The position numbers and the translations under genes are program-made. The notes under the pieces were generated by a model. The model was not told the origin of the DNA, did no database searches, and was given only the letters and a program-made list of their open reading frames with translations. Source: Prauserella halophila (GTDB lineage: Bacteria > Actinomycetota > Actinomycetes > Mycobacteriales > Pseudonocardiaceae). Taken from it: a stretch of DNA of 64,000 nucleotides. The stretch lies in the NCBI RefSeq assembly GCF_024171895.1, contig NZ_JAMTCQ010000014.1, positions 1 through 64,000 on the forward strand, read 5' to 3'. Positions 1-64,000 of the stretch are shown here, in pieces. Each line of letters starts with the position of its first letter. The first letter of the stretch is position 1.

Positions 1-829
1 ACTGGTCGTAGGGGTAGGCCGTTTTCGGATGCTCGGACGATGGTTGAGGCGATCATGTACCGCTATCGGACAGGGATCGCGTGGCGGGATCTGCCCGAGG
101 TGTTCGGTCCATGGCAGACCGTCTGGACCTGGCACCGGCGGCTGGCCGCCGAGGGCACATGGGATGCGGTGCTGGCTGAGTTGACCGCTGCGGCGGACGC
201 GGCCGGGTTGGTGGATTGGTCGGTCTCGGTCGATTCCACGATCGCGCGGGCGCATCAGCACGCGGCGAATGTCACGCGCCGCACAGGGGGCTGGATCGAA
301 TTACACGCAGCCGACCATCGAGCCGCGTGATCACGCGCTCGGCCGTTCACGCGGTGGGCTGTCGACGAAGATCCACCAACTTGTCGACGGCAGCGGGCTG
401 CCACTGGTCACGTTGCTGACCGCGGGCCATGCGGGCGATTCTCCGATGCTGCTGCCACTGCTACGACAGCTACGTATCGGCCGGCAGGTGGGACGGCCAC
501 GAACCCGACCCGACGCTGTCCGGGCCGACAAGGCCTACTCCTCTCGAGCGATCCGGGCTCACCTGCGTTCACGCGGCATCACCGCCGTGATCCCCGAACC
601 CGACGATCAGAAACAGCACCGCAAGAACCGCGGATCACACGGCGGGCGGCCCGTCGGGCTCGACGCCGCCGAGTACCGGCACCGCAACGTGATCGAGCGC
701 CGCTACTGCCATCTCACACAGTGGCGAGGCCTGGCCACCCGATACGACAAACACGCCACCATCTACCGCGCAGCGATCATCCTCAACGCCGTCATCGCCT
801 GGACCCGACAAATATCAGACATGACCTAG
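1..829 (+). mobile_element. IS5-family insertion sequence, transposase in two frames, 5' end outside window
   Basis: The first frame is open from base 1 (GRPFSDARTMVEAI...) to 330. It carries the typical IS5 N-terminal block YRTGIAWRDLPEVFGPWQTVW and the DDE-type start VDSTIARAHQHA. The second frame (about 269-829) continues with ALGRSRGGLSTKIH, an ADKAYSSRAIR block and the C-terminal VIERRYCHLTQWRGLATRYDK, which holds the catalytic Glu. Joining them needs a +1 (or -2) shift near a run of five G at 286-290. Some IS5 subgroups make transposase by programmed frameshift, but they usually use -1, so this copy may simply be broken. The stop at 827-829 runs straight into recombinase coding sequence. 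I could not define the terminal inverted repeats. Confidence 0.85.
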
Positions 830-2073
830 CTCGGCAACGCCTGCACTTCGCCGCCGCGAACGACCGCGTGGAATCACTCGGCGGACGCGTCGAGTCCGCA
901 CTCGAACCCATCGACACCACCACAGCCGCTGGACGATTCCAGCGCGGCATGATGGGGGAGTACGCGGCGTTCCAAAGCGAGTTGATCGGTGAAGGCTGGC
1001 AGGAAACGCACCACAACAGGCGCGCTCGCGGACTACCAGCCATCGGCGGGAAGCGATTCGGCTACCACTGGATACGTAACCAGGGTGAGACCGAACGCTA
1101 CGAGATCAACCCAGAACAGGCCGGCGTGCTCGCATGGATGTATGCCGCCTACAACAGCGGCAGCGGCGGACCCGGTATCGCCCGTGAACTCAACCGCCGA
1201 GGCATTACGAACGCACGCGAAAAACCCTGGCACGCCAAGACAGTCCGCGACGTGCTCGACTCCGGATTCGGCGCGGGCCTGCTACGGCGCGTGCCCGTCG
1301 ACGCCGACGGCGTGAAGATCACCGGACCGTTCCAGCAAATCGTGTGGGACCAGGGCGCGCACCCGGCGATCATCACCTCGGACGAATGGGAGAAATACAA
1401 GCGAACCCGGGTGCAGCGTGGCCAGCAGCACCCCCGGCGGGTCGCAGCCCGCTACACCCTGTCTGGCCTCGTTCAATGCGGAGACTGCACTGCGGCCATG
1501 ACAAGACGGGACCGCACCGGAAATCGTGAACGCCCCTATGTGCAACTCATCTGCCGGCGGAGTACCGACAGCGGCGGGGTGTGCATGGTGACGGTTTCCG
1601 AACACCGCGCCATCGACGCCGTGAAACAGTGGCTCACCGAGCTCGCGGACGACATCGGCGACGCAGCCGAAAGTGCTCGGCGTAGCGAGCACTTGCAGCT
1701 CACCACCCGCGCGACCGCCGAAGAGGCGCAGCGCGAACTCGACCGCATCGATAAGCAGTTGGCGACGCTGCGGCGACACCTGATCGCCGAGCGCATGACC
1801 GAAGCCGAGTACGACCAGACACGCGCCGAATTGCTCGCCGAGCAACAGACCGCCGTCGAAAGGCTCGCCCTTGCCAAGCAGCAGGCCGCTACCGAAGAAA
1901 CCGAGCCCGCCCGCGTCGTCGCGCTGGGCTTGCTCGCCGAGTGGGACACGTTGCCGGTGACCCGGCGGCGTGACCTGCTTTCGCGCTTGATTCGCAAAGT
2001 GCAGGTCACGCCGCCTGAACGTCGCTACGGGCTGGCGGGGATTTCAATCATTCCCGCATGGGCACCCGCATAG
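830..2073 (+). pseudogene. Large serine recombinase/integrase, catalytic N-terminus replaced by the IS
   Basis: The frame stays open from 721, but the part before about 826 is IS DNA read out of frame, so the real recombinase starts at LARQRLHF, close to the DRLAR motif of resolvase domains. Next come the end of the catalytic domain (IDTTTAAGRFQRGMMGEYAAFQSE), a recombinase domain (GKRFGYHW to SGFGAGLLRR), a zinc ribbon (CGDC near 1480, later Cys residues near 1550 and 1580) and a coiled coil (about 1700-1900). The active-site serine lies in the missing N-terminus, so the enzyme should be dead. Large serine integrases normally sit at the end of an integrated phage or ICE. The gene ends 37 bp before glpK, so the element probably lies to the left of the window. 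Confidence 0.8.
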
Positions 2074-2110
2074 GCGCCCCGTACCCGTAGGATCACCACG
2101 CAGTAGGTAT

Positions 2111-3616
2111 TTAGGGCACCCAGTCGAACGTCTTCGTGACCGCCTTCTTCCAGTTGCGGTATTCGCTTTCGCGGCGCTGCTCGTCCATGGCGGGCTGCCA
2201 TTGCTTGTCCTTGGCCCAGTTCGAGCGGATGTCCTCTTCGGACTGCCAGAACCCGACGGCCAGCCCGGCCGCGTAGGCGGCACCGAGGGCGGTCGTCTCG
2301 TTGACCTTGGGCCGGATCACGGACACGCCGAGGATGTCGGCCTGGAACTGCATCAGCAGGTCGTTGACCACCATGCCGCCGTCGACCTTGAGCGTGCGCA
2401 GCGGCACGCCCGAGTCGGCATCCATCGCGTCGATGACCTCGCGGGTCTGGAACGCCGTCGCCTCGAGTACGGCCCGCGCGAGGTGGCCCTTGTTGACGTA
2501 ACGGGTCAGGCCGACGATCGCGCCGCGTGCGTCGGAGCGCCAGTACGGGGCGAACAGGCCGGAGAAGGCGGGCACGAAGTAGGCGCCGCCGTTGTCGTCG
2601 ACGGTGCGCGCGTAGCCTTCGATCTCGGCGGCCGAGCCGATCATGCCGAGGTTGTCGCGCAGCCACTGCACCAGCGACCCGGTGACGGCGATCGCCCCTT
2701 CGAGCGCGTACACGGTGTCGTTGTCGCCGATCTTGTAGCAGACCGTCGTGAGCAGGCCGTTCTCCGACAGCACCATGTTGTTGCCGGTGTTGAGCAGCAC
2801 GAAGTTGCCGGTGCCGTAGGTGTTCTTGGCCTCTCCGGGGGACAGGCAGGCCTGGCCGAACGTCGCCGCCTGCTGGTCGCCGAGGATGCCCGAGATGGGT
2901 ACGCCGCCGAGCGCGCCGCGTTCCCGCACGGTGCCGTACACCTCGGAGGAGGAGCGGATCTCCGGCAGCATCGCCAGCGGAATGCCCATGTCGGCGGCGA
3001 TGCCCTCGTCCCAGGTCAGCGTGGCCAGGTCCATCAGCATGGTGCGTGAGGCGTTGGTGGGATCGGTGACGTGGATGCCGCCGTCGACACCACCGGTCAT
3101 GTTCCACAGCACCCACGTGTCCATGTTGCCGAACAGCAGGTCGCCGGCTTCGGCGCGCTCCCGCACCCCGTCGACGTTGTCCAGGATCCACTTGATCTTC
3201 GGACCGGAGAAGTACGTCGCGAGCGGCAACCCGGTCTTCTCGCGATACCGCTCCTGGCCGCCGCCGAGCTCGCCGAGCTCGGTGATGATCCGGTCGGTGC
3301 GCGTGTCCTGCCAGACGATCGCGTTGTAGACGGGTTTGCCGGTGCGGCGGTCCCACACGACGGTCGTCTCGCGCTGGTTGGTGATGCCGACGCTCACCAC
3401 GTCGGCGGCCGTGATGTCGGCGTTGGCCAGCGCGCCCGCGGCCGTCGCCCGGGTATTGGCCCAGACCTGTTCCGGATCGTGTTCGACCCAGCCGGCCTGC
3501 GGGAAGATCTGTTCGTGCTCCCGCTGGTCGGCCGCGACCACGTTGCCGGAATAGTCGAAGATCATCGTGCGGGTGGACGTCGTGCCCTGGTCGATGGCGG
3601 CGACAAAACGAGACAC
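2111..3616 (-). CDS. glpK: Glycerol kinase
   Basis: 501 residues, the normal length for GlpK. It phosphorylates glycerol with ATP to sn-glycerol 3-phosphate in the cytosol. The N-terminus [15 protein letters not shown] is the FGGY-kinase phosphate-binding loop. [23 protein letters not shown] contributes glycerol contacts, and [18 protein letters not shown] is the second FGGY signature. The start is GTG at 3616 behind GGAG. It lies 13 bp downstream of glpF, so the two are almost certainly one transcript, with channel and kinase acting together. Its 3' end faces the recombinase remnant, and the stop region may lie close to an old integration site. Confidence 0.97.
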
Positions 3617-3629
3617 AGTTGCTCCAAAC

Positions 3630-4382
3630 TCAGCTCAGGCCGCTGACTGCGAGGTAGAGAAGGCCGGCGAGGCCGGCACCGATGAGCGGGCCGACGACGG
3701 GAACCCAGGAATATCCCCACTGCGGATTACCCTTGCCGCGGATCGGCAGCAGCGCGTACGCGATGCGCGGTCCGAGGTCACGTGCCGGGTTGATCGCGTA
3801 GCCCGTCGGACCGCCCAGCGAGGTACCGATCACCAGCACGACGAACGCCACGCCCGCGTAGCCGAGTGCCGCGTTGCCGAACACGGGATCGCCCTCGGCG
3901 GTCACGGACGCCGTCGGGGTGAGCAGGATCCACGCCAGCAGGATGAACGTACCGATGATCTCGGTGACCGTGTTCCACAGCTTGTTCGGGATCGGCGGAA
4001 CGGTCGAGAAGATGCCGAGCGTGTTCTCCGGTTCCGGATGCTCGTCGAACTGCAGCTTGTAGGTCAGCCACGTCAGTCCCGCACCGAGCACACCACCGAC
4101 GAGCTGACCCGCCCAGTAGATGGGCACGTCGGCCCAGGCCAGCTCTCCCGAGACGGCGAGCCCGAAGGTCACCGCCGGGTTGATGTGCCCGCCCGACGGG
4201 TCGGCGATGCTCGCACCGGCGAAGACCGCGAAGCCCCAGCCGATGGTGACGAACAGGAAGCCGCTGCCGTTCCCGAGAGTCTTGTGCAGCGTGTTGTTCG
4301 CCACGACGGCGGTCCCCAGGAGGACGAGCACCGAGGTGCCCAGCATCTCCCAGACGAAAATTGATCCGGCGTTCATAGGCAA
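3630..4382 (-). CDS. glpF: Glycerol facilitator, MIP family
   Basis: Aquaglyceroporin of about 250 residues with six membrane helices and both NPA half-helices ([11 protein letters not shown] and [11 protein letters not shown]). The Asp right after the second NPAR is typical of glycerol channels rather than water-only aquaporins. The start is uncertain: TTG at 4382 sits at good distance from a GGAGG, and ATG at 4376 is two codons downstream. First gene of the glpF-glpK unit, transcribed divergently from glpD, so glycerol entry, phosphorylation and oxidation are encoded side by side. Confidence 0.95.
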
Positions 4383-4502
4383 TCAGCCCTCCACCTCGGT
4401 TACGACCGGGACTTGTCGTTCATGGCCGCACCGGGCGGGTCCGTGCAGGGGTGCTCCCATGCCGGTCGGGCGGCGCTGCCGTTTAACACTGCTCGGTACG
4501 CT

Positions 4503-4516
4503 ACTCGCATGTGAGT
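4503..4516. promoter_or_regulatory. Imperfect palindrome, candidate glycerol-regulon operator
   Basis: ACTCGCATGTGAGT is a 14-bp dyad with one mismatched pair. It lies in the only promoter-bearing gap between divergent glpF and glpD, about 120 bp from the glpF start and 130 bp from the glpD start. That placement suits a shared regulator such as an IclR/GylR- or DeoR-type glycerol repressor. No regulator gene is next to it in the window. The role is inferred from position and symmetry only. Confidence 0.3.
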
Positions 4517-4552
4517 GATGGCTCAAAGCGACGTCCGGCGTAGCGATGGCGT

Positions 4553-4597
4553 GCGGACGCGCTAGTGACGGCGGACGCGCGAGTGACGGCGGACGTG
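4553..4597 (+). repeat. 18-bp tandem repeat upstream of glpD
   Basis: GCGGACGCGCTAGTGACG (4553-4570) is followed by GCGGACGCGCGAGTGACG (4571-4588) and the start of a third copy (4589-4597). Two units differ at one base. The array ends about 50 bp before the glpD start. It could be a simple slippage product or a set of direct-repeat binding sites. Confidence 0.7.
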
Positions 4598-4649
4598 ACA
4601 TGCTGGACGCGTCCCGGTGATCGGGGGCGACGTCGGCGAGGAGGATCAG

Positions 4650-6407
4650 GTGACAGCGCAGCGTGGACGTGAGGCGAGGACGTCGGCCAGGGCCGCGGCG
4701 TCGGCACAGTTGGGCCCGGAGACGCGCGCCGAATCGTGGCAGCAGCTCGGGAAGGAGACGTTCGACCTCGTCGTGATCGGCGGGGGCATCGTCGGTGCGG
4801 GCACGGCTCTCGACGCGGCGACGCGCGGCCTGCGCGTGGCGCTCATCGAGGCGCGGGATCTGGCCTCGGGCACGTCGAGCCGGTCGAGCAAACTCTTCCA
4901 CGGCGGCCTGCGCTATCTCGAGCAGCTGGAGTTCGGCCTCGTCCGCGAGGCGCTGCGCGAGCGCGAACTGATGCTCAACCGGCTCGCACCGCACCTGGTC
5001 AAGCCGGTGAGCTTCCTGTACCCGCTGACGCACCGCGGGTGGGAACGTCCCTACACCGCCGCCGGTCTGTTCCTGTACGACACGATGGGCGGCGCGCGTT
5101 CCGTTCCCGGCCAGAAGCACCTCACGCGCGCGGGCGCACTGCGCATGGTGCCTGCGCTGAAGCGGGACGCGCTGATCGGCGGCATTCGCTACTACGACGC
5201 GCAGGCCGACGACGCCCGCCACACCATGACCGTCGGCCGCACCGCCGCGCACTACGGCGCCGTGGTGCGCAACTCCACGCAGGTCGTCGGGTTCCTCCGC
5301 GAAGCCGACCGGGTGTCGGGCGTGCGCGTGCGCGACGTCGAGAGTGGACAGGAGACCGACGTCCGGGCGCACGCCGTGATCAACGCGACCGGCGTGTGGA
5401 CCGACGAGCTGCAGCGGCTCTCGGGCAGCCGGGGACGGTTCCGGGTGCGGTCGAGCAAGGGTGTGCACATCGTCGTGCCGCGGGACCGGATCGTCGCCGA
5501 GAGCGGCATGATCCTGCGGACGGAGAAGTCGGTGCTGTTCGTGATCCCGTGGCGCAACCACTGGGTGATCGGTACCACCGACACCGACTGGTATCTCGAC
5601 CTGGCGCATCCGTCGGCGACGCGCAGCGACATCGACTACATCCTCGAACACGTGAACAAGGTCCTGGCCACGCCGCTGACGCACGACGACATCGAAGGCG
5701 TGTACGCGGGGCTGCGGCCGTTGCTGGCCGGCGAGAGCGAGGAGACGTCGAAGCTCTCGCGCGAGCACGCGGTCGCACGCGTGGCGCCGGGGCTGGTGGC
5801 GATCGCGGGCGGCAAGTACACGACGTACCGCGTGATGGCGGCCGATGCCGTGGACGCCGCGGCCGTCGACGTTCCCGAGCGTGTGCAGGAGTCGATCACC
5901 GACAAGGTGCCGCTCGTCGGCGCGGACGGGTACCACGCGCTGGTCAACCAGGCCGATCACCTGGCGTCCGATCACGGGCTGCACCCCTACCGCGTACGGC
6001 ACCTGCTCGACCGGTACGGCTCGCTCATCGGCGACGTGCTCGCGCTCGCCGAGGGCAGGCCCGATCTGCTGAAGCCGATCGAGACGGCGCCGGACTACCT
6101 GCGCGTCGAGGTCGTCTACGCCGCCACCGACGAGGGAGCACTGCACCTCGAGGACGTGCTGGCCCGGCGGACCCGGATCTCCATCGAGTACCCGCACCGC
6201 GGCGTCGACTGTGCCGAGCAGGTCGCCGAGCTGGTGGGCGACGTACTGGGCTGGACGCCGCAGCAGCGGGAGCGTGAGGTCGAGGTGTATCGCGCTCGCG
6301 TGGAGGCCGAGCGCGATTCGCAGGCACAGCCCGACGACGAGGCCGCCGACGCCCGGCGCGTCGCAGCACCGGAACCGAGGCCGGACCTCACCGAGCCGGT
6401 CAGCTGA
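4650..6407 (+). CDS. glpD: Glycerol-3-phosphate dehydrogenase, FAD-dependent
   Basis: 585 residues. It oxidises sn-glycerol 3-phosphate to dihydroxyacetone phosphate and passes electrons to the respiratory quinone pool at the membrane. The Rossmann FAD motif is FDLVVIGGGIVGAGTALDAATRG. The family signatures SSKLFHGGLRYLEQ and TTDTDWY follow. GGKYTTYRVMAADAVD closes the FAD domain, and a C-terminal GlpD cap domain is present. I chose GTG at 4650 because GAGGAGG lies 5 bp before it; an upstream in-frame GTG at 4617 has no such site. The start is preceded by the 18-bp repeat. Divergent from glpFK. Confidence 0.96.
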   Translation: MTAQRGREARTSARAAASAQLGPETRAESWQQLGKETFDLVVIGGGIVGAGTALDAATRGLRVALIEARDLASGTSSRSSKLFHGGLRYLEQLEFGLVREALRERELMLNRLAPHLVKPVSFLYPLTHRGWERPYTAAGLFLYDTMGGARSVPGQKHLTRAGALRMVPALKRDALIGGIRYYDAQADDARHTMTVGRTAAHYGAVVRNSTQVVGFLREADRVSGVRVRDVESGQETDVRAHAVINATGVWTDELQRLSGSRGRFRVRSSKGVHIVVPRDRIVAESGMILRTEKSVLFVIPWRNHWVIGTTDTDWYLDLAHPSATRSDIDYILEHVNKVLATPLTHDDIEGVYAGLRPLLAGESEETSKLSREHAVARVAPGLVAIAGGKYTTYRVMAADAVDAAAVDVPERVQESITDKVPLVGADGYHALVNQADHLASDHGLHPYRVRHLLDRYGSLIGDVLALAEGRPDLLKPIETAPDYLRVEVVYAATDEGALHLEDVLARRTRISIEYPHRGVDCAEQVAELVGDVLGWTPQQREREVEVYRARVEAERDSQAQPDDEAADARRVAAPEPRPDLTEPVS

Positions 6408-6750
6408 GACCTGCCCGGACGCGAGGCGCACCGCGTGTCCTGCGTCCACCCGTCGCCCGGCCGCCACCCCTCACCGGCGTGCCGGGCGCGGCTGCGCTGT
6501 CGCGCGTGTGCTGCACTCGGCACCGCGTGTGCTGCACTCGGCACCGCGTGTGCTGCATTCCGGCCGTGCGGGAACGGGGTGTCGTGCGCCCCGTCGCGAC
6601 AGGAGTGTCCACATACGACGTCCGCTGTGGATGCGAGGTCGATGTCGGAAAGCGCGGCGGAAGCAGGGTCGGCGCAGCGGGAACAGGGTCGGCGGAGCGG
6701 GAGTGGGGTCGGCGCAGCGCCGCGGGAGAGTCTCGACGTCCGGTGGGCAG
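6408..6750. repeat. Convergent gap with 21-bp repeat array
   Basis: This 343-bp gap between the 3' ends of glpD and the DUF1707 gene holds no supported gene. At 6503-6559 a 21-bp unit beginning CGCGTGTGCTGCACTCGG occurs twice perfectly and then as a 15-bp partial copy. A single degenerate copy (GCGTGTCCTGC) lies near 6434. Around 6660-6720 there are shorter GGGTCGGCG(C/G)AGCG repeats. The unit belongs to the dispersed family described in the findings, here in reverse orientation. Confidence 0.8.
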
Positions 6751-7170
6751 TCAGCGGCGGTTGACGATCATGCCGGCGAGCAGCGCTGCCGCCGCCGGGA
6801 TCAGGAACACGAAGAACCCGGCCCGGGTGACGAAGAACAGCGCGATCGCCAGTATCGCGGCGGCGGGCAGTGCCAGGGAGGCCAGCCGTTGCCGCCACGG
6901 CTGCACCGGCACCGGCGGGCCGGACGCGCCGGTGCGGGACATCCCGCCGTCCTGTCGCGGGCCGCTCTCGAGGACGCTCGGCCGGGGCTCGGGCAGGTCG
7001 GCGAACATCGGCTTCAGGTCCTTGCGGAACTTCGCCGCGCTGACTCCCGCCGAGCGTTCGTCGAACTCGGTCAGCTCGAGCCGCCCGGTGCGCACGTGCT
7101 CCGACAGCGCATCGAGGGCTTCCTGCCGCTCAGCGTCGCTGAGCCGCAGCTCGGATCGATCAGCGGCCAC
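6751..7170 (-). CDS. DUF1707 domain membrane protein
   Basis: 139 residues from GTG at 7170. The frame is open further upstream, but that part runs through the 21-bp repeats. Residues 5-55 (LRLSDAERQEALDALSEHV, GRL, EFDERS) are the DUF1707 (SHOCT-like) domain, common at the N-terminus of actinobacterial membrane proteins. The C-terminus has two hydrophobic helices (LASLALPAAAILAIALFFV and FFVFLIPAAAALLAGM). The function is unknown. Convergent with glpD. Confidence 0.8.
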   Translation of the reverse strand: MAADRSELRLSDAERQEALDALSEHVRTGRLELTEFDERSAGVSAAKFRKDLKPMFADLPEPRPSVLESGPRQDGGMSRTGASGPPVPVQPWRQRLASLALPAAAILAIALFFVTRAGFFVFLIPAAAALLAGMIVNRR

Positions 7171-7243
7171 ACGTCGATCGTAGGCGTGCGGACCTCGACG
7201 CGGCCACGGCACCTGCGAAACCGTTGCGCGTTGTTCGCTCCCC

Positions 7244-7285
7244 GAGTGCAGAACACGCGTGCCTGAACGCAGCACACGCGCGACA
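7244..7285 (+). repeat. Two 21-bp repeat units
   Basis: Units start at 7244 (GAGTGCAGAACACGCG...) and 7265 (GAACGCAGCACACGCG...), exactly 21 bp apart. A further isolated match (GCGCAGGACACGCG) lies at 7337-7350. They lie upstream of the DUF1707 gene and downstream of accA3, in the opposite orientation to the array at 6503. Confidence 0.75.
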
Positions 7286-7360
7286 GCGCAGTCGCGCGTC
7301 AGCGCGGCCGTGGGGGCGGTGGTCGGGCGACGGGTGGGCGCAGGACACGCGGGGTCGGGG

Positions 7361-9157
7361 TCAGTCCTTGAGTTCGAGGAGGACGGCGCCCTGGTTGACG
7401 GTGGAGCCGGTTTCGGCGGACAGGCCGGTCACGGTGCCGGCCTTGTGCGCGGTCACGGGGTTTTCCATCTTCATGGCCTCGAGCACCACGATCTGCTCGC
7501 CGGCCTCGACCTGTTGACCCTCCTCGACGGCGACCTTGATGACCGTGCCCTGCATCGGGGCGGTCACCGCGTCACCGCTGACCGCGGCCTTGCCGCCGCC
7601 GGTGCGCTTGCGCGGCTTGGACTTCGCCGCCGCGCCGCCACCGCCGCCGGCCGAGGCGAGGTTGCCGGGCAGCGACACCTCGAGCCTGCGCCCGCCGACC
7701 TCGACGACGACGTTCTGCCGCGGCGCCTCGTCGGCGTCGTCGGCGTCGTCGGCTGCGACGTACGGCTCGATCGTGTTCTCGAACTCGGTCTCGATCCAGC
7801 GGGTGTGCACCGAGAAGTTCTTGCCGTCACCGACGAACGCCGGGTCCCGCAGGATGGTGCGGTGGAAGGGCAGCACGGTGGCGATGCCCTCGGCGACCAT
7901 CTCGTCGAGGGCGCGGCGCGACCGCTCGATGGCCTGCTCGCGATCGGCGCCGGTGACGATGACCTTCGCCAGCATCGAGTCGAACTGGCCGCCGATGACG
8001 GTGCCGGTCTCCATGCCCGCGTCGATGCGCACGCCGGGACCTGCGGGGAAGTCGAGTCGCGTCACCGTGCCCGGTGCGGGCAGGAAGTTCCGGCCCGCGT
8101 CCTCGCCGTTGATGCGGAACTCGATGGAGTGCCCGCGCGGCGCCGGGTCCCCGGTCAGCTGCAGCTCGTGGCCCTCGGCGATGCGGAACTGCTCGCGCAC
8201 CAGGTCCAGGCCCGTCGTCTCCTCCGAGACCGGGTGTTCGACCTGCAGCCGGGTGTTCACCTCGAGGAACGAGATCGTGCCGTCGATGCCGACGAGGTAT
8301 TCGACCGTGCCGGCGCCGTGGTATCCGGCCTCGGCGCAGATCGCCTTGGCCGAGGCGTGGATGGTCTCGCGCTGCGCGTCGGTCAGGAACGGCGCGGGCG
8401 CCTCCTCGACGAGCTTCTGGTGGCGGCGCTGCAGCGAGCAGTCGCGGGTGCCGACGACGACGACGTTTCCGTGCTGGTCTGCCAGGACCTGCGCCTCGAC
8501 GTGTCGGGGCTTGTCGAGGTAGCGCTCGACGAAGCATTCGCCGCGGCCGAACGCCGACACCGCCTCGCGCGTGGCGGATTCGAACAGTTCAGGGATCTCG
8601 TCGAGCGTGCGGGCGACCTTCAGGCCGCGGCCGCCACCGCCGAACGCCGCCTTGATGGCCACGGGCAGGCCGTGTTCCTCGGCGAACGCCACGATCTCGT
8701 CCGCACTGCCCGCGGGATCCTTGGTGCCGGGCACCAGGGGAGCGCCCGCCTTCAGCGCGATGTGCCGCGCGGTGACCTTGTCGCCGAGGTCGCGGATGGC
8801 CTGCGGGGACGGGCCGATCCAGGTCAGGCCCGCGTCGAGGACCGCCTGCGCGAAGTCGGCGTTCTCGGACAGGAAGCCGTAGCCCGGGTGGACCGCGTCC
8901 GCACCGGAACGCTTCGCCACGTCGAGCAGTTTGTCGAACACCAGGTAGCTGTCCGCCGCCGTGTCCCCGCCCAGGGCGAACGCCTCGTCGGCGAGCCGGA
9001 CGTGCGGAGCGTCCCTGTCCGGGTCGGCGTAGACGGCCACGCTGGCGACACCCGCGTCTTGCGCGGCTCGGATCACGCGCACCGCGATCTCGCCACGGTT
9101 CGCGATGAGCACCTTCGTCACCGCGCCTGCCACGACCTTGTTGCCTCGCTCCGGCAC
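7361..9157 (-). CDS. accA3: Acyl-CoA carboxylase alpha subunit (biotin carboxylase + BCCP)
   Basis: 598 residues, matching mycobacterial AccA3. It carboxylates its own biotin with ATP and bicarbonate, then hands CO2 to a carboxyltransferase beta subunit. Biotin-carboxylase domain: [19 protein letters not shown] at the start, ATP-grasp glycine loop [28 protein letters not shown], and [14 protein letters not shown]. The BCCP domain ends with AMKMEN, with Lys563 as the biotin site. A charged Asp/Ala linker separates them. GTG at 9157 is preferred (GGAGG 5 bp upstream); an ATG at 9169 contains that Shine-Dalgarno. Likely partners are the epsilon and beta subunits at 37991-39921, with biotin attached by BirA at 40075. 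Confidence 0.95.
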
Positions 9158-9253
9158 GCCTACCTCCATGTCAAGCCGTTCTCGGTCGGAGTCTACGGAC
9201 CGGCGGGCGGCCGCCGGTGAGACCCGAGTCACGGCCAGGGGCGGGCGGGAGGG

Positions 9254-9691
9254 TCACGCCGGGTGGCGCAGCTCTTCGGGGATCTCGGCGTCGACGAGGA
9301 TCACGTCGTAGGGCTGCGATTCGTGCAGGGTCTGCAGGTCGGACGTCTGCACGAGCATCCACGGTTGGTGCTCGCCGCAACATTCCGTGAGGCGGTCGAC
9401 GGCGGTGTAGGCGAGGAGCGCGAGGCGGCCGTCGGGGGTGCGGCGGAGCTCGACGTCGGTCTGGCGGGTGTGCTTGCCGTCGTGCGGGCCGGTGGGCAGG
9501 TAGACCACGGGCGGCAGCTGGGGATTCGTCACCGACATCACGGTAACCGTGCGCGGTCCGTGGTCCGGGTTGTCCCACGTCCGCGCGATGTGCCACGGAC
9601 GGGTGTTGCTTCCCGGGTCGGCGGGCGCCGACCCGAGAAGCCCCGAGGCACCACCGTCGGCGAGGTGGATGGGCATGACGCTGATGTTCAC
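9254..9691 (-). CDS. SAV_915-like small protein (SseB-related)
   Basis: 145 residues with no clear motif of known catalytic function. The C-terminal two thirds (VVYLPTGPH, DVELRRTPDGRLALLAYTAVDRLTECCG, QPWMLVQTSDLQTL) resemble the short actinobacterial proteins annotated SAV_915 family, which share an SseB-like fold. No membrane segment or signal peptide is seen. The start is uncertain: GTG at 9691 gives a GC3-rich N-terminus, while ATG at 9538 would keep only the domain. The function is unknown. Confidence 0.6.
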   Translation of the reverse strand: MNISVMPIHLADGGASGLLGSAPADPGSNTRPWHIARTWDNPDHGPRTVTVMSVTNPQLPPVVYLPTGPHDGKHTRQTDVELRRTPDGRLALLAYTAVDRLTECCGEHQPWMLVQTSDLQTLHESQPYDVILVDAEIPEELRHPA

Positions 9692-9721
9692 CTGCCTCGG
9701 CAGCGGAACGACTGCGGAGTC

Positions 9722-10390
9722 CTAGGGGCTCGCGGATGGTGCACGACGCATCGGCTGGAGCCGGGGTCCCTCCTCGGGGAGCGCAACAGGGGAGCCGACA
9801 TCGGCGAACCCGTGACGTTGGTACAACGCACGGTTGCGGGGCGTGCTCGCTTCCAGATACGTCGGTAGCCCTTTGCCGTCCGCGACGGCGAGCCCGTGGC
9901 GCAACATCGAACCACCGAGTCCACGACCACGGTATGCCGGCAGGACCGCCATCTGCTGCAGGTAAAAGTACGGTTCGTCAGGATGCCGTTGTGCGGTGAG
10001 TGCGCCGACCCGACGCACCCTGTCCACGTAGTCGCCGTAGACCTCCCGCAACAGCGCATCCGATTCGTCGGCGCTTGCGTCGGCGGCATCGGAGGTGTCG
10101 TCGCCCGCCGAACCGTCCGCTTCCAGCCACACGGAGAATCCCGCGAGTTGCTGCTGGAACTCGGTCACGACCAGAAGCTCGGCTTCCACCAGCTCCCGTA
10201 CGTACCGGTGGAACGCGGGGAGTTCGGGCAGCCGGCGCCTGCGATCCTCGTCGGGCAGCAGCCAGCTGGCCACCGCCTCGTCGTACGCGGCCTCGCCGTA
10301 CGCCGGCCCGATGACGTCGAGGTCTGCCGGTGTGGCGTGCCGCGTGGTGACGTCGGCCGGCGTCTCCCCGGCACTTGCGGGATCGGGCAT
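9722..10390 (-). CDS. GNAT-family N-acetyltransferase
   Basis: About 222 residues. TTRHATPADLDVIGPAY is a typical GNAT N-terminus. YFYLQQMAVLPAYRGRGLGGSML is the acetyl-CoA motif (core Q/RxxGxG/A as RGRGLG), and TYLEASTPRNRALYQRHGFADVG is the C-terminal substrate-side motif. I chose ATG at 10390 because GGAG lies 5 bp upstream; the frame stays open to a TTG at 10477. A low-complexity acidic stretch (DDTSDAADASADESD) interrupts the middle. The substrate cannot be inferred. Confidence 0.8.
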   Translation of the reverse strand: MPDPASAGETPADVTTRHATPADLDVIGPAYGEAAYDEAVASWLLPDEDRRRRLPELPAFHRYVRELVEAELLVVTEFQQQLAGFSVWLEADGSAGDDTSDAADASADESDALLREVYGDYVDRVRRVGALTAQRHPDEPYFYLQQMAVLPAYRGRGLGGSMLRHGLAVADGKGLPTYLEASTPRNRALYQRHGFADVGSPVALPEEGPRLQPMRRAPSASP

Positions 10391-10489
10391 GTGGGCTCCA
10401 GGCAGTCCGGTGGTTGCCGACGACATGCCGACAACGTCGCTCGTCCCGGAATAGTTCCCGTACGGCCACACGGGCAACGGGTCGCGGCC

Positions 10490-10792
10490 TCAGTTCAGTG
10501 CGGCGAGCAGTTCGCGGGCGAATTCGACGGGTTCGGCGCCGTAACCGATGTGTCCGCCGGGCAATTCGAGTACCGGGCGGCCCACCGTGTTCGCGACCTG
10601 TGCTCCGTCGAGAACGCTGCGGGAGAAGCCGCGCCGGTCGTAAGTCAGCACGGTGTAGCGCTGCGCCAGCTGATCAGCGAGCGCGGTGAAGACCCGCGCA
10701 TTCCCGGGCGCACCGGGGATCAACACGAGGAGTGGCCCATCGCCGCGTACTTCGTAGTAGAGCCGAGCTCCGGGAACGTGGAGGATGCTCAT
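10490..10792 (-). pseudogene. Alpha/beta hydrolase with internal deletion
   Basis: Only 100 residues. The N-terminus (MSILHVPGARLYYEVRG, LLVLIPGAPGNARVF, YTVLTYDRRGFSRS) is the start of an alpha/beta hydrolase of about 280 residues. It jumps in frame, near VLDGAQVANTVGRP, to the family's C-terminal end (VLELPGGHIGYGAEPVEFARELL). The whole middle is missing, including the nucleophile elbow GxSxG and the acidic residue. It should be inactive as a hydrolase. The ATG at 10792 has a good AAAGGA upstream, so it may still be translated. It follows the MarR fragment by 13 bp. Confidence 0.75.
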
Positions 10793-10805
10793 CTCTGTCC
10801 TTTCG

Positions 10806-11051
10806 CTACGAGCTTCGCTCGGGGTCGACCGGCGATGCTGGTTCGGCGCGCAAGCGGGCGGCGTGCCGGTACGCGATCTCGGTGGTGCCGGTCAGAAAGT
10901 CCGTGATCGTGGCCAGCTGGTCGGCGTCGAACCGTTCCAACAGCTCCTCGGACTCGGCGCGCAACGGATCGACAACCCGGCGAAGGTCGTCGAGCCCTTC
11001 CGGGACCGAACGGGGGTCTCCGACAACCCTGTCGACTGCGGCCAACGTCAT
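10806..11051 (-). pseudogene. MarR-type regulator, C-terminal fragment
   Basis: 81 residues (MTLAAVDRVVGD ... LRAEPASPVDPERSS). The segment VVDPLRAESEELLERFDADQLATITDFLTGTTEIAYRHAARLR is the helical dimerisation end typical of actinobacterial MarR regulators. The winged-helix DNA-binding half is absent: upstream is the divergent membrane gene. MarR regulators are often paired with alpha/beta hydrolases, and here both partners are truncated, which suggests one decayed operon. The family call rests on a short region. Confidence 0.5.
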
Positions 11052-11075
11052 GGCCGCAAGCTTTAGGCTCGGTGC

Positions 11076-11945
11076 GTGCGGAGCGAGTCGTCGGAACCGG
11101 AGCAGCCGGAGCAGCCGGAGGAACCGGACGTGCCGGACGTGCCGGCGCGGGCAGAGCAGTCGGCGCGGGCAGAGCAGCCGGGGCCGGCGGAGCAGCCGGC
11201 ATCGGAGCAGCCCGAGGTGCAGGACCGGCCGGAGGGGGCGGCGTCCCCCTCGCGTAGGCCGCCCGGGCCGGTGCTGCTGACGGTGGCGCTCGCGGTCGTG
11301 GTGGTCGTGGCGTCGCTGGTGGCGGCCGTGCTGTTGCGCCCGGACGCCGACCGCGAGGTGGCCGACGGGCTCTCGATGCCGACGGCGACGGCGGGCAACG
11401 GCTGCGCGGGCGGGCCGTGCCGGGTCGTCGCGTCGGCGTCGGTGAACGGCATGACGGTCGAGCTGTTGGCGGCCGAGCGCGGGTCGGCGGGCAGGCTGCG
11501 CGCGGGCGGGCCCGCGTCGGCGAGCGTGGCCGAGGTGGCCATCGGCACGATGGGGGTTCCGCTCAACCAGGACTCGCTGCGCTGCGAGGAGAGCGTGACG
11601 CCGGTGTGTCTCGTGCGCGGTCCGCACGACGGTGGCATGGTCGGCGAGCTCCACGTGTGGCAGGGCGACAGCTGGCGTTCCGACCAGCGGCCGTACTTCT
11701 CCGACGCGGGCAGCGTGACGCTCGACGACGTGGACAGTGACGACGTGCCCGAGGTGATCGTCGTCAGTCACGACTGCAGTGATGTCGACAGTGTCGCGGC
11801 GTGCCGGCAGGCGCCGGTGCTGGCCGAGGTGTTCGACCTGTCGGGCGGGACGGTCGGCTGTACGGGTACCTACGGTTCGCCGGGCTCGCTGCGGGGCTGG
11901 CCCGAGGTCGACGTCGAATTGTCCGAGCTCATGGCGTGCTCGTAA
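11076..11945 (+). CDS. Membrane-anchored protein of unknown function
   Basis: 289 residues. The first 60 are Pro/Glu/Ala-rich and cytoplasmic (repeated EQPEQPEEPDVPDV-like runs). One membrane helix (VLLTVALAVVVVVASLVAAVLL, about 67-88) leads to an exported domain of about 190 residues with five or more Cys residues (GNGCAGGPC, RCEESVTPVC, HDCSDVDSVAAC), likely disulfide-bonded. SVTLDDVDSDDVPEVIVVSHDC resembles a VCBS/FG-GAP-like Asp-rich loop. I do not recognise the family. A TAGGCT hexamer 6 bp before the GTG and no Shine-Dalgarno suggest a leaderless start. Confidence 0.75.
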   Translation: MRSESSEPEQPEQPEEPDVPDVPARAEQSARAEQPGPAEQPASEQPEVQDRPEGAASPSRRPPGPVLLTVALAVVVVVASLVAAVLLRPDADREVADGLSMPTATAGNGCAGGPCRVVASASVNGMTVELLAAERGSAGRLRAGGPASASVAEVAIGTMGVPLNQDSLRCEESVTPVCLVRGPHDGGMVGELHVWQGDSWRSDQRPYFSDAGSVTLDDVDSDDVPEVIVVSHDCSDVDSVAACRQAPVLAEVFDLSGGTVGCTGTYGSPGSLRGWPEVDVELSELMACS

Positions 11946-12020
11946 CGCACCGTCACGACTCCGCTGGTCCGAACCGGTCATCGGCCTGTGAACCGGATCT
12001 CACGAACTCGTCTTTTCATC

Positions 12021-12034
12021 TAAGGCTTACCTAA
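12021..12034 (-). promoter_or_regulatory. Iron box 1 (IdeR/DmdR-type operator, weaker copy)
   Basis: TAAGGCTTACCTAA at 12021-12034; read on the minus strand it gives TTAGGTAAGCCTTA. It matches the left half of the actinobacterial IdeR/DmdR consensus TTAGGTTAGGCTAACCTAA and deviates in the right half. It lies 30 bp upstream of the second box, as expected for paired iron-repressor dimers. Confidence 0.75.
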
Positions 12035-12051
12035 CGTACGGTTCTCATTCG

Positions 12052-12067
12052 TTAGGTAAGGCTAACC
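12052..12067 (+). promoter_or_regulatory. Iron box 2 (IdeR/DmdR-type operator)
   Basis: TTAGGTAAGGCTAACC matches the first 16 bases of TTAGGTTAGGCTAACCTAA with one mismatch. It ends immediately before an ATG at 12068. It should repress the whole siderophore operon when Fe(II) is plentiful. The TAGGTA/TAAGGC inside the box could double as the -10 element, so the repressor would sit on the promoter itself. Confidence 0.88.
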
Positions 12068-12241
12068 ATGATGTCGCTGGCTGTGATGTCGTTGCCTGCG
12101 AGGTCGCTGGCTGCGACGTCGCTGATCGGACGTCACCGATCGGACGTCGAGGTTCGGCTCGACCGCCGGGAACGGCCGGCGATCGCGAGCCCCGGCGAGA
12201 AGCGAGGAGTGAACGACGTGTCTCTCGAGGGAGTTGTCTGA
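12068..12241 (+). CDS. Possible leader ORF of the siderophore operon (57 codons)
   Basis: An uninterrupted frame from ATG at 12068 ([10 protein letters not shown]...) to TGA at 12239-12241. The first base of dhbC's GTG follows the stop directly. The peptide is basic in its middle ([16 protein letters not shown]) and ends NDVSLEGVV. It has no recognisable domain and lacks MbtH signatures. No Shine-Dalgarno precedes it, but a TAGGTA/TAAGGC hexamer 5-9 bp upstream fits the leaderless pattern seen elsewhere in the window. Internal short repeats (TCGCTGGCTG; GATCGGACGTC twice) could equally mean non-coding DNA. Translation is unproven. Confidence 0.35.
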
Positions 12242-13441
12242 GTGTCCTCACCGGTCCTGGCGCGGCCACGGCCCCAGTACGACGCCGCCGACCTGTTGAC
12301 GGCGTACCTGCCCGGCTCGTTCTACTACTCGTCGCCGCGGGGAACGCTGCTCGCCGACGGGGTGCACGCCGCCGTGGCCGCCGAGCCGGGTGCGTCCCGT
12401 GCCGGAGCGGCCGCCCGCGCACTCGCCGACGCCCGCGCGGCGGGCCTGGCCGATCCGATCGTCGCAGGCGCCCTCGGGTTCCGGCCCGACGACGCGGCGA
12501 GCCTGGTCGTGCCCGCCCTCGTCCGCCGCGCGCCTGCGCCCGACGCGACGACCGCCGCTGCGGCCGCGTCGGCACCGGTCCGCGCGAGCCGGATCGTCAC
12601 GCCGCAGCCCGATCCCGCCGACTACGTCGACGCCGTCCGCAGGGCACTGCTGCACATCGAGACCGGCGACATCGACAAGGTCGTCCTCGCGCGGGCGCTC
12701 GACGTCACCGCCGAGGCGCCGGTGTCCGTACCGCCGCTGCTGGCGCGCCTCGTGCATGCCGACCCGGCCGCGCACGCCTTCGCCGTCGACGTCACCGCAC
12801 CCGGCGACCCGGCCGCCCGCACCCTGTTCGGCGCCAGCCCCGAACTGCTGATCTCCCGCCGTGGCCGCACCGTCACCGTCAACCCGCTGGCCGGTTCCCG
12901 GCCGCGCAGCGCCGACGACGCGGAGAACCGCAGGCGCATCGACGACCTGCGCACGGCCGCCAAGGACCGCGCGGAGCACGACCTCGTCATCCGCCAGGTC
13001 GCCGCCGTGCTCCGGACGTTCTGCTCCGGCCTCGACGTGCCCGAGCCCGAGGTCGTCGGCACGCCGGCGATGTGGCACCTGTCGACCCGCATCACCGGCA
13101 CGCTCGCCGAGCCCGGCGATCCCGCCTCGTCGTCGCTGGCCCTCGCGGAGGCGCTGCACCCGACCCCGGCCGTGTGCGGGGTGCCGACGAGCACGGCCCG
13201 CGACGTCATCGCCGACCTCGAACCCGCGGGCCGCGGCTACTACTCCGGGCTGGTCGGCTGGACCGATGCCGACGGCGACGGCGAATGGGTCGTGACGATC
13301 CGCTGCGCCGAGGCGTCCGAGGAGACCGTGCGCGTGCACGCGGGCGCGGGCATCGTGGCCGGATCCGACCCGGAGGCGGAGCTGGCCGAGACGCGGGCGA
13401 AGTTCCGCACCCTGCTGGGAGCGCTGGGGGTGGCCGAGTGA
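12242..13441 (+). CDS. dhbC: Isochorismate synthase
   Basis: 399 residues of the EntC/DhbC/MenF chorismate-binding family. It converts chorismate to isochorismate, the first committed step to 2,3-dihydroxybenzoate. Motifs: [11 protein letters not shown] (carrying the general-base Lys), [55 protein letters not shown], and [17 protein letters not shown] (Mg/substrate binding). GTG at 12242 follows GAGGGAG by 8 bp and abuts the upstream 57-codon frame. Its stop overlaps the dhbE start (GTGA), so the two are translationally coupled. Iron-regulated through the boxes at 12021-12067. Confidence 0.95.
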
Positions 13442-15138
13442 ACCCCGGCCCTGCCGCGAATCCCGGATCCGCCGTGAACCCCGGCCCTGCCGCGAGTTCC
13501 GGACCCGATTTCACGCCCTGGCCCGCCGAGGAGGCGGCACGGTACCGGGCGCTGGGCCACTGGCGCGGGCAGACGTTCGGCACCTGGCTCAGCGGCCTGG
13601 CCGCCGCCTACGCCGGGCGCACCGCGGTCGTGGGCGTCAGCGCGGCGACGGGCGAGCAGGTGCGCTGGACCTACGCCGAGCTCGACGAGCGGGCGCATCG
13701 CCTCGCCGCCGGGTTCGCGGCCCGGGGCATCGAGGCCGGCGAGCGGGTGCTCGTGCAGCTGCCGAACGTCGCCGAGTACGTCCCGGTGCTCTTCGGCCTG
13801 TGGCGGGCCGGTGCGCTGCCGGTGTTCGCGCTGCCCGCGCACCGGCATTCCGAGCTGGTGCACTTCGCCTCGCACGCGGAGGCGGCGGCGATCGTCACGG
13901 TCGGCGAGCACGAGCGCCACGACTACGCCGCCGAGGCGCACTCGGTGGCCGATGAGGTGGCGCCGGTGCGCCGCGTGTTCGTCGTCGGCAGCGACGAGTT
14001 CGCCGAGCTGGCGGCCACCGAGCCGAGGGAGCTGCCCGACCCGGACCCCGGGGCGCCCGCGTTCCTGCAGCTGTCGGGCGGCAGCACGGGAATGTCCAAA
14101 CTGATCCCGCGCACGCACGACGACTACCTCTACAGCGTCCGCGAGAGCGCCCGGATCTGCCGGCTGCGCCCCGACAGCGTGTACCTCGTGGTGCTGCCCG
14201 CCGCGCACAACTATCCGATGAGTTCGCCGGGCATCCTCGGTGCGCTGCACGCAGGCTCGACCGTGGTCCTCTCGCCGCGACCGGACGCGGACACGGCGTT
14301 CGCGCTCGTCGAGTCCGAGGGCGTGACGATGTGCGGGGTCGTGCCTCCGCTGGCCGCCGCCTGGGTGCAGGCCGCGGCGCGCACGACGCGGGATCTGTCC
14401 ACATTGGAGGTACTGCTCGTCGGCGGTGCCAAGTGCGGGCGGGAACTCGCCGAGCGCATCGAACCCGCGCTGGGTTGCCGGCTGCAGCAGGTGTTCGGCA
14501 TGGCCGAGGGACTCGTCTTCTACACCCGCCTCGACGACCCCGACGAACTGGTCCTGTCCACCCAGGGCAGGCCGATCTCCCTCGACGACGAGATTCGCGT
14601 GGTGAACCCCGACGATCCGGAGGCGAGTGCGGCCGACGTCGTCGAACCGGGTCAGGCGGGCGCGCTGCTGACTCGCGGGCCGTACACGATCCGTGGCTAC
14701 TACCGGGCCGCCGAGCACAACGCGACGGCGTTCACGGCCGACGGTTTCTACCGCACCGGCGATCTGGTGCGGCTGCACCCGTCCGGGCACGTCGAGGTCG
14801 TCGGCCGCGTGAAGGAGCAGATCAACCGCGGCGGGGAGAAGGTCGCACCCGAGGAGGTCGAGAACCACCTCATGGCCCACTCCGGCGTTCTCGACGCCGC
14901 GCTCGTCGGGGTGGCCGACGCGTTCCTCGGCGAGCGGACGTGCGCCTACGTGGTGCCGGTCGACGGGGCCGAGCCCGCCGAGGCCGAGCTGCGGCGCTTC
15001 GTGCGCGAACGGGGTGTCGCGGCGTACAAGGTCCCGGACCGGGTCGTGCTCACCGCCGAGTTCCCCACCACCGGCGTCGGCAAGACGAGCAAACGGGAGC
15101 TGCGGGCCGTGCTCGCGGACCAGGCGAAGAACGGGTGA
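13438..15138 (+). CDS. dhbE: 2,3-dihydroxybenzoate-AMP ligase
   Basis: 566 residues. It activates DHB with ATP and loads it onto the aryl carrier protein at 15835. ANL-enzyme motifs: [18 protein letters not shown] (P-loop), [44 protein letters not shown], and [10 protein letters not shown] with the catalytic Lys. [11 protein letters not shown] holds the Asn that in DhbE/EntE contacts the catechol hydroxyl, which supports an aryl rather than amino acid substrate. The first 24 codons contain a 36-bp duplication (two VNPGPAA blocks), so translation may instead begin at the second GTG, 13474. Overlaps dhbC by 4 bp. Confidence 0.94.
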
Positions 15139-15809
15139 TGTCGATGTCCCTGCCGAAGATCGAGCCCTACGCGCTGCCCGGGGCCGGGGAGTTGCCGGCG
15201 TCGCGGGTGGACTGGCGTCTCGAGGCGGACCGGTCCGCGCTGCTCGTGCACGACATGCAGCGGTACTTCATGCGCCCGTACACGGGAGCGCCGATCCCGG
15301 AGATGACCGCCAACATCGCCGCGCTGGCCGCGGCGTGCCGGCAGCGGGGCGTCCCGGTGTTCTACACCGCCCAGCCCGCGACCCCGCCGCCCGGCGAACG
15401 CGGGCTGCAGGCCGACTTCTGGGGCCAGGGCATGCGGGCGCACGTCGACGACGATCCGCACGTGGCCGACATCGTCGGCGAACTGACTCCCGCCGACGGC
15501 GACACGGTGCTGACGAAGTGGCGCTACAGCGCGTTCCAGCGCAGCGACTTCGCCGAACGCCTCGCCGCCGCGGGCCGGGACCAGCTGATGATCACCGGTG
15601 TGTACGCCCACATCGGCTGCCAGGCCACCGCGCAGGAGGCGTTCATGCGCGACGTGCGGCCGTTCCTCGTCGCCGACGCGCTCGCCGATTTCTCCAGGGA
15701 CCGCCACGACCAGGCGTGCGCCTACGTGGCCGGGTGCTGCGGCGCCGTCGTCGGCACCGCGACCGCCCGCGCCGCACTCGCCGCACCCGTCACCGCGGCC
15801 GCACTGTAG
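15138..15809 (+). CDS. dhbB: Isochorismatase (no carrier domain)
   Basis: 223 residues. It hydrolyses isochorismate to 2,3-dihydro-2,3-dihydroxybenzoate and pyruvate. SALLVHDMQRYFMRPY has the catalytic Asp39. TVLTKWRYSAF has the catalytic Lys, and ITGVYAHIGCQATAQEA is the family loop. In EntB and DhbB an aryl carrier domain follows in the same polypeptide; here the protein stops and the carrier is a separate gene 25 bp downstream. The ATG at 15138 overlaps the dhbE stop (TGATG); a second ATG lies at 15144. Confidence 0.94.
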   Translation: MSMSLPKIEPYALPGAGELPASRVDWRLEADRSALLVHDMQRYFMRPYTGAPIPEMTANIAALAAACRQRGVPVFYTAQPATPPPGERGLQADFWGQGMRAHVDDDPHVADIVGELTPADGDTVLTKWRYSAFQRSDFAERLAAAGRDQLMITGVYAHIGCQATAQEAFMRDVRPFLVADALADFSRDRHDQACAYVAGCCGAVVGTATARAALAAPVTAAAL

Positions 15810-15834
15810 ACCACCGTCGACGGAGGGAACGATC

Positions 15835-16095
15835 ATGACGGAACCGACCACGGGCGCGAGCGCCCTGACCGCCGAGCAGATCCGCGCCGAGGTCGCCGAC
15901 CTGCTCGGCCGCGATGCGGGCGACATCGCCGCCGACGAGAACCTCCTCGACGCGGGCCTCGACTCGATCCGCATCATGAGCCTGATCGAACGCTGGCGCG
16001 CGGCGGGTGCCGACGCGGTGGAATTCCCCGATCTGGCCGAACAACCCGAACTCGGCCACTGGATCGCCCTGCTGACCGAGGAGAACCCCGCATGA
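15835..16095 (+). CDS. Stand-alone aryl carrier protein
   Basis: 86 residues, a single four-helix carrier domain. LLDAGLDSIRIMSLIERW holds Ser44, the phosphopantetheine attachment site. It should carry DHB from DhbE to the first condensation domain of the NRPS. GGAGGG lies 7 bp before the ATG, a strong ribosome site, as would suit a carrier needed in excess. Its stop overlaps the start of the next small frame (ATGA). It corresponds to the C-terminal domain of EntB, here uncoupled from the isochorismatase. Confidence 0.93.
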   Translation: MTEPTTGASALTAEQIRAEVADLLGRDAGDIAADENLLDAGLDSIRIMSLIERWRAAGADAVEFPDLAEQPELGHWIALLTEENPA

Positions 16096-16211
16096 CCATT
16101 GATCGCGGCGCCACCGGTCATGTGGCCGACCGGGCCGGGCCCTCGTTGCGGCATGCGTTTTCGCCGCAATCGGGGAGGGTGTCCCGCAGAACACAGGAGT
16201 CGGGGGCATGA
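16092..16211 (+). CDS. Possible 39-codon ORF between carrier protein and reductase
   Basis: ATG at 16092 overlaps the carrier stop by 4 bp, and the TGA at 16209-16211 overlaps the ATG of the next gene, so the frame exactly bridges the two genes. The peptide (MTIDRGATGHVADRAGPSLR...) is basic, has no recognised domain and no membrane segment. It may be a genuine small protein or a device for translational coupling across a 112-bp gap. Chance is also possible in GC-rich DNA. Confidence 0.35.
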   Translation: MTIDRGATGHVADRAGPSLRHAFSPQSGRVSRRTQESGA

Positions 16212-17068
16212 CGCGGACCGATCACCGCCATCGTCATCTCGACCGCATCGCCGAGGTGCGGGCGGGCGAGGGCGCCGAGAAGGTCGGCTACCCGATCGGC
16301 ATCCGCACCGTGGAGGTCGTCGGCACCGAACCGGTCGGGTCCGGCCTCATCCGTCTCACCCTCGGCGGGTCCGGATTGGACGGATTCGAGGCCCACGTTC
16401 CCGACGAGCACGTCAAACTCGTCTTCGCCGACCCCGACGGCACACTCCGGCTGCCCGAGCCGAACGGCACCATGCTGTCGTGGCCGCGGCCCTCGCCGAC
16501 GTCCCGGGAGTACACGGTCCGCCGGTTCGACCCCGCGGCGCGGCACCTCGACATCGACATCGCGGTGCACGACGGCGGTCTCGCGGCCGAGTGGGCACGC
16601 ACCGCCCGCGTGGGCGAGCCCGTCCACGTCGCGGGCCCGCCCGGTGGGCTGGTCGTCCCCGACAGTTACGACAAGTACCTGCTCGCAGGCGATATCACCG
16701 CCCTGCCCGCCATCGCCCGGTGGCTCGAGGAGATGCCGCCGAGTGCCGAGGGCTGGGCCGTCGTCGAGGTCGCCGACGCCGGTGAGCAGATCCCGCTCGA
16801 CGGGCCCGACGGCGTCGAGGTCCGCTGGCTCCACCGGGCAGGCGCACGTGCCGGGACCGCCGATCTGCTCGAGCCGGCGCTGCGGTCGCTCCCGGTTCCC
16901 GGTCCGTCCGATGAGGACAGCCTCTACGTGTGGCTCGCCGGTGAGGCGGGCACGCTGAAGCCGCTGCGCCGGTGGGTCCGCGACGAGCTCCGCCTCGCCA
17001 AGGGTGACTACGACATCACCGGCTACTGGAAGCTCGGCATCGCCGACTACGACGACGACCACCACTGA
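16208..17068 (+). CDS. Siderophore-interacting protein, ferric-siderophore reductase
   Basis: 286 residues of the SIP/ViuB family. These flavoproteins reduce the ferric siderophore after import and release Fe(II). SREYTVRRFD is the FAD-binding RxYTxR motif. DIAVHDGGLAAEWARTARVGEPVHVAGPPGG is the FAD domain end, and YLLAGDITALPAIARWLEEMP with WLAGEAGTLKPLRRWVRDEL form the NAD(P)H-binding half. The C-terminal GYWKLGIADYD is typical. The coupling with the ABC importer genes just downstream fits uptake and iron release. Confidence 0.92.
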   Translation: MTRTDHRHRHLDRIAEVRAGEGAEKVGYPIGIRTVEVVGTEPVGSGLIRLTLGGSGLDGFEAHVPDEHVKLVFADPDGTLRLPEPNGTMLSWPRPSPTSREYTVRRFDPAARHLDIDIAVHDGGLAAEWARTARVGEPVHVAGPPGGLVVPDSYDKYLLAGDITALPAIARWLEEMPPSAEGWAVVEVADAGEQIPLDGPDGVEVRWLHRAGARAGTADLLEPALRSLPVPGPSDEDSLYVWLAGEAGTLKPLRRWVRDELRLAKGDYDITGYWKLGIADYDDDHH

Positions 17069-17115
17069 TTTCCCGGCCACCACTGATTTCCCGGCCCACA
17101 ACTGAATCCCCGACC
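17069..17115 (+). repeat. Short direct repeat upstream of the binding-protein gene
   Basis: CACTGATTTCCCGGCC occurs twice in a row (first copy around 17063-17078, overlapping the preceding stop; second 17081-17096), followed by a degenerate CAACTGAATCCCCGACCC. No iron box is visible in this 76-bp gap, so the importer is probably expressed from the operon promoter upstream. Confidence 0.6.
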
Positions 17116-17144
17116 CCCATCGAGTTGTTCAAGGACGAAAAACG

Positions 17145-18146
17145 ATGTCTCTACTCAGATCCCGCCTCGCCAAGGGCGCGGCCACCGCGGCGACCCTCGC
17201 ACTGACCGTCGGCCTCTCCGCGTGCGGTGCCGCCGGCGGCGAACAGTCCGACGGTGCGACCCGCCAGTTCGAGGCCGACAACGGCACCGTCGAGATCCCC
17301 GAGAATCCCGAGCGCGTCGTCGCCACCGGCTATGCCGTGCCCACGCTGATCGAGGCCGGCGCCCCGCTCGTCGGCATCTCCTCCTGGGAGCGCGGCGAAC
17401 CGCTGATGTCCGACGAGGACCTCACGACCTACGAGGAGCTGCCGCGCATCGCCGGTGAGACCGCGGCGGAGACGAACTACGACGCCATCGCCGAGCAGGA
17501 CCCCGATCTCATCGTCATCGGCGTGCCGAAGCCCATCTTCGGCGAGATCGACGCCGAGCGCCTCGAATCGATCGCGCCCGTGGTGGCCATCGGCCCGAAC
17601 GTGCCGTCGGCGTGGCGGGAGGTCTCCCGCACGCAGGCCGACGCGGCCGGTGCGCTCGAGCAGTTCGACCAGGTCAAGGACGAGTACGACACGAGGGCCG
17701 ACGAGCTGAAGCAGAAGTACGCCGACGTCCTGCCGGATCTGAAGCTGGCCCACGTCGGCGGCTACGGCGAGGTCGAGAACGGCAACTTCCAGCGGGAGTT
17801 CGACGGTTCGTGGGGCACGAACATCGCCAATGACATCGGTGCGCAGTACTACGGCGAGGTCGCCGAGAAGGGCAAGGGTTCCCGCGCGGTCAGCGAGTAC
17901 CCGTCGCTCGAGGAACTGCCTTCGGCCATGCAGGAGGCCGACGCGATCACCTACACCGTCGACCCCGACGGGTCCGCACCCCAGCCCGTCGGGTACGTCC
18001 TCGACTCGAACCTGTGGAAGAACCTGCCCGCGGTGGAAGACGACATGACGTTCCCGGTCAAGTACACCGAGGCGGCGACGTACGGCCAGGCGAAGCAGAC
18101 ACTCGACGCGCTGGACGAGACGTTCGCACCCCTGCTGAAGAAGTGA
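17145..18146 (+). CDS. Ferric-siderophore ABC transporter, substrate-binding lipoprotein
   Basis: 333 residues. An N-terminal lipoprotein signal (RLAKGAATAATLALTVG) ends in the lipobox LSAC with Cys27 lipidated, so it is anchored outside the membrane. The class III binding-protein fold is evident: VEIPENPERVVATGYAVPTLIEAG, IAEQDPDLIVIG, ESIAPVVAIGP, then a long helix (residues about 165-195) linking the two lobes. FepB/FhuD-like. Its substrate is presumably the product of the neighbouring NRPS. Followed at 10 bp by the first permease. Confidence 0.93.
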   Translation: MSLLRSRLAKGAATAATLALTVGLSACGAAGGEQSDGATRQFEADNGTVEIPENPERVVATGYAVPTLIEAGAPLVGISSWERGEPLMSDEDLTTYEELPRIAGETAAETNYDAIAEQDPDLIVIGVPKPIFGEIDAERLESIAPVVAIGPNVPSAWREVSRTQADAAGALEQFDQVKDEYDTRADELKQKYADVLPDLKLAHVGGYGEVENGNFQREFDGSWGTNIANDIGAQYYGEVAEKGKGSRAVSEYPSLEELPSAMQEADAITYTVDPDGSAPQPVGYVLDSNLWKNLPAVEDDMTFPVKYTEAATYGQAKQTLDALDETFAPLLKK

Positions 18147-18156
18147 CGCGACGGCC

Positions 18157-19173
18157 GTGACGAGCGCACCTTCCGCGAATCCGCCCACGGCGAGCACGGC
18201 CCGCCCGGTCGTCCTCGCCGTGGGCGTGATCGCCCTGGTGGCCGCAGGTGCCGTCAGTCTCGCCGTCGGTGCCCGCGCCGTGCCCGTCGGCGAGCTGTGG
18301 CAGGCGCTGGCGGACTTCGATCCGCGGGACGGTGACCACCTGGTCGTCCGCGACATCCGGCTACCGCGGATGGTGCTGGGCATCGCCGTCGGCGCCGCAC
18401 TCGCCGTCGGGGGCGCCCTGATCCAGACGCTGTCGCGGAATCCGCTCGCCGAACCGGGCATCCTCGGCGTCACCCACGGCGCCGGATTCGCGCTCACCGT
18501 GGGCGCCGCGCTGGGCCTGGCCGGCTCGGCGATCTCGCAGCTCGGTCTCGGTGTCGTCGGCTCGGTGCTGGCGACCGCGCTCGTCTACGCCGTCGGCAGG
18601 CATTCCACGCTGCGGCTGCTGCTCGCGGGTGTCGCGTTCTCCGCGGTGCTGATGGGCGTGTCGCTCGGCATCCGGCTCACCTCGCCGGACGCGCTGGACC
18701 AGTACCGGTTCTGGTCGGTCGGGTCGCTGGCCGGACGGGAACAGACCGACCTGACGGTGCCGCTCGTCGCGATCGGCCTCGCGCTCGCCGGCGCGCTGGT
18801 GATCGCACGGTCGCTCAACGCCGTCGCGCTCGGGGACACCGTCGCGCACACGCTGGGCGCCGACGTCGCGCGGGTGCGCACGGTGACGCTGCTGCTGATC
18901 ACCGTGCTGGCCGGCGCGGCGACCGCCGTCGCGGGGCCGATCCTGTTCGTCGGGCTGATCGTGCCGCACCTGCTGCGCAGGCTGACCGCCGGTTCGGTGC
19001 CGTGGCTCGTCGGCCTGTCGGCGCTCGTGGGGCCGATCCTGATGCTCGTGGCGGACACGATCGCCCGCGTGCTGCTGCACACCGGCGAGGTGCCGGTCGC
19101 GATCGTCACCGCCTTCCTCGGCGGCCCGATGCTGATCTGGGTGGTCCGGCGGTACGGGGCGGGGTCACTGTGA
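18157..19173 (+). CDS. Ferric-siderophore ABC transporter permease 1 (FecCD)
   Basis: 338 residues with about ten membrane helices. Family motifs: RDIRLPRMVLGIAVGAALAVGGALIQTLSRNPLAEPGILGVTHGA (FecCD signature), LLLAGVAFSAVLMG, FWSVGSLAGR, and VGLIVPHLLRRLTAG, which is the coupling-helix region contacting the ATPase. FepD-type. GTG at 18157; the stop overlaps a GTG at 19170 that is in frame with the second permease. Confidence 0.94.
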   Translation: MTSAPSANPPTASTARPVVLAVGVIALVAAGAVSLAVGARAVPVGELWQALADFDPRDGDHLVVRDIRLPRMVLGIAVGAALAVGGALIQTLSRNPLAEPGILGVTHGAGFALTVGAALGLAGSAISQLGLGVVGSVLATALVYAVGRHSTLRLLLAGVAFSAVLMGVSLGIRLTSPDALDQYRFWSVGSLAGREQTDLTVPLVAIGLALAGALVIARSLNAVALGDTVAHTLGADVARVRTVTLLLITVLAGAATAVAGPILFVGLIVPHLLRRLTAGSVPWLVGLSALVGPILMLVADTIARVLLHTGEVPVAIVTAFLGGPMLIWVVRRYGAGSL

Positions 19174-19182
19174 CCGACACGC

Positions 19183-19272
19183 AGCAGCCCGACACGCAGA
19201 ACCCCGGAACGCAGAAACCCGGCACGCAGAAACCCGGAACACAGAACCCCGGCACGCAGAACCCCGACACGT
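19183..19272 (+). repeat. 15-bp tandem repeats at the start of the second permease
   Basis: Six units on the theme ACGCAGAACCCCGGC span this stretch. In frame with the permease they would encode NPGTQ/KPGTQ pentapeptides. The array lies between the GTG at 19170 and the GTG at 19293, which has a proper Shine-Dalgarno. It may therefore be an untranslated spacer that happens to be open, or a variable cytoplasmic N-terminal tail. Confidence 0.75.
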
Positions 19273-19292
19273 ATGACGTGAGGGAGACGCCC

Positions 19293-20321
19293 GTGAGCGG
19301 ACGGACCTCGACGGTACGCGTGCCGGTCGGCGACCGCGCGTGGTTCGTCCAGCGCCGCACGATCACCCTCGTCCTGGGCTGCGCCGCGGCGATGCTCGGG
19401 CTCGGGTTCGTCGGCCTGTCCTACGGCACGAGCTGGGCCACACCCGGCGAGGTGTTCGGCGCGCTGACGGGACTGGAACCGTCCGTGGTCATCGCCGAGT
19501 GGCGCGCACCCCGGGTCGTGGCGGGAATCCTGTTCGGCGCCGCACTCGGCGTGGCGGGTGCGATCTTCCAGAACCTGACGCGCAACCCGATGGGAAGCCC
19601 GGACATCATCGGCCTGGACGCGGGCGCCTACACCGGTGCGCTGCTGGTCATGACCGTGTTCGCGGGCGCGTCGATGACCGTCGCGTTCGGATCCGTCGTC
19701 GGCGGGCTGGTCACCGCGGCGCTGGTGTACTCGCTGTCGCGGTCGAACGGCCTGTCGGGCATGCGGCTGGTCGTCATCGGCATCGCCGTCAACGCGATGA
19801 TCACGGCGCTGAACAACTGGCTCGTGCTGCGCGCGGAGCTCGAGGTCGCGATGGCCGCGGTCGGCTGGAACTCCGGGTCGCTCAACGGCATCGACTGGGA
19901 CGACCTGATCCTGCCGTTCGCCGTCCTCTCGGTGCTGCTGACCGTCGCCGCTCTGCGCTCGCAGACGCTGCACCAGTCGGCGCTCGGCGATGCGATCGCG
20001 GTGTCGACCGGAGTGCCGCTGGAGCGGCAGCGGATGCTGATGGTGCTGGTCGGCGTCGGTTGCACCGCGACGGTGACGGCGGTGGCCGGACCGGTGGCGT
20101 TCATCGCGCTGGCCGCGCCGCAGATCGGCCGCAGACTCGCGAAGGCGCCGGGAATCCCGCTGCTGCCCGCCGCACTGACCGGCGCGGTGCTGCTGCAGCT
20201 GGCCGACCTCATCGCGCAGATGCTGCTCGCCCCCGTGTCCCTTCCCGTCGGCGTCGTCACGACGGCGATCGGCGGCGGTTACCTGATCTGGCTGCTCGCC
20301 CAGGAGGTGCGGCGGAGATGA
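19293..20321 (+). CDS. Ferric-siderophore ABC transporter permease 2 (FecCD)
   Basis: 342 residues from GTG at 19293, behind AGGGAG with a 6-bp spacer. That is the usual FecCD length. An alternative start at 19170 (GTGA overlap) would add 41 residues, mostly PGTQ repeats. Motifs: EWRAPRVVAGILFGAALGVAGAIFQNLTRNPMGSPDIIGLDAGA, VIGIAVNAMITALNNWLV, WNSGSLNG, and FIALAAPQIGRRLAKAP (ATPase-coupling loop). FepG-type, forming a heterodimer with the preceding permease. The stop overlaps the ATPase start. Confidence 0.92.
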   Translation: MSGRTSTVRVPVGDRAWFVQRRTITLVLGCAAAMLGLGFVGLSYGTSWATPGEVFGALTGLEPSVVIAEWRAPRVVAGILFGAALGVAGAIFQNLTRNPMGSPDIIGLDAGAYTGALLVMTVFAGASMTVAFGSVVGGLVTAALVYSLSRSNGLSGMRLVVIGIAVNAMITALNNWLVLRAELEVAMAAVGWNSGSLNGIDWDDLILPFAVLSVLLTVAALRSQTLHQSALGDAIAVSTGVPLERQRMLMVLVGVGCTATVTAVAGPVAFIALAAPQIGRRLAKAPGIPLLPAALTGAVLLQLADLIAQMLLAPVSLPVGVVTTAIGGGYLIWLLAQEVRRR

Positions 20322-21091
20322 CCACCCGACTGTCCGCTCGGGACGTGACCCTGAGCTACGGCGAGCGGGTCGTGTCGACCCGGCTCAGCCTCGACGTCCC
20401 CGACGGCGCGTTCACCGCCGTCGTCGGGCCCAACGGCTGTGGGAAGTCGACGTTGCTGCGGGCGTTCGTCCGGCTGCTGAAACCCGGCGAGGGCACGGTG
20501 TCGCTGGATTCCCGTTCCGTGACGGACTTTCCGGCGAAGGCCCTCGCGCGGGAACTGGCATTCCTGCCGCAGGATCCGCTCGCACCCGAGGGCATCACGG
20601 TGCGCCAGCTCGTCGCACGGGGCCGGTATCCGCACCAGTCGCTACTGGCGCTGTGGACCGCGGGCGACGAACGGGCGGTGGCCGAGGCGATGGACACCGC
20701 CGAGGTGGAGGACTTCGCCGACCGGCCGGTGGCCGAGCTCTCGGGCGGGCAACGCCAGCGCGTGTGGGTGGCGATGGTGCTCGCACAGGACACGCCGTAC
20801 CTGCTGCTCGACGAGCCGACGTCCTTTTTGGACATCACGCACCAGTACCGGCTGCTGGCCCTGCTCTCGCGACTGCGGGACGAGGGCCGCACCGTGATCG
20901 CGGTGCTGCACGACATCAACCAGGCGTGCCGGTTCGCCGACCATCTCGTCGCGATGAAGGACGGCCGGGTCGCGGCCGAGGGCGCTGCCGCCGACGTCGT
21001 CGACGCGGCCCTGATCAAGGACGTGTTCGACCTGCCGAGCGTGATCGTCGCCGACCCGGTGAGCGGCACGCCGATGGTCGTCCCCGAATAG
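20318..21091 (+). CDS. Ferric-siderophore ABC transporter ATPase
   Basis: 257 residues, FepC-type. Walker A VGPNGCGKSTLL, Q-loop FLPQDPLAPEGITV, signature LSGGQRQRVW, Walker B LLLDEPT, and H-loop VLHDINQACRF. All catalytic residues are present. ATG at 20318 overlaps the permease stop (ATGA), with AGGAGGT 9 bp upstream. It completes a full importer (lipoprotein, two permeases, ATPase) inside the biosynthetic operon. Confidence 0.96.
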   Translation: MTTRLSARDVTLSYGERVVSTRLSLDVPDGAFTAVVGPNGCGKSTLLRAFVRLLKPGEGTVSLDSRSVTDFPAKALARELAFLPQDPLAPEGITVRQLVARGRYPHQSLLALWTAGDERAVAEAMDTAEVEDFADRPVAELSGGQRQRVWVAMVLAQDTPYLLLDEPTSFLDITHQYRLLALLSRLRDEGRTVIAVLHDINQACRFADHLVAMKDGRVAAEGAAADVVDAALIKDVFDLPSVIVADPVSGTPMVVPE

Positions 21092-21149
21092 CGGCAGCCG
21101 CCACCGGCCGCACACGGCCGGCCCTGCCCGAAGCGTTCGTGAGGAGCGA

Positions 21150-24100
21150 GTGTTGTCATCGTCGGAACCTGCGGAATCCGCGGCACCTGCCGCCGAGCTG
21201 TTCGAGCTGACCAGCGCACAGCTGGGCATCTGGAACGCCCAGCGCCTCGAACCGGATTCGCCGTACTACGTCGTCGGCGACGTCGTGGAGCTCAGCGGTG
21301 CGGAGCCGGTGGACGTCGCGCGGCTGGCCGAAGCGATGACCGGCACGGTCGGCGAGGCGGAGTCGCTGCGACTGCGGCTGGCCGAGACCTCCGACGGGCC
21401 GCGCCAGTGGGTGAGTGACGAACCGGTGCCCGCGCCGCGGGTGGTCGACGTCAGCGGAGAACCCGATCCGATGGCGGCCGCCGAGGAGCTGGTCGCGCGG
21501 GAGCGGTGCGCACTCGCCGAATCGACGCGCGGCATGACCGGCCGCCCGCTGTACACGCAGACGATCATCACGCTGTCCGCCACGGACGTCCGGTACACGC
21601 AGCTGGGCCACCACCTGGTGTTCGACGGCTACAGCGCGGCGATGCTGGCCCGCCGCACGGCCGCCCGGTACACGGCGCTCGTGCGCGGCGAGGACCCGCC
21701 GAAGTGCCCGTTCAGCCCGTTTGCCGACGTCGTCGCCGCCGACCGAGACTACCTGGCCGGCGACAAGCCCGAGGCCGACCGTGCGTACTGGGTCGACCGG
21801 ATGACGCCGCTGCCGGATCTGCCCGAGTGGACGGCACCCGGTTCCGGTCTCGCGGACACGGTCTCGGCGAGTGCGGAGCTGGGCGCCGAGGACCTGGCCG
21901 AGCTGCGCGCGTGCGCGGACCGGGAGGGCGTCACGTGGGGCGACGCTCTCCTGGCCTGCTACGCGGTGTTCCTGCACCGCGTGCTCGGCCGCAGCGATGT
22001 GCTGTTCGCGTTGCCGTTGATGTGCCGCACCAGCGCGGCGGAACTGCGGACGCCGGCGATGGCGGTGAACGTGCTGCCGCTGCGGGTCGAGGTGCGCGGT
22101 GGCGACACCCTCGGCGTCGTCGCGCGGCGCGTGGCCGGGGAGATGCGCGAGCTGCGCGCCCACCAGCGTTACCGCGGCGAGAACCTGCCGCGCGACCTGG
22201 CGGCTCCGGGTGCCGGGGCGATCCTGCACGGCGCGGGGGTGAACCTGAAGGCGTTCGATCTGACGCTGGATTTCGCCGGTTCGCAGGGCGTGATGCGCAA
22301 CGTCGCGGGCGGTCCGCCGGAGGACATGGGACTGAGCGTGCTGCCGAGCCGCGGCGGCGGACTGCTGCTCGGGTTCGAAGTGGACGCCCGCACCCATTCG
22401 CAGTCCGATGTGGACGCACGGCTCGACGCGGTGCGCTCGATCGTCCGGCAGCTGTCCGCGGATCCGGACCGCACGGCAGGGCGGGTGTCGCTGTTGTCCG
22501 AGGACACCCGGGCCGCCGTGCTCGAGGCGTGGGCGCCGGCCGCGATCCCGGGTGAACCCGCGGCGGTGCCGGACGTCCTGGCCGCGCTGGCGGCGTCCCG
22601 CGGTGGCGACACCGCGCTGGTCTGCGGTGCCGAACGGATTACCTACGCCGAGCTGGCCGCGCGGGTGCACCGGCTCGCGCGGGCGCTGCGGGCGCGCGGC
22701 GCGGGTCCGGACGATCTGGTGGCCGTCGCGCTGCCGCGGTCGGCCGACCTCGTCGTGGCGCTGCTCGCCGCGCTCGACGCGGGGGCGGCGTTCCAGCCCC
22801 TCGACCTCGACCATCCCGATGAGCGCCTGCGCCTGCTGCTCGACGACGCGCGGCCCGCGCTGGTGGTCACCGATCCGGCGCTCGGCCGCAACCTCGGCGC
22901 GTGGTCCACGATCGCCGTCGCCGATGCGGCGAGGTGCGACGACCGTCCACTGTCTACCGGCGAACGGGCACGGCAGCGCAGGCCGGAGGATCTGGCGTAT
23001 CTCATCCACACGTCGGGCTCGACGGGTACGCCGAAGGGTGTGCTCGTGCCCTCGGCGGGTCTGCAGGCGCTGCTGCACCACCAGCGCGCGACGGTCGTCG
23101 CCGAGACCGAACGCCGTGCCGGCCGCAGGCTGCGCGTCGCGCACACGTACTCGTTCGCGTTCGACTCCGCGCTGGACCAGTTGCTGTGGCTGCTGTGCGG
23201 GCACGAACTGCACCTCTACGACACCGACGTCACCAAGGACGCCGACGCGCTGCTGGCCGCCTATGCCCGCGACGCGATCGACGTCGTCGACACCACGCCG
23301 GCCCTGGCCGCACCGCTCGTCGAGGCCGGCCTGCTCACCGGGGCGCACCGGCCGTCGCTGCTCGTGCTCGGCGGGGAGGCGACGCCGCCCGCGCTGTGGC
23401 GTCGCATCGCCGAGTCCGATGTGGACGGTCGCAACATCTACGGCCCCACCGAGGCGACCGTCGACGCGGCCTACGCCGGCATCGACGGCGACACCCCGGT
23501 GATCGGCACACCCCTGGCGGGGATGCGCGCGTACCTGCTGGACAACGCGCTGCAGCCGGTTGCGCCGGGCGCGGTGGGGGAGCTGTACCTCGCGGGGCCG
23601 CAGCTCGCGCGCGGGTACCTCGGCCGGTTCGCCGGTACCGCCGAACGATTCGTGGCCGATCCGTACGGGCCGCCCGGCGACCGGATGTACCGCACCGGCG
23701 ACCTCGCCCGGTGGACTCCCGGGCGCGGGTTCGACTACCTGGGCCGCGCCGACGGCCAGGTGAAGATCCGCGGCCACCGCGTCGAGGTCGGCGAGGTCGA
23801 GGCCGAGCTCGGCGCGCTGCCCGGGGTGAGCGGCGCCGCCGCGACGGTCCGCCGCGATACGGCGACGCCGCGGCTCGTCGGATATGTCGTCCCCGAACGC
23901 GGCGCGGCCCCGGCACCGGACGGGATCCGCGACAGTCTCGCCGAGCGGCTGCCCGACCACCTGGTGCCGTCGGCGGTCGTCGTGCTCGACGAGCTGCCGC
24001 TCACCGTCAGCGGCAAGGTCGACCGCGCGGCGCTGCCCGTGCCGCGCGCCACGACGTCCGGCAGGCCGGCGTCGACCGAACGCGAACGGCTGCTGTGCGC

Positions 24101-27100
24101 CGTCGTCGCCGAGGTGTTCGACCTGGCACCCGACGAGGTCGGCCCGGACGACGACTTCTTCGGCCTCGGCGGCGACAGCATCAGCGCGATCAGCGTCAGC
24201 AGCCGCCTCCGCGGCCACGGGTTCGAGTTGCGTCCGCGCGATCTGCTCGCCCGGCGCGACCTCGCCTCGCTGGCGGCCGGACTGTCCGCATCCGATGACG
24301 ACGCCGTGCCCGCCGTCGCCGACGAACCGGTCGGCACGCTGCCCGCACCGCCGATCGCCCGCGGCCTGCTCGACCCGCATCCCGACCCGGCTTCCGTCGC
24401 GGACTATGCACAGTGGACGGTCGTCACGACGAGCACGCCGCTGGAACGCCCGGCCCTGGTCACCGGGCTCGGCGTCGTCGTGGACACGCACGCCGCGCTG
24501 CGACTGCGGCTGACCGGACGCCGGGAGCTCGAGGTGCGGCCCGTCACGGAGGTCGCCGCCGAGAGCATGGTCTCGACCGCACCCGCAGGCGCCGATCCGG
24601 CCGACGTGGCGCAGCGCCTCGCGGCCGAGCTGGACCCGGTCGCGGGCGAGCTGCTGCGGCTGGCCCTCGTCGGCGACGACCGGCTCGTGATCGTCGTGCA
24701 CCACCTCGTGATGGACGGCGTGTCCTGGCGGGTCCTGCTGCCGGACCTGCGAGCCGCCTGCCGCGGTGACGTGCTCGCGCCCGCGGGCACGTCGTGGCGG
24801 GCGCACGCGCTGGCGCTGGCCGAGCAGGGCGCCTCGGGCGAGCGGCGCGGCGAACTCGACCACTGGCGGGCCGCCGCCGATCCGGCGATCCGGCCGCTCG
24901 GCCTGCCTGCGCTCGACCCCGAGCAGGACACGGTCGCGACGGCCCGCCGCGACGTTACCGTCGTGAGTACGCGGTCGTCGGCCGCCGCGCTGACGTCCCT
25001 GCCCGCGGCGTACCGCACCGGAACCGACGAGGTGCTCCTCGCGGCGCTGACGCTGGCGGTGCAGGCCGTGCGCGCCCGGACACCGGGGGAGGCGCATCCG
25101 CGCCCGGCCGCCGTCGGGATCACGGTCGAAAGCCACGGCCGTGAACCGCTCACGCCCGGCGCGGACCTCTCGCGCACGATCGGCTGGTTCACCGCGGAGT
25201 TCCCCGTGCGCGTTCCCGCCGAGACGCTGCGGACCGATGCGGAACTGCGCGACGCACTGGCGGGCGGCCACGCGGCCGGACGGCTGCTGCGCGCCGTCAA
25301 GGAGGCTCGCCGCGCCGTGCCCGACGGCGGCCTCGGCCACGGCATCCTGCGCCACCTCGACGACGGCGCCGAGTTCGCCCCGGCACCGCCGGAGGTGCTG
25401 CTCAACTACCTCGGCCGGTTCGCCGCGCCGGAGGGCGGCGACTGGCGACTGCCCGAACGCGAGGCCTTCGGAGTCCTCGAACCCGACGGCAAGGCGCTCG
25501 AACAGGTCCTGGCGCTGAACTGCTTCGTCCACGAGCACGGCCCGGACGACGGTGCCGGTGACGCTGCCGGAGACGGTGGCGTTGCCGGAGACGGTGGCGT
25601 TGCCGGCGGTGGTGATGCGGGCGGCGGTCCGCGCCTCGCCGTCGAATGGACCGCCGCGGGCAGGCTCGTCGGTGCCGACCTCCTCGCCGACCTGCAGCGC
25701 GCCTGGTCCGAGGCCCTCGACGCGCTCGCCGCCCACGCCGAACGCCTCGGTCCCGGTGGTGGTGGACTCACGCCGTCCGATCTGCCGCTCGTGTCGCTGA
25801 CCCAGGCCGACATCGACGCGCTCGAACGGCAGCGCCCCGTGTCGGACGTGCTGCCCGCGACGGCGCTGCAGGCCGGGCTGTCGTTCCACACGATGGCCGC
25901 AGGCGAGACCGACGCGGACGTGTACATCGTGCAGGCCGTGCTCACGCTCACCGGCGAACTGGACGAGCGGCGGCTCGCCGAGGCCGCCCGGGAGCTGCTG
26001 CGCAGGCAGCCCGCCCTGCGCGTGCACCTCGCGACGACCGCGGCGGGCGAGGTCGTGCAGGTCGTGCCCGCCGAGGTCGATGTGGACTGGCAGCACGTCG
26101 ACATGTCCACGGTGGACACCGTGGCGGCTGCTTCCGGCGACCCGGATGTCGAGGCGGCGTTCGCCGCGCGGTGCCGCGAGGAGCTGGAGCGGCCGTTCGA
26201 TCCCGAGGTGCCGCCGCTGATCCGGTTCTGCCTCGTCCGGTTCGGCCCGGCCGAGCACCGGCTCGTGCTCACCAACCACCACGCGCTCCTCGACGGCTGG
26301 TCGATGCCGCTGACCGGGCGGACGCTGCTCGGCCTGTATCGCGAACTCGGCGGCGGCCCCGTGGTGGCGCCGTCGGCGTCGCTGCAGGACTACCACCACT
26401 GGCTGGCGGACCGCGACCGCAGTGCGGCACGCGGCGCATGGCGCGACGCACTGTCCGGTGTGGACGAATCGACCCGGCTGGCGCCCGCGACGGCGCGGCG
26501 GGAGGTCGTCCGGCCGCAGGACATCACGCTGGATCTGGGGGAGGAGTTCAGCAAGCGGCTGAGCGCCTTCGCGCGCGACCGGGGCATCACGGTCACCACG
26601 GTGCTGCAGACGGCGTGGGGACTGCTGCTCGGCAGGCTGACCCGTAGGCGCGACGTCGTGTTCGGCTGCCCCACCTCCGGCAGGCCGCCCGAAGTGGACG
26701 GGGTCGAGTCGATGATCGGCCAGCTGGGCAACACGATTCCGGTGCGGGTGCAGTATCGCCCGGATCAGCCGGCGACCGAGCTGCTCGAGGCGGTCCACGA
26801 GGAATCGGTGGCGCTCGCCGAGCATCACCACCTCGGCCTGCCCGACATCCAGCGTGCCGTCGGCGCAGGCGACCTGTTCGACACGATGCTGGTGATGGAG
26901 AACTTCCCGTTCAACGGCGAAGGACTCGCGGTCGACGAGCAGGTCGCACTCGCCGGTGTCGACATCACCGACGCCACGCACTATCCGCTCACCGTCATCG
27001 CGCTGCCCGGCGACACGCTGAGCCTCGTGCTCAGCTACCAGCCGCACGCGCTGTCCGCCGACACCGTGCGCGGATACTCCCGGTGGCTGCACACGCTGCT

Positions 27101-30100
27101 GACCGAACTGGTGGCCGCACCCGACCGGCCCGTCGGCCGGTTGCCGATGCTCGACGCCGGTGAGACGGCCACGGTGCTCGACCAGGGCACGTCCCGTCTC
27201 CCGAAGACACCCCGCGACGGGGTGCTGGAGACGTTCGCCGCGTGGGTGGACCGCACCCCCGAGGCCGAGGCGCTCGTGTGCCGGAGCCGCAGCCTGACCT
27301 ACGCCGAGCTCGACCGGCAGGCCAACCGTCTCGCCCACCGCCTGCTCGACGCGGGAGCGGGGCCGGAGGTGCCGGTCGGGATGCTGCTGGGCCGCGACGT
27401 CGAGATGATCGTCGCGCTGCTGGGCATACTCAAGGCCGGGGCGGTGTACCTGCCCCTCGACCCGGACTACCCGGCCGACCGGCTCGCGTACATGATCGGC
27501 GACGCGCGGCCCGCCGCGTTCGTCACCGACGCCGACGCGCTGGCGCGGCTCGGCGGGCAGGTTCCCGGGGACGGCGTCGTGGTGCGCACGGACGATCCGG
27601 ACGCGCAGGCCGTCGGCAGCGACGACGACCCGGCCGGCGCCCGCGCGGCGCTGACGCCGGATTCGCTGGCCTACATCATCTACACCTCCGGCACCACGGG
27701 AAATCCCAAGGGCGTGGCCGTGACGCACCGCGGCATTCCGGATCTGATCGCGCTGCAGGAAGAGGTCGTCGGGGTCACCGAACGCGACCGCTACCTGCAC
27801 TTCGCCTCGACCAGCTTCGACGTCGCGTTCTGGCAGACGATGGTGCCGCTGGCCTCCGGCGGAACGCTCGTCGTCGCGCCGGAGGAGGTGCGCGTGCCCG
27901 GCGACGAACTGCTCGACTACCTCGCCGAGCACCGGCTGACCGGGGTGAACCTGCTGCCGTCGTTCCTGTCGGCCGTGCCCGAGGACCGCATCGTGCCCGA
28001 CGACGTGTTCTTCGTGGTCGGCGCCGAACGGCTCGACCCGGAACTGGCCGACCGGTGGGGCACGGGCAGGCGCGCGCTGTTCAACGCCTACGGGCCGACC
28101 GAAGTGACCATCAACGCGGTCACCTGGCACTACGAACCGGGCGAGACCGGCGCCGTCCCCATCGGACGGCCGGACCCGAACGTGCGCGCCTACGTGCTCG
28201 ACGACGGCCTGCAGCCCGTCGGCACCGGCGTGGCCGGCGAGCTGTATCTGGCGGGGCCGAAACTCGCCCGCGGTTATCTCGGCAGGCCGGGGCAGACGTC
28301 GCAGGCGTTCGTGGCCGATCCGCACGGCGAGCCGGGATCGCGGATGTATCGCACCGGCGACGTCGTGTTCTGGCGTCCCGACGGGCAGCTGGTGTTCCTC
28401 GGCCGCGCGGATCGGCAGGTCAAGGTCCGAGGGTTCCGCATCGAACCCGCGGAGATCGAGACCGTGCTGACGCGGCATCCCGACGTCCGCGGCTGCGCCG
28501 TCGTCGTGCGGGGCGGCAGGCAACTCGTCGGCTACGTGATCCCGGCCGAGGGTGCGGAATTCGATCCGGTGCGGCTGCGGGAGGACCTGCTCGGACAGCT
28601 GCCCGACCACCTGGTCCCGGCCGCGTTCGTGCGGCTCGACCGGCTGCCGCTCACCCCGGGCGGGAAACTCGACTCCGGCGCGCTGCCCGCACCCGAACAC
28701 GCAGGCGACGGCGCGGGACGGGAGCCGTCGACCCACGCCGAGGAGGTGCTGCTCGGCATCGTCCGGGACGTGCTGGGCGCGGGTGATCTCCGCCTGGAGG
28801 ACCACTTCCTCGACGCCGGGGGCGACAGCATCGTCTCGTTGCAGGTCGTGTCCCGCGCGCGCAGGCAGGGGCTGCGGCTCGGGCCGCGGGACGTGCTCGA
28901 CGGCGGGACGATCGCGGGCATCGCGGCGCGCAGCACTGCCGCAGCGGCGAGTGCCGACGCCGGACCGTCCACAGGGGATGCCCCGCTCACCCCGGTGATG
29001 CGCGACCTGCTCGAGCGCGCACCCGAGCCCGGCGACTTCTGCCAGTGGACCGAGATCTGCGTCCCGGCGGGTGGTGACCTCGCCACGTGGTCGCAGGCCG
29101 TGGACGCCCTGCTGCGGACCCACGACGTGCTGCGGGCCCACCTCGCCGACGCCGGCGACGGTGCGGTGTTGCGGATTCCCGAACCGGGTTCGGTCACCGC
29201 GGCCGACGTGCTCACCCACGTCACGGCGACCGGCGAGGTGCGCGACCTCGTCGACGGCTGGATCGCCGACGTGCGCGGCCAGTTCGACGTCCACCACCCG
29301 CCGCTGGTGCGCGCGCTGTGGGTCGACCGTGGTCCCGGCGAACTGGGCCGGTTCGTGCTCGTGGCCCACCACCTGCTGGTCGACGGCGTGTCGTGGCGGG
29401 TGCTGCTCGACGACCTCGCCGACGCCTACGAGGGCAGGGAGCTGCCCAGGCCCACTCCGTTCCTGGGCTGGGCGCGGTCGCTGGCCTCGGCCGCCCATGC
29501 CCGGGCCGGTGAACTGCCGCACTGGCGCGGCGTCGGGCGCAACCCGCAGAAACGACTCACCCGCACCCGGTTCGATCCGCAGCGCGACACCGGTGCGACG
29601 GCGATGCACCACGAGTTCGCCCTGGACGCCGAGGCGAGCAGGACGCTCCTGACGAGCCTGCCCGCGGCCTACCACGCGACACCCGACACGGTGCTGTTGA
29701 CCGCGCTGACCCGGGCGATCGCCCGCTGGCTGGACCGCGCACCGGACCTGTACCTGGCGCTGGAAGGCCATGGCAGGCACGCGCCCGATCCGGCGGGCGA
29801 GGTCGACCTGTCGCGCACGGTCGGCTGGTTCACCGCGGTCCATCCGGCACGGATCACGCTGCCGGACGGGGACTCGGCCACGCAGCTGAAGGCCGTCAAG
29901 GAGCAGCTTCGCGCTCAGGGGGACGGCCTCGGCCACGGGATCCTTGCCGCGGCAGGACAGGTGAGCCCGGTGCGGCCCGACGTCAGCTGGAACTACCTCG
30001 GCCAGTTCGCCTCGGCGCCCGAGACCGAGCGCGCGTGGCAGGCGCCGCCGGGTTCGGCACCGTTCGGTTCCGGCGGTGACACGCTGCCGATGCCGCACAG

Positions 30101-31775
30101 CCTCATGCTCAACGCGATGACCTGGGATGACGGTGACGGCCAGGCGCTGCACGTACGGGTGACCTGGCCGCGTGCGGTGCTGACCGACGACGACGTCGCC
30201 GGACTGGTGGAGGCGTTCCGGCAGGAACTGACGGCGTTGGCCTCCGATGAGGACGCGCCCGCCGGTGCGGGCCGCACGCCGTCCGACTTCCCGCTCGTGT
30301 CCCTCACCCAGTCCGATGTGGAGGATCTGGAGCGGCGCTACCGCGTGGCCGACGTGCTGCCGCTGAGCCCGTTGCAGGAACTGATGCTGCAGCACTCGCG
30401 GCGGGTTCCCGCGGGCGGCCGCGATCCGTACACGGTGCAGGCAGCGTTCTCGCTGACCGGCCGGGTCGATGTCGACGCGCTGCACGCCGCGGCCTGCGAT
30501 CTGCTGGCCCGGCATCCCAACCTCGGCGCCGCGTTCCCGCCGGGACTCGAGGTGGCGGTGCTGCTCGCCGATGCGGCACCGGACCGCCGCCAGGTCGACG
30601 TCTCGACCGGGGCCGACGTCGACGCCGCAGTCGAGCGAGTGCTGGCCGCCGACCTGGCCGAACCCTTCGACCCGGCCGCGGGCTCGGCCGTGCGGCTCAC
30701 CGTCGTCCGCAGGGCCGCCGACGCGGTCGAACTCGTCCTGACCACGCATCACGTGCTGTCCGACGGCTGGTCGGCGCCGCGCATGCTCGGGGAGATCTTC
30801 GCCGCCTACACCGCGCGCACGGCCGCCGGGAGCGCGGCGCACCTGCCGGAACCGGTCCCGTTCACCCGGTACCTGCGGTGGCTGTCCGAACGCGACCGCG
30901 ACGCCGACGTCGCCGCATGGTCCGGTGAGCTGGCGTCGGTGGACCGGTACGACCGGGCACTGCCCGACATCCCGGCCGCCGACGTGCCTGCCGAGGACCC
31001 GGTGGGCGCCGTGACACCGGAGCCGGTCACGTTCGACCTCGAACCGCAGCTGGTGCGCACGCTCACCGCGGCGGCCGTCGCGTGCGGGATCACGGCCGCG
31101 ACCCTCGTGCAGGGTGCCTGGGCGGCCGTGCTGACGGCACGGAGCGGGCGCACCGACGTCCACTTCGGCACGATGGTGTCCGGCAGACCGCCCGAAGTGG
31201 ACGGTGTCGAGGAGATCATCGGCCTGTTGGCCAACACCGTGCCGGTGCGCGCGAACCTCACCGGCCCGCTCGACGGTGCGCTGCGCGACCTGCAGGACCG
31301 GCAGCAGGCGATGGCCGGACACCACACGGTGTCGCTGTCCGCACTCGAACGCTCGGTGGGTGTGAGACGGCTCTTCGACAGCCTGCTGGTGTTCGAGAAC
31401 TACCCGGTCGACCCGGACCGGCTGGCCGAACCCGCGCCGGGCCTGAGCATGACGGGCATGCGCTTCCGGGAGTTCACGCACCACCCGGTGACGGTCACCG
31501 TGATGCCGGAGGGCGCGGGCTGGCGCGGCATCGTCGCGTGCCGGCCCGGCATGGTGGCCGAGGACGCCGGCACGCTGGCGGCCGCGTTCGAACGCGTGCT
31601 GCGGGCACTGCCGGACGTGCTCGGCGGCGAGGACGGTGCCGCCGCCGGCGGTGAGGCCACGGAGCGCGGGGCGGGAGACGGCAGCGGGACTGCCGAGTCG
31701 GGCGCCGCGGCGCTGGTGCGGCTCGCGGAGCGGTCCCTGCAGGCGGGCCCGGAGCGTGCGGAGTGGGCGGAGTGA
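21150..31775 (+). CDS. Siderophore non-ribosomal peptide synthetase, C-A-T-E-C-A-T-E-C
   Basis: 3541 residues. Domains by motif: C1 (HHLVFDG at 154), A1 (HTSGSTGTPKG near 620), T1 (GGDS, Ser1010), E1 (HHLVMDGVSW at 1184, NYLGRF near 1419), C2 (HHALLDG at 1710), A2 (YTSGTTGNPKG near 2178), T2 (GGDS, Ser2560), E2 (HHLLVDGVSW at 2740), C3 (HHVLSDG at 3200). C1 should accept DHB from the free aryl carrier. Each residue added is then epimerised to the D form. The protein ends about 50 residues after C3 with no A, T or thioesterase, so release or further extension must happen on C3 or in trans. Pocket residues (by alignment to GrsA): A1 D-S-D-D-V-G-I-V-D, acidic, suggesting a basic amino acid; A2 D-V-W-N-F-V-A-I-N, unassigned. 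GTG at 21150, with TTG 21153 possible; GAGGAG just upstream. Confidence 0.95.
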   Translation: MLSSSEPAESAAPAAELFELTSAQLGIWNAQRLEPDSPYYVVGDVVELSGAEPVDVARLAEAMTGTVGEAESLRLRLAETSDGPRQWVSDEPVPAPRVVDVSGEPDPMAAAEELVARERCALAESTRGMTGRPLYTQTIITLSATDVRYTQLGHHLVFDGYSAAMLARRTAARYTALVRGEDPPKCPFSPFADVVAADRDYLAGDKPEADRAYWVDRMTPLPDLPEWTAPGSGLADTVSASAELGAEDLAELRACADREGVTWGDALLACYAVFLHRVLGRSDVLFALPLMCRTSAAELRTPAMAVNVLPLRVEVRGGDTLGVVARRVAGEMRELRAHQRYRGENLPRDLAAPGAGAILHGAGVNLKAFDLTLDFAGSQGVMRNVAGGPPEDMGLSVLPSRGGGLLLGFEVDARTHSQSDVDARLDAVRSIVRQLSADPDRTAGRVSLLSEDTRAAVLEAWAPAAIPGEPAAVPDVLAALAASRGGDTALVCGAERITYAELAARVHRLARALRARGAGPDDLVAVALPRSADLVVALLAALDAGAAFQPLDLDHPDERLRLLLDDARPALVVTDPALGRNLGAWSTIAVADAARCDDRPLSTGERARQRRPEDLAYLIHTSGSTGTPKGVLVPSAGLQALLHHQRATVVAETERRAGRRLRVAHTYSFAFDSALDQLLWLLCGHELHLYDTDVTKDADALLAAYARDAIDVVDTTPALAAPLVEAGLLTGAHRPSLLVLGGEATPPALWRRIAESDVDGRNIYGPTEATVDAAYAGIDGDTPVIGTPLAGMRAYLLDNALQPVAPGAVGELYLAGPQLARGYLGRFAGTAERFVADPYGPPGDRMYRTGDLARWTPGRGFDYLGRADGQVKIRGHRVEVGEVEAELGALPGVSGAAATVRRDTATPRLVGYVVPERGAAPAPDGIRDSLAERLPDHLVPSAVVVLDELPLTVSGKVDRAALPVPRATTSGRPASTERERLLCAVVAEVFDLAPDEVGPDDDFFGLGGDSISAISVSSRLRGHGFELRPRDLLARRDLASLAAGLSASDDDAVPAVADEPVGTLPAPPIARGLLDPHPDPASVADYAQWTVVTTSTPLERPALVTGLGVVVDTHAALRLRLTGRRELEVRPVTEVAAESMVSTAPAGADPADVAQRLAAELDPVAGELLRLALVGDDRLVIVVHHLVMDGVSWRVLLPDLRAACRGDVLAPAGTSWRAHALALAEQGASGERRGELDHWRAAADPAIRPLGLPALDPEQDTVATARRDVTVVSTRSSAAALTSLPAAYRTGTDEVLLAALTLAVQAVRARTPGEAHPRPAAVGITVESHGREPLTPGADLSRTIGWFTAEFPVRVPAETLRTDAELRDALAGGHAAGRLLRAVKEARRAVPDGGLGHGILRHLDDGAEFAPAPPEVLLNYLGRFAAPEGGDWRLPEREAFGVLEPDGKALEQVLALNCFVHEHGPDDGAGDAAGDGGVAGDGGVAGGGDAGGGPRLAVEWTAAGRLVGADLLADLQRAWSEALDALAAHAERLGPGGGGLTPSDLPLVSLTQADIDALERQRPVSDVLPATALQAGLSFHTMAAGETDADVYIVQAVLTLTGELDERRLAEAARELLRRQPALRVHLATTAAGEVVQVVPAEVDVDWQHVDMSTVDTVAAASGDPDVEAAFAARCREELERPFDPEVPPLIRFCLVRFGPAEHRLVLTNHHALLDGWSMPLTGRTLLGLYRELGGGPVVAPSASLQDYHHWLADRDRSAARGAWRDALSGVDESTRLAPATARREVVRPQDITLDLGEEFSKRLSAFARDRGITVTTVLQTAWGLLLGRLTRRRDVVFGCPTSGRPPEVDGVESMIGQLGNTIPVRVQYRPDQPATELLEAVHEESVALAEHHHLGLPDIQRAVGAGDLFDTMLVMENFPFNGEGLAVDEQVALAGVDITDATHYPLTVIALPGDTLSLVLSYQPHALSADTVRGYSRWLHTLLTELVAAPDRPVGRLPMLDAGETATVLDQGTSRLPKTPRDGVLETFAAWVDRTPEAEALVCRSRSLTYAELDRQANRLAHRLLDAGAGPEVPVGMLLGRDVEMIVALLGILKAGAVYLPLDPDYPADRLAYMIGDARPAAFVTDADALARLGGQVPGDGVVVRTDDPDAQAVGSDDDPAGARAALTPDSLAYIIYTSGTTGNPKGVAVTHRGIPDLIALQEEVVGVTERDRYLHFASTSFDVAFWQTMVPLASGGTLVVAPEEVRVPGDELLDYLAEHRLTGVNLLPSFLSAVPEDRIVPDDVFFVVGAERLDPELADRWGTGRRALFNAYGPTEVTINAVTWHYEPGETGAVPIGRPDPNVRAYVLDDGLQPVGTGVAGELYLAGPKLARGYLGRPGQTSQAFVADPHGEPGSRMYRTGDVVFWRPDGQLVFLGRADRQVKVRGFRIEPAEIETVLTRHPDVRGCAVVVRGGRQLVGYVIPAEGAEFDPVRLREDLLGQLPDHLVPAAFVRLDRLPLTPGGKLDSGALPAPEHAGDGAGREPSTHAEEVLLGIVRDVLGAGDLRLEDHFLDAGGDSIVSLQVVSRARRQGLRLGPRDVLDGGTIAGIAARSTAAAASADAGPSTGDAPLTPVMRDLLERAPEPGDFCQWTEICVPAGGDLATWSQAVDALLRTHDVLRAHLADAGDGAVLRIPEPGSVTAADVLTHVTATGEVRDLVDGWIADVRGQFDVHHPPLVRALWVDRGPGELGRFVLVAHHLLVDGVSWRVLLDDLADAYEGRELPRPTPFLGWARSLASAAHARAGELPHWRGVGRNPQKRLTRTRFDPQRDTGATAMHHEFALDAEASRTLLTSLPAAYHATPDTVLLTALTRAIARWLDRAPDLYLALEGHGRHAPDPAGEVDLSRTVGWFTAVHPARITLPDGDSATQLKAVKEQLRAQGDGLGHGILAAAGQVSPVRPDVSWNYLGQFASAPETERAWQAPPGSAPFGSGGDTLPMPHSLMLNAMTWDDGDGQALHVRVTWPRAVLTDDDVAGLVEAFRQELTALASDEDAPAGAGRTPSDFPLVSLTQSDVEDLERRYRVADVLPLSPLQELMLQHSRRVPAGGRDPYTVQAAFSLTGRVDVDALHAAACDLLARHPNLGAAFPPGLEVAVLLADAAPDRRQVDVSTGADVDAAVERVLAADLAEPFDPAAGSAVRLTVVRRAADAVELVLTTHHVLSDGWSAPRMLGEIFAAYTARTAAGSAAHLPEPVPFTRYLRWLSERDRDADVAAWSGELASVDRYDRALPDIPAADVPAEDPVGAVTPEPVTFDLEPQLVRTLTAAAVACGITAATLVQGAWAAVLTARSGRTDVHFGTMVSGRPPEVDGVEEIIGLLANTVPVRANLTGPLDGALRDLQDRQQAMAGHHTVSLSALERSVGVRRLFDSLLVFENYPVDPDRLAEPAPGLSMTGMRFREFTHHPVTVTVMPEGAGWRGIVACRPGMVAEDAGTLAAAFERVLRALPDVLGGEDGAAAGGEATERGAGDGSGTAESGAAALVRLAERSLQAGPERAEWAE
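25550..25625 (+). repeat. Glycine/alanine-rich repeat inside the E1 domain
   Basis: An 18-bp unit, GTTGCCGGAGACGGTGGC or close variants, recurs. It encodes a run of GDGGVA-type repeats at NRPS residues about 1467-1492. It lies between the NYLGRF motif and the last helix of the first epimerisation domain, probably a surface loop. The second epimerisation domain has only a short loop at the same place, so this is a recent expansion. Confidence 0.7.
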
Positions 31776-33214
31776 CGGCGCAGGCGCGCACCGACGACCC
31801 CGGAGGTGCGGCTGCGCAGGAGTCCGGCCGTATCGGCGGCAGACTGCTGGCGATGTCGCTGGTGCTCGTGCTCGGCACGTTCATGGCCTCGCTCGACGCG
31901 ACGATCGTCAACGTCGGCCTGCCTGCGCTGAGCGCCGAGTTCGGTGCGAGCGTGACCGAGGTGCAGTGGGCCAGCACCGCGTACCTGCTGGCGGTGGTCG
32001 CGGCGGCGCCGATGTCGGGGTGGCTGGCGGAACGGTTCGGGGCGCGCCGCGTGTGGCTGGGTGCGGTGACGGTGTTCCTGGCCGGGTCACTGGCGTGTGC
32101 GCTGGCGTGGTCGACGGCGTCGCTGGCCGCGTTCCGGGTGTTGCAGGGACTGGGCGGCGGGCTGTTGCCGCCGACCGGACAGGCGCTGCTGGCGCGGGTG
32201 GCAGGCAGGAGCCGCACCGGCCGGATCATGAGCATCGTGGGTGTGGTGCCGATGCTGGCGCCGGTGCTCGGCCCACTGGCAGGCGGCACGCTGCTGGAGG
32301 TCGCGGACTGGTCGTGGCTGTTTCTGGTGAACCTCCCGGTCGGCGTGGTCGCGATGCTGCTGGCGGTGTGGCTGGTGCCGCGCGTGCCCGCGGCCGAGAC
32401 GGTCTCGCGGTTCGACCTGCGGGGGGCGATGCTGCTCTCGCCCGGGCTGGCTGCGGTGCTGTTCGGCCTCACCGACATCGGCTCCGAGGAGCGCAACCCG
32501 CCCATGGCGGTGACCGCGCTGGTGGTGGGATCCGGGCTGCTCACGGCGTTCCTGGTGCACGCACTGCGGTCGGACCGGACGCCGCTGGTCGACCCGCGGT
32601 TGCTGCGCACCCCACCGGTCGGCGCCGCGGTGCTGGCGCTGTTCGTGGCTGCGGCGTCGGTGTTCGGCACGATGTTCCTGTTGCCGATGTATCTGCAGTC
32701 GGGGCGCGGGCTGTCGGCGTGGGACGCGGGGCTGATGCTGGCACCACAGGGCGCCGGCGCGGTGCTGGGGTCGTTGCTCGTGGTGAAGCCGCTGATCGAC
32801 CGGGTGGCGCCGCGCACGATCGTGGTCACCGGGTTCGCGCTGATCATCGCGGCGACGGTGCCGCTGACCCAGCTCGCCGACCTCACCGACGGCGGGCTGA
32901 TCGCGACGCTGCTCGTCCGCGGCCTGGGCACCAGCATGATCGCCTCGCCGGTGATGACGATCGTCTACACCGCAGTCGAGCAGGAGCTGCTGCCGCGGGC
33001 ATCGAGCGCGCTGAGTCTCGTCAACTACGTCGGCGGGGCGATCGGCACCGCGGGCCTGGCTGTGCTGCTGGAACTGCGCCTCGCCGCGACGGGCGACGTC
33101 GCGGCCTCGTTCGGCGAGGCGTTCTGGTGCGTGGTCGGGCTGTGCGTACTGGCCCTCGCCGGCGCGCTCCGGCTTCCCCGGGCGGGTCAGCGGAGGGTGG
33201 CGCCGCGGCGGTAA
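31763..33214 (+). CDS. MFS exporter, DHA2/EmrB type, probable siderophore efflux
   Basis: 483 residues with 14 predicted membrane helices. Motif A-like GWLAERFGARRVWLGAV, motif C-like GVVPMLAPVLGPLAGG, and LGTFMASLDATIVNVGLPAL (the helix 1 motif of DHA2 antiporters). The GTG at 31763 has GGAG 8 bp upstream and overlaps the NRPS 3' end by 13 bp; a second in-frame GTG at 31772 overlaps the stop as GTGA. As last gene of the operon it most likely exports the finished siderophore. Drug efflux cannot be excluded from sequence alone. Confidence 0.88.
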   Translation: MGGVTAQARTDDPGGAAAQESGRIGGRLLAMSLVLVLGTFMASLDATIVNVGLPALSAEFGASVTEVQWASTAYLLAVVAAAPMSGWLAERFGARRVWLGAVTVFLAGSLACALAWSTASLAAFRVLQGLGGGLLPPTGQALLARVAGRSRTGRIMSIVGVVPMLAPVLGPLAGGTLLEVADWSWLFLVNLPVGVVAMLLAVWLVPRVPAAETVSRFDLRGAMLLSPGLAAVLFGLTDIGSEERNPPMAVTALVVGSGLLTAFLVHALRSDRTPLVDPRLLRTPPVGAAVLALFVAAASVFGTMFLLPMYLQSGRGLSAWDAGLMLAPQGAGAVLGSLLVVKPLIDRVAPRTIVVTGFALIIAATVPLTQLADLTDGGLIATLLVRGLGTSMIASPVMTIVYTAVEQELLPRASSALSLVNYVGGAIGTAGLAVLLELRLAATGDVAASFGEAFWCVVGLCVLALAGALRLPRAGQRRVAPRR

Positions 33215-33261
33215 CCGCCTGGTCCGACGGCCCGAGTGCCGCGTCGGTCACGGCCGTGCGT

Positions 33262-33355
33262 GCAACACGGCCTCCGGAATCCGCAACACGGCCTCCGGAA
33301 TCCGCAACACGGGCTCTGGAATCCGCAACACGGGCTCTGGAATCCGCAACACGGC
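33262..33355 (+). repeat. 21-bp repeat array, 4.5 copies, between converging genes
   Basis: Units start at 33262, 33283, 33304 and 33325, with a partial one at 33346. Each begins GCAACACGG and ends CCGGAATCC or CTGGAATCC; copies 1-2 and 3-4 are identical in pairs. The array fills most of the 150-bp gap between the exporter and dhbA. No other terminator hairpin is visible in that gap. Confidence 0.9.
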
Positions 33356-33364
33356 GCGGGCGCG

Positions 33365-34135
33365 TCAGCGGAGGGTGGCGCCGCCGTCGACGTAGAGCTC
33401 CTGCATGGTCACGTGCCGGGCGCGGTCCGAGGCGAGGTAGAGGACGGCGTCGGCGACGTCCTCCGGGTCGGCGATGCGCCGCAGCGGAATGCCGACCCGG
33501 TAGTTCTCCGGATCGCCGTTGAGCACCGGCTCGGGGCCGCCGCCGTCGTGTTCCCACATGGCGCGCTGCATGGGCGTGTCCGTCGATCCGGGGCAGACGA
33601 CGTTGCAGCGGATGCCGTGATCGGCCAGTTCCAGGCCCAGCGATTTGGTGAACATGGTCGCTGCGGCCTTCGACGCCGCATACGCTGCCATGCCCCGCCG
33701 CGGCACGCCGCTCGCGTTCGACGACACGGTGACGATGCTGCCGCGCTCCCGCTCGATCATGCGCGCGCTCACGGCCCGCGACATGTGGAACACGCCCGTG
33801 GTGTTGACCCCGAACGTGAACTCCCAGTCCTCGTCCGTGTACGACGCGACGGGTCCCTTCACCAGGATCCCGGCGACGTTGGCCAGGACATCGACGGCGC
33901 CGACGGTCGCTTCCGTCCTCGCGACGACGTCGTCGACCTGTGCCGAGTCGGTCACGTCGCAGGCCATGCCCGTGATGGCCGGTTCGTCGGCATACGTCTC
34001 GGCGACGCCGGGCGAGCGGTCCGTCGCCACCACCGTGGCACCCGCGTCGCGCAGTGCCCTGGCCACGGCGGCGCCGATTCCCTGGGCTGCGCCCGTGACC
34101 ACAGCGACCTTGCCGGCGAATTCGTGCTGATCCAC
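33365..34135 (-). CDS. dhbA: 2,3-dihydro-2,3-dihydroxybenzoate dehydrogenase
   Basis: 256-residue short-chain dehydrogenase. It oxidises the isochorismatase product to DHB with NAD+. [16 protein letters not shown] is the nucleotide-binding TGxxxGxG. NVAGIL, the Ser of VTVSSNASG and YAASKAA (YxxxK) make up the active site. [26 protein letters not shown] is typical of DhbA/EntA. GTG at 34135 follows AAGGAG by 4 bp. It supplies the one DHB enzyme missing from the + strand operon and completes the pathway. It has its own promoter region (34136-34256), where I see no iron box. Confidence 0.92.
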
Positions 34136-34256
34136 AGGGCTCCTTCGAACGGCCGGTCTCGCGTGAGCCGGTGGGCCGGAACGAACGCGACAGTACCCCG
34201 ACGTGTGAGGGCTGTGCTGTCGACGAGACCACAGTCGGCGGATCCGGACATGCGAA

Positions 34257-34285
34257 AACCCCGAGTGGCCGGGCCACCCGGGGTT
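34257..34285 (-). terminator. Rho-independent-like terminator of the mini-peptide gene
   Basis: On the minus strand a 14-bp stem (AACCCCGGGTGGCC with GGCCACTCGGGGTT, one G:T pair, single-base loop region) is followed by TTTTCGC. It lies 40 bp after the stop of the secreted peptide gene and separates it from dhbA. Confidence 0.8.
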
Positions 34286-34325
34286 GTCACATGTTCGGTA
34301 TCGGCGCTACGGCGCGAGAATCCGC

Positions 34326-34562
34326 TCAGGCGCCGAGGATCGACGGGATGGCGCCGGCCCAGGCGGAGCTGACCAGGCCTGCGGCACCGGCGCCGAGGTG
34401 AGCACCGGACTCGTTCCAGGCGTTGACGTAGTCGGCACCGGTCGGGTTGGACGGAACCTCCGGGGCGTCGATCGTGCCGGCCGAAGCGACACCCGCGCCT
34501 GCGGTCAGGGCGCCGAGGGCGATGGCGGTGGCGGCAGTGGTACGAGCCAGGGTCTTACGCAA
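34326..34562 (-). CDS. Secreted small peptide
   Basis: 78 residues starting at TTG 34562 with GGGAG 8 bp upstream. A classical signal peptide (RKTLARTTAATAIALGALTAGAGVASA) with an ASA cleavage site leaves a mature chain of about 49 residues, DAPEVPSNPTGADYVNAWNESGAHLGAGAAGLVSSAW-like, ending in a hydrophobic helix. There are no Cys residues, so it is neither a chaplin-type adhesive protein nor a typical lanthipeptide. Its own terminator (34257-34285) and long 5' region mark it as an independent, probably abundant, transcript. The function is unknown. Confidence 0.75.
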   Translation of the reverse strand: MRKTLARTTAATAIALGALTAGAGVASAGTIDAPEVPSNPTGADYVNAWNESGAHLGAGAAGLVSSAWAGAIPSILGA

Positions 34563-34882
34563 TTTCCAGTCTCCCTAGGGATTGTGATGCTTCGGTCGTC
34601 GGGTCGCCGGATCATCCGTGACCTCGCTCCAAGATCATCGAACCGGTCCGCCGTGACTCGCAAGGGGACCCATACGATCGAGACCTGGGGGAACGTGAAC
34701 GAGTGACGCGTTATCACACTCGGTTTTCGGGGTTCCCCTCGTCGATGTACCACCGTCGCATGAAGACAGTGCAGAGTGGAACGCCGATTGCGTTCGCGTC
34801 CGTGGTGCCGGTGGAGATTCGGCCGCCGAGGATGTCCAGTGTGTCTACATTGGCCACGACGGGGAGCCCCCGAACGGGTGTA
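34563..34882. other. 320-bp gap, promoter region of the mini-peptide
   Basis: No gene-like reading frame with a start, ribosome site and consistent codon use is seen. The GC content is lower than in neighbouring genes. It must hold the promoter for the secreted peptide on the minus strand and the 3' end of maf. GGGGTTCCCC-type inverted pieces (GGGGTTCCCCTC near 34729, GGGGAGCCCCC near 34861) are present but I cannot assign them. Confidence 0.4.
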
Positions 34883-35533
34883 TCAGCGGCGCCAGAGGTC
34901 CACGACGCTGACGCCCGCCTCGCCGAGCAGCTGCCGGGTCAGCGGCAGGCTGATGCCGACGACACTGGACGGATCACCGTCGATGCCCTCGACGAACCAG
35001 CCGCCCAGCGCGTCGAGCGTGAACGCGCCCGCGACCTGCAGCGGTTCCCCCGTGGCGAGGTAGGCGTCGAGTTCGTGCGGGGCGGGATCGGCGAACCGTA
35101 CCGTCGTCGTGCGCGTGCCGCTCGCCTCGGCCGTGACCGTGCCGCCCGACACACGCAGCACGGCGTGCCCGGTGAGCAGGTCGCCTGAAGCGCCTGCCAT
35201 GTCCGCCCAGCGCTTGCGGGCGATCTCGGCGGTCTGCGGCTTGCCGACCAGGTCACCGCCGATCGACAGCATCGAATCGCAGCCCACCACGACGACGTCC
35301 TCGGCGCCGCTGCCGGTGTCGCTGCCGGCGCCGGTGTCGCTGTCGAGTTCGGCGACGACCGCGCGTGCCTTGGCTGCGGCCAGGGCCGTCACCGTCGCGA
35401 CGGGAGTCGGATCGGCGAGGTCCGCCGCGACGGCGTCCTCGTCGACTCCGGAGACGATCACGTCGGGCTCGATCCCTGCGGCGCGCAGCACGGCGAGCCG
35501 GGCGGGAGAGGCGGAGGCGAGGACGAAGCGCAC
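34883..35533 (-). CDS. maf: Maf-like nucleotide pyrophosphatase
   Basis: About 216 residues from GTG 35533, giving the usual Maf start RFVLASASPARLAVLRAAGI; the frame is open to a GTG at 35554. Maf proteins hydrolyse non-canonical or standard nucleoside triphosphates and act as house-cleaning enzymes. Motifs: VVVGCDSMLSIGGDLVGKP (the catalytic Asp region), LLTGHAVLRV, and GGWFVEGIDGDPSSVVGISLPLTRQLL. In Mycobacterium it lies in the accD5-accE5-maf block, and here it is likewise close to accE/accD. Confidence 0.93.
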   Translation of the reverse strand: MRFVLASASPARLAVLRAAGIEPDVIVSGVDEDAVAADLADPTPVATVTALAAAKARAVVAELDSDTGAGSDTGSGAEDVVVVGCDSMLSIGGDLVGKPQTAEIARKRWADMAGASGDLLTGHAVLRVSGGTVTAEASGTRTTTVRFADPAPHELDAYLATGEPLQVAGAFTLDALGGWFVEGIDGDPSSVVGISLPLTRQLLGEAGVSVVDLWRR

Positions 35534-35621
35534 GAACCCCAGGTTACGAGGCACGGGATGCGGGTCCTGCGAGGGTCGCCGGCCCGTCCTCCGCCGTCGC
35601 TCGCCGTCGCCTCCTGCCGTG

Positions 35622-36359
35622 TCAGCTGTCCAGCAGCGCCCCGTGGGTGCCGTTGATGTGCGTGGTGAGCGTGGCGCGGAAGCCGGCCGCGTCGCCGTGT
35701 TCGAGCAGTGTGCAGAGGGTGTCGTGCTCGGCGAGGATCTCGGTCCGCCGATCCGGTACGCGGCGCAGCGCCGAGGTGGCCATGCGCACCTGCCGGTCGT
35801 GCAGTCCGGAGTAGAAGTGTGAGATCAGGCCGTTGCCCGCCGCGTCGACGAGCGTCGCGTGGAACTCGCGGTCCAGTGTCGAGAACCGGGCCCGGTCGGC
35901 GGGTACGTCGAGCGCTCGCTGCCGGTCGAGTACGGCGCGCATGCGGGCGGCGACGTCGGCGGCCTCGCCGCGTTCGATCACGCGCTCCGCGGCGTGGCTC
36001 TCCAGCAGGATGCGGGCTTCGGTGACCTCGTCGGCCTCGTCCGGCGACACGGGGACGACGAGCGCGCCGCGCTTCGGATACAACCGCAGCAGCCCTTCGA
36101 CTTCGAGTCGTAGGAACGCCTCGCGCACGGGCGTGCGCGACAGATCCAGTGCCGTCGCGGCGTCGCCTTCGCTGAGCAGTTCGCCTCCGGGCAGCCTGCC
36201 GTCGAGGATGCGCTCCTTCACCCAGGCGTACACCCGCTCGCCCGCCGGGCGAGCGGGTGCCGATTCTCCGGACGGGGACTGCCGCGGCGCCGGTTCGCGG
36301 CCGGGTGCGGGAGACGTGGAGGCCGGCGCGGGCGGGTGTGACCGGTCGCTCGTTGACAT
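35622..36359 (-). CDS. GntR-family regulator, FCD (FadR-like) subfamily
   Basis: 245 residues from ATG 36359. A Pro-rich N-terminus of about 40 residues precedes the winged helix (RVYAWVKERILDGRLPGGELLSEGDAATALDLSRTPVREAFLRLEVEGLL, including the hallmark RTPVREAL-type helix). The C-terminal FCD domain has RILLESHAAERVIE and the metal-binding His residues of DREFHATLVDAAGN and THINGTHG. It probably binds a carboxylic acid effector. Divergent from the MFS gene, which it likely controls through the palindrome at 36380. Confidence 0.9.
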   Translation of the reverse strand: MSTSDRSHPPAPASTSPAPGREPAPRQSPSGESAPARPAGERVYAWVKERILDGRLPGGELLSEGDAATALDLSRTPVREAFLRLEVEGLLRLYPKRGALVVPVSPDEADEVTEARILLESHAAERVIERGEAADVAARMRAVLDRQRALDVPADRARFSTLDREFHATLVDAAGNGLISHFYSGLHDRQVRMATSALRRVPDRRTEILAEHDTLCTLLEHGDAAGFRATLTTHINGTHGALLDS

Positions 36360-36379
36360 GTTCCGCAGTTTAGCCGGAG

Positions 36380-36393
36380 TGTTGAGCACAACA
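36380..36393. promoter_or_regulatory. Candidate GntR/FCD operator
   Basis: TGTTGAGCACAACA: arms TGTTG and CAACA around a 4-bp centre. It lies 20 bp upstream of the GntR start and 55 bp upstream of the MFS start. Length and shape agree with the short TTGT/ACAA palindromes bound by FCD regulators. Assigned by position and symmetry only. Confidence 0.5.
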
Positions 36394-36448
36394 TAGATAC
36401 AAGTCATGTCCGTGTGATGTCTATACGGCGGAACCGTCGAACAAGGGG

Positions 36449-37891
36449 ATGGGTGTGCGGCTGCTCGGGTCACGTCCTGCCGCGGTGTCGCAGGCAGGTG
36501 CGCCGGAGTCCGGTACGTCGGGGGCTCCTGCGGGGAGGGTGCCTGCGGCGAGGGCGCTCGTGCCGTGGGCGATGTGGGCGCTCGGCGCGCTCTGCTACCT
36601 GACGGCGATGTTCCACCGGATGAGCCTGTCGGTCGCCGGGCTGACCGCGCAGGAGCGATTCGACATCGACGCGACCGGCCTCGCCGCGTTCTCCGTGGTG
36701 CAGCTGACCCTGTACGCGCTGCTGCAGGTGCCCGTCGGCATCGGCAACGACCGGTACGGCCCGCGCGTGCTGCTCGTCGGCGGGACCGCCCTGATGGCCG
36801 CGGGCTCGGTGGTGTTCGCGCTCGCGACGGCGTATCCGGCGGCGATGGCGGGCCGGGCGCTCATCGGCGCCGGGGACGCATGCCTGTTCGTCAGCGTCCT
36901 GCGGATCACGCGCAACTGGTTCCCCGGTCACCGCTACGCCTTCGTCGCCGCACTCACCGGCATGATCGGCGGACTCGGTCAGATCATCGCGACCTCGCCG
37001 CTCGCGGCGCTGCTGGATGCCCAGGGCTGGACGAATGCGTTCCTCGTCGCGAGTGTCGTCACCGTCGTCGTGCTGGCGGTGACCGCCGCCGCCCTGCGCG
37101 AATCGCCGCAGCAGCGCGACGGCGCAGCGGAGTGCGACGGCGCTGCGGACCGTGACGGCGTTGTGGCCGAACCGGCCGAGCGGGTGCGGGCCGAACCGGC
37201 CGAGCGGTTGCGGGACACGCTGCGGCTGACCTGGCGGTCGCCGGGCGTGCGGCACGCCCTGGTGACGCACTTCGTGCTGATGGGCTCGTTCGTCTCGTTC
37301 ACCGCGGTGCTCGGCCAGCCGTATCTCGTCGCCGCGCACGGCCTGTCCGGCGGGGCGGCCGCGGGGCTGGTGACCGTCGTCGTGCTCGGGTTCGTCGGGA
37401 GCAGCACCGGCGCAGGGCAGCTGGCCTCGCGCAGGCCGCAGGTGCGCGGCCGGCTCGTGCTCGGTGCGGGCACGCTCGTGGTCTGCGGGGGTGCCGCGCT
37501 CGTGGTCCTGCCCGCCGGGGCGACGGTTGCGACGCTGCTGCCTGCGCTGGTCGCGCTCGGCGTCGGTGGCGGGGTGAGCATGCTGGCGTTCGATCTCGCG
37601 CGGTCGGCGAGCCCGGCGCACCGCGCGGGGGTGGCCAGCGGGCTCGCCAACATGGGCGGGTTCACCTTCGCCGTCGTGTCGCAGCTCGGGGCGGGCCTGG
37701 CGATCGACGGGCTGCTCGCCGCGGGGGTGGCTCCGGCAGGCGCCCACCGCTACGCGTTCGGGATCCCGCTCGTGCTGGCGATGGCCGGGCTCGCCGGGAT
37801 GGTGCGACTCCGGGGGTACGCCGGAACCGCGCCGCCGCCCGGCTCTTCACCGGAACCGGTGGTCTCGGCAATGGTTCCGGCAGGGAGGTAG
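36449..37891 (+). CDS. MFS transporter, NarK/GudP-like 12-helix
   Basis: 480 residues with about 12 membrane helices. WALGALCYLTAMFHRMSLSVAGL begins helix 1, GNDRYGPRVLLVGGTALMAAGS is motif A, and GAGDACLFVSVLRITRNWFPGHRYAFVAALTGMIGGLGQIIATSPL is a typical anion:cation-symporter-like stretch. The central cytoplasmic loop carries small repeats (CDGAADRDG; AEPAER twice). Substrate unknown, perhaps an organic acid given the divergent FCD regulator. ATG at 36449 follows AAGGGG directly; GTG at 36455 is possible. Confidence 0.88.
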   Translation: MGVRLLGSRPAAVSQAGAPESGTSGAPAGRVPAARALVPWAMWALGALCYLTAMFHRMSLSVAGLTAQERFDIDATGLAAFSVVQLTLYALLQVPVGIGNDRYGPRVLLVGGTALMAAGSVVFALATAYPAAMAGRALIGAGDACLFVSVLRITRNWFPGHRYAFVAALTGMIGGLGQIIATSPLAALLDAQGWTNAFLVASVVTVVVLAVTAAALRESPQQRDGAAECDGAADRDGVVAEPAERVRAEPAERLRDTLRLTWRSPGVRHALVTHFVLMGSFVSFTAVLGQPYLVAAHGLSGGAAAGLVTVVVLGFVGSSTGAGQLASRRPQVRGRLVLGAGTLVVCGGAALVVLPAGATVATLLPALVALGVGGGVSMLAFDLARSASPAHRAGVASGLANMGGFTFAVVSQLGAGLAIDGLLAAGVAPAGAHRYAFGIPLVLAMAGLAGMVRLRGYAGTAPPPGSSPEPVVSAMVPAGR

Positions 37892-37902
37892 GCGTAATGA
37901 CC

Positions 37903-37999
37903 GCGGCTCTGATCCCAGCGGCTCTGATCCCGGCGGCCCGATTTCAGCGACTCTGATCCCAGCGACACAGCATTTCAGCGACGCAGCATTTCAGCGACG
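37903..37999. repeat. Tandem repeats covering the accE stop codon
   Basis: Two repeat types sit in the convergent gap. GCGGCTCTGATCCC occurs at 37903 and 37918, with a variant at 37947. A 16-bp unit CAGCATTTCAGCGACG occurs at 37968-37983 and 37984-37999. The second copy of the 16-mer contains the accE stop codon and its last codons, so the gene's 3' end has been duplicated outward. Confidence 0.85.
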
Positions 38000-38275
38000 C
38001 AGCGCCGACGCGCGCCACGCCCCCGGTCCGGGGGCCGGCGGCGCGTGTACGAGCGCGGCCCGGTCCGCCCACCGGGAACGCGGCGGCGCGTCGCCGCCTT
38101 CGCCGCCCTTGCCGCCGTCGCCGGCCGCCAGGCCGGCCACCACCGCGGTCAATGCGGCCAGTTCGGTGTCGTCCGGCTCCCCGCGCACGACCCGCAGCAG
38201 CGGCCGGTCGTTGCCGGAACCGTCGGTACCGGCGTCGGTCGACGCCGTCTCGGGAGTCTCGTCGGAGGTGCTCAC
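37991..38275 (-). CDS. accE: Acyl-CoA carboxylase epsilon subunit
   Basis: 94 residues. The N-terminal [28 protein letters not shown] is the AccE signature helix; the C-terminus [11 protein letters not shown] ... WRASALRR matches actinobacterial AccE/PccE subunits. It stabilises the alpha/beta carboxylase complex. A Gly-rich insert ([12 protein letters not shown]) links the halves. GTG at 38275 overlaps the beta-subunit stop (GTGA), so the two are co-translated. Confidence 0.92.
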
Positions 38276-39921
38276 AGCGGAATGTTCCCGTGCTTCTTCG
38301 GGGGCAGGTTCTCGCGCTTCTCACGGAGCATCCGCAGCGCGCGTGTGACGTGCCCACGGGTGTGGGCGGGCGGGATGACCGTGTCGACGTAGCCGCGCTC
38401 GGCGGCCACGTACGGGTTGCACAGCGTGTCCTCGTACTCCTGGATGAGTTCGGCGCGCAGCTGCTCGACGTCCTCGCCGCTCTCGCCCGCGGCCGCGAGC
38501 CGTTTGCGGTGGACGATGTTGGCCGCGCCCTGCGCTCCCATCACCGCGATCTGCGCACTCGGCCACGCGATGTTGATGTCGGCGCCCAGGTGCTTGGAGC
38601 CCATGACGTCGTACGCACCGCCGTAGGCCTTCCGCGTGATGACGGTGACCAGCGGAACCGTCGCCTCGGCGTAGGCGTACAGCAGCTTCGCACCGTGGCG
38701 GATGATGCCGTTCCACTCCTGGTCGGTCCCCGGCAGGAAGCCCGGCACGTCCACGAACGTCAGCACCGGCACGTTGAACGCGTCGCACGTGCGCACGAAC
38801 CGCGCCGCCTTGTCGGAGGCGTCGATGTCGAGACAGCCCGCGAACTGGGTCGGCTGGTTGGCCACGATGCCCACGGCATGGCCCTCGATGCGGCCGAAGC
38901 CGGTCAGCACGTTCGGCGCGAACAGCTCCTGCACCTCGAGGAACTCGCCGTCGTCCAGTACGCGGCTCACCACTTCGTGCATGTCGTACGGCTGGTTCGG
39001 CGAATCCGGCACGAGCGTGTCCAGCTCCCGGTCGCCGTCGGTGATGTCCTCGGTGATCGCACCGCCGGCCGGTTCCGGCGCGTCGAACACCGGTGTCTCG
39101 GCCAGGTTGTTCGAGGGAAGGAAGCTGAGCAGCTCCTTGACGTAGGAGACGGCGTCGTCCTCGTCGGAGGCCAAGTAGTGGGCGTTGCCGGACTTGGCGT
39201 TGTGGGTGCGGCCACCGCCGAGGTCCTCGAACGTGACCTCCTCACCGGTGACCGTCTTGATGACGTCCGGGCCGGTGATGAACATGTGCGAGGTCTCGTC
39301 GACCATCACGACGAAGTCCGTCAGCGCGGGGGAGTAGACGTGCCCGCCCGCGTTGGTGCCCATGATCAGCGAGATCTGCGGGACGACCCCCGAGGCGTGG
39401 GTGTTGCGGCGGAAGATCTCGGCGTACAGCCCGAGCGAGACGACACCCTCCTGGATGCGCGCGCCGCCGCCCTCGTTGATGCCGATGATCGGGCGGCCGG
39501 TCTTCATCGCCAGGTCCATGACCTTGGTGATCTTCTCGCCGTACACCTCGCCCAGCGCGCCGCCGAGGACGGTGACGTCCTGGCTGAACACGCACACCTC
39601 GCGGCCGTCGATCGTGCCGTAGCCGGTGACGACACCGTCGCCGTACGGACGGCTGTCCTCGAGCCCGAAGTTCGTCGACCGGTGCCGCGCGAGCGCGTCC
39701 AGCTCGACGAAGGACCCCGGGTCGAGCAGCATGTCCACCCGCTCGCGCGCCGTCTTCTTTCCCTTGGCGTGCTGGCGCTCGACGGCGCGCTCCGATCCGG
39801 CGTGCACGGCCTCGTCGTAGCGCAGGTACAGGTCGGCGAGCTTGCCCGCCGTGGTGTGGATGTCCGGTTCGGTGTTCGGGGCGTCGGGCGCGTCCCCGGC
39901 CGGCTCCGTTGCGCTGCTCAT
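38272..39921 (-). CDS. accD5: Acyl-CoA (propionyl-CoA) carboxylase beta subunit
   Basis: 549 residues, a carboxyltransferase with paired crotonase-like halves. It moves CO2 from biotin on the alpha subunit to acetyl- or propionyl-CoA, feeding fatty acid, polyketide or methylmalonyl-CoA pools. Oxyanion-hole loops [20 protein letters not shown] and [40 protein letters not shown] are clear. A longer frame continues upstream, but the standard start ATG 39921 (MSSATEPAG) fits the family. TAAGCT 8 bp upstream and no Shine-Dalgarno suggest a leaderless start. Divergent from birA. Confidence 0.94.
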
Positions 39922-40074
39922 GACACGCGAGCTTAACCATGGGTCCGCGGGTGCTGGTGTGGCGTGGACTACGTCCGCCGTGTCGCGGCGGACGGCCGTT
40001 CCCGCAGCTGATCCCGCAGCCGATCCGCACGCCGAGGTGAGGTCCCCGCAGCTCCCGGCGTTAGGGTCTCGCGC

Positions 40075-40896
40075 GTGCCGAATCGCATCGATGGGGCCCG
40101 ACTGCGTGGTGAACTGGCCGCGCCGGTCGGGCCGTACGCGCAGGTGGACGTGGTCGCCAGTACGGGCTCGACGAACGCCGACCTGCGGCAGGCGGTCGTC
40201 GACGGTGCGCCCGACCGGACGGCGCTCGTCGCGGCCGAACAGACCGCCGGGCTCGGCAGGCGCGGCCGGACGTGGGCCTCGCCGGGCTCCGGGGTGTACG
40301 CGAGCGTGCTGCTGCGGCCCGCAGGCGTGCCGGTCGCGGGCGTGGGATCGCTGTCGATCGTCGCGGGGTTGGCGGTGCTCGACGTCGGCGACGCGCTCGG
40401 GGCGCAGGTCGCGCTCAAGTGGCCCAACGACGTCCTGGCCGCCGATGCCTCGGGCAAGTGTGCGGGAATCCTGTCCGAGGCGGCCTCGTCGGACGATCTG
40501 GCCGTCGTGCTGGGCATCGGCCTCAACGTGACGCGCGTGCGCGCGGACGTGACCGTGCCGGCCGGCACGCTGCCTCCGGTCTCGCTCGCCGAGCTCGGCG
40601 CGGCCACGAGCGATCGCACCGACGTGGCGATGATGCTGCTCGCGGCGCTGCACGAACGCGAGGTCGGGTGGCGCGAGGCGGCGGGCGACCTCGCCGATGC
40701 CGGCATGCTCGACGAGTACCGGCGGCGGTGCGTGACGCTTGGTCACGAGGTCAAGGTCGTCACCGGCGGCGGCAGCGTGATCGGCGATGCGGTCGACATC
40801 GAGCCGACCGGCGCGCTGGTCGTCGCTCTTCCGGGGGGCACCCGCCGGACCGTGTTTGCGGGAGACATCGTGCATCTTCGGCCGACCGGTGGGTGA
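40075..40896 (+). CDS. birA: Biotin-protein ligase
   Basis: 273 residues. It activates biotin as biotinyl-AMP and attaches it to the BCCP Lys of the carboxylase alpha subunit. [10 protein letters not shown] and [24 protein letters not shown] contain the GRGRxG-type biotinyl-AMP loop, and KWPNDVL carries the catalytic Lys. The C-terminal SH3-like cap is [25 protein letters not shown]. No N-terminal DNA-binding domain, so monofunctional. TAGGGT 7 bp before the GTG suggests a leaderless message. The pairing with the carboxylase is functional as well as positional. Confidence 0.95.
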
Positions 40897-40961
40897 AACA
40901 CGCTCCGGAGCGGTACCGTTGCCCGCAGAGAAGACAACCGCGTATCGGGGAGTGGCCAGCG

Positions 40962-41609
40962 GTGGCGTATCCACAAAGCCTGCTCAGTGAGGGCGAGAAC
41001 GTCGTCGTCCACAAGCATCCGCACTTCAAGATGCTCGTATGGCCGGTACTGATCCTGGTGCTCACCCTGGTCGTGGGCGGCTGGCTGGCCTTCTTCGTGG
41101 CGCCCGGTTTCGAGGCGCCGTGGGATCTCGTCACGCAGATCGCCGTCGGTGCCGTCGCGCTGATCCTGCTGATCTGGCCGGTCGCCGGGCCGTTCGTGCG
41201 GTGGCGCACCACCCACTTCATCGTGACGACCGACCGCGTCATCGCCCGTGAAGGTGTCCTCAAGCGCACCGGCGTCGACATCCCGATGGCCCGCATCAAC
41301 AGCGTGCGGTTCGAACACGGGCTGCTCGACCGGGTCTTCGGCTGCGGCACGCTGATCATCGAATCGGCGTCGGAGGAGCCGTTGACCTTCGACGACATCC
41401 CGAACGTCGAGAAGGTGCACACCTACATCTACCGCCAGGTCAACGAGAACCCGTACGACGACTTCGACTACGAGCCGTCCGGGCAGCAGACCGCCGGGCA
41501 GCAGACCACCGGGCAGCCACACCCGCCGCAGCAGGGGTACCCACCGCAGCAGCCGTACCCACCGCAGCAGCCGGGGCAGTCGCCCCAGCCCGGCGCGCAG
41601 CAGGGGTGA
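40962..41609 (+). CDS. Membrane protein with bacterial PH (bPH2) domain
   Basis: 215 residues from GTG 40962 (GGGGAG 9 bp upstream). Two membrane helices ([25 protein letters not shown] and [24 protein letters not shown]) precede a bPH2 (YdbS-like) domain, [50 protein letters not shown]. The tail has [11 protein letters not shown] and PPQQ(G/P)YPPQQP repeats. Equivalent in position and type to Rv3278c next to birA in M. tuberculosis. The function is unknown. Confidence 0.88.
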
Positions 41610-41614
41610 TGAAC

Positions 41615-42559
41615 ATGGGCGCACGAGAAGTGGGACTGCCCGAGCGGCTCCCCCGGTCCGGCGACCTGCCGGCCGAGGTGACGATCTGGGAGGTCGGCCC
41701 GCGCGACGGGCTGCAGAACGAGGCGGCCACCGTGCCCGTCGATGTCAAACTCGAGTTCCTCGACCGGCTCGCGCGCGGCGGTCTGACGATGCTCGAGGCG
41801 ACGAGCTTCGTGCACCCGAAGTGGGTGCCGCAGCTCGCCGACGCCGAGGAACTGCTCGCACGCCTCGAGCGCAGGCCCGGTGTGCGCTACCCGGTGCTGG
41901 TGCCCAACGCACGTGGCCTGGACCGGGCCGTCGACGCGGGGATCGCCGACATCGCCGTGTTCGCCAGTGCCACGGAGGCGTTCGCCCGGCGGAACCTCAA
42001 CTCCACCTACGACGAGCAGTTCTCGATGTTCGAACCGGTCGTCACGCGCGCCCGCGACGAGGGCATGGCCGTGCGCGGCTACCTGTCGATGTGCTTCGGC
42101 GACCCGTGGGAGGGCGCCGTCGACCCCGCCCGGGTCGTCGCGGCGGGCAAGCGCCTGCTCGACGCCGGGTGCTGGCAGCTGTCCCTCGGCGACACCATCG
42201 GCGTCGCCACGCCGGGCCAGGTCGACCGGCTCGTCGACGCGTTCGCCGCCGCGGGGGTCGGCGTCGACGCGCTGGCCGTGCACTTCCACGACACCTACGG
42301 GCAGGCGCTGTCGAACACGCTCGCCGCGCTGCGCCGCGGCGTGGCCACGGTCGACGCGTCCGCGGGCGGTCTCGGCGGCTGTCCCTATGCCGAGTCGGCC
42401 ACCGGAAACCTCGCCACGGAGGACCTCGTGTGGATGCTCGACGGGCTCGGGGTGCAGCACGGCGCCGAGCTCGACGCGCTGGTCGCCGCGAGCACGTGGA
42501 TGGCCGAGCAGCTCGGCAGGCCGAGCCCGTCGCGGGTCGTCAAGGCTCTTGCGGGCTGA
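41615..42559 (+). CDS. Hydroxymethylglutaryl-CoA lyase-like enzyme
   Basis: About 314 residues, a DRE-TIM metallolyase. EVGPRDGLQNE is the metal/substrate signature. SATEAFARRNLN, LSLGDTIGVATP, and HFHDTYGQALSNTLAAL with its metal-binding His residues follow, and GGLGGCPYAESATGN carries the catalytic Cys loop. It would cleave 3-hydroxy-3-methylglutaryl-CoA to acetoacetate and acetyl-CoA in leucine breakdown. AGGGG lies 8 bp before ATG 41615; GTG 41606 and ATG 41609 are alternatives. With the acyl-CoA dehydrogenase further on, it suggests branched-chain catabolism. Confidence 0.92.
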   Translation: MGAREVGLPERLPRSGDLPAEVTIWEVGPRDGLQNEAATVPVDVKLEFLDRLARGGLTMLEATSFVHPKWVPQLADAEELLARLERRPGVRYPVLVPNARGLDRAVDAGIADIAVFASATEAFARRNLNSTYDEQFSMFEPVVTRARDEGMAVRGYLSMCFGDPWEGAVDPARVVAAGKRLLDAGCWQLSLGDTIGVATPGQVDRLVDAFAAAGVGVDALAVHFHDTYGQALSNTLAALRRGVATVDASAGGLGGCPYAESATGNLATEDLVWMLDGLGVQHGAELDALVAASTWMAEQLGRPSPSRVVKALAG

Positions 42560-42601
42560 GATGCCCACACCGTGGGCGCCGTGCCCGCCGTGGGGCATCT
42601 G
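42560..42601 (+). terminator. Possible imperfect hairpin after the HMG-CoA-lyase gene
   Basis: GATGCCCAC near 42560 can pair with the GGGGCATC ending near 42600, with inner GGGC/GCCC pairs in between. The stem is interrupted and there is no T-run. It is the only hairpin in the 154-bp gap before the toxin locus. Confidence 0.35.
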
Positions 42602-42713
42602 GTTCATCGCGGTCGTCCTTTCGGGGGATACCGGGAACCACCGGCCGGGCCGTCACGTCTGAACTCCAGCCGGGGCTGCATGCGGCCGTACTGATCGACG
42701 TCGGGAGATCGCC

Positions 42714-43178
42714 GTGACCGACCATCGCGACGAGGTGGAGCAGTTGCTCGCCGAGTACCGGCGGAGCCGGGAGCAGCTGGCGGACGTGCAGCAGCAGCTC
42801 ACGGCCGTCAGCGAATCCGCCAGCAGTGACGACGGCCTCGTCACCGCGACCGTCGGCGGGCGTGGCGTGCTCACCGGCCTGACGATCGCCGACGCCGCCT
42901 ACGAGCGGTACCGGCCCGCCGAGCTCGCCGCCCAGATCGTCCGCCTCACCGGCGCGGCGACGGCCAAGGCGTTCACCGATGCGAGCGAGGTGCTGGCTCC
43001 GGCGCTGCCGCAGGACACCGATCCGCAGGCGCTGCTGCTCGGCACGGCCGATCTGACGGCCGACGAGATCACCCCGGCCGGGCAGGACCGCACCCCGAGT
43101 GCCGACGACTTCGGCGACGACGAGAGCTTCGAGGACGCCAACTGGATCGACGACTCCGAATGGCAGCGTTCGCGATGA
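42714..43178 (+). CDS. YbaB/EbfC-like protein of a secretion or toxin locus
   Basis: 154 residues. An N-terminal helix (EVEQLLAEYRRSREQLADVQQQLTAV) and GLVTATVGGRGVLTGLTIADAAYERYRPAELAAQIVRLTGAA form the YbaB fold, known as a nucleoid-associated DNA-binding family. The C-terminus is acidic. In actinobacteria this variant recurs as the first gene of WXG/polymorphic-toxin loci rather than next to recR, as here. GTG at 42714 follows GGGAG by 6 bp. Overlaps the next gene (ATGA at 43175). Confidence 0.8.
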   Translation: MTDHRDEVEQLLAEYRRSREQLADVQQQLTAVSESASSDDGLVTATVGGRGVLTGLTIADAAYERYRPAELAAQIVRLTGAATAKAFTDASEVLAPALPQDTDPQALLLGTADLTADEITPAGQDRTPSADDFGDDESFEDANWIDDSEWQRSR

Positions 43179-43519
43179 CGGGGCCCGGTTCCCACGGTTT
43201 CGAGGCCGGCGGTTTCGAGGCCGACGCCGGTAGGCTCGGCGAGCACGCCTCGGAGTTCGACGGGCTGACCCAGCGTGCGGCGGAGATCGCCCGGACGTTG
43301 CGCGAGGCGGTCGCGTCGTCGCCGTGGGGCGAGGACGAGGTCGGGCTGGCGTTCGACGGACGGCACCGGGCTCCCGCGGACGAGGCGGCGGGGGTGCTGG
43401 ACGGGTTGCCGGACGGGATGGCCGAGATGGGCAGGGCGCTCTCGTCCGCCGCCGAGGCCTACGCCGCGAGCGACGAGTCCGCGCAGCGCGCGATCACCGA
43501 CGCCGGGCGCGAAGGGTAG
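43175..43519 (+). CDS. WXG100/EspC-like small protein
   Basis: 114 residues predicted to form two helices around SSPWGEDEVGLAFDGRH, which matches the WG turn and FxxxY/H positions of ESX-associated EspC-like proteins (GxPWGxDExGxxF). Such proteins are ESX/type VII substrates or partners. It lies between the YbaB-like gene (4-bp overlap) and the TNT toxin (9-bp gap), so it is probably co-secreted with or chaperones the toxin. An in-frame ATG at 43160 is also possible. Confidence 0.75.
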   Translation: MTGPGSHGFEAGGFEADAGRLGEHASEFDGLTQRAAEIARTLREAVASSPWGEDEVGLAFDGRHRAPADEAAGVLDGLPDGMAEMGRALSSAAEAYAASDESAQRAITDAGREG

Positions 43520-43528
43520 GCCCGCGAC

Positions 43529-46474
43529 ATGGGGATCGAACTGCCCGCGGAACTCGCCGACATCGCCGCCGAGACCGGGGTCGCGTGGCCGCAGGCCGAC
43601 GAGGACGCGATGCGCGAGCAGGCGCAGTCGTGGCGGCAGGCCGCAGGGGAGCTGCACGGGCTGGCGGGTGACGCGGACACGATCGCGGGCCGGGCCCTCG
43701 GCGCGATGAGCGGCGAGGCCGCCGATGCCGCGCGGCGGACGTGGTCGGGCTTCGTCGATCCCGAACGCGGCAGTCTCACCACGGCCGCGCAGGGCGCGGG
43801 CGACGCCGCCGACCGGCTCGACCGCGCCGCCGAGCAGGTCGGCCGCACCAAGGTCGAACTCGTGCGCAAACTGCGGGACGCCGCGGCCGCGCGCGACGCC
43901 GCGGCCGCGGCAGCCGACGCGGGTCACCCGGCGGCGCTCGCGGGCGTCGACACGCTGTTGCAGGGCACGGCCACCAACGTGCGGGCGATCACGGGCGGTC
44001 TCGCCGACACGGTCGGCGTCGACGGCGCGGGCCAGGGCGTCGCTCCCGACGTCGTCAACGAACGCCCCGGCGGCTCCGGCGGCACGGGTGGTCCCGGTGG
44101 TTCCGGTGGCAGTCTGCTGGGCGCGCTCGGTCTGCCCGACGTGCCGGGCGCGGGTGCCCTCGCCGGCCCCGCGGGTTCCGACGCCGCGGGCTTGGATGCC
44201 GTGGGGTTCGACGGCGCGGGCTCCGGCGAAGACGCGTCGGGCTTGTTCGGCTCCGGCCGGGGCGAGGGGCCGGGCCTGTTCGGCCAGGAGGGACCGCTCG
44301 GCGGGACGGATTTCGCTGAGCCGGGTTCGTCGGGGGTTCCGGGGTCGTCGGGTGCGCCGGGGTCGTCGACACCGCGCGGCCCGTTGGGTCCGGTGGACGA
44401 CGTGCTCGGAGGCGCCCCCGGAGTCGGCTCGGGAGGCGGTCTCGCCGACGCCTCGGACGTGCTCGGCGGTGACGACGCGGCCGCCGCCGGACCGGGTGGC
44501 GTGCTCGGCGGAGGCGGCGGTGCCGGGACGGCCGAACCGGGGCGTGACCTGCTGGACGGGGTCGAGGAATTGCTCGGCGGCCCGGACGCGGGTGAACACC
44601 CCGGTGGCCCGGGTGGCGCCGGTTTCCCCGATGGTCCCGGTTTCGCCGACGGTTCCGGGTTTCCGGGCGGGCCCGGGGTTTCCGGCGGTCCTGGTTCTGC
44701 CGGCGGGCCCGGTGACGACGAGGGCACACCGCCGTTCGGCCTGGGGCAGCAGCCTGGGCCCGGTACACCGCTGGTGCCGCCCCCGGGCGCGGGCGATCGC
44801 GGCACGGGACCGATCGTGCTGCCGGACGCGCCGACACCGCCCGGCGGTATTCCCGTCGGTTCGTCCTGGGGACCGCCGCCCCCACCCGGCGGTGACGCAC
44901 CGACGCCGCCGACCGGTACGAACCTGTCCGGGTTGAGCGGGCCCCCCGCGGGTGGTGCGCTGCCCCCGCAGGCCGGCGCCGTTCCGCCGTCGATGGGTGG
45001 TCAGCCGGGCGGTGTCGGGCCGCCGCCTGCGGGCCCGCCCGCAGGCGGCCCTGTGGCCGGCGGCGGTGCCGTTCCGGGCGGGGCTCCGGCCGGCGGGTTC
45101 CCGGGTGGTGCGGCGCCGGGTGGTGCAGGCCAGCCCGGCACGGCCCAGCCCGGTGGTGCGGCCCAGTACGGCCAGCAGAACCAGGGACCGCACCCGCACG
45201 CCCGGCCGCCCGCGGGCGGGCAGTACCCGGGCCAGCAGTACCCGGGCCAGCAAGCGCAAGGTCAGCAACCCTCGGGTCAGCAAGCCCCGGGCCAGCAACA
45301 GCCGGGCCAACAATCCCAGGGCCAGCCGCCGCCGAGGCAGCCGAACCAGGGGCAGCAGCACCCTTACGGCAGGCCGCCCGCGGGCCAGCAGTACCCGCCG
45401 CAGCCGCCCGCCGGTCAACCGCCGCAGCTGAGGAACGCGCCGGCAGCGCCGGGTGTCCCACCCCACGCTCCCGCGCCGCCGCCCCAGTACGGAGCGCCAC
45501 CCGCAGCGCCACCCGCAGCGCCGCCGCCTGCGCCCCCCGCGGGGCCGCCGCAGCAGGCCCCACAGCAGGCCCCGGCGTTGGGATCGCCGCGGCAGGAGCG
45601 GGAGAGCGTCGTCGCGCTGTTCCTGGTGCACATGTTCCCGATCGGGCATCTGCCGGTCGCCTCCGACCGTCCGGCGCGGCAGCTTCCCGTGCCCGAACCG
45701 GAGTCCGGTGCGCCCGTGGTTGCGCGGTTCGAACCGCACGACCACCCGGACTCGGACGTCATCGAGCCGGACCAGGCCATCGATCTGCTGCGGCAGGGCG
45801 CCCGGCAGCCCGCGCCTCCGCCCGCGGCCGTGCTGCCGTGCCCGCCCTGCGGTGTCCGCGACGGGTACGACCCGCTCGGCGGGATGCACGAGCGCGACTG
45901 GGACGCGCAATTCCTGGCTCCCGGGACCGGCACCCCCGAGAGCGACACCCTCGATACCGGAGTCGCCGATACCGGAGTCGCCGATACCTCCGCTGCCGAT
46001 ACGCCCGCGACCGGCACCGGTGACGCAGTTGCTGCCGAGGTCGACGAGGTGCCTGCGTACGTGTGGCCGCCCGTCGACCGGTTCCCCGAAGGCTGCTCGG
46101 CCGAGGGGGAGCCGGAGCTGCTGGCGGCCGGCACGATGCTGGACCGGTTCGGCACCGCCCACGGACGGGTGTTCGCCGCCGACGGCACGCCGTTCGAGCA
46201 GCGATCGCTGCCGCCGTCGGAACTGGACGCCGGCTACCGGCGTTACCGCGTCCTGCGGGACGTGCCGATGTGGCGAGGGGTGTCGGCAGGCTGGTTCGGC
46301 CAGCCGGGCGGCGGCGCGCGGTACCGCGCCGTGTACAGCGCTGCGGAACTCGTGACGCTCGGTTACCTGGCCGATGCGACGTTCGAACCCGTCGCCCCGC
46401 AGGCGGACACGCCGGACGCGGCGGACGCGGCCGAGGGGAGCGCGGACCGGAACGCGAAGGAGGACACCCCGTGA
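43529..46474 (+). CDS. TNT-domain polymorphic toxin (NAD+ glycohydrolase)
   Basis: 981 residues. The N-terminus (1-160) is a helical WXG-like domain (AWPQADEDAMREQAQSWRQAAGEL, MSGEAADAARRTW). Then comes a very long Gly/Pro/Gln linker (about 170-690, collagen-like GG.P and PGQQ repeats), a segment with CPPC, and at about 845-960 a TNT domain: LDRFGTAHGRVFAADGTPFEQRSLPP, YRRYRVLRDVPMWRGVSAGWFGQPGGGARY, LVTLGYLADATFEPV. TNT domains, first known from M. tuberculosis CpnT, hydrolyse NAD+ and kill the target cell. Its stop overlaps the immunity gene by 4 bp. Confidence 0.88.
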   Translation: MGIELPAELADIAAETGVAWPQADEDAMREQAQSWRQAAGELHGLAGDADTIAGRALGAMSGEAADAARRTWSGFVDPERGSLTTAAQGAGDAADRLDRAAEQVGRTKVELVRKLRDAAAARDAAAAAADAGHPAALAGVDTLLQGTATNVRAITGGLADTVGVDGAGQGVAPDVVNERPGGSGGTGGPGGSGGSLLGALGLPDVPGAGALAGPAGSDAAGLDAVGFDGAGSGEDASGLFGSGRGEGPGLFGQEGPLGGTDFAEPGSSGVPGSSGAPGSSTPRGPLGPVDDVLGGAPGVGSGGGLADASDVLGGDDAAAAGPGGVLGGGGGAGTAEPGRDLLDGVEELLGGPDAGEHPGGPGGAGFPDGPGFADGSGFPGGPGVSGGPGSAGGPGDDEGTPPFGLGQQPGPGTPLVPPPGAGDRGTGPIVLPDAPTPPGGIPVGSSWGPPPPPGGDAPTPPTGTNLSGLSGPPAGGALPPQAGAVPPSMGGQPGGVGPPPAGPPAGGPVAGGGAVPGGAPAGGFPGGAAPGGAGQPGTAQPGGAAQYGQQNQGPHPHARPPAGGQYPGQQYPGQQAQGQQPSGQQAPGQQQPGQQSQGQPPPRQPNQGQQHPYGRPPAGQQYPPQPPAGQPPQLRNAPAAPGVPPHAPAPPPQYGAPPAAPPAAPPPAPPAGPPQQAPQQAPALGSPRQERESVVALFLVHMFPIGHLPVASDRPARQLPVPEPESGAPVVARFEPHDHPDSDVIEPDQAIDLLRQGARQPAPPPAAVLPCPPCGVRDGYDPLGGMHERDWDAQFLAPGTGTPESDTLDTGVADTGVADTSAADTPATGTGDAVAAEVDEVPAYVWPPVDRFPEGCSAEGEPELLAAGTMLDRFGTAHGRVFAADGTPFEQRSLPPSELDAGYRRYRVLRDVPMWRGVSAGWFGQPGGGARYRAVYSAAELVTLGYLADATFEPVAPQADTPDAADAAEGSADRNAKEDTP

Positions 46475-46743
46475 ACACGGAGTCGATCATGCGCTGGCTC
46501 GAGGCCGTCGGCGTGCCGCCCGAGGTGGTGTCGCTGGATGACGAGGTCGACAACACCTGGTGCGTGCTGCGGGAAGAGGACGTCGACGACGCGGGCGGGG
46601 TCGCGTGGGAGGTGTTCTGGCGGGAACAGGGAAACCGCTACGACTGGGCGCGATTCACCAACGAACAGGTCGCCTGCCACTACCTCTTCGGCAGGCTCAC
46701 GTGGGCGCAGGTCGCCAGGGGAGCGGTCGGCGTCCTGCCCTGA
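46471..46743 (+). CDS. TNT immunity protein
   Basis: 90 residues, acidic: MRWLEAVGVPPEVVSLDDEVDNTWCVLREE, GVAWEVFWREQGNRYDWARFTNEQVACHYLFGRLTWAQV. It resembles the immunity factors encoded directly after TNT toxins (IFT, Rv3902c, for CpnT), which bind the toxin and block NAD+ entry. The GTG at 46471 overlaps the toxin stop, so toxin and antidote are made in fixed order. The call depends on position plus general resemblance. Confidence 0.8.
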   Translation: MNTESIMRWLEAVGVPPEVVSLDDEVDNTWCVLREEDVDDAGGVAWEVFWREQGNRYDWARFTNEQVACHYLFGRLTWAQVARGAVGVLP

Positions 46744-46779
46744 GCGCAGAACACGCGTGCGTGAGCGCAGAACACGCGA
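46742..46779 (+). repeat. Two 21-bp repeat units between converging genes
   Basis: Units start at 46742 and 46763, both with GAGCGCAGAACACGCG, exactly 21 bp apart. The first overlaps the immunity gene stop codon, and the second ends 10 bp before the hisN-like gene's 3' end. Together they fill the whole convergent gap. Confidence 0.85.
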
Positions 46780-46788
46780 GAGGGTTCG

Positions 46789-47574
46789 TCAGCGGCGGCG
46801 GAGGTGGGCCAGCGCGGCGTCGTGGACCAGACCGTTGGTCGACAGCGCCGAGCCGCGGTCGAACCGGGCCGCACCGTCGAGATCGGTGAACCGCCCGCCC
46901 GCCTCGGTGACGAGAACCTGCGCCGCGGCGACGTCCCACGGGTTCACCACGGGTTCGGCAGCGACCTCCAGCGCGCCCTCGGCGACGAGGCAGTGGTGCC
47001 AGAAGTCGCCGAACGCGCGGGTCTCCCAGCACGCCCTGGTCAGCGACAGATAGGCCTCCTGGGTGCGGTGCTCGGCCCAGTTGTTCAGGTCCGTTGTGGA
47101 CACGTAGGCGTCGGCGAGCTGCGGCACTCGCGAGACGCTCAGTCGGCGTTCGCCTGCCGAGTCCCGCAGCCACGCGCCGCCGCCCTGGCTCGCCCACCAG
47201 CGGCGTCCCAGCAGCGGAGCGGTGATCATGCCGACGACCGGCACGCCGCCGTCGAGGAGCGCGATCAGCGTCGCCCAGATCGGTACGCCACGGAGAAAGT
47301 TCTTCGTGCCGTCGATCGGGTCCAGGACCCACACCCGGCCGGGCGCGGCGATCGACCCGCCGCGCTCCTCGCCCGCCACCCCGTCGCCCGGACGCCGGCC
47401 GGAGAGCACGCCGCGGATCGCGTCCTCGACGTCGGTGTCGGCGTCGGTCACGGGCGTACGGTCGGGCTTGGCCGTCACCTGCAGGTTCTGGGTACGGAAG
47501 CGTTCGACGGTGATGGCATCGGCCGCGTCGGCGAGTTCTGCCGCCAGCTCTGCGTCGTCGGAATAACGGGACAC
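46789..47574 (-). CDS. hisN: Inositol-monophosphatase-family histidinol-phosphatase
   Basis: 261 residues. Metal-binding motifs GEERGG, VWVLDPIDGTKNFLRGVPIWATLIAL and NPWDVAAAQVLVTEAGG are intact. RTPVTDADTDVEDAIRGVL and DFWHHCLVAEGALEV resemble actinobacterial HisN, which dephosphorylates histidinol phosphate. Inositol monophosphatase activity is the alternative. The GTG start at 47574 has no obvious ribosome site. Divergent from the response regulator. Confidence 0.88.
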   Translation of the reverse strand: MSRYSDDAELAAELADAADAITVERFRTQNLQVTAKPDRTPVTDADTDVEDAIRGVLSGRRPGDGVAGEERGGSIAAPGRVWVLDPIDGTKNFLRGVPIWATLIALLDGGVPVVGMITAPLLGRRWWASQGGGAWLRDSAGERRLSVSRVPQLADAYVSTTDLNNWAEHRTQEAYLSLTRACWETRAFGDFWHHCLVAEGALEVAAEPVVNPWDVAAAQVLVTEAGGRFTDLDGAARFDRGSALSTNGLVHDAALAHLRRR

Positions 47575-47615
47575 ATCACGATGGTTCCACGTGCCCCCTC
47601 CGTAAGGTTGACCAG

Positions 47616-48311
47616 GTGAGCATGGTCCTACTCGCCGAAGACGATCCCGCGATCGCGCAGCCGCTGTCCCGTGCGCTGGAACGCGAGGGGTACGAGGTCG
47701 TCGCCGTCGCGGACGGTTCGGCGGCGCTCGAAGCCACGGAGTCCGAACGGGTCGACCTGCTGGTGCTCGACCTCGGACTGCCCGAGATGGACGGACTCGA
47801 GGTGTGCCGCAGGCTGCGTGCGTCGGGGGCGCAGACGCCGGTGCTGATGCTGACGGCCCGCACCGATGAGGTCGACTTCGTCGTCGGGCTCGACGCGGGT
47901 GCCGACGACTACGTCGCGAAACCGTTCCGCCTCGCCGAGCTGCTCGCGCGGATCCGTGCCCTGCTGCGCAGGCGTTCGCCGGGTGCGCTCGACGCGGGCG
48001 GTGTGCGCATGGACGTCGCCGCCCGGCTGGTGACGGTCGAGGGCGAGGAGGTGCAGCTCGCCAACAAGGAGTTCGAGCTGCTGCGGGTGCTCATGAGCCG
48101 CGCCGGGCAGGTCGTCGCCCGGGAGGACATCCTCTCCGAGGTGTGGAACGACCTGGACACCGAAGCGCTCAAGACGTCGAAGACGCTCGACATGCACATG
48201 TCGTGGTTGCGCAGGAAACTCGCGGTCGCGGCCGGCCGGGACCCGCGGAATTCGAACGAGGAACACATCGCGACGGTGCGCGGGGTCGGGTTCCGGTTCA
48301 ACGTCGATTGA
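47616..48311 (+). CDS. Two-component response regulator, OmpR/PhoB family
   Basis: 231 residues. Receiver domain: acidic pair EDD at 8-10, phosphoacceptor Asp52 in LVLDLGLPEMDG, switch Thr near 80, Lys102 in YVAKPF. C-terminal winged helix: LTVEGEEVQLANKEFELLRVLMSRAGQVV, then the recognition region TSKTLDMHMSWLRRKL and GVGFRFNVD. TAAGGT 7 bp before the GTG and no Shine-Dalgarno suggest a leaderless start. Encoded 53 bp upstream of its sensor kinase. Confidence 0.94.
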   Translation: MSMVLLAEDDPAIAQPLSRALEREGYEVVAVADGSAALEATESERVDLLVLDLGLPEMDGLEVCRRLRASGAQTPVLMLTARTDEVDFVVGLDAGADDYVAKPFRLAELLARIRALLRRRSPGALDAGGVRMDVAARLVTVEGEEVQLANKEFELLRVLMSRAGQVVAREDILSEVWNDLDTEALKTSKTLDMHMSWLRRKLAVAAGRDPRNSNEEHIATVRGVGFRFNVD

Positions 48312-48364
48312 CACCGGCGACCGGGGCGGGCACGTGGCACTGCGGGTAAGGGTATAGGCGGCGT

Positions 48365-49645
48365 ATGCGGCGGCGAATTCTCCTGGCGATCCTGTTGGCC
48401 GTGCTGGTCACCGGGGTGGCACTGGGGGCGCCGCTCGGTGTGACGGGCGTGCTGCTGGTGGAGAACTTCCACCGGGGGGAACTGACCAACAGCGCGCAGC
48501 GGATCGCGGCGGCGCTCGACAACCAGCTCGCCAACCGGCACGACCTCAACCTGCGGCACATCCGGTCGGCGATGCCGCGGGACGCGCACCTGGTCGTTCA
48601 CCACGATTCTGCGGCGATCATGGAAGCCGGTGCGTCGACGGGCGACGACGTGATCAGCGAGCAGCAGCCGATCGCGGGCGGCCACATCGTGATGACCCAG
48701 CCCGCCGGCGAGATGCGGACGCAGCAGACCCAGGTCGCGATCGCCGTCGTGTTCGTCGTGGTGCTGTCGGTCGGCATCGGCACGTTCGTCGCGACGGTCA
48801 CGGCGAACCGGCTCGCGCGCCCGCTGCGGCACGTCGCCGACCGGGCGGCCCGCCTCGGTGCTGGCGACTTCCGTCCCGAGAGCAGGCGGTACGCGGTGGC
48901 CGAGCTGGACATGGTGGCCGACGCGCTCGACTCGTCGGGTACGGCGCTGGCGCAGTTGGTGCAGCGGGAACGTCAGCTCGTCGGCGACGTGTCCCACCAG
49001 CTGCGCAGCAGGCTCACCGCGCTGCAGCTGCGGCTCGAGACGCTGGGGCTGCACCGCGATCCGGACGTCGCCGACGAGGCGCACGCGGCGCTGGAGCAGT
49101 CAGACCGGCTCGCCGGGGCTCTCGACGAACTGCTGGCCGCGGCCCGCGCCGCCAGCGAGGTCGGCACCGAACCGGTGTCGCTGACCGAGATACTGCCCGA
49201 GATCAGCGGTGAGTGGCGGGACGTGCTCAAGGCCCAAGGGCGCACCCTCCGGCTGCGGATCTCCGACGGGCTCATGGTGCGGGCCACGCCCGCGCGCCTG
49301 CGGGAGATCATCGGTGTGCTGCTGGACAACGCGATGCGGCACGGCACGGGCACGGTCACGCTCGCGGCCCGGCGCGGTGACACCGACGGCACGGTCGTGG
49401 TGGAGGTCGGCGACGCGGGGCCGGGCGTGCCGGACGAGCTCGCACCGCACGTGTTCGACCGCGGGTTCTCGGGTGCCGGGTCGACGGGCGTGGGGCTGGC
49501 GCTCGCGCGGGCGCTCGCCGAGGCCGACGGCGGCAGGCTCGAACTGTCCACCCGTGCGCCCGCGACGTTCAGCCTCTTCCTCCGCGTGCCGACCGCAGGG
49601 GACGTCCCCGCCGTGCAGTGGCCCACGGAGAAGATGCCCAGGTAG
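48365..49645 (+). CDS. Two-component sensor histidine kinase
   Basis: 426 residues. Helix 1 (ILLAILLAVLVTGVALGAPLGV), an extracellular sensor of about 90 residues, helix 2 (VAIAVVFVVVLSVGIGTFVATV), HAMP (RLARPLRHVADRAARLGAGDF), H-box VGDVSHQLRSRLTAL with His211, N-box LDNAMRHG, and G-boxes GDAGPGVPDE and GSTGVGLALARALAEADGG. All catalytic motifs are intact. TATAGG 6 bp upstream of the ATG suggests its own leaderless promoter, besides read-through from the regulator. The signal is unknown. Confidence 0.94.
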   Translation: MRRRILLAILLAVLVTGVALGAPLGVTGVLLVENFHRGELTNSAQRIAAALDNQLANRHDLNLRHIRSAMPRDAHLVVHHDSAAIMEAGASTGDDVISEQQPIAGGHIVMTQPAGEMRTQQTQVAIAVVFVVVLSVGIGTFVATVTANRLARPLRHVADRAARLGAGDFRPESRRYAVAELDMVADALDSSGTALAQLVQRERQLVGDVSHQLRSRLTALQLRLETLGLHRDPDVADEAHAALEQSDRLAGALDELLAAARAASEVGTEPVSLTEILPEISGEWRDVLKAQGRTLRLRISDGLMVRATPARLREIIGVLLDNAMRHGTGTVTLAARRGDTDGTVVVEVGDAGPGVPDELAPHVFDRGFSGAGSTGVGLALARALAEADGGRLELSTRAPATFSLFLRVPTAGDVPAVQWPTEKMPR

Positions 49646-49705
49646 CAGGGTCGACTCGGAGGTGTCGTCGTCTGGTGAGGTGGTGTCGGCTCGGTCGGGT
49701 TCGTT

Positions 49706-50230
49706 TCACCGAGTCGGGTGGTGGGTGGCGGGCGGGCGGGTGCCGCCGAGCTCGTCGGGGAAGACCCACTTCCGGAAGCCCCAGAAGCGGAACCCCATCG
49801 CGAGCAGCATGCCGATCACGGAGCCGCTGATGAAGTCCGCCGTTTCCTGCACGAACAGCGACACCTCGGGGCGTTGCAGGTGTAGCACGTAGCGTGAGAT
49901 CAGAAGCGGCACCAGGTTGACGGCGACCGCGACGCCACTGATCACGAAGAACAGCGTCGCCTCGTGCCCGGTCTCCCGGCCGCCGCGGGTGCGGAAGGAC
50001 CACTCGCGGTTCAGCACGTACGACACGATCGTCGCCACGAGGATCGCGATGGCCTTGGCCGTCGTCGGCTTGTCGGTCAGGACCGTGAACTTCAGCAGGT
50101 ACCAGATGCCGTTGTCGACCAGGAAGGTCGTGCCGCCGACGACCGCGAACTTCAGCAGTTCACGGTGTTTCAACAGCAGCGAGCGCAGCGGCCGGGGCAC
50201 GTGCGCCAGCACGGTTTCGACGACGGACAC
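49706..50230 (-). CDS. GtrA-family membrane protein
   Basis: 174 residues with four membrane helices (LKFAVVGGTTFLVDNGIWYLL, AIAILVATIVSYVLNREWSF, LFFVISGVAVAVNLVPLLI, ISGSVIGMLLAMGFRFWGFRKWVF). GtrA proteins are thought to move or flip polyprenyl-linked sugars for cell-wall glycan modification. I prefer GTG 50230 over ATG 50248 because TAGACT lies exactly 7 bp upstream (leaderless pattern). Corresponds in type to Rv3277 in the purK-birA block. A role with the mannosyltransferase at 54198 is possible. Confidence 0.88.
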   Translation of the reverse strand: MSVVETVLAHVPRPLRSLLLKHRELLKFAVVGGTTFLVDNGIWYLLKFTVLTDKPTTAKAIAILVATIVSYVLNREWSFRTRGGRETGHEATLFFVISGVAVAVNLVPLLISRYVLHLQRPEVSLFVQETADFISGSVIGMLLAMGFRFWGFRKWVFPDELGGTRPPATHHPTR

Positions 50231-50377
50231 GCATCGCAGTCTAGCCATTCGCGCCGTGCGGGTCCGCCGAACGGTGGAACCCCACTCGCCGGAGACCCGC
50301 CCCGTTGTGCTGCGCTGACGAGCTGCCCTGCTGACTGCGGCTGCCCGTGGCCGGACGTGACGTCGCGCACGCGGAGG

Positions 50378-52957
50378 TCAGCGCGGGGTGCCGTTGCCCC
50401 TGTCGCCGCCGTAGCCGTAGCCATGGCCGCCGTAGCCGTAGCCGTAGCCGTGGCCGCCGTGGCCGCCGTGGCCGCCGTGGCCGCCATGGCCGTAGCCGTG
50501 GCCGCCGTAGCCGTAGCCCTCGTCGTCGGTGCCGCCCTGTTCGGGATCGCGGCCCGGCGGCCGGGGCCAGGGGTTCGACGGCGGGCCGGGCCGGTCCGCG
50601 GATTCGGTCGTCGACGACGTCGCGGTCGCCGAGCCGGATGCCGGCTGCGAGGTGCCGGTCGGCGCCGGTGCGGTCGCCGAACCGGACGAATCCGACGGCG
50701 GCGGGTCGTTGGGCTTCGTCCCGGGTGGTGCCGTCGCCGAACCGGAGCCGGACGGCGGGTCGGTCACCGTGGCCGAGCCCGAGGCCGGCGGGTCCGGTGT
50801 GTTCGCCGCCGAGCCGGAGCCGCCCGGCGCCTCGGTCGCGGCTGCGCCGAAGCATCCGAAGGGCAGCCAGCACTGGGGCAGCGCCACCGAGGCACTGTCG
50901 GACGCGTCGCCGAGCGTCGCGGTGAACGTGATGTCGTCCGGGCGGTCGTCGTTCCCGTGACCGGCCCCGTTCCCGTGACCGGCCCCGTTCCCGTGACCGG
51001 CCCCGTTGCCGATGCCGATCCAGTCGCCGTCGTCGCTCACGACGACGAACACGGCGGAGCCGTCGCCGGGTTCGAGCACGTCGGTGGAGGTGCACGACAG
51101 CGGTTCGGACGGCCCGTCGGAGCAGTCCATGCCGCCGTCCGGCGTCATCGCGGGGCGGTCGGAGGTGAGCGTCACCTTCTTGGTGCTGTCACCGGTGTTG
51201 CGGATCTCGACGGTCAGGGCCCTGCCCCAGCCGCTCGCCTGGACCCGCACCCCGTCCTCGGCGGGCGGTGCGGGCTTCGGCTCGACCGTGACGGGCACTT
51301 CGAGCGACACGTCGACGGACCCGCCACTGCTGAGGTTGCCCGTGACCTTCCCGGAATCGGCGTCGGCCGAGGCCTGCAGCCGGAACACGAGCGTCATCGA
51401 CTCGCCGGGGTCGAGCCCCCGGCCGGTGGAGCACGTGACCGTGCCCGTGCCGCCGGGACAGGTGATGCGCTCGCCGCCACTGGTCTGCCGGGGCGCTCCG
51501 CCGGACGGCGACGAACCGCCACCCGCCGGTGCGGCGCTGTGGCCGCGCGGGCTGCCGGCCGCTCCCGCGGTCGTCCCGCCGCCACCGCCGTCGAGGGCGC
51601 GCACGCCGGGGGGCAGGTTCAGTGTGGCGTCGATGGGATCGGACAGCGTGCCGCCGTTGTTGCGCACCGTGATCGGCAGGTCGGCGGGTCCGCCGCCCGC
51701 GACGAGTTCGACGCTCTGCCGGTCCACGGTCGCCCCGACCGAGGCGGGTTCCGGCGACTCGGGTGGTGGAGACACGTCCGGCGCAGGCGGCGGCTGCGGT
51801 GCGGGTTCGTCCTGTGGCGGGGGGTCCTCCGGAGCGGGCTGTCCCTGCGGGGGAGGTGCGGGGGGCTCGTTCGGTGACTGTGCGGCGGGCGGTTCCGGTT
51901 GCGGCTGTTCGGCGGCCGCCGGGATCTGCTGCCCGCCGCCGCCTGCGGTGAGCGCCAGCGCGACGGCCGCGGCCATCGCGACGCCGGAACCCGCCACGCC
52001 GACGAATTCCCGGGGCGCACCCGCCACGGCTCCCGCGGCGCCTCCGGAACCGCCTGCCCCACCCGCGGCACCGCCTGCGGCGCCTGCGGAACCGGCCGCG
52101 GTGCCGGCGCCGATCGCGGTGGCCGCGGCGGCCTTGCCACCGCCCGCGAGTGCGAGGTAGCCCAGTGCGCCGCCGCCGAGGACGAGCGGAGCGATGACCG
52201 CGCGCAACGCGCCGTTGACGTCGGCCAGCTCGGCGGCGAGTGCCTGGCAGTCGGTGCAGTCGTCGAGATGCGCCTCGACCTGAGCGCGCTCCCGTTTGGA
52301 GAGCCCGTCGCGGGTCCAGGCGCCCAGTTTGTCGGCCGTGGTGTGGCAGGTGCTCGCGCTGACCTCCGCGAGGTGCACCTGCAGATACGCCTGGCGCAGA
52401 CCTTCACGGGCGCGATAGGCCAGTGCCGACACGCTGTTGGCTGTCATCCCCAGCAGAGGCGCCACCTCGGCGGGCGTCGCGCCTTCGATCTCGGTGTGCC
52501 AGAGCACGGCCTGCCAGCGTTCCGGCAGTTTCGCGTACGCCTTCGCGGCGAGCGTGCGCTCCAGACCTTCGAGTGCGGTGTCGGAGAACTCCACGGTCAG
52601 CGCCTCGGCGCCGGCGCCGCCGACCGTCGTGACGGTCGCCATGTCCTCGGACAGGTCGAGCTTCTTGTCGCGCCGCGTCTTGTCGTAGGCGCCGTGGCGC
52701 ACCGCGGTCAGCAGGTACGCCCGGAACGCGCTGTCCGGGCCCTTCCCGCCGCGGAGTGTGTCGAGGACCTTCGAGAAGGCGTCCGAGACGAGGTCGTCGG
52801 CTTCCATCGACGTGCGGGCGAGTTGCCGCGCAAGGTTGTACGCAGCGGATACGTGACGTTCGTACAGCGTCCCGTAGCACTCGAGCTGGCCCGTGCGTAC
52901 CGAGGCGATGAGTTCGGCGTCGCTCATGCCCTGCGGGTCGGTGGGTGCGGTGCTCAC
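50378..52957 (-). CDS. ECF sigma factor fused to zinc-finger, membrane and extracellular domains
   Basis: 859 residues from GTG 52957 (AGGAG 4 bp upstream). Sigma region 2 is at about 20-95 (EADDLVSDAFSKVLDTL, RAYLLTAVRHGAYDKTR) and sigma region 4 at about 125-190 (KLPERWQAVLWHTEIEGATPAEVAPLLGMTANSV). An anti-sigma-type zinc finger follows at 204-237 (CH, H230, C234, C237 in HLDDCTDC). Ala/Gly linkers lead to a membrane helix (about 317-338), a Pro-rich stalk, two beta-rich CARDB/DUF11-like extracellular modules (about 410-700), Ser/Thr/Pro-rich spacers and a terminal Gly/His/Tyr tail (GHGGHGGHGGHG). Large ECF factors with C-terminal membrane extensions are known in actinobacteria. Release of the sigma part would need proteolysis or a conformational signal. 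Divergent from the GGDEF-like gene. Confidence 0.88.
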   Translation of the reverse strand: MSTAPTDPQGMSDAELIASVRTGQLECYGTLYERHVSAAYNLARQLARTSMEADDLVSDAFSKVLDTLRGGKGPDSAFRAYLLTAVRHGAYDKTRRDKKLDLSEDMATVTTVGGAGAEALTVEFSDTALEGLERTLAAKAYAKLPERWQAVLWHTEIEGATPAEVAPLLGMTANSVSALAYRAREGLRQAYLQVHLAEVSASTCHTTADKLGAWTRDGLSKRERAQVEAHLDDCTDCQALAAELADVNGALRAVIAPLVLGGGALGYLALAGGGKAAAATAIGAGTAAGSAGAAGGAAGGAGGSGGAAGAVAGAPREFVGVAGSGVAMAAAVALALTAGGGGQQIPAAAEQPQPEPPAAQSPNEPPAPPPQGQPAPEDPPPQDEPAPQPPPAPDVSPPPESPEPASVGATVDRQSVELVAGGGPADLPITVRNNGGTLSDPIDATLNLPPGVRALDGGGGGTTAGAAGSPRGHSAAPAGGGSSPSGGAPRQTSGGERITCPGGTGTVTCSTGRGLDPGESMTLVFRLQASADADSGKVTGNLSSGGSVDVSLEVPVTVEPKPAPPAEDGVRVQASGWGRALTVEIRNTGDSTKKVTLTSDRPAMTPDGGMDCSDGPSEPLSCTSTDVLEPGDGSAVFVVVSDDGDWIGIGNGAGHGNGAGHGNGAGHGNDDRPDDITFTATLGDASDSASVALPQCWLPFGCFGAAATEAPGGSGSAANTPDPPASGSATVTDPPSGSGSATAPPGTKPNDPPPSDSSGSATAPAPTGTSQPASGSATATSSTTESADRPGPPSNPWPRPPGRDPEQGGTDDEGYGYGGHGYGHGGHGGHGGHGGHGYGYGYGGHGYGYGGDRGNGTPR
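50951..51004 (-). repeat. Three 18-bp tandem repeats inside the sigma-fusion gene
   Basis: GTTCCCGTGACCGGCCCC occurs three times in perfect tandem (50951, 50969, 50987), encoding GAGHGN repeats in a surface loop of the second extracellular module. A second array near 50410-50520, with 9-bp periodicity (GTGGCCGCC), encodes the GGHGGH tail. Confidence 0.9.
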
Positions 52958-53147
52958 GGCTCTCCTCTCAGGTCGTCCCGGACAGGGACGCACTGCGAGG
53001 CAAAGTGTGACGGACAATCGTGAAGTCGTCACGACGAGGGTCGCCCCTTCACCCGAATCACTCGTGTGCCAACTTTTCGTGTCGGGAGCCGTCATGCCGG
53101 TTCCCTGCCTGCGTCTCACCGTCGACGGAGCCGTGAAGGAGGCGTGA

Positions 53148-54092
53148 GTGGACGTGAGTGCTGGCGACGTGCAGGGTGTGCCGTTCGTTCTGCGGGATGA
53201 GCAGGGTGGCGGAGGTCCCCGGGGCCGGCAGCCGACGGTCGTGCGGGAGGCACGGACGGAGCGGGAACCCCAAGTGGCGCTCCGGCGCCGGTGGCGGACC
53301 GCGAGTCTGGCGTGCGGCTGGCGGTTCCCCGACGACTGGGAGGTCGCGGAGCTCGACCTCGTGTGCTCCGCGGTGACGCGGTCCGGCGGTCTGCACGGTG
53401 CGGGTGCGGCGCTCGTCGCGCTGGCCCACGCCCGCGCGGCCGTCGGCACGGGCCTGGAGGAGACGCTCGGCGACCTGGCGGCCCTGCACGGCGTGCTGCA
53501 GGTCGACACCGGTGCGCCGGCGGGCGACACGGCGCACACCGATGCGCTCGACGCCATCGCGGAGGCCGCCGACGTCGACGCGCTGCCCACGCGGCTGCTG
53601 CGGATCGTCGCCGTGGCGTGGGCCGAGGTCGCGCTGGGCGACGTCGGTGCCACCGAGGTGTACGACTCGCTCACGGGACTGCCGACCGAGACGTATCTGC
53701 GGACCCGTCTGTCCGAGCTGTACCGGCAGGCCGCGCGCGACGGCGTGAGCGTGGCCGAGGGGCACCTGCTCGTGGTGATCTCGCTCGGCTTCGACGACGG
53801 GGCGGCCTATCTGCGGCCCGCGGGGATGATCCTGGCCGCCGACGTGCTGCGGCAGGTGTTCGACGGTGGGGAGAGTCATGCCGTGCTGGGAACGTCGACG
53901 GTGGTGGCCCTCGCGCCGCGGTCCGATGACGTGGCCCGCCGTGCGGTGCGGCTGCGGCGCGAGCTCACCGAGCGCTTCGCCGTCGATCCGCAGCTGACCG
54001 AGGCCGGATCGGCGCGGGTCAACGTGGTGCGCCTGCCCGCCTCGCACCACGACGCGAGCCTGCTGCTCGAATCGCTGGCGGCGCGGCAGTGA
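53148..54092 (+). CDS. GGDEF-like protein lacking the signature
   Basis: 314 residues from GTG 53148, with GGAGG 5 bp upstream. The N-terminal half is helical and Ala-rich. EVYDSLTGLPTETYLRTRLSELYRQA matches the D-LTGLPN opening of GGDEF diguanylate cyclase domains, and LLVVISLGFDDGA and a final VVALAPRSDD fit the rest of the fold. No GGDEF/GGEEF active-site motif is present, so it is probably a non-catalytic sensor or effector. The divergent arrangement with the sigma-fusion gene (190-bp shared gap) suggests a functional link. Confidence 0.6.
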   Translation: MDVSAGDVQGVPFVLRDEQGGGGPRGRQPTVVREARTEREPQVALRRRWRTASLACGWRFPDDWEVAELDLVCSAVTRSGGLHGAGAALVALAHARAAVGTGLEETLGDLAALHGVLQVDTGAPAGDTAHTDALDAIAEAADVDALPTRLLRIVAVAWAEVALGDVGATEVYDSLTGLPTETYLRTRLSELYRQAARDGVSVAEGHLLVVISLGFDDGAAYLRPAGMILAADVLRQVFDGGESHAVLGTSTVVALAPRSDDVARRAVRLRRELTERFAVDPQLTEAGSARVNVVRLPASHHDASLLLESLAARQ

Positions 54093-54197
54093 GGCGATGG
54101 GTGACGGGACCGTGACGCAACAGGCGTGACGCGACAGGCGACGCGACAGGGGAGTGGCCGGCACCGGCCCACCGGTGTTCATGGTTTCCTGGAGAGA

Positions 54198-55631
54198 GTG
54201 AGCACCCCAGATCTGCGCGAGGCCGAATCACCCGCGGGCTCCCACCGGGAGCCGGCGGGCGTGGCGTCGCTGCAGCTGCGCGCCTCGGCCGAGCGGCTGC
54301 TCGCGCGGCCCCGGTCGCTGGCGCTGGTGCTGGCACTGCCCGCGCTGATGATCGTGGCGGGCGTCGTGGGCTGGCTGCTCGACCTGCAGCTCGGCGTCGA
54401 TTCGGCGGTGTATCGCGCCGGTGCCGTCACGTTGCTGCAGGGCGATCCCCTCTACGAGGGCAACACGCTCGCCCCCGAACCGTTCTGGGCTCTGCTGCCG
54501 TTCACGTACCCGCCCACGGCGGCGCTGCTGTTCGTGCCGCTGGCCGGGCTGCCGGTGCAGGTGGCGTGGGGTGTGCTGTCGGCGGTGTCGCTGCTGGCGA
54601 TGACGCTCGTCATCCGGGTGGCGCTGGAGGCGCTGCCGCGGCCGAAGGGCGAGCTGCCGGTGTGGGCCTCGCCCGCGCGCGTCACGGTGCTGTCGGCGGT
54701 GCTGTTCTTCGCGCTCGAGCCGGTGTGGCGGACGATCTTCCTCGGCCAGATCAACCTCATCCTCATGGCGCTGATCGTGCTGGACGTGCTGGTGGTCTGC
54801 GCCCGCGGCAGCCGATGGGGCGGCGTCATGGTGGGCGTGGCCGCGGCGGTGAAACTGACGCCGCTGATCTTCATCCCGCACCTGCTGTTCACCGGCCGCC
54901 GGATGGACGCGCTGCGCGCGATGGGCACGTTCCTCGGCCTGCAGGCGCTGATGTTCGCGCTGATCCCGTCGGACGCGTGGCGGTTCTGGACGCACACCGT
55001 GTTCAACGCGGGCCGGATCGGGCCGATGCACTGGGCGGGCAACCAGTCGCTGAACGGCCTGTTCAACCGGATGACCGACCTGGCGCCGTGGGCCTCGAAC
55101 GCGGCGATCGTCGTCGGACTCGCCCTGGGGCCGCTGGCGGTCTGGCTGATGCTGCGCTTCCACCGCAGCGGCCGTCCGCTCGAAGCGCTGCTGGTGACGG
55201 GGTTCTACGCGTTGCTGCTCTCGCCGGTGTCGTGGTCGCACCACTGGGTGTGGGCCGTGCCGCTGATCATGGTGCTGGTGTCGAAGCTGCCGCACGCCGA
55301 CCCGGCGAAGACGCGGAAGCGGTGGCTCGCCGCCGGTGCGGTGTTCGTCGTGTTCGTCAGTTGCGTGCTATTGGTGCTGCCGAACGGGCGCAACCTGGAG
55401 CTGCACTGGGAGTTCTGGCAGTACATCCTCGGCAGTGCCTATCTGCTGGTGCCGGTCGTGCTGGTCGCCGTGCTCGCGGGCCGCTGGGCGTGGCGCAACC
55501 GCGACATCCTGCGCATGGCCGGCCGCGACCGCGGCGCGGCGGCCGCCCTGCTGCGAGGCAGGGCAGGGGCGACGGCGCGCCCGGAGCCTCAGCGGGACGA
55601 GGTCGGCTCCGCCGGTTCCGACCAGCGGTAG
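54198..55631 (+). CDS. GT87 (DUF2029) alpha-1,2-mannosyltransferase
   Basis: About 477 residues with roughly ten membrane helices. LGVDSAVYRAGAVTLLQGDPLYEGN, FTYPPTAALLFVPLAGLP, VAAAVKLTPLIFIPHLL, HWAGNQSLNGLFNRM and LLLSPVSWSHHWVWAVPL are the conserved loops of polyprenyl-phosphomannose-dependent mannosyltransferases that extend phosphatidylinositol mannosides and lipomannan outside the membrane. GTG 54198 is chosen by comparison with the family start. Upstream in-frame starts exist, and the GGAGAG just before is close to the codon. The 3' end overlaps the convergent PPOX gene by 43 bp. Confidence 0.88.
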   Translation: MSTPDLREAESPAGSHREPAGVASLQLRASAERLLARPRSLALVLALPALMIVAGVVGWLLDLQLGVDSAVYRAGAVTLLQGDPLYEGNTLAPEPFWALLPFTYPPTAALLFVPLAGLPVQVAWGVLSAVSLLAMTLVIRVALEALPRPKGELPVWASPARVTVLSAVLFFALEPVWRTIFLGQINLILMALIVLDVLVVCARGSRWGGVMVGVAAAVKLTPLIFIPHLLFTGRRMDALRAMGTFLGLQALMFALIPSDAWRFWTHTVFNAGRIGPMHWAGNQSLNGLFNRMTDLAPWASNAAIVVGLALGPLAVWLMLRFHRSGRPLEALLVTGFYALLLSPVSWSHHWVWAVPLIMVLVSKLPHADPAKTRKRWLAAGAVFVVFVSCVLLVLPNGRNLELHWEFWQYILGSAYLLVPVVLVAVLAGRWAWRNRDILRMAGRDRGAAAALLRGRAGATARPEPQRDEVGSAGSDQR

Positions 55632-56059
55632 ACCGGAGCCTCGGCGAGACCGGGGTAGGCGACGGCCATGCCGCGTTCGGGCACCATCGACCACAGGCGG
55701 AATCGGCCCGATGCCGCATGCGCCGTCCAGTCGGCCGACCACTCGAGCAGGTACCGCTCGTAGATCCGGTGCACCCGCGTGAGATCGCGCGATGCGAGGG
55801 CGGCGGGCCCGGTGGCCCGGAACTGGCGTACGTCGTGCGGCGGCGAGAACGTCGCCACGAGCGCCGATACCTCGCGTCCTGCGGACGCCGCGGCCACGAA
55901 GGGCGCAGGCTCGTCGACGGGGCTGTGGAACCACAGGCGGCCGTCGGCGAACAGGAACCACATCGTGGCCAGTGCCGGGCGTCCGCGTCCGGTGACCGTG
56001 GAGACGGCCGCGGGTCGCCCCGGTTCGTCGAGGAAGGCGTGAAGGTCGAAGTCCGGCAT
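55589..56059 (-). CDS. PPOX-fold flavin- or F420-dependent protein
   Basis: 156 residues. PAAVSTVTGRGRPALATMWFLFADGRLWFHSPVDEPAPFVAAASAGREVSALVATF is the split-barrel pyridoxamine-phosphate-oxidase-like fold. VRQFRATGPAAL and RVHRIYERYL are typical of actinobacterial flavin/F420 reductase relatives. The specific reaction is unknown. ATG at 56059. Its last 43 bp overlap the mannosyltransferase gene tail to tail. Confidence 0.85.
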   Translation of the reverse strand: MPDFDLHAFLDEPGRPAAVSTVTGRGRPALATMWFLFADGRLWFHSPVDEPAPFVAAASAGREVSALVATFSPPHDVRQFRATGPAALASRDLTRVHRIYERYLLEWSADWTAHAASGRFRLWSMVPERGMAVAYPGLAEAPVYRWSEPAEPTSSR

Positions 56060-56110
56060 ACGGCGGATGCTGCGACCTCGACCGCGATCGAGGTCAAGCG
56101 CGAGATCGTA

Positions 56111-56136
56111 TGTGCTAATATGCTTTTATGCGCACA
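56111..56136. promoter_or_regulatory. vapBC promoter with inverted repeat over the start codon
   Basis: TAATAT at 56116-56121 is a near-perfect -10 element, 6 bp before the vapB ATG. It is flanked by TGTGC (56111-56115) and GCACA (56132-56136). The inverted repeat embraces both the -10 element and the start codon, as expected for the VapBC autorepression site. The region is markedly AT-richer than its surroundings. Confidence 0.65.
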
Positions 56137-56385
56137 ACGGTTGAATTGCCCCCGGAGCTCATGCGGGCGATGAAATCCGAAGCCGCGGCTCGCGGGGAGA
56201 CTGTGAAAGAGTTCTTGGCTCGGGCAGTGAGTCATGAGCTGGGCACAGTCGAAGGTGGTCGTCCACGTAAGCGCGTGAAGCTCCCGCTGGTCCCGGCAAC
56301 GAAGTCGCGCAAAGTCGACATCACCAACGATGACATCGAAGCGATCTTCGCGGCCGAAGATGCTGAGAAGTATCGGGCACAGTAA
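56128..56385 (+). CDS. vapB: VapB antitoxin, ribbon-helix-helix
   Basis: 85 residues. MRTTVELPPELMRAMKSEAAARGETVKEFLARAVSHEL is a ribbon-helix-helix DNA-binding domain; the C-terminus (DITNDDIEAIFAAEDAEKYRAQ) is the flexible, acidic part that inserts into the toxin's active site. Likely leaderless. The TAA stop directly precedes the vapC ATG. Codon usage is less GC-biased than in neighbours, a common sign of horizontal gain. Confidence 0.9.
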   Translation: MRTTVELPPELMRAMKSEAAARGETVKEFLARAVSHELGTVEGGRPRKRVKLPLVPATKSRKVDITNDDIEAIFAAEDAEKYRAQ

Positions 56386-56814
56386 ATGCTGTTGGACCTC
56401 AATGTCTGGTTCGCGTCGGTGTGGCAAGAGCACAAGCACTATGCCGAAGTGTCCTCGTGGTTCGATGAACAGGACGGCGAACTCAGGTTGTGCCGAGTGA
56501 CGCAGATGGGGTTGCTCCGTTTGTTGTCGAACCAGTCGGTCATGGGCGATGCCGCGTTGAGTCGCGCAGAAGCGTGGCGGCTTCTCGATGAGCTTCGCTC
56601 GGACGAACGTGTGGTCTGGACGTCCGAGCCGGCTAACCTCGAGCAGGTCTGGCGAGTGATCTCCGCCCGTGAGGACCGAAGTCACAAACTGTGGACCGAT
56701 GACTACCTGGCAGCGTTCGCTCAGGCTCTCGCGTGTCCGCTGGTGACACTGGATCGTGGTTTCGTCGCACGGTATCCCTCAGTGGCGGTGGTGACACTCG
56801 GGGACGGTTCGTGA
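56386..56814 (+). CDS. vapC: VapC toxin, PIN-domain ribonuclease
   Basis: 142 residues. The PIN active site is intact: Asp4 (LLDLNVWFA), the TDDYLAAFA acidic pair at 105-106, and Asp123 (TLDRGFVARYP). MGLLRLLSN is the usual central helix. VapC enzymes cut structured RNAs such as tRNAs or the 23S sarcin-ricin loop when freed from VapB; the target here is unknown. Zero spacing after vapB. Confidence 0.92.
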   Translation: MLLDLNVWFASVWQEHKHYAEVSSWFDEQDGELRLCRVTQMGLLRLLSNQSVMGDAALSRAEAWRLLDELRSDERVVWTSEPANLEQVWRVISAREDRSHKLWTDDYLAAFAQALACPLVTLDRGFVARYPSVAVVTLGDGS

Positions 56815-56850
56815 CGCGGCCGGATCGGGCCCGCTTAAGCTGAGCCCGCT

Positions 56851-58053
56851 ATGGATACGAGTACCGGACTTCCCGTCGTCGGCATGGTCGGTGGCGGTCA
56901 GCTCGCCAGGATGACGCACCAGGCCGCGATCGCGCTCGGCCAGTCGTTGCGGGTGCTGGCCGTCGGTGAGGGCGAGGCGGCCGGTCTCGTCACCGCCGCC
57001 GTCGCCCACGGCCATCACACGGACCTCGACGCGCTGCGCACCTTCGCGCGCGGAACGGACGTGCTGACGTTCGACCACGAGCACGTGCCCGGCGAGCACC
57101 TGCGGACCCTCGTCGACGAGGGCGTCGTCGTCCGCCCGGGGCCGGGGGCGCTGGCGTATGCACAGAACAAGCTCCTCATGCGTGAACGGATGGCCTCACT
57201 CGGCCTGCCGAACCCGGCGTTCGTCGAGGTCACGCAGGCCTCCGATGCCGTGACGTTCGGCGAGGACCACGGCTGGCCGGTGGTCCTCAAGGCCGCGACC
57301 GGCGGCTACGACGGCAAGGGCGTGTGGCAGCTCGGCTCCGCCGACGAGGCGCGCGTACTGGTGCCCGAGCTCCTCGACGCGGGCGTGTCGCTGCTGCTCG
57401 AGGAACGGGTTCCGATGGTCAGGGAGCTGTCGGCGCTGGTCGCGCGGTCGCCGTTCGGGCAGGGTGCGGCGTGGCCGGTGGTCGAGACCGTGCAGTCCGA
57501 GGGCATCAACACCGAGGTCCTCGCACCCGCGCCGGGACTGTCCGAGGAACGGATGCAGCAGGCGCAGGACCTGGCACTGCGCATCGCCGAGGAACTCGAC
57601 GTCGCCGGAGTGATGGCCGTCGAGCTGTTCGAGACGTCGCCGGGCGGGGGGAACTCCGATTCCGGCCTGGTGATCAACGAGCTGGCGATGCGCCCGCACA
57701 ACTCCGGGCACTGGACGATGGACGGCAGCCGCACGTCGCAGTTCGAACAGCACCTGCGCGCGGTCCTCGACTATCCCCTCGGCACGACGGACCCGTTGTC
57801 GCCGACCGTCATGGCCAACGTGCTCGGCGCGCCCGAGACACCGACGATGAGCGTGGACGAGCGCCTGCACCACCTGTACGCGCGGTATCCCGACGTCAAG
57901 GTGCACCTGTACGGCAAGGGTGAACGTCCGGGGCGCAAGCTGGGACACGTCAACGTGCTCGGCCCGGTCGACGAGACGACGCGGGCCAAGGCGCGGATGG
58001 CGGCGCACTGGCTGTCGGCCGCCGAATGGCCGGACGGCTACAGCATTCATTGA
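56851..58053 (+). CDS. purK: N5-carboxyaminoimidazole ribonucleotide synthase
   Basis: 400 residues, ATP-grasp enzyme of purine synthesis converting AIR, ATP and bicarbonate to N5-[26 protein letters not shown] at the start, [16 protein letters not shown] and [18 protein letters not shown] in the ATP-grasp fold, and [33 protein letters not shown] (AIR-binding signature). TAAGCT lies 9 bp before the ATG with no Shine-Dalgarno. Followed by purE after 136 bp. Confidence 0.96.
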
Positions 58054-58189
58054 GGCACCGGACCGGACTCCGGGGTCGGGCTCCGCCGGGGGTCCGGAAT
58101 CGGCGGGGCTCCGGGCTCTGAGGTTCGGGCTTCGGGGTCTGGGTCCGGACGGAGTCACCGGGCACGACGAAACTCGTGGGAGGCAGGAC

Positions 58190-58690
58190 GTGAGTACACC
58201 GGACGTCGGCGTGATCATGGGCAGCGATTCGGACTGGCCGACGCTCGAAGCGGCCGGGCAGGCGCTCGACGAGTTCGACGTCGGCTACGAGGTCGGCGTG
58301 TACTCGGCACACCGGACACCGCAGCGGATGCTCGACTACGCGCGCGAGGCCGCGGGGCGCGGGCTCAAGGTGATCATCGCGGGCGCGGGCGGTGCGGCGC
58401 ATCTGCCCGGCATGGTGGCGTCGGCGACGCCGTTGCCGGTGATCGGCGTGCCCGTGCCGCTCAAGCACCTCGACGGGCTCGATTCGCTGCTGTCGATCGT
58501 GCAGATGCCCGCGGGTGTGCCGGTGGCGACGGTGTCGGTCGGCGGCGCCCGCAACGCCGGCCTGCTGGCCGTGCGCATGCTCGCGGCGGGCGACCCTGCG
58601 CTGCAGCAGCGGATGACGGAGTTCCAGGCCGACCTCGAACGGCTCGTCCACGACAAGGACGCGGCCCTGCGCGCCAAGCTCGCCGACTGA
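58190..58690 (+). CDS. purE: N5-CAIR mutase
   Basis: 166 residues. It converts the PurK product N5-CAIR to [22 protein letters not shown] (phosphate-binding), [20 protein letters not shown] (catalytic His), [25 protein letters not shown] and [23 protein letters not shown] define class I PurE. GTG at 58190 follows GGGAGG by 6 bp. The 136-bp gap from purK is full of short CCGG(G/A)-type repeats and may have no promoter. Confidence 0.97.
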
Positions 58691-58741
58691 CCGCCACCGC
58701 CCGCCCGCGTGTCCTGCATTCAGACGCGCGTGCCCCGCTGT

Positions 58742-58783
58742 GAGTGCCCCCAAGGTGCCCCGAAGGGCACCTTGGGGGCACTC
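58742..58783. terminator. Perfect 19-bp hairpin terminator between purE and LysR gene
   Basis: GAGTGCCCCCAAGGTGCCC (58742-58760), loop CGAA, then its exact complement (58765-58783). No T-run follows. It lies between converging genes, so it can act on both strands. The sequence looks like the GAGTGCCCCCAAGG hairpins I recall as frequent in Amycolatopsis-type genomes, from memory and unverified. A degenerate 21-bp unit (GCGTGTCCTGCATTC) lies just before, at about 58709-58723. Confidence 0.85.
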
Positions 58784-58933
58784 AACGCCCCTGATCCTCC
58801 CTTGATCATGGTGCAGGATCGGCCGTCGCGTCACGCTGCATCGACCACGGGCACCGTCACGCCGCAGCATCGTCACGCCGCAGCACCGGCACGCCCTGCG
58901 ACGGCACGCCCGCACCGTCACGCCCCGCGCCGG

Positions 58934-59815
58934 TCACGGACCCGCGACGGACCTCAGCACCTGGAGGGCACGTACGGCTGCGGGGTGGTCGGCGACGGTC
59001 TTCTTGACCGACACCGCGATGTGGCGCATCGGTTGCGGGGAGGAGAGCCGCACCGTCGTCAGCCCGGGAGGCAGGTCGCCGACGCCCAGCCGGGGAACCA
59101 CGGTGATGCCGATTCCGGTGGCGACGAACGGGATCGCGGTCTGGTAGTCGTGCGTCTCGACGGCGAACTGCGGGGAGAACCCGGCCTCCGCGCACGCGTC
59201 CAACAGCACTCTCCGGCACGCGCCGCGCTGCAGGTCGTTGTCGATCCAGCGCCTGCCTGCGAGTTCGGCGAGCGGTACCTCGTCGCGGGCCGCCAGCGAA
59301 TCGGTGTGCCGGACGACGGCGAGGAACGGATCGTCGACGAGCGGGTGGACGTCGGCGTGCGGGGCGTGCTCGATACCGGGTGCGTCGACGAACAGGTCGA
59401 TGTCCGGCAGTTCGAGGCCGTCGCGCTGTTCGGTCATGCGCAGGTCGAGCCGGAGCTCGGGGAACTCGGTCTGCAGTGCGGCCGCGACCGGGGGAAGCCA
59501 GGTGGCGCCCGCCGAGGCGAAGTAGCCGATCGAGAGACTGCCGACGCGGCCCGCGCGCAGGTCGTCGACGACGCCGTCCAGCGCCGACAGCGCACTGAAG
59601 ACCTGCTCCGCCTCGCCGGCGAGCGTGCGGCCCGCCGACGTCGGTTCGATACCCCTGCCGATCCGGTCGAACAGCCGGAGCCCGGTGTCGCGTTGCAGCG
59701 CGGCGAGCTGCTGACTGACCGCCGACGGCGTGTACCCCAGTGAGGCGGCGGTCGCGCGGACGGATCCGGTCGCGATGACCGCCCGGAGCAGGCGCAGTTT
59801 CGCAACATCGAGCAT
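58934..59815 (-). CDS. LysR-family transcriptional regulator
   Basis: 293 residues from ATG 59815, with TACAGT 6 bp upstream (leaderless pattern). The N-terminal helix-turn-helix is KLRLLRAVIATGSVRATAASLGYTPSAVSQQLAALQRDTGLRLFDR; a periplasmic-binding-like effector domain follows (GSLSIGYFASAGATWLPPVAAALQTEFPELRLDLR ... GIGITVVPRLGV). Convergent with purE and divergent from the acyl-CoA dehydrogenase, which is its most likely target. Confidence 0.92.
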   Translation of the reverse strand: MLDVAKLRLLRAVIATGSVRATAASLGYTPSAVSQQLAALQRDTGLRLFDRIGRGIEPTSAGRTLAGEAEQVFSALSALDGVVDDLRAGRVGSLSIGYFASAGATWLPPVAAALQTEFPELRLDLRMTEQRDGLELPDIDLFVDAPGIEHAPHADVHPLVDDPFLAVVRHTDSLAARDEVPLAELAGRRWIDNDLQRGACRRVLLDACAEAGFSPQFAVETHDYQTAIPFVATGIGITVVPRLGVGDLPPGLTTVRLSSPQPMRHIAVSVKKTVADHPAAVRALQVLRSVAGP

Positions 59816-60010
59816 GTCGCAACTGTATTTCGGCACTGAACATTCTGTCAGGAGTATTCGGCTGAACTGTTGCTTTCACCTCGTACGCACTGACTTCTAC
59901 GCGCGAGTAACATCAGGCAGGGTCGATACTGCGGTCAACGACACAGGCAGTCGGCGTGAACGACGGCTAACATCGGTGCGGCAACCGACGTAGCAGGCTT
60001 CGGACGAAAG

Positions 60011-61180
60011 GTGACGCAGGTGAGCGAGGGCCCAGGCCTCTACCAGCTGGCGGAGGAGCACGAGGAACTGCGCGCGGCCGTGCGGGCGTTGGCCGAGAAG
60101 GAGGTCGCTCCCCACGCCGCGGAGGTGGACGAGCAGGCGCGGTATCCGACGGAGGCGTTCGGCGCGCTCAACAAGGCCGGTTTCAACGCGGTGCACATCC
60201 CCGAGGCCTACGACGGCCAGGGCGCGGACGCCGTCGCGGCGTGCATCGTCATCGAGGAGGTCTCGCGCGTCGACGCGTCGGCCGGTCTCATCCCGGCGGT
60301 GAACAAGCTGGGTACCCAGCCGATCATCCTGGCGGCCTCGGACGAGCTGAAGAAGCAGGTCCTGCCGGACATCGCGGCGGGCAAGAGCGCCTCCTACGGC
60401 CTGTCCGAGCGCGAGGCCGGTTCCGACACCGCGGCCATGCGGATGCGCGCGAAGCAGGACGGTGACGACTGGGTGCTCAACGGCACCAAGTGCTGGATCT
60501 CCAACGCGGGCGAGTCGACCTGGTACACGGTCATGGCCGTCAGCAACCCGGATGCGGCCAAGCCGTCGCAGGGCATCTCGGCGTTCGCGGTACGCGCCGA
60601 CGACCCCGGATTCTCGGTGGGGCCGAAGGAGAAGAAACTCGGCATCAAGGGTTCGCCGACGCGGGAGATCTATTTCGAGGACTGCCGCATCCCGGGGGAC
60701 CGCATCATCGGCGAGCCGGGCACGGGCCTGAAGACCGCGCTCATGACGCTGGAGCACACGCGACCGACGATCGGTGCGCAGGCGCTCGGCATCGCGCAGG
60801 GTGCGCTCGACGCGACGGTCGACTACGTCAAGGAACGCAAGCAGTTCGGTCAGGCCATCGGCGAGTTCCAGGGCGTGCAGTTCATGCTCGCCGACATGGG
60901 CATGAAGGTCGAAACGGCACGCCACATGGTGTACGCGTCGGCCGCGGCCAGCGAACGCGGTGACGAGCGGGCCTCGTTCATGGCATCGGCGGCGAAGAAG
61001 TATGCCTCCGACATCGCGATGGAGGTCACGACCGACGCCGTGCAGCTGTTCGGCGGCGCGGGCTACACGTCCGACTTCCCGGTGGAGCGCATGATGCGCG
61101 ACGCCAAGATCACCCAGATCTACGAGGGCACGAACCAGATCCAGCAGCTGGTGATGGCGCGGAGCCTGCTGAAGGGCTGA
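60011..61180 (+). CDS. Acyl-CoA dehydrogenase (FadE25-like)
   Basis: 389 residues, FAD-dependent alpha,beta-dehydrogenation of a short or branched acyl-CoA. SYGLSEREAGSDTAAM is the N-terminal signature, WISNAGESTWYTV the flavin contact, and QLFGGAGYTSDFPVERMMRDAKITQIYEGTNQIQQ the C-terminal signature with the catalytic Glu of IYEGT. Resembles the isobutyryl/2-methylbutyryl-CoA type. GTG 60011 and GTG 60020 are both plausible (AAAGG precedes). In the M. tuberculosis block fadE25 likewise lies beside purE/purK. Confidence 0.95.
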   Translation: MTQVSEGPGLYQLAEEHEELRAAVRALAEKEVAPHAAEVDEQARYPTEAFGALNKAGFNAVHIPEAYDGQGADAVAACIVIEEVSRVDASAGLIPAVNKLGTQPIILAASDELKKQVLPDIAAGKSASYGLSEREAGSDTAAMRMRAKQDGDDWVLNGTKCWISNAGESTWYTVMAVSNPDAAKPSQGISAFAVRADDPGFSVGPKEKKLGIKGSPTREIYFEDCRIPGDRIIGEPGTGLKTALMTLEHTRPTIGAQALGIAQGALDATVDYVKERKQFGQAIGEFQGVQFMLADMGMKVETARHMVYASAAASERGDERASFMASAAKKYASDIAMEVTTDAVQLFGGAGYTSDFPVERMMRDAKITQIYEGTNQIQQLVMARSLLKG

Positions 61181-61248
61181 GAAGCAGACGGACAGTGCCG
61201 CCGGGGCCGCCGGGAACCGACGTCCCCGGCGGCCCCGGCAGCCCCGGC

Positions 61249-61347
61249 CGTGTTGCGGCTCCCGGGGCGCGTGTCGCGCCTTCCGGGGACCGTGTTGCAG
61301 TTTCCGGGGCCCGTGTTGCGTCTTCCGGGGACCGTGTTGCGCCCTCC
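61249..61347 (-). repeat. 21-bp repeat array, about 4.5 copies
   Basis: Reverse-orientation units with CCGTGTTGC...TTCCGGGG recur every 21 bp from 61249. They are the same family as the arrays at 33262 and 63281, but individual copies differ at several bases. Located just after the acyl-CoA dehydrogenase gene, in a 420-bp gap (61181-61600) with no supported gene. Confidence 0.85.
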
Positions 61348-61372
61348 CGTCACCCGCCCGTCGCCCCTCATT

Positions 61373-61444
61373 GACGCGCTGACGCGCTGACGCGCTGACG
61401 CGCTGACGCGCTGACGCGCTGACGCGCTGACGCGCTGACGCGCG
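61373..61444. repeat. Nine-copy 8-bp tandem repeat (GACGCGCT)
   Basis: GACGCGCT is repeated eight times without change from 61373 to 61436, plus a ninth copy ending GACGCGCG. The 8-bp unit is not a multiple of three, so the tract is non-coding. Such a uniform short tandem is a likely slippage hotspot and strain marker. Confidence 0.95.
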
Positions 61445-61455
61445 ACTGACCTCTC

Positions 61456-61491
61456 GCGTGTTCTGCACTCGGCACCGCGTGTTCTGCCCTA
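61456..61491 (-). repeat. 21-bp repeat, one full and one partial unit
   Basis: CGCGTGTTCTGCACTCGG starts at 61456 and again, as a 15-bp partial, at 61477. It differs from the array at 6503 by one base per unit. It lies 110 bp upstream of the membrane-protein gene at 61601. Confidence 0.8.
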
Positions 61492-61600
61492 CGGCCACGG
61501 CGCCGGGGCCCGCTCGCAGGTACGGCGTTTTCACGCCGAGGCGCGGGTTCGCGACGGGGCCTCGCACCGGGCCGGAGCACGTCTGTCACAGTGCCGACGT

Positions 61601-62182
61601 ATGGACCCCGAAGCATCCGCCGACTCCGCCGGGGCGACCGAGCCGACCGGTGCGATCGGTGCCGGAACCCGCAGGTCGCCGTACTACGGCCTGGCCATCG
61701 CGGCCGCGTGTGCGATGCCGGTGCTGGCCGTACTGCTGCGCGTGCCGATCGCGCAGGGGCTGTGGGCGCTGGGCGGTGGCACCGTTCGCGGGCTGATCGT
61801 CGTCATCGGCGTCCTGGCTGCGGCGACCCTGCCGATGGTGTACGGCATCCACCGGCTCGCGGCGCGATTCGGTGCGCAGTGGTGGCTGCTCGGCATGATT
61901 CCCGCGGCGATCGGCAGCGCGCTCGTGCTGCTGGTGCCCGAGCGAACGCATGTCGAGGACGTGGTGCGCGACCTGCAGATCGGGCCGTCGGCGGGCGTGG
62001 CGAACGCGCTGCTGCCGACGTGTCTCGTCGTCGTCGCGGTCGTGTTCGTGTCCGCGGCGTACGTGTTCGGCGTCCTGCGGGGTGACCGCGACACCCCGCG
62101 CGGCGGCTGGCGCACCCTCGGCATCGTCCACGTGCTCGTGTGGGTCCTGATCACCGCGGGGCTGGCGATACTCGTCGGCTGA
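61601..62182 (+). CDS. Small integral membrane protein, unknown
   Basis: 193 residues. A polar N-terminus of about 28 residues is followed by five predicted helices (YGLAIAAACAMPVLAVLL, LIVVIGVLAAATLPMVYGI, WWLLGMIPAAIGSALVLLV, LPTCLVVVAVVFVSAAYVFGV, LGIVHVLVWVLITAGLAIL). No known motif. The ATG at 61601 has no clear Shine-Dalgarno; CACAGT lies 8 bp upstream. The function is unknown. Confidence 0.75.
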   Translation: MDPEASADSAGATEPTGAIGAGTRRSPYYGLAIAAACAMPVLAVLLRVPIAQGLWALGGGTVRGLIVVIGVLAAATLPMVYGIHRLAARFGAQWWLLGMIPAAIGSALVLLVPERTHVEDVVRDLQIGPSAGVANALLPTCLVVVAVVFVSAAYVFGVLRGDRDTPRGGWRTLGIVHVLVWVLITAGLAILVG

Positions 62183-62196
62183 GCGCCGCCGCACGC

Positions 62197-62784
62197 CTAC
62201 GTGAGTTCGCCTTCGAGGAGGCTCATCAGGACCGTGTCGTACCAGCAACCGTCGCGGCGGAACGCATCGCGGCCCCGGCCGTCGGTGCGAAAGCCGACCT
62301 TCTGATACGACCGGATGGCCGCGTCGTTGTCGGCCACGACCCACAGCCGGATCGAGTGCAGTCGCATCGTGTCGAAGCCGTAGCGGCAGATCGTGCGCAC
62401 GGTGTCGGTGCCGTAGCCGTGACCGCGATAGCGCTCCTCGCCGAGGTAGACGTCCAGCTCGGCGAGCGCGGTCTCGGGTGTCGCATCGCGGAGCGCCACT
62501 GTTCCGATCAGCGTGCGGTCGGCGAGGGTCTCCACCGCGAACACCGCTGACGAGTACGAATTGACCGGCCGCTCGGTGAAGCGGTTGCGGATCTGCGCCA
62601 GCGATTCGTCGTAGTCGTGTGCGAGCCACCGGGTGACGGCTGGGTCGCGATGCCAACGCCAGTACGTGTCCGCGTCCTCGGGTTCGATCGGCCGCAGTGT
62701 TTCGATCGGCCGCGTGTGACGAGGTCGCCAGTGATCATCCCCGACATTCTGCGGCAGCCCTCGAACCGGTGGAAGTGCGTCCAC
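62197..62784 (-). CDS. RimJ/RimL-type GNAT acetyltransferase
   Basis: ETLRPIEPEDADTYWRWHRDPAVTRWL is the RimJ/L N-terminus. LIGTVALRDATPETALAELDVYLGEERYRGHGYGTDTVRTICRYGF holds the acetyl-CoA loop (RGHGYG), and HSIRLWVVADNDAAIRSYQKVGFRTDGRGRDAF is the C-terminal motif. The start is unclear: GTG 62784 gives 195 residues, but the domain begins near 62710 and a 12-bp duplication (CGGCCGATCGAA twice) lies at its edge. May acetylate a protein N-terminus or small molecule. Confidence 0.8.
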   Translation of the reverse strand: MDALPPVRGLPQNVGDDHWRPRHTRPIETLRPIEPEDADTYWRWHRDPAVTRWLAHDYDESLAQIRNRFTERPVNSYSSAVFAVETLADRTLIGTVALRDATPETALAELDVYLGEERYRGHGYGTDTVRTICRYGFDTMRLHSIRLWVVADNDAAIRSYQKVGFRTDGRGRDAFRRDGCWYDTVLMSLLEGELT

Positions 62785-62952
62785 GTGGTCGTGTCGGCGC
62801 TGCTCACCACGGGACCGGCGATCACGGTGGTCCGTCGGCCGACGAGTACGCACGCCGGTCCTCGGTTCCGGCTTCCGGTCGCGGCCGAATGCAGTACACG
62901 CGAGAAGGTGCAGTCGCGCGTCGACGAGGGGAGCCGGTCGGGCGACGGGGGT

Positions 62953-63015
62953 GCGCGCAGGACACGCGTGTTTGAACGCAGAACACGTGGTGCCGAGTGC
63001 AGGACACGTGGTGCC
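62953..63015 (+). repeat. Three 21-bp repeat units
   Basis: Units start at 62953, 62974 and 62995 with GCAGGACACG or GCAGAACACG cores, exactly 21 bp apart. A single copy (GAATGCAGTACACGCG) is at about 62887. They lie in a 790-bp gap (62785-63574) between divergent genes. Reading frames in this gap mostly translate the repeats and I do not support a gene there. Confidence 0.8.
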
Positions 63016-63280
63016 GGAACGGTACCGGCGCGGCAGGGGCGTCAATCCGTCGACGATCCGTCGGCGCGCGAGGCGCACGCGGTGGTTGACAGCGAGGTCC
63101 TGGCTGGGCCGTGGCGGGATGGTGGCGCGGCTCCGGTGCGAAGATCAGCGCATGTCCGTATCCCGAGTCGAATCGCTGACCACCAGGCGATGCACCCGAG
63201 TCGCTGGTGACACGGTGCCGCCGGCCGGCACCAGCGCGGCCTCGGCCTTACGGCACGACGCTGCGGCTTCCCCGGGGGCT

Positions 63281-63353
63281 GCAACACGGGCCCTGGAAAA
63301 CGCAACACGGGCTCCGGAACCCGCAACACGGGCCCCGGAAAACGCAACACGGC
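63281..63353 (+). repeat. 21-bp repeat array, 3.5 copies
   Basis: Units begin at 63281, 63302 and 63323, with a partial at 63344. Each opens GCAACACGGG and continues with C(C/T)C(T/C)GGAA. Same family as 33262-33355. Located about 290 bp upstream of the DoxX gene. Confidence 0.88.
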
Positions 63354-63406
63354 GGGCTTCGGGTGGCGAGGGGCCAACCGGGTTTTACATCGTGCCTGCC
63401 ACAATG

Positions 63407-63420
63407 GTTGAAGGTTCAAC
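63407..63420. promoter_or_regulatory. Palindromic candidate operator upstream of doxX
   Basis: GTTGAAGGTTCAAC is a perfect dyad with 6-bp arms and a GG centre. TTGAA/TTCAA dyads of this kind are typical MarR-family operators, and DoxX genes are often MarR-controlled. Downstream (63440-63482) CCATGAC(T/C)TCGA is directly repeated and GTCATGG gives a further inverted element. Assigned from symmetry and position only. Confidence 0.45.
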
Positions 63421-63574
63421 ATCAAGTCACGGATTCAACGACGCCATGACTTCGACACAGCCATGACCTCGATAAGTCATGGCCGCGGTGAGCCGTGAAC
63501 TCGACAAGCATGGACGCGCGCGGCTGTGCGGTCGGCCGACCGACAGTCGTTCGAACAACCGGCGGAGGCCAAGT

Positions 63575-64000
63575 ATGTACGCACGTATCCAGGACGTTGC
63601 GGCGCTGATCGGGCGCATCGCGGTCGGTGTCGTGTTCCTCGCCCACGGGCTCGACAAGTGGAACGCCGGCATCGACGGGACGGCCCAGATGTTCGAGGCC
63701 GTCGGCATTCCGCTGCCCACCGTCGCGGCGGTCTTCGTCATCGCCGTCGAGGTCATCGGCGCGATCATGTTCATCGTCGGCTTCGCGACGCCGTTGGTCG
63801 GTATCGGCTTCGCGATCGTCGGGCTCGGCGCGACGTTCGCCGTCCACCTCGACGCCGGGCTCACCGGCGACGGCGGTTACGAACTCGTCCTCCTGCTCGC
63901 CCTCGCCGGTCTCGCGTTGGGCTTCAACAGCGGCAGGCTGGCACTCGACCAGGTGCTCGTCGGTCGTCGCCGCAGCAGCAAGGAGGCCGAACCGGTCAGC
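63575..64000 (+). CDS. DoxX-family membrane protein, 3' end beyond window
   Basis: 142 codons are present with no stop. ATG 63575 follows GGAGG by 6 bp. MYARIQDVAALIGRIAVGVVFLAHGLDKWNAG and MFEAVGIPLPTVAAVFVIAVEVIGAIMFIVGFATPLVGIGFAIVGLGATFAVHL are the DoxX/SURF4 core with four membrane helices. DoxX proteins associate with redox and thiol-oxidation functions in actinobacteria. The last visible residues (GRRRSSKEAEPVS) look like a cytoplasmic tail, so the gene is probably nearly complete. Confidence 0.9.
   Translation, partial: MYARIQDVAALIGRIAVGVVFLAHGLDKWNAGIDGTAQMFEAVGIPLPTVAAVFVIAVEVIGAIMFIVGFATPLVGIGFAIVGLGATFAVHLDAGLTGDGGYELVLLLALAGLALGFNSGRLALDQVLVGRRRSSKEAEPVS

Follow-up and report, generated by a model that had tools for sequence, protein, structure and literature searches.

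The window (the whole 64,000-nucleotide stretch of Prauserella halophila DNA analyzed here) contains genes for both the synthesis and the activation of 2,3-dihydroxybenzoate (DHB). On the forward strand, an isochorismate synthase of the EntC/DhbC type (12242..13441; PF00425, 2.6e-72; TIGR00543, 255 bits, over the cut-off) is followed by a 2,3-DHB adenylate ligase of the EntE/DhbE type (13507..15138, start approximate), which scored 658.6 bits with TIGR02275, below the strict cut-off of 723.55. Next come an isochorismatase (15135..15809, start approximate; PF00857, 5.5e-41) resembling EntB without its own carrier domain, as it has no PP-binding match, and a stand-alone aryl carrier protein (15835..16095; PF00550, 6.4e-10). 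Genes for iron uptake follow on the same strand: a siderophore-interacting ferric reductase (SIP; 16208..17068; PF04954/PF08021), a ferric-siderophore substrate-binding protein (17145..18146; PF01497, 1.8e-8), two FecCD-type permeases (18157..19173, PF01032, 4e-82; and 19170..20321, start approximate, PF01032, 3.5e-73), and the ABC ATPase of an iron-siderophore importer (20315..21091, start approximate; PF00005), which is FecE-like but below that model's cut-off. The 2,3-dihydro-2,3-DHB dehydrogenase (EntA/DhbA) lies apart on the reverse strand (33365..34135; TIGR04316, 337 bits against a cut-off of 300). A search for IdeR-type iron boxes with up to 3 mismatches found none in the window. Upstream of the DHB genes, positions 9254-12200 hold open frames without a Pfam match (four scanned).

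The importer genes are followed by a nonribosomal peptide synthetase (NRPS) encoded by a single open reading frame on the forward strand (21150..31775; 3541 aa), whose parts and order can be read directly from the DNA: C1-A1-T1-E1-C2-A2-T2-E2-C3. Pfam recognized five condensation-family, two AMP-binding and two PP-binding stretches. A whole-genome search with PF00668 placed the condensation and epimerization stretches at 21201-22517 (C1, a starter domain that the tree described below assigns to a DHB-Arg clade), 24405-25232 (E1), 25842-27173 (C2), 29076-30005 (E2) and 30348-31457 (C3); E1 and E2 both fall in the epimerization clade of the tree. The adenylation domains A1 (22641..23840) and A2 (27297..28502) have the specificity codes DSDDVGIVDK, predicted to select arginine, and DVWNFVAINK, predicted to select N5-formyl-N5-hydroxyornithine (fhOrn). 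By Pfam, family scan and tree, the last domain of the protein (C3; 30348..31607; HHVLSDGWSAPR) belongs to a dedicated condensation-domain clade; it retains the catalytic motif HHVLSDG. The Pfam match of C3 ends at model position 375 of 456, so its C-terminal part is divergent, but C3 is collinear with whole solved condensation domains (phmmer, 1.3e-37 to McyB, query 15-404 on chain 11-402). An AlphaFold model of C3 built from nine sequences was weak (mean pLDDT 66). The domain order and the intact last condensation domain proposed in a sequence-only reading of this DNA were thus confirmed by Pfam, phmmer and the motif. That reading also held that an exporter comes next and that nothing resembling A, T or a thioesterase follows C3; indeed, positions 31461-31772 have no Pfam match, and the next gene encodes an MFS exporter (31763..33214, forward strand; TIGR00711, EmrB-type, 287.6 bits against a cut-off of 230.2), whose likely GTG start at 31772 overlaps the NRPS stop. 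Opposite the NRPS, an antisense frame of 3442 aa is open (21156-31484, reverse strand), which we take as an effect of the 72-76% GC content and not as a gene.

An NRPS that stops on a domain normally needing a partner could be a remnant left by decay or by an assembly error, the latter an eventuality that the sequence-only reading had named as able to overturn it. In a first survey of 60 genomes (our own and 59 relatives), C3 was present at 75-87% identity in all six other genomes of the genus. We then scanned contigs with an alignment of nine C3 rows and retained 80 of 106 relatives. Three of these (L151-L153) match at 35-37% identity and continue past the match for another 633, 885 and 125 residues; we excluded them from the counts, which leaves 77 loci close to C3 (47-87% identity). 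No domain follows C3 at 76 of these loci, the exception, L148, being cut by a contig end, and the stop lies 15-53 aa past the matched part of C3 in the same number. The motif HH[VL]LSDG is present in 77/77, and an MFS homolog starts on the same strand within 400 bases of the NRPS stop in 72/77. The genera named among the carriers are Prauserella, Saccharomonospora, Actinosynnema, Saccharothrix, Saccharopolyspora, Amycolatopsis, Actinokineospora, Tamaricihabitans, Streptomyces, Actinacidiphila, Actinomadura and Pilimelia, plus one metagenome-assembled genome. Because relatives across the genus and beyond end in the same way, we rejected truncation or misassembly, which now has a negligible probability. 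The terminal condensation domain is common to dozens of species, apparently including a known mirubactin producer. A plasmid search with C3 returned 353 records, all below 60% identity, and a DNA search of E. coli with C1 gave no match.

We next considered the family as a whole, using 72 proteins longer than 3000 aa: 69 come from the 77 loci, and the others from the window, genome G027 and L042, the last sharing its locus with L127. The exact order C1-A1-T1-E1-C2-A2-T2-E2-C3 was found in 66 of them; in the remaining six a hit is doubled, and in one of those C1 gave no hit as well. The A1 code follows D[SA][DE]D[VI]GxV[DT]K in 72/72, with acidic residues that would fit a basic substrate. The A2 code is DVWNFVAINK in 56/72, with variants in the rest. 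The window NRPS is 58.6% identical over residues 4-3494 to the NRPS of G027, which we infer to be the mirubactin synthetase of Actinosynnema mirum. The latter has the same full domain order, including the terminal condensation domain, and its codes (A1 DSDDVGAVDK, A2 DVWNFVAVNK) each differ from those of the window by one residue. The genes for EntC, EntE, SIP, the binding protein, FecCD, the NRPS and the exporter occur in the same order at both loci (the G027 exporter was read by eye). The 59% identical EntA homolog (an SDR) is placed differently, upstream of EntC in G027 and after the exporter on the opposite strand in the window. Full-length orthology, domain order, A-domain codes, the DHB genes of the window, and an ornithine hydroxylase and a formyltransferase elsewhere in the genome all point to the window NRPS being a mirubactin/chlorocatechelin-type synthetase. 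Chlorocatechelin, from Streptomyces, belongs to the same compound family as mirubactin according to one report (PMC9609785). It differs in its chlorinated DHB, and the likeness drawn here is by compound only. The system is therefore known in kind, a further member of a widespread siderophore family.

The same report traces the mirubactin A cluster to A. mirum and lists m/z 605.2 and 658.1 for mirubactin A; mirubactin C, a fragment of A minus one DHB and minus the guanidine, has both ornithine units in the D form, said to match A (PMC9609785). We computed 605.220 for DHB2-Arg-fhOrn and 658.132 for its iron form, so the reported mass agrees with a free acid of this composition. The position of the second DHB, as an acylguanidine, is taken in part from that text. 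We therefore expect the window to direct production of mirubactin A or an analog, presumably DHB-D-Arg-D-fhOrn whose guanidine bears another DHB. The sequence-only reading had counted one DHB per chain, with two or three chains, or extra ligand groups, needed to coordinate iron fully, and had offered oligomerization by C3 as one outcome. Neither a single DHB per chain nor oligomerization is supported, since one compound at m/z 605.2 is reported for the closest relative with a known product (PMC9609785), and dimers or oligomers are not needed because a single chain would carry the second DHB on its guanidine.

In the assembly scheme that we propose, DHB would be made and activated by the enzymes of the window and carried on the free aryl carrier protein. 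C1 would place it on arginine, which E1 would convert to the D form; C2 would join DHB-D-Arg to fhOrn, and E2 would convert fhOrn to D. The mature free acid, acylated a second time on the arginine guanidine, would offer two catechols and one hydroxamate per chain. The fhOrn enzymes and an MbtH protein would be supplied from another contig. Contig 5 of the same genome encodes a formyltransferase, an ornithine hydroxylase and an MbtH protein side by side. Orthologs of the first two are present in 6/6 congeners (the G001 hydroxylase in two pieces), and MbtH adjoins the hydroxylase in all three genomes checked (our own, G003 and G005). The fhOrn genes are likewise far from the NRPS in G027, and within the stretches around the 77 related loci a formyltransferase was found in 10 and a hydroxylase in 5. 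The Tamaricihabitans genome G024 has no close formyltransferase (best match 34%), and its locus (L092) alone has an A2 domain that reads DVANLVCINK; these two features together fit the reading of A2 as an fhOrn domain.

A separate module encoded elsewhere was another explanation put forward in the sequence-only reading. Among the six congeners, G002, G003 and G005 have all five of their condensation-family matches inside this NRPS, while G001, G004 and G006 have 12, 17 and 11 matches. Since half of the congeners thus lack any other condensation-domain protein, a missing downstream module is unlikely; in the same three genomes, the hydroxylase and formyltransferase have been kept without any other such protein. 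Nor did A-domain searches of our genome and these three congeners reveal a partner A-T(-TE) gene. At the strict cut-off, G002 has one A domain outside the NRPS, in a 1316-aa frame, and G005 one, in a 1312-aa frame that encodes a Pls/PosA-family protein. G003 has three: in a 1363-aa frame (Pls/PosA), in a 1312-aa frame, and in an A-only protein adjoining aminotransferase and A-PKS-aminotransferase frames. In our own genome there are seven: a second NRPS accounts for six and an A-carrier-aminotransferase protein for the seventh; the 14 PF00668 matches of this genome all fall in the window NRPS and one other NRPS system. The second NRPS (G000:C1:1205506-1229848; L037, L038) has six modules in two frames, of 3082 and 5130 aa, has a thioesterase of its own and adjoins an MbtH gene; the A-carrier-aminotransferase protein, on contig 4 (L214:709-4383, reverse strand; 1224 aa), carries AMP-binding, carrier and aminotransferase domains.

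These searches bear on the idea that C3 joins the chain to an additional module or to some small free amine. Glidonin offers a precedent for free nucleophiles at the end of an assembly line, a condensation domain of its last module accepting free putrescine (PMC10587159). The intact catalytic motif of C3 and the lack of a carrier domain after it would suit such a reaction. However, the mass of mirubactin A fits a free acid, and three congeners have no other condensation-domain protein, which makes this idea improbable.

To place C3 among condensation domains, as the sequence-only reading had suggested, we built an IQ-TREE phylogeny of 85 domains, including 11 C3 rows. The C3 rows form their own clade (100/100), which joins (99/99) C2 and other condensation domains mostly placed after an epimerization domain; the nearest neighbors are thus mostly D-accepting domains. 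A long-branch warning from IQ-TREE concerned the epimerization and starter rows and not C3, and FastTree agreed on C3, supporting the wider join at 0.73. The wider clade also holds abTE187_C2 and the third condensation domain of Htb, neither of which is preceded by an epimerization domain, which weakens the case for D selectivity of C3. The terminal condensation domain of erythrochelin-type synthetases lies elsewhere, in a separate clade with L-type domains (100/100). The synthetase of G018, which we take to be the erythrochelin synthetase EtcD, resembles the window NRPS in being a siderophore NRPS that lacks a thioesterase and ends in a condensation domain. These two likenesses would favor a role for C3 in oligomerizing or cyclizing chains that share iron, or in closing a diketopiperazine as is said to occur in erythrochelin. 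The reported product of the family is nevertheless a monomer, and C3 lies outside the erythrochelin-type clade, leaving this role very improbable. Erythrochelin-like cyclization by C3 was rejected, both trees being against it.

C3 also has residues of its own. In 28 of its columns, one residue is present in at least 73 of 78 rows and is rare among 72 C2 and 18 other condensation domains, and R3211, R3438 and R3440 are each present in 78/78 C3 rows. Such private invariant columns imply that C3 has been conserved for a distinct role. We regard it as an evenly balanced question whether the C3 rows represent a separate class of condensation domain with a reaction new to such domains, either D-selective hydrolytic release, acting with E2 in place of a thioesterase, or acylation of a guanidine. 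Among the matches listed in literature searches by title and abstract opening, which covered few subscription papers, none described a test of this terminal condensation domain.

In the guanidine alternative, family and product would be the same, but C3 would transfer a second DHB, supplied by the aryl carrier protein, to the arginine guanidine of the T2-bound peptide, with release left to water or a general hydrolase. The product does need a second DHB transfer, C3 co-occurs with the Arg-type A1 code in all 72 long family members, and the PF00668 search of our own genome found no free-standing condensation domain to perform the transfer; the private invariant residues, including the three arginines, also count in its favor. 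On the other hand, C3 groups with peptidyl-accepting domains and not with the DHB-accepting C1, and the uniform D configuration of fhOrn would go unexplained. Heterobactin provides a further objection. The synthetases L199 and L201, presumably of the heterobactin HtbG type, share the C1-A1-T1-E1 start, a related A1 and nearby DHB and uptake genes with the window, but read C-A-T-E-C-T-A-C-A-T; the C-T-A arrangement of module 2, the third module and the final T are all absent from the window NRPS. They have no terminal condensation domain of the C3 type and no thioesterase, yet heterobactin A reportedly carries the same acylguanidine, which would then be made without C3. A literature search for heterobactin together with guanidine found nothing. 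We consider this alternative as a whole possible but rather unlikely.

The sequence-only reading found no thioesterase in the window, and this was borne out for PF00975, none of whose 13 matches in the genome lies there. It had also set the locus apart from the EntF/DhbF scheme. In EntF and DhbF, a C-terminal thioesterase closes a trilactone; the window NRPS shares their DHB starter logic but has no C-terminal thioesterase, and the distinction was upheld. Our genome encodes one strong free-standing type II thioesterase, and similar matches were found in G003 (33%), G004 and G006, so a thioesterase may act in trans in these four. No match at 1e-20 was found in G001, G002 or G005, and a type II thioesterase lies near the NRPS in only 1 of the 77 loci.

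Natural variants of the family are informative on this point. In G217 and G330, genomes from the same taxonomic order as the window, an NRPS with the domains C1-A1-T1-E1-C2-A2-T2 runs directly into a TesB-type hotdog thioesterase, with neither E2 nor C3. Both proteins (L184, 2062-10932, forward strand; L188, 9042-18035, reverse strand) are kin of the window NRPS in both modules, the A2 of L184 being 59% identical and that of L188 having the code DVWNFVAVNK, and both genes adjoin kin of the window aryl carrier protein (60-68% identical). These two are the thioesterase-ended relatives seen with this second module, and the A2 code comes from one of them, L188. We know of no described case of a fused TesB-type thioesterase ending such NRPSs, and none appeared by title or abstract opening among the literature matches listed. 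Other relatives end in thioesterases too: E1 is combined with an alpha/beta thioesterase in L185, L198, L200 and L205, and L186, L187, L189 and L193 lack E1 and have a thioesterase at the end (L189 and L193 read from tails). Every variant read, except the Htb-like ones, has a visible release domain where the mirubactin-type family has C3.

Because the variants carry release domains and the genus does not conserve a type II thioesterase, this comparison makes release the preferred task of C3. Configuration points the same way: epimerization domains equilibrate epimers, and a residue that is uniformly D suggests a D-selective step after E2. We thus favor, on comparative sequence grounds, D-selective release over guanidine acylation. 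C3 would take the D-peptidyl thioester from T2 as its donor and release it by hydrolysis, standing in for a thioesterase, although hydrolysis is, to our knowledge, not an established reaction of bacterial condensation domains. For the reaction of C3 taken by itself, release has roughly an even chance, guanidine acylation is a tentative second candidate, and some other reaction is less probable again. The account as a whole, namely a mirubactin/chlorocatechelin-type synthetase, a free-acid product with two DHB groups, and C3 as the releasing domain, is probably correct.

An odd-looking gene thereby finds its place in a widespread siderophore family, and both chain release and the route of the second DHB to the guanidine become testable. 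Among relatives that share the DHB-Arg start, the terminus may be E2-C3, a fused TesB domain, an alpha/beta thioesterase (there with different second modules) or a bare carrier; these provide natural controls for domain swaps and point mutants. Three further NRPSs from the same taxonomic order (L202, L203 and L204; ~4500 aa) combine a DHB-Arg-type start with a subsequent, unusual C-T-(C-like)-A arrangement and a terminal thioesterase.
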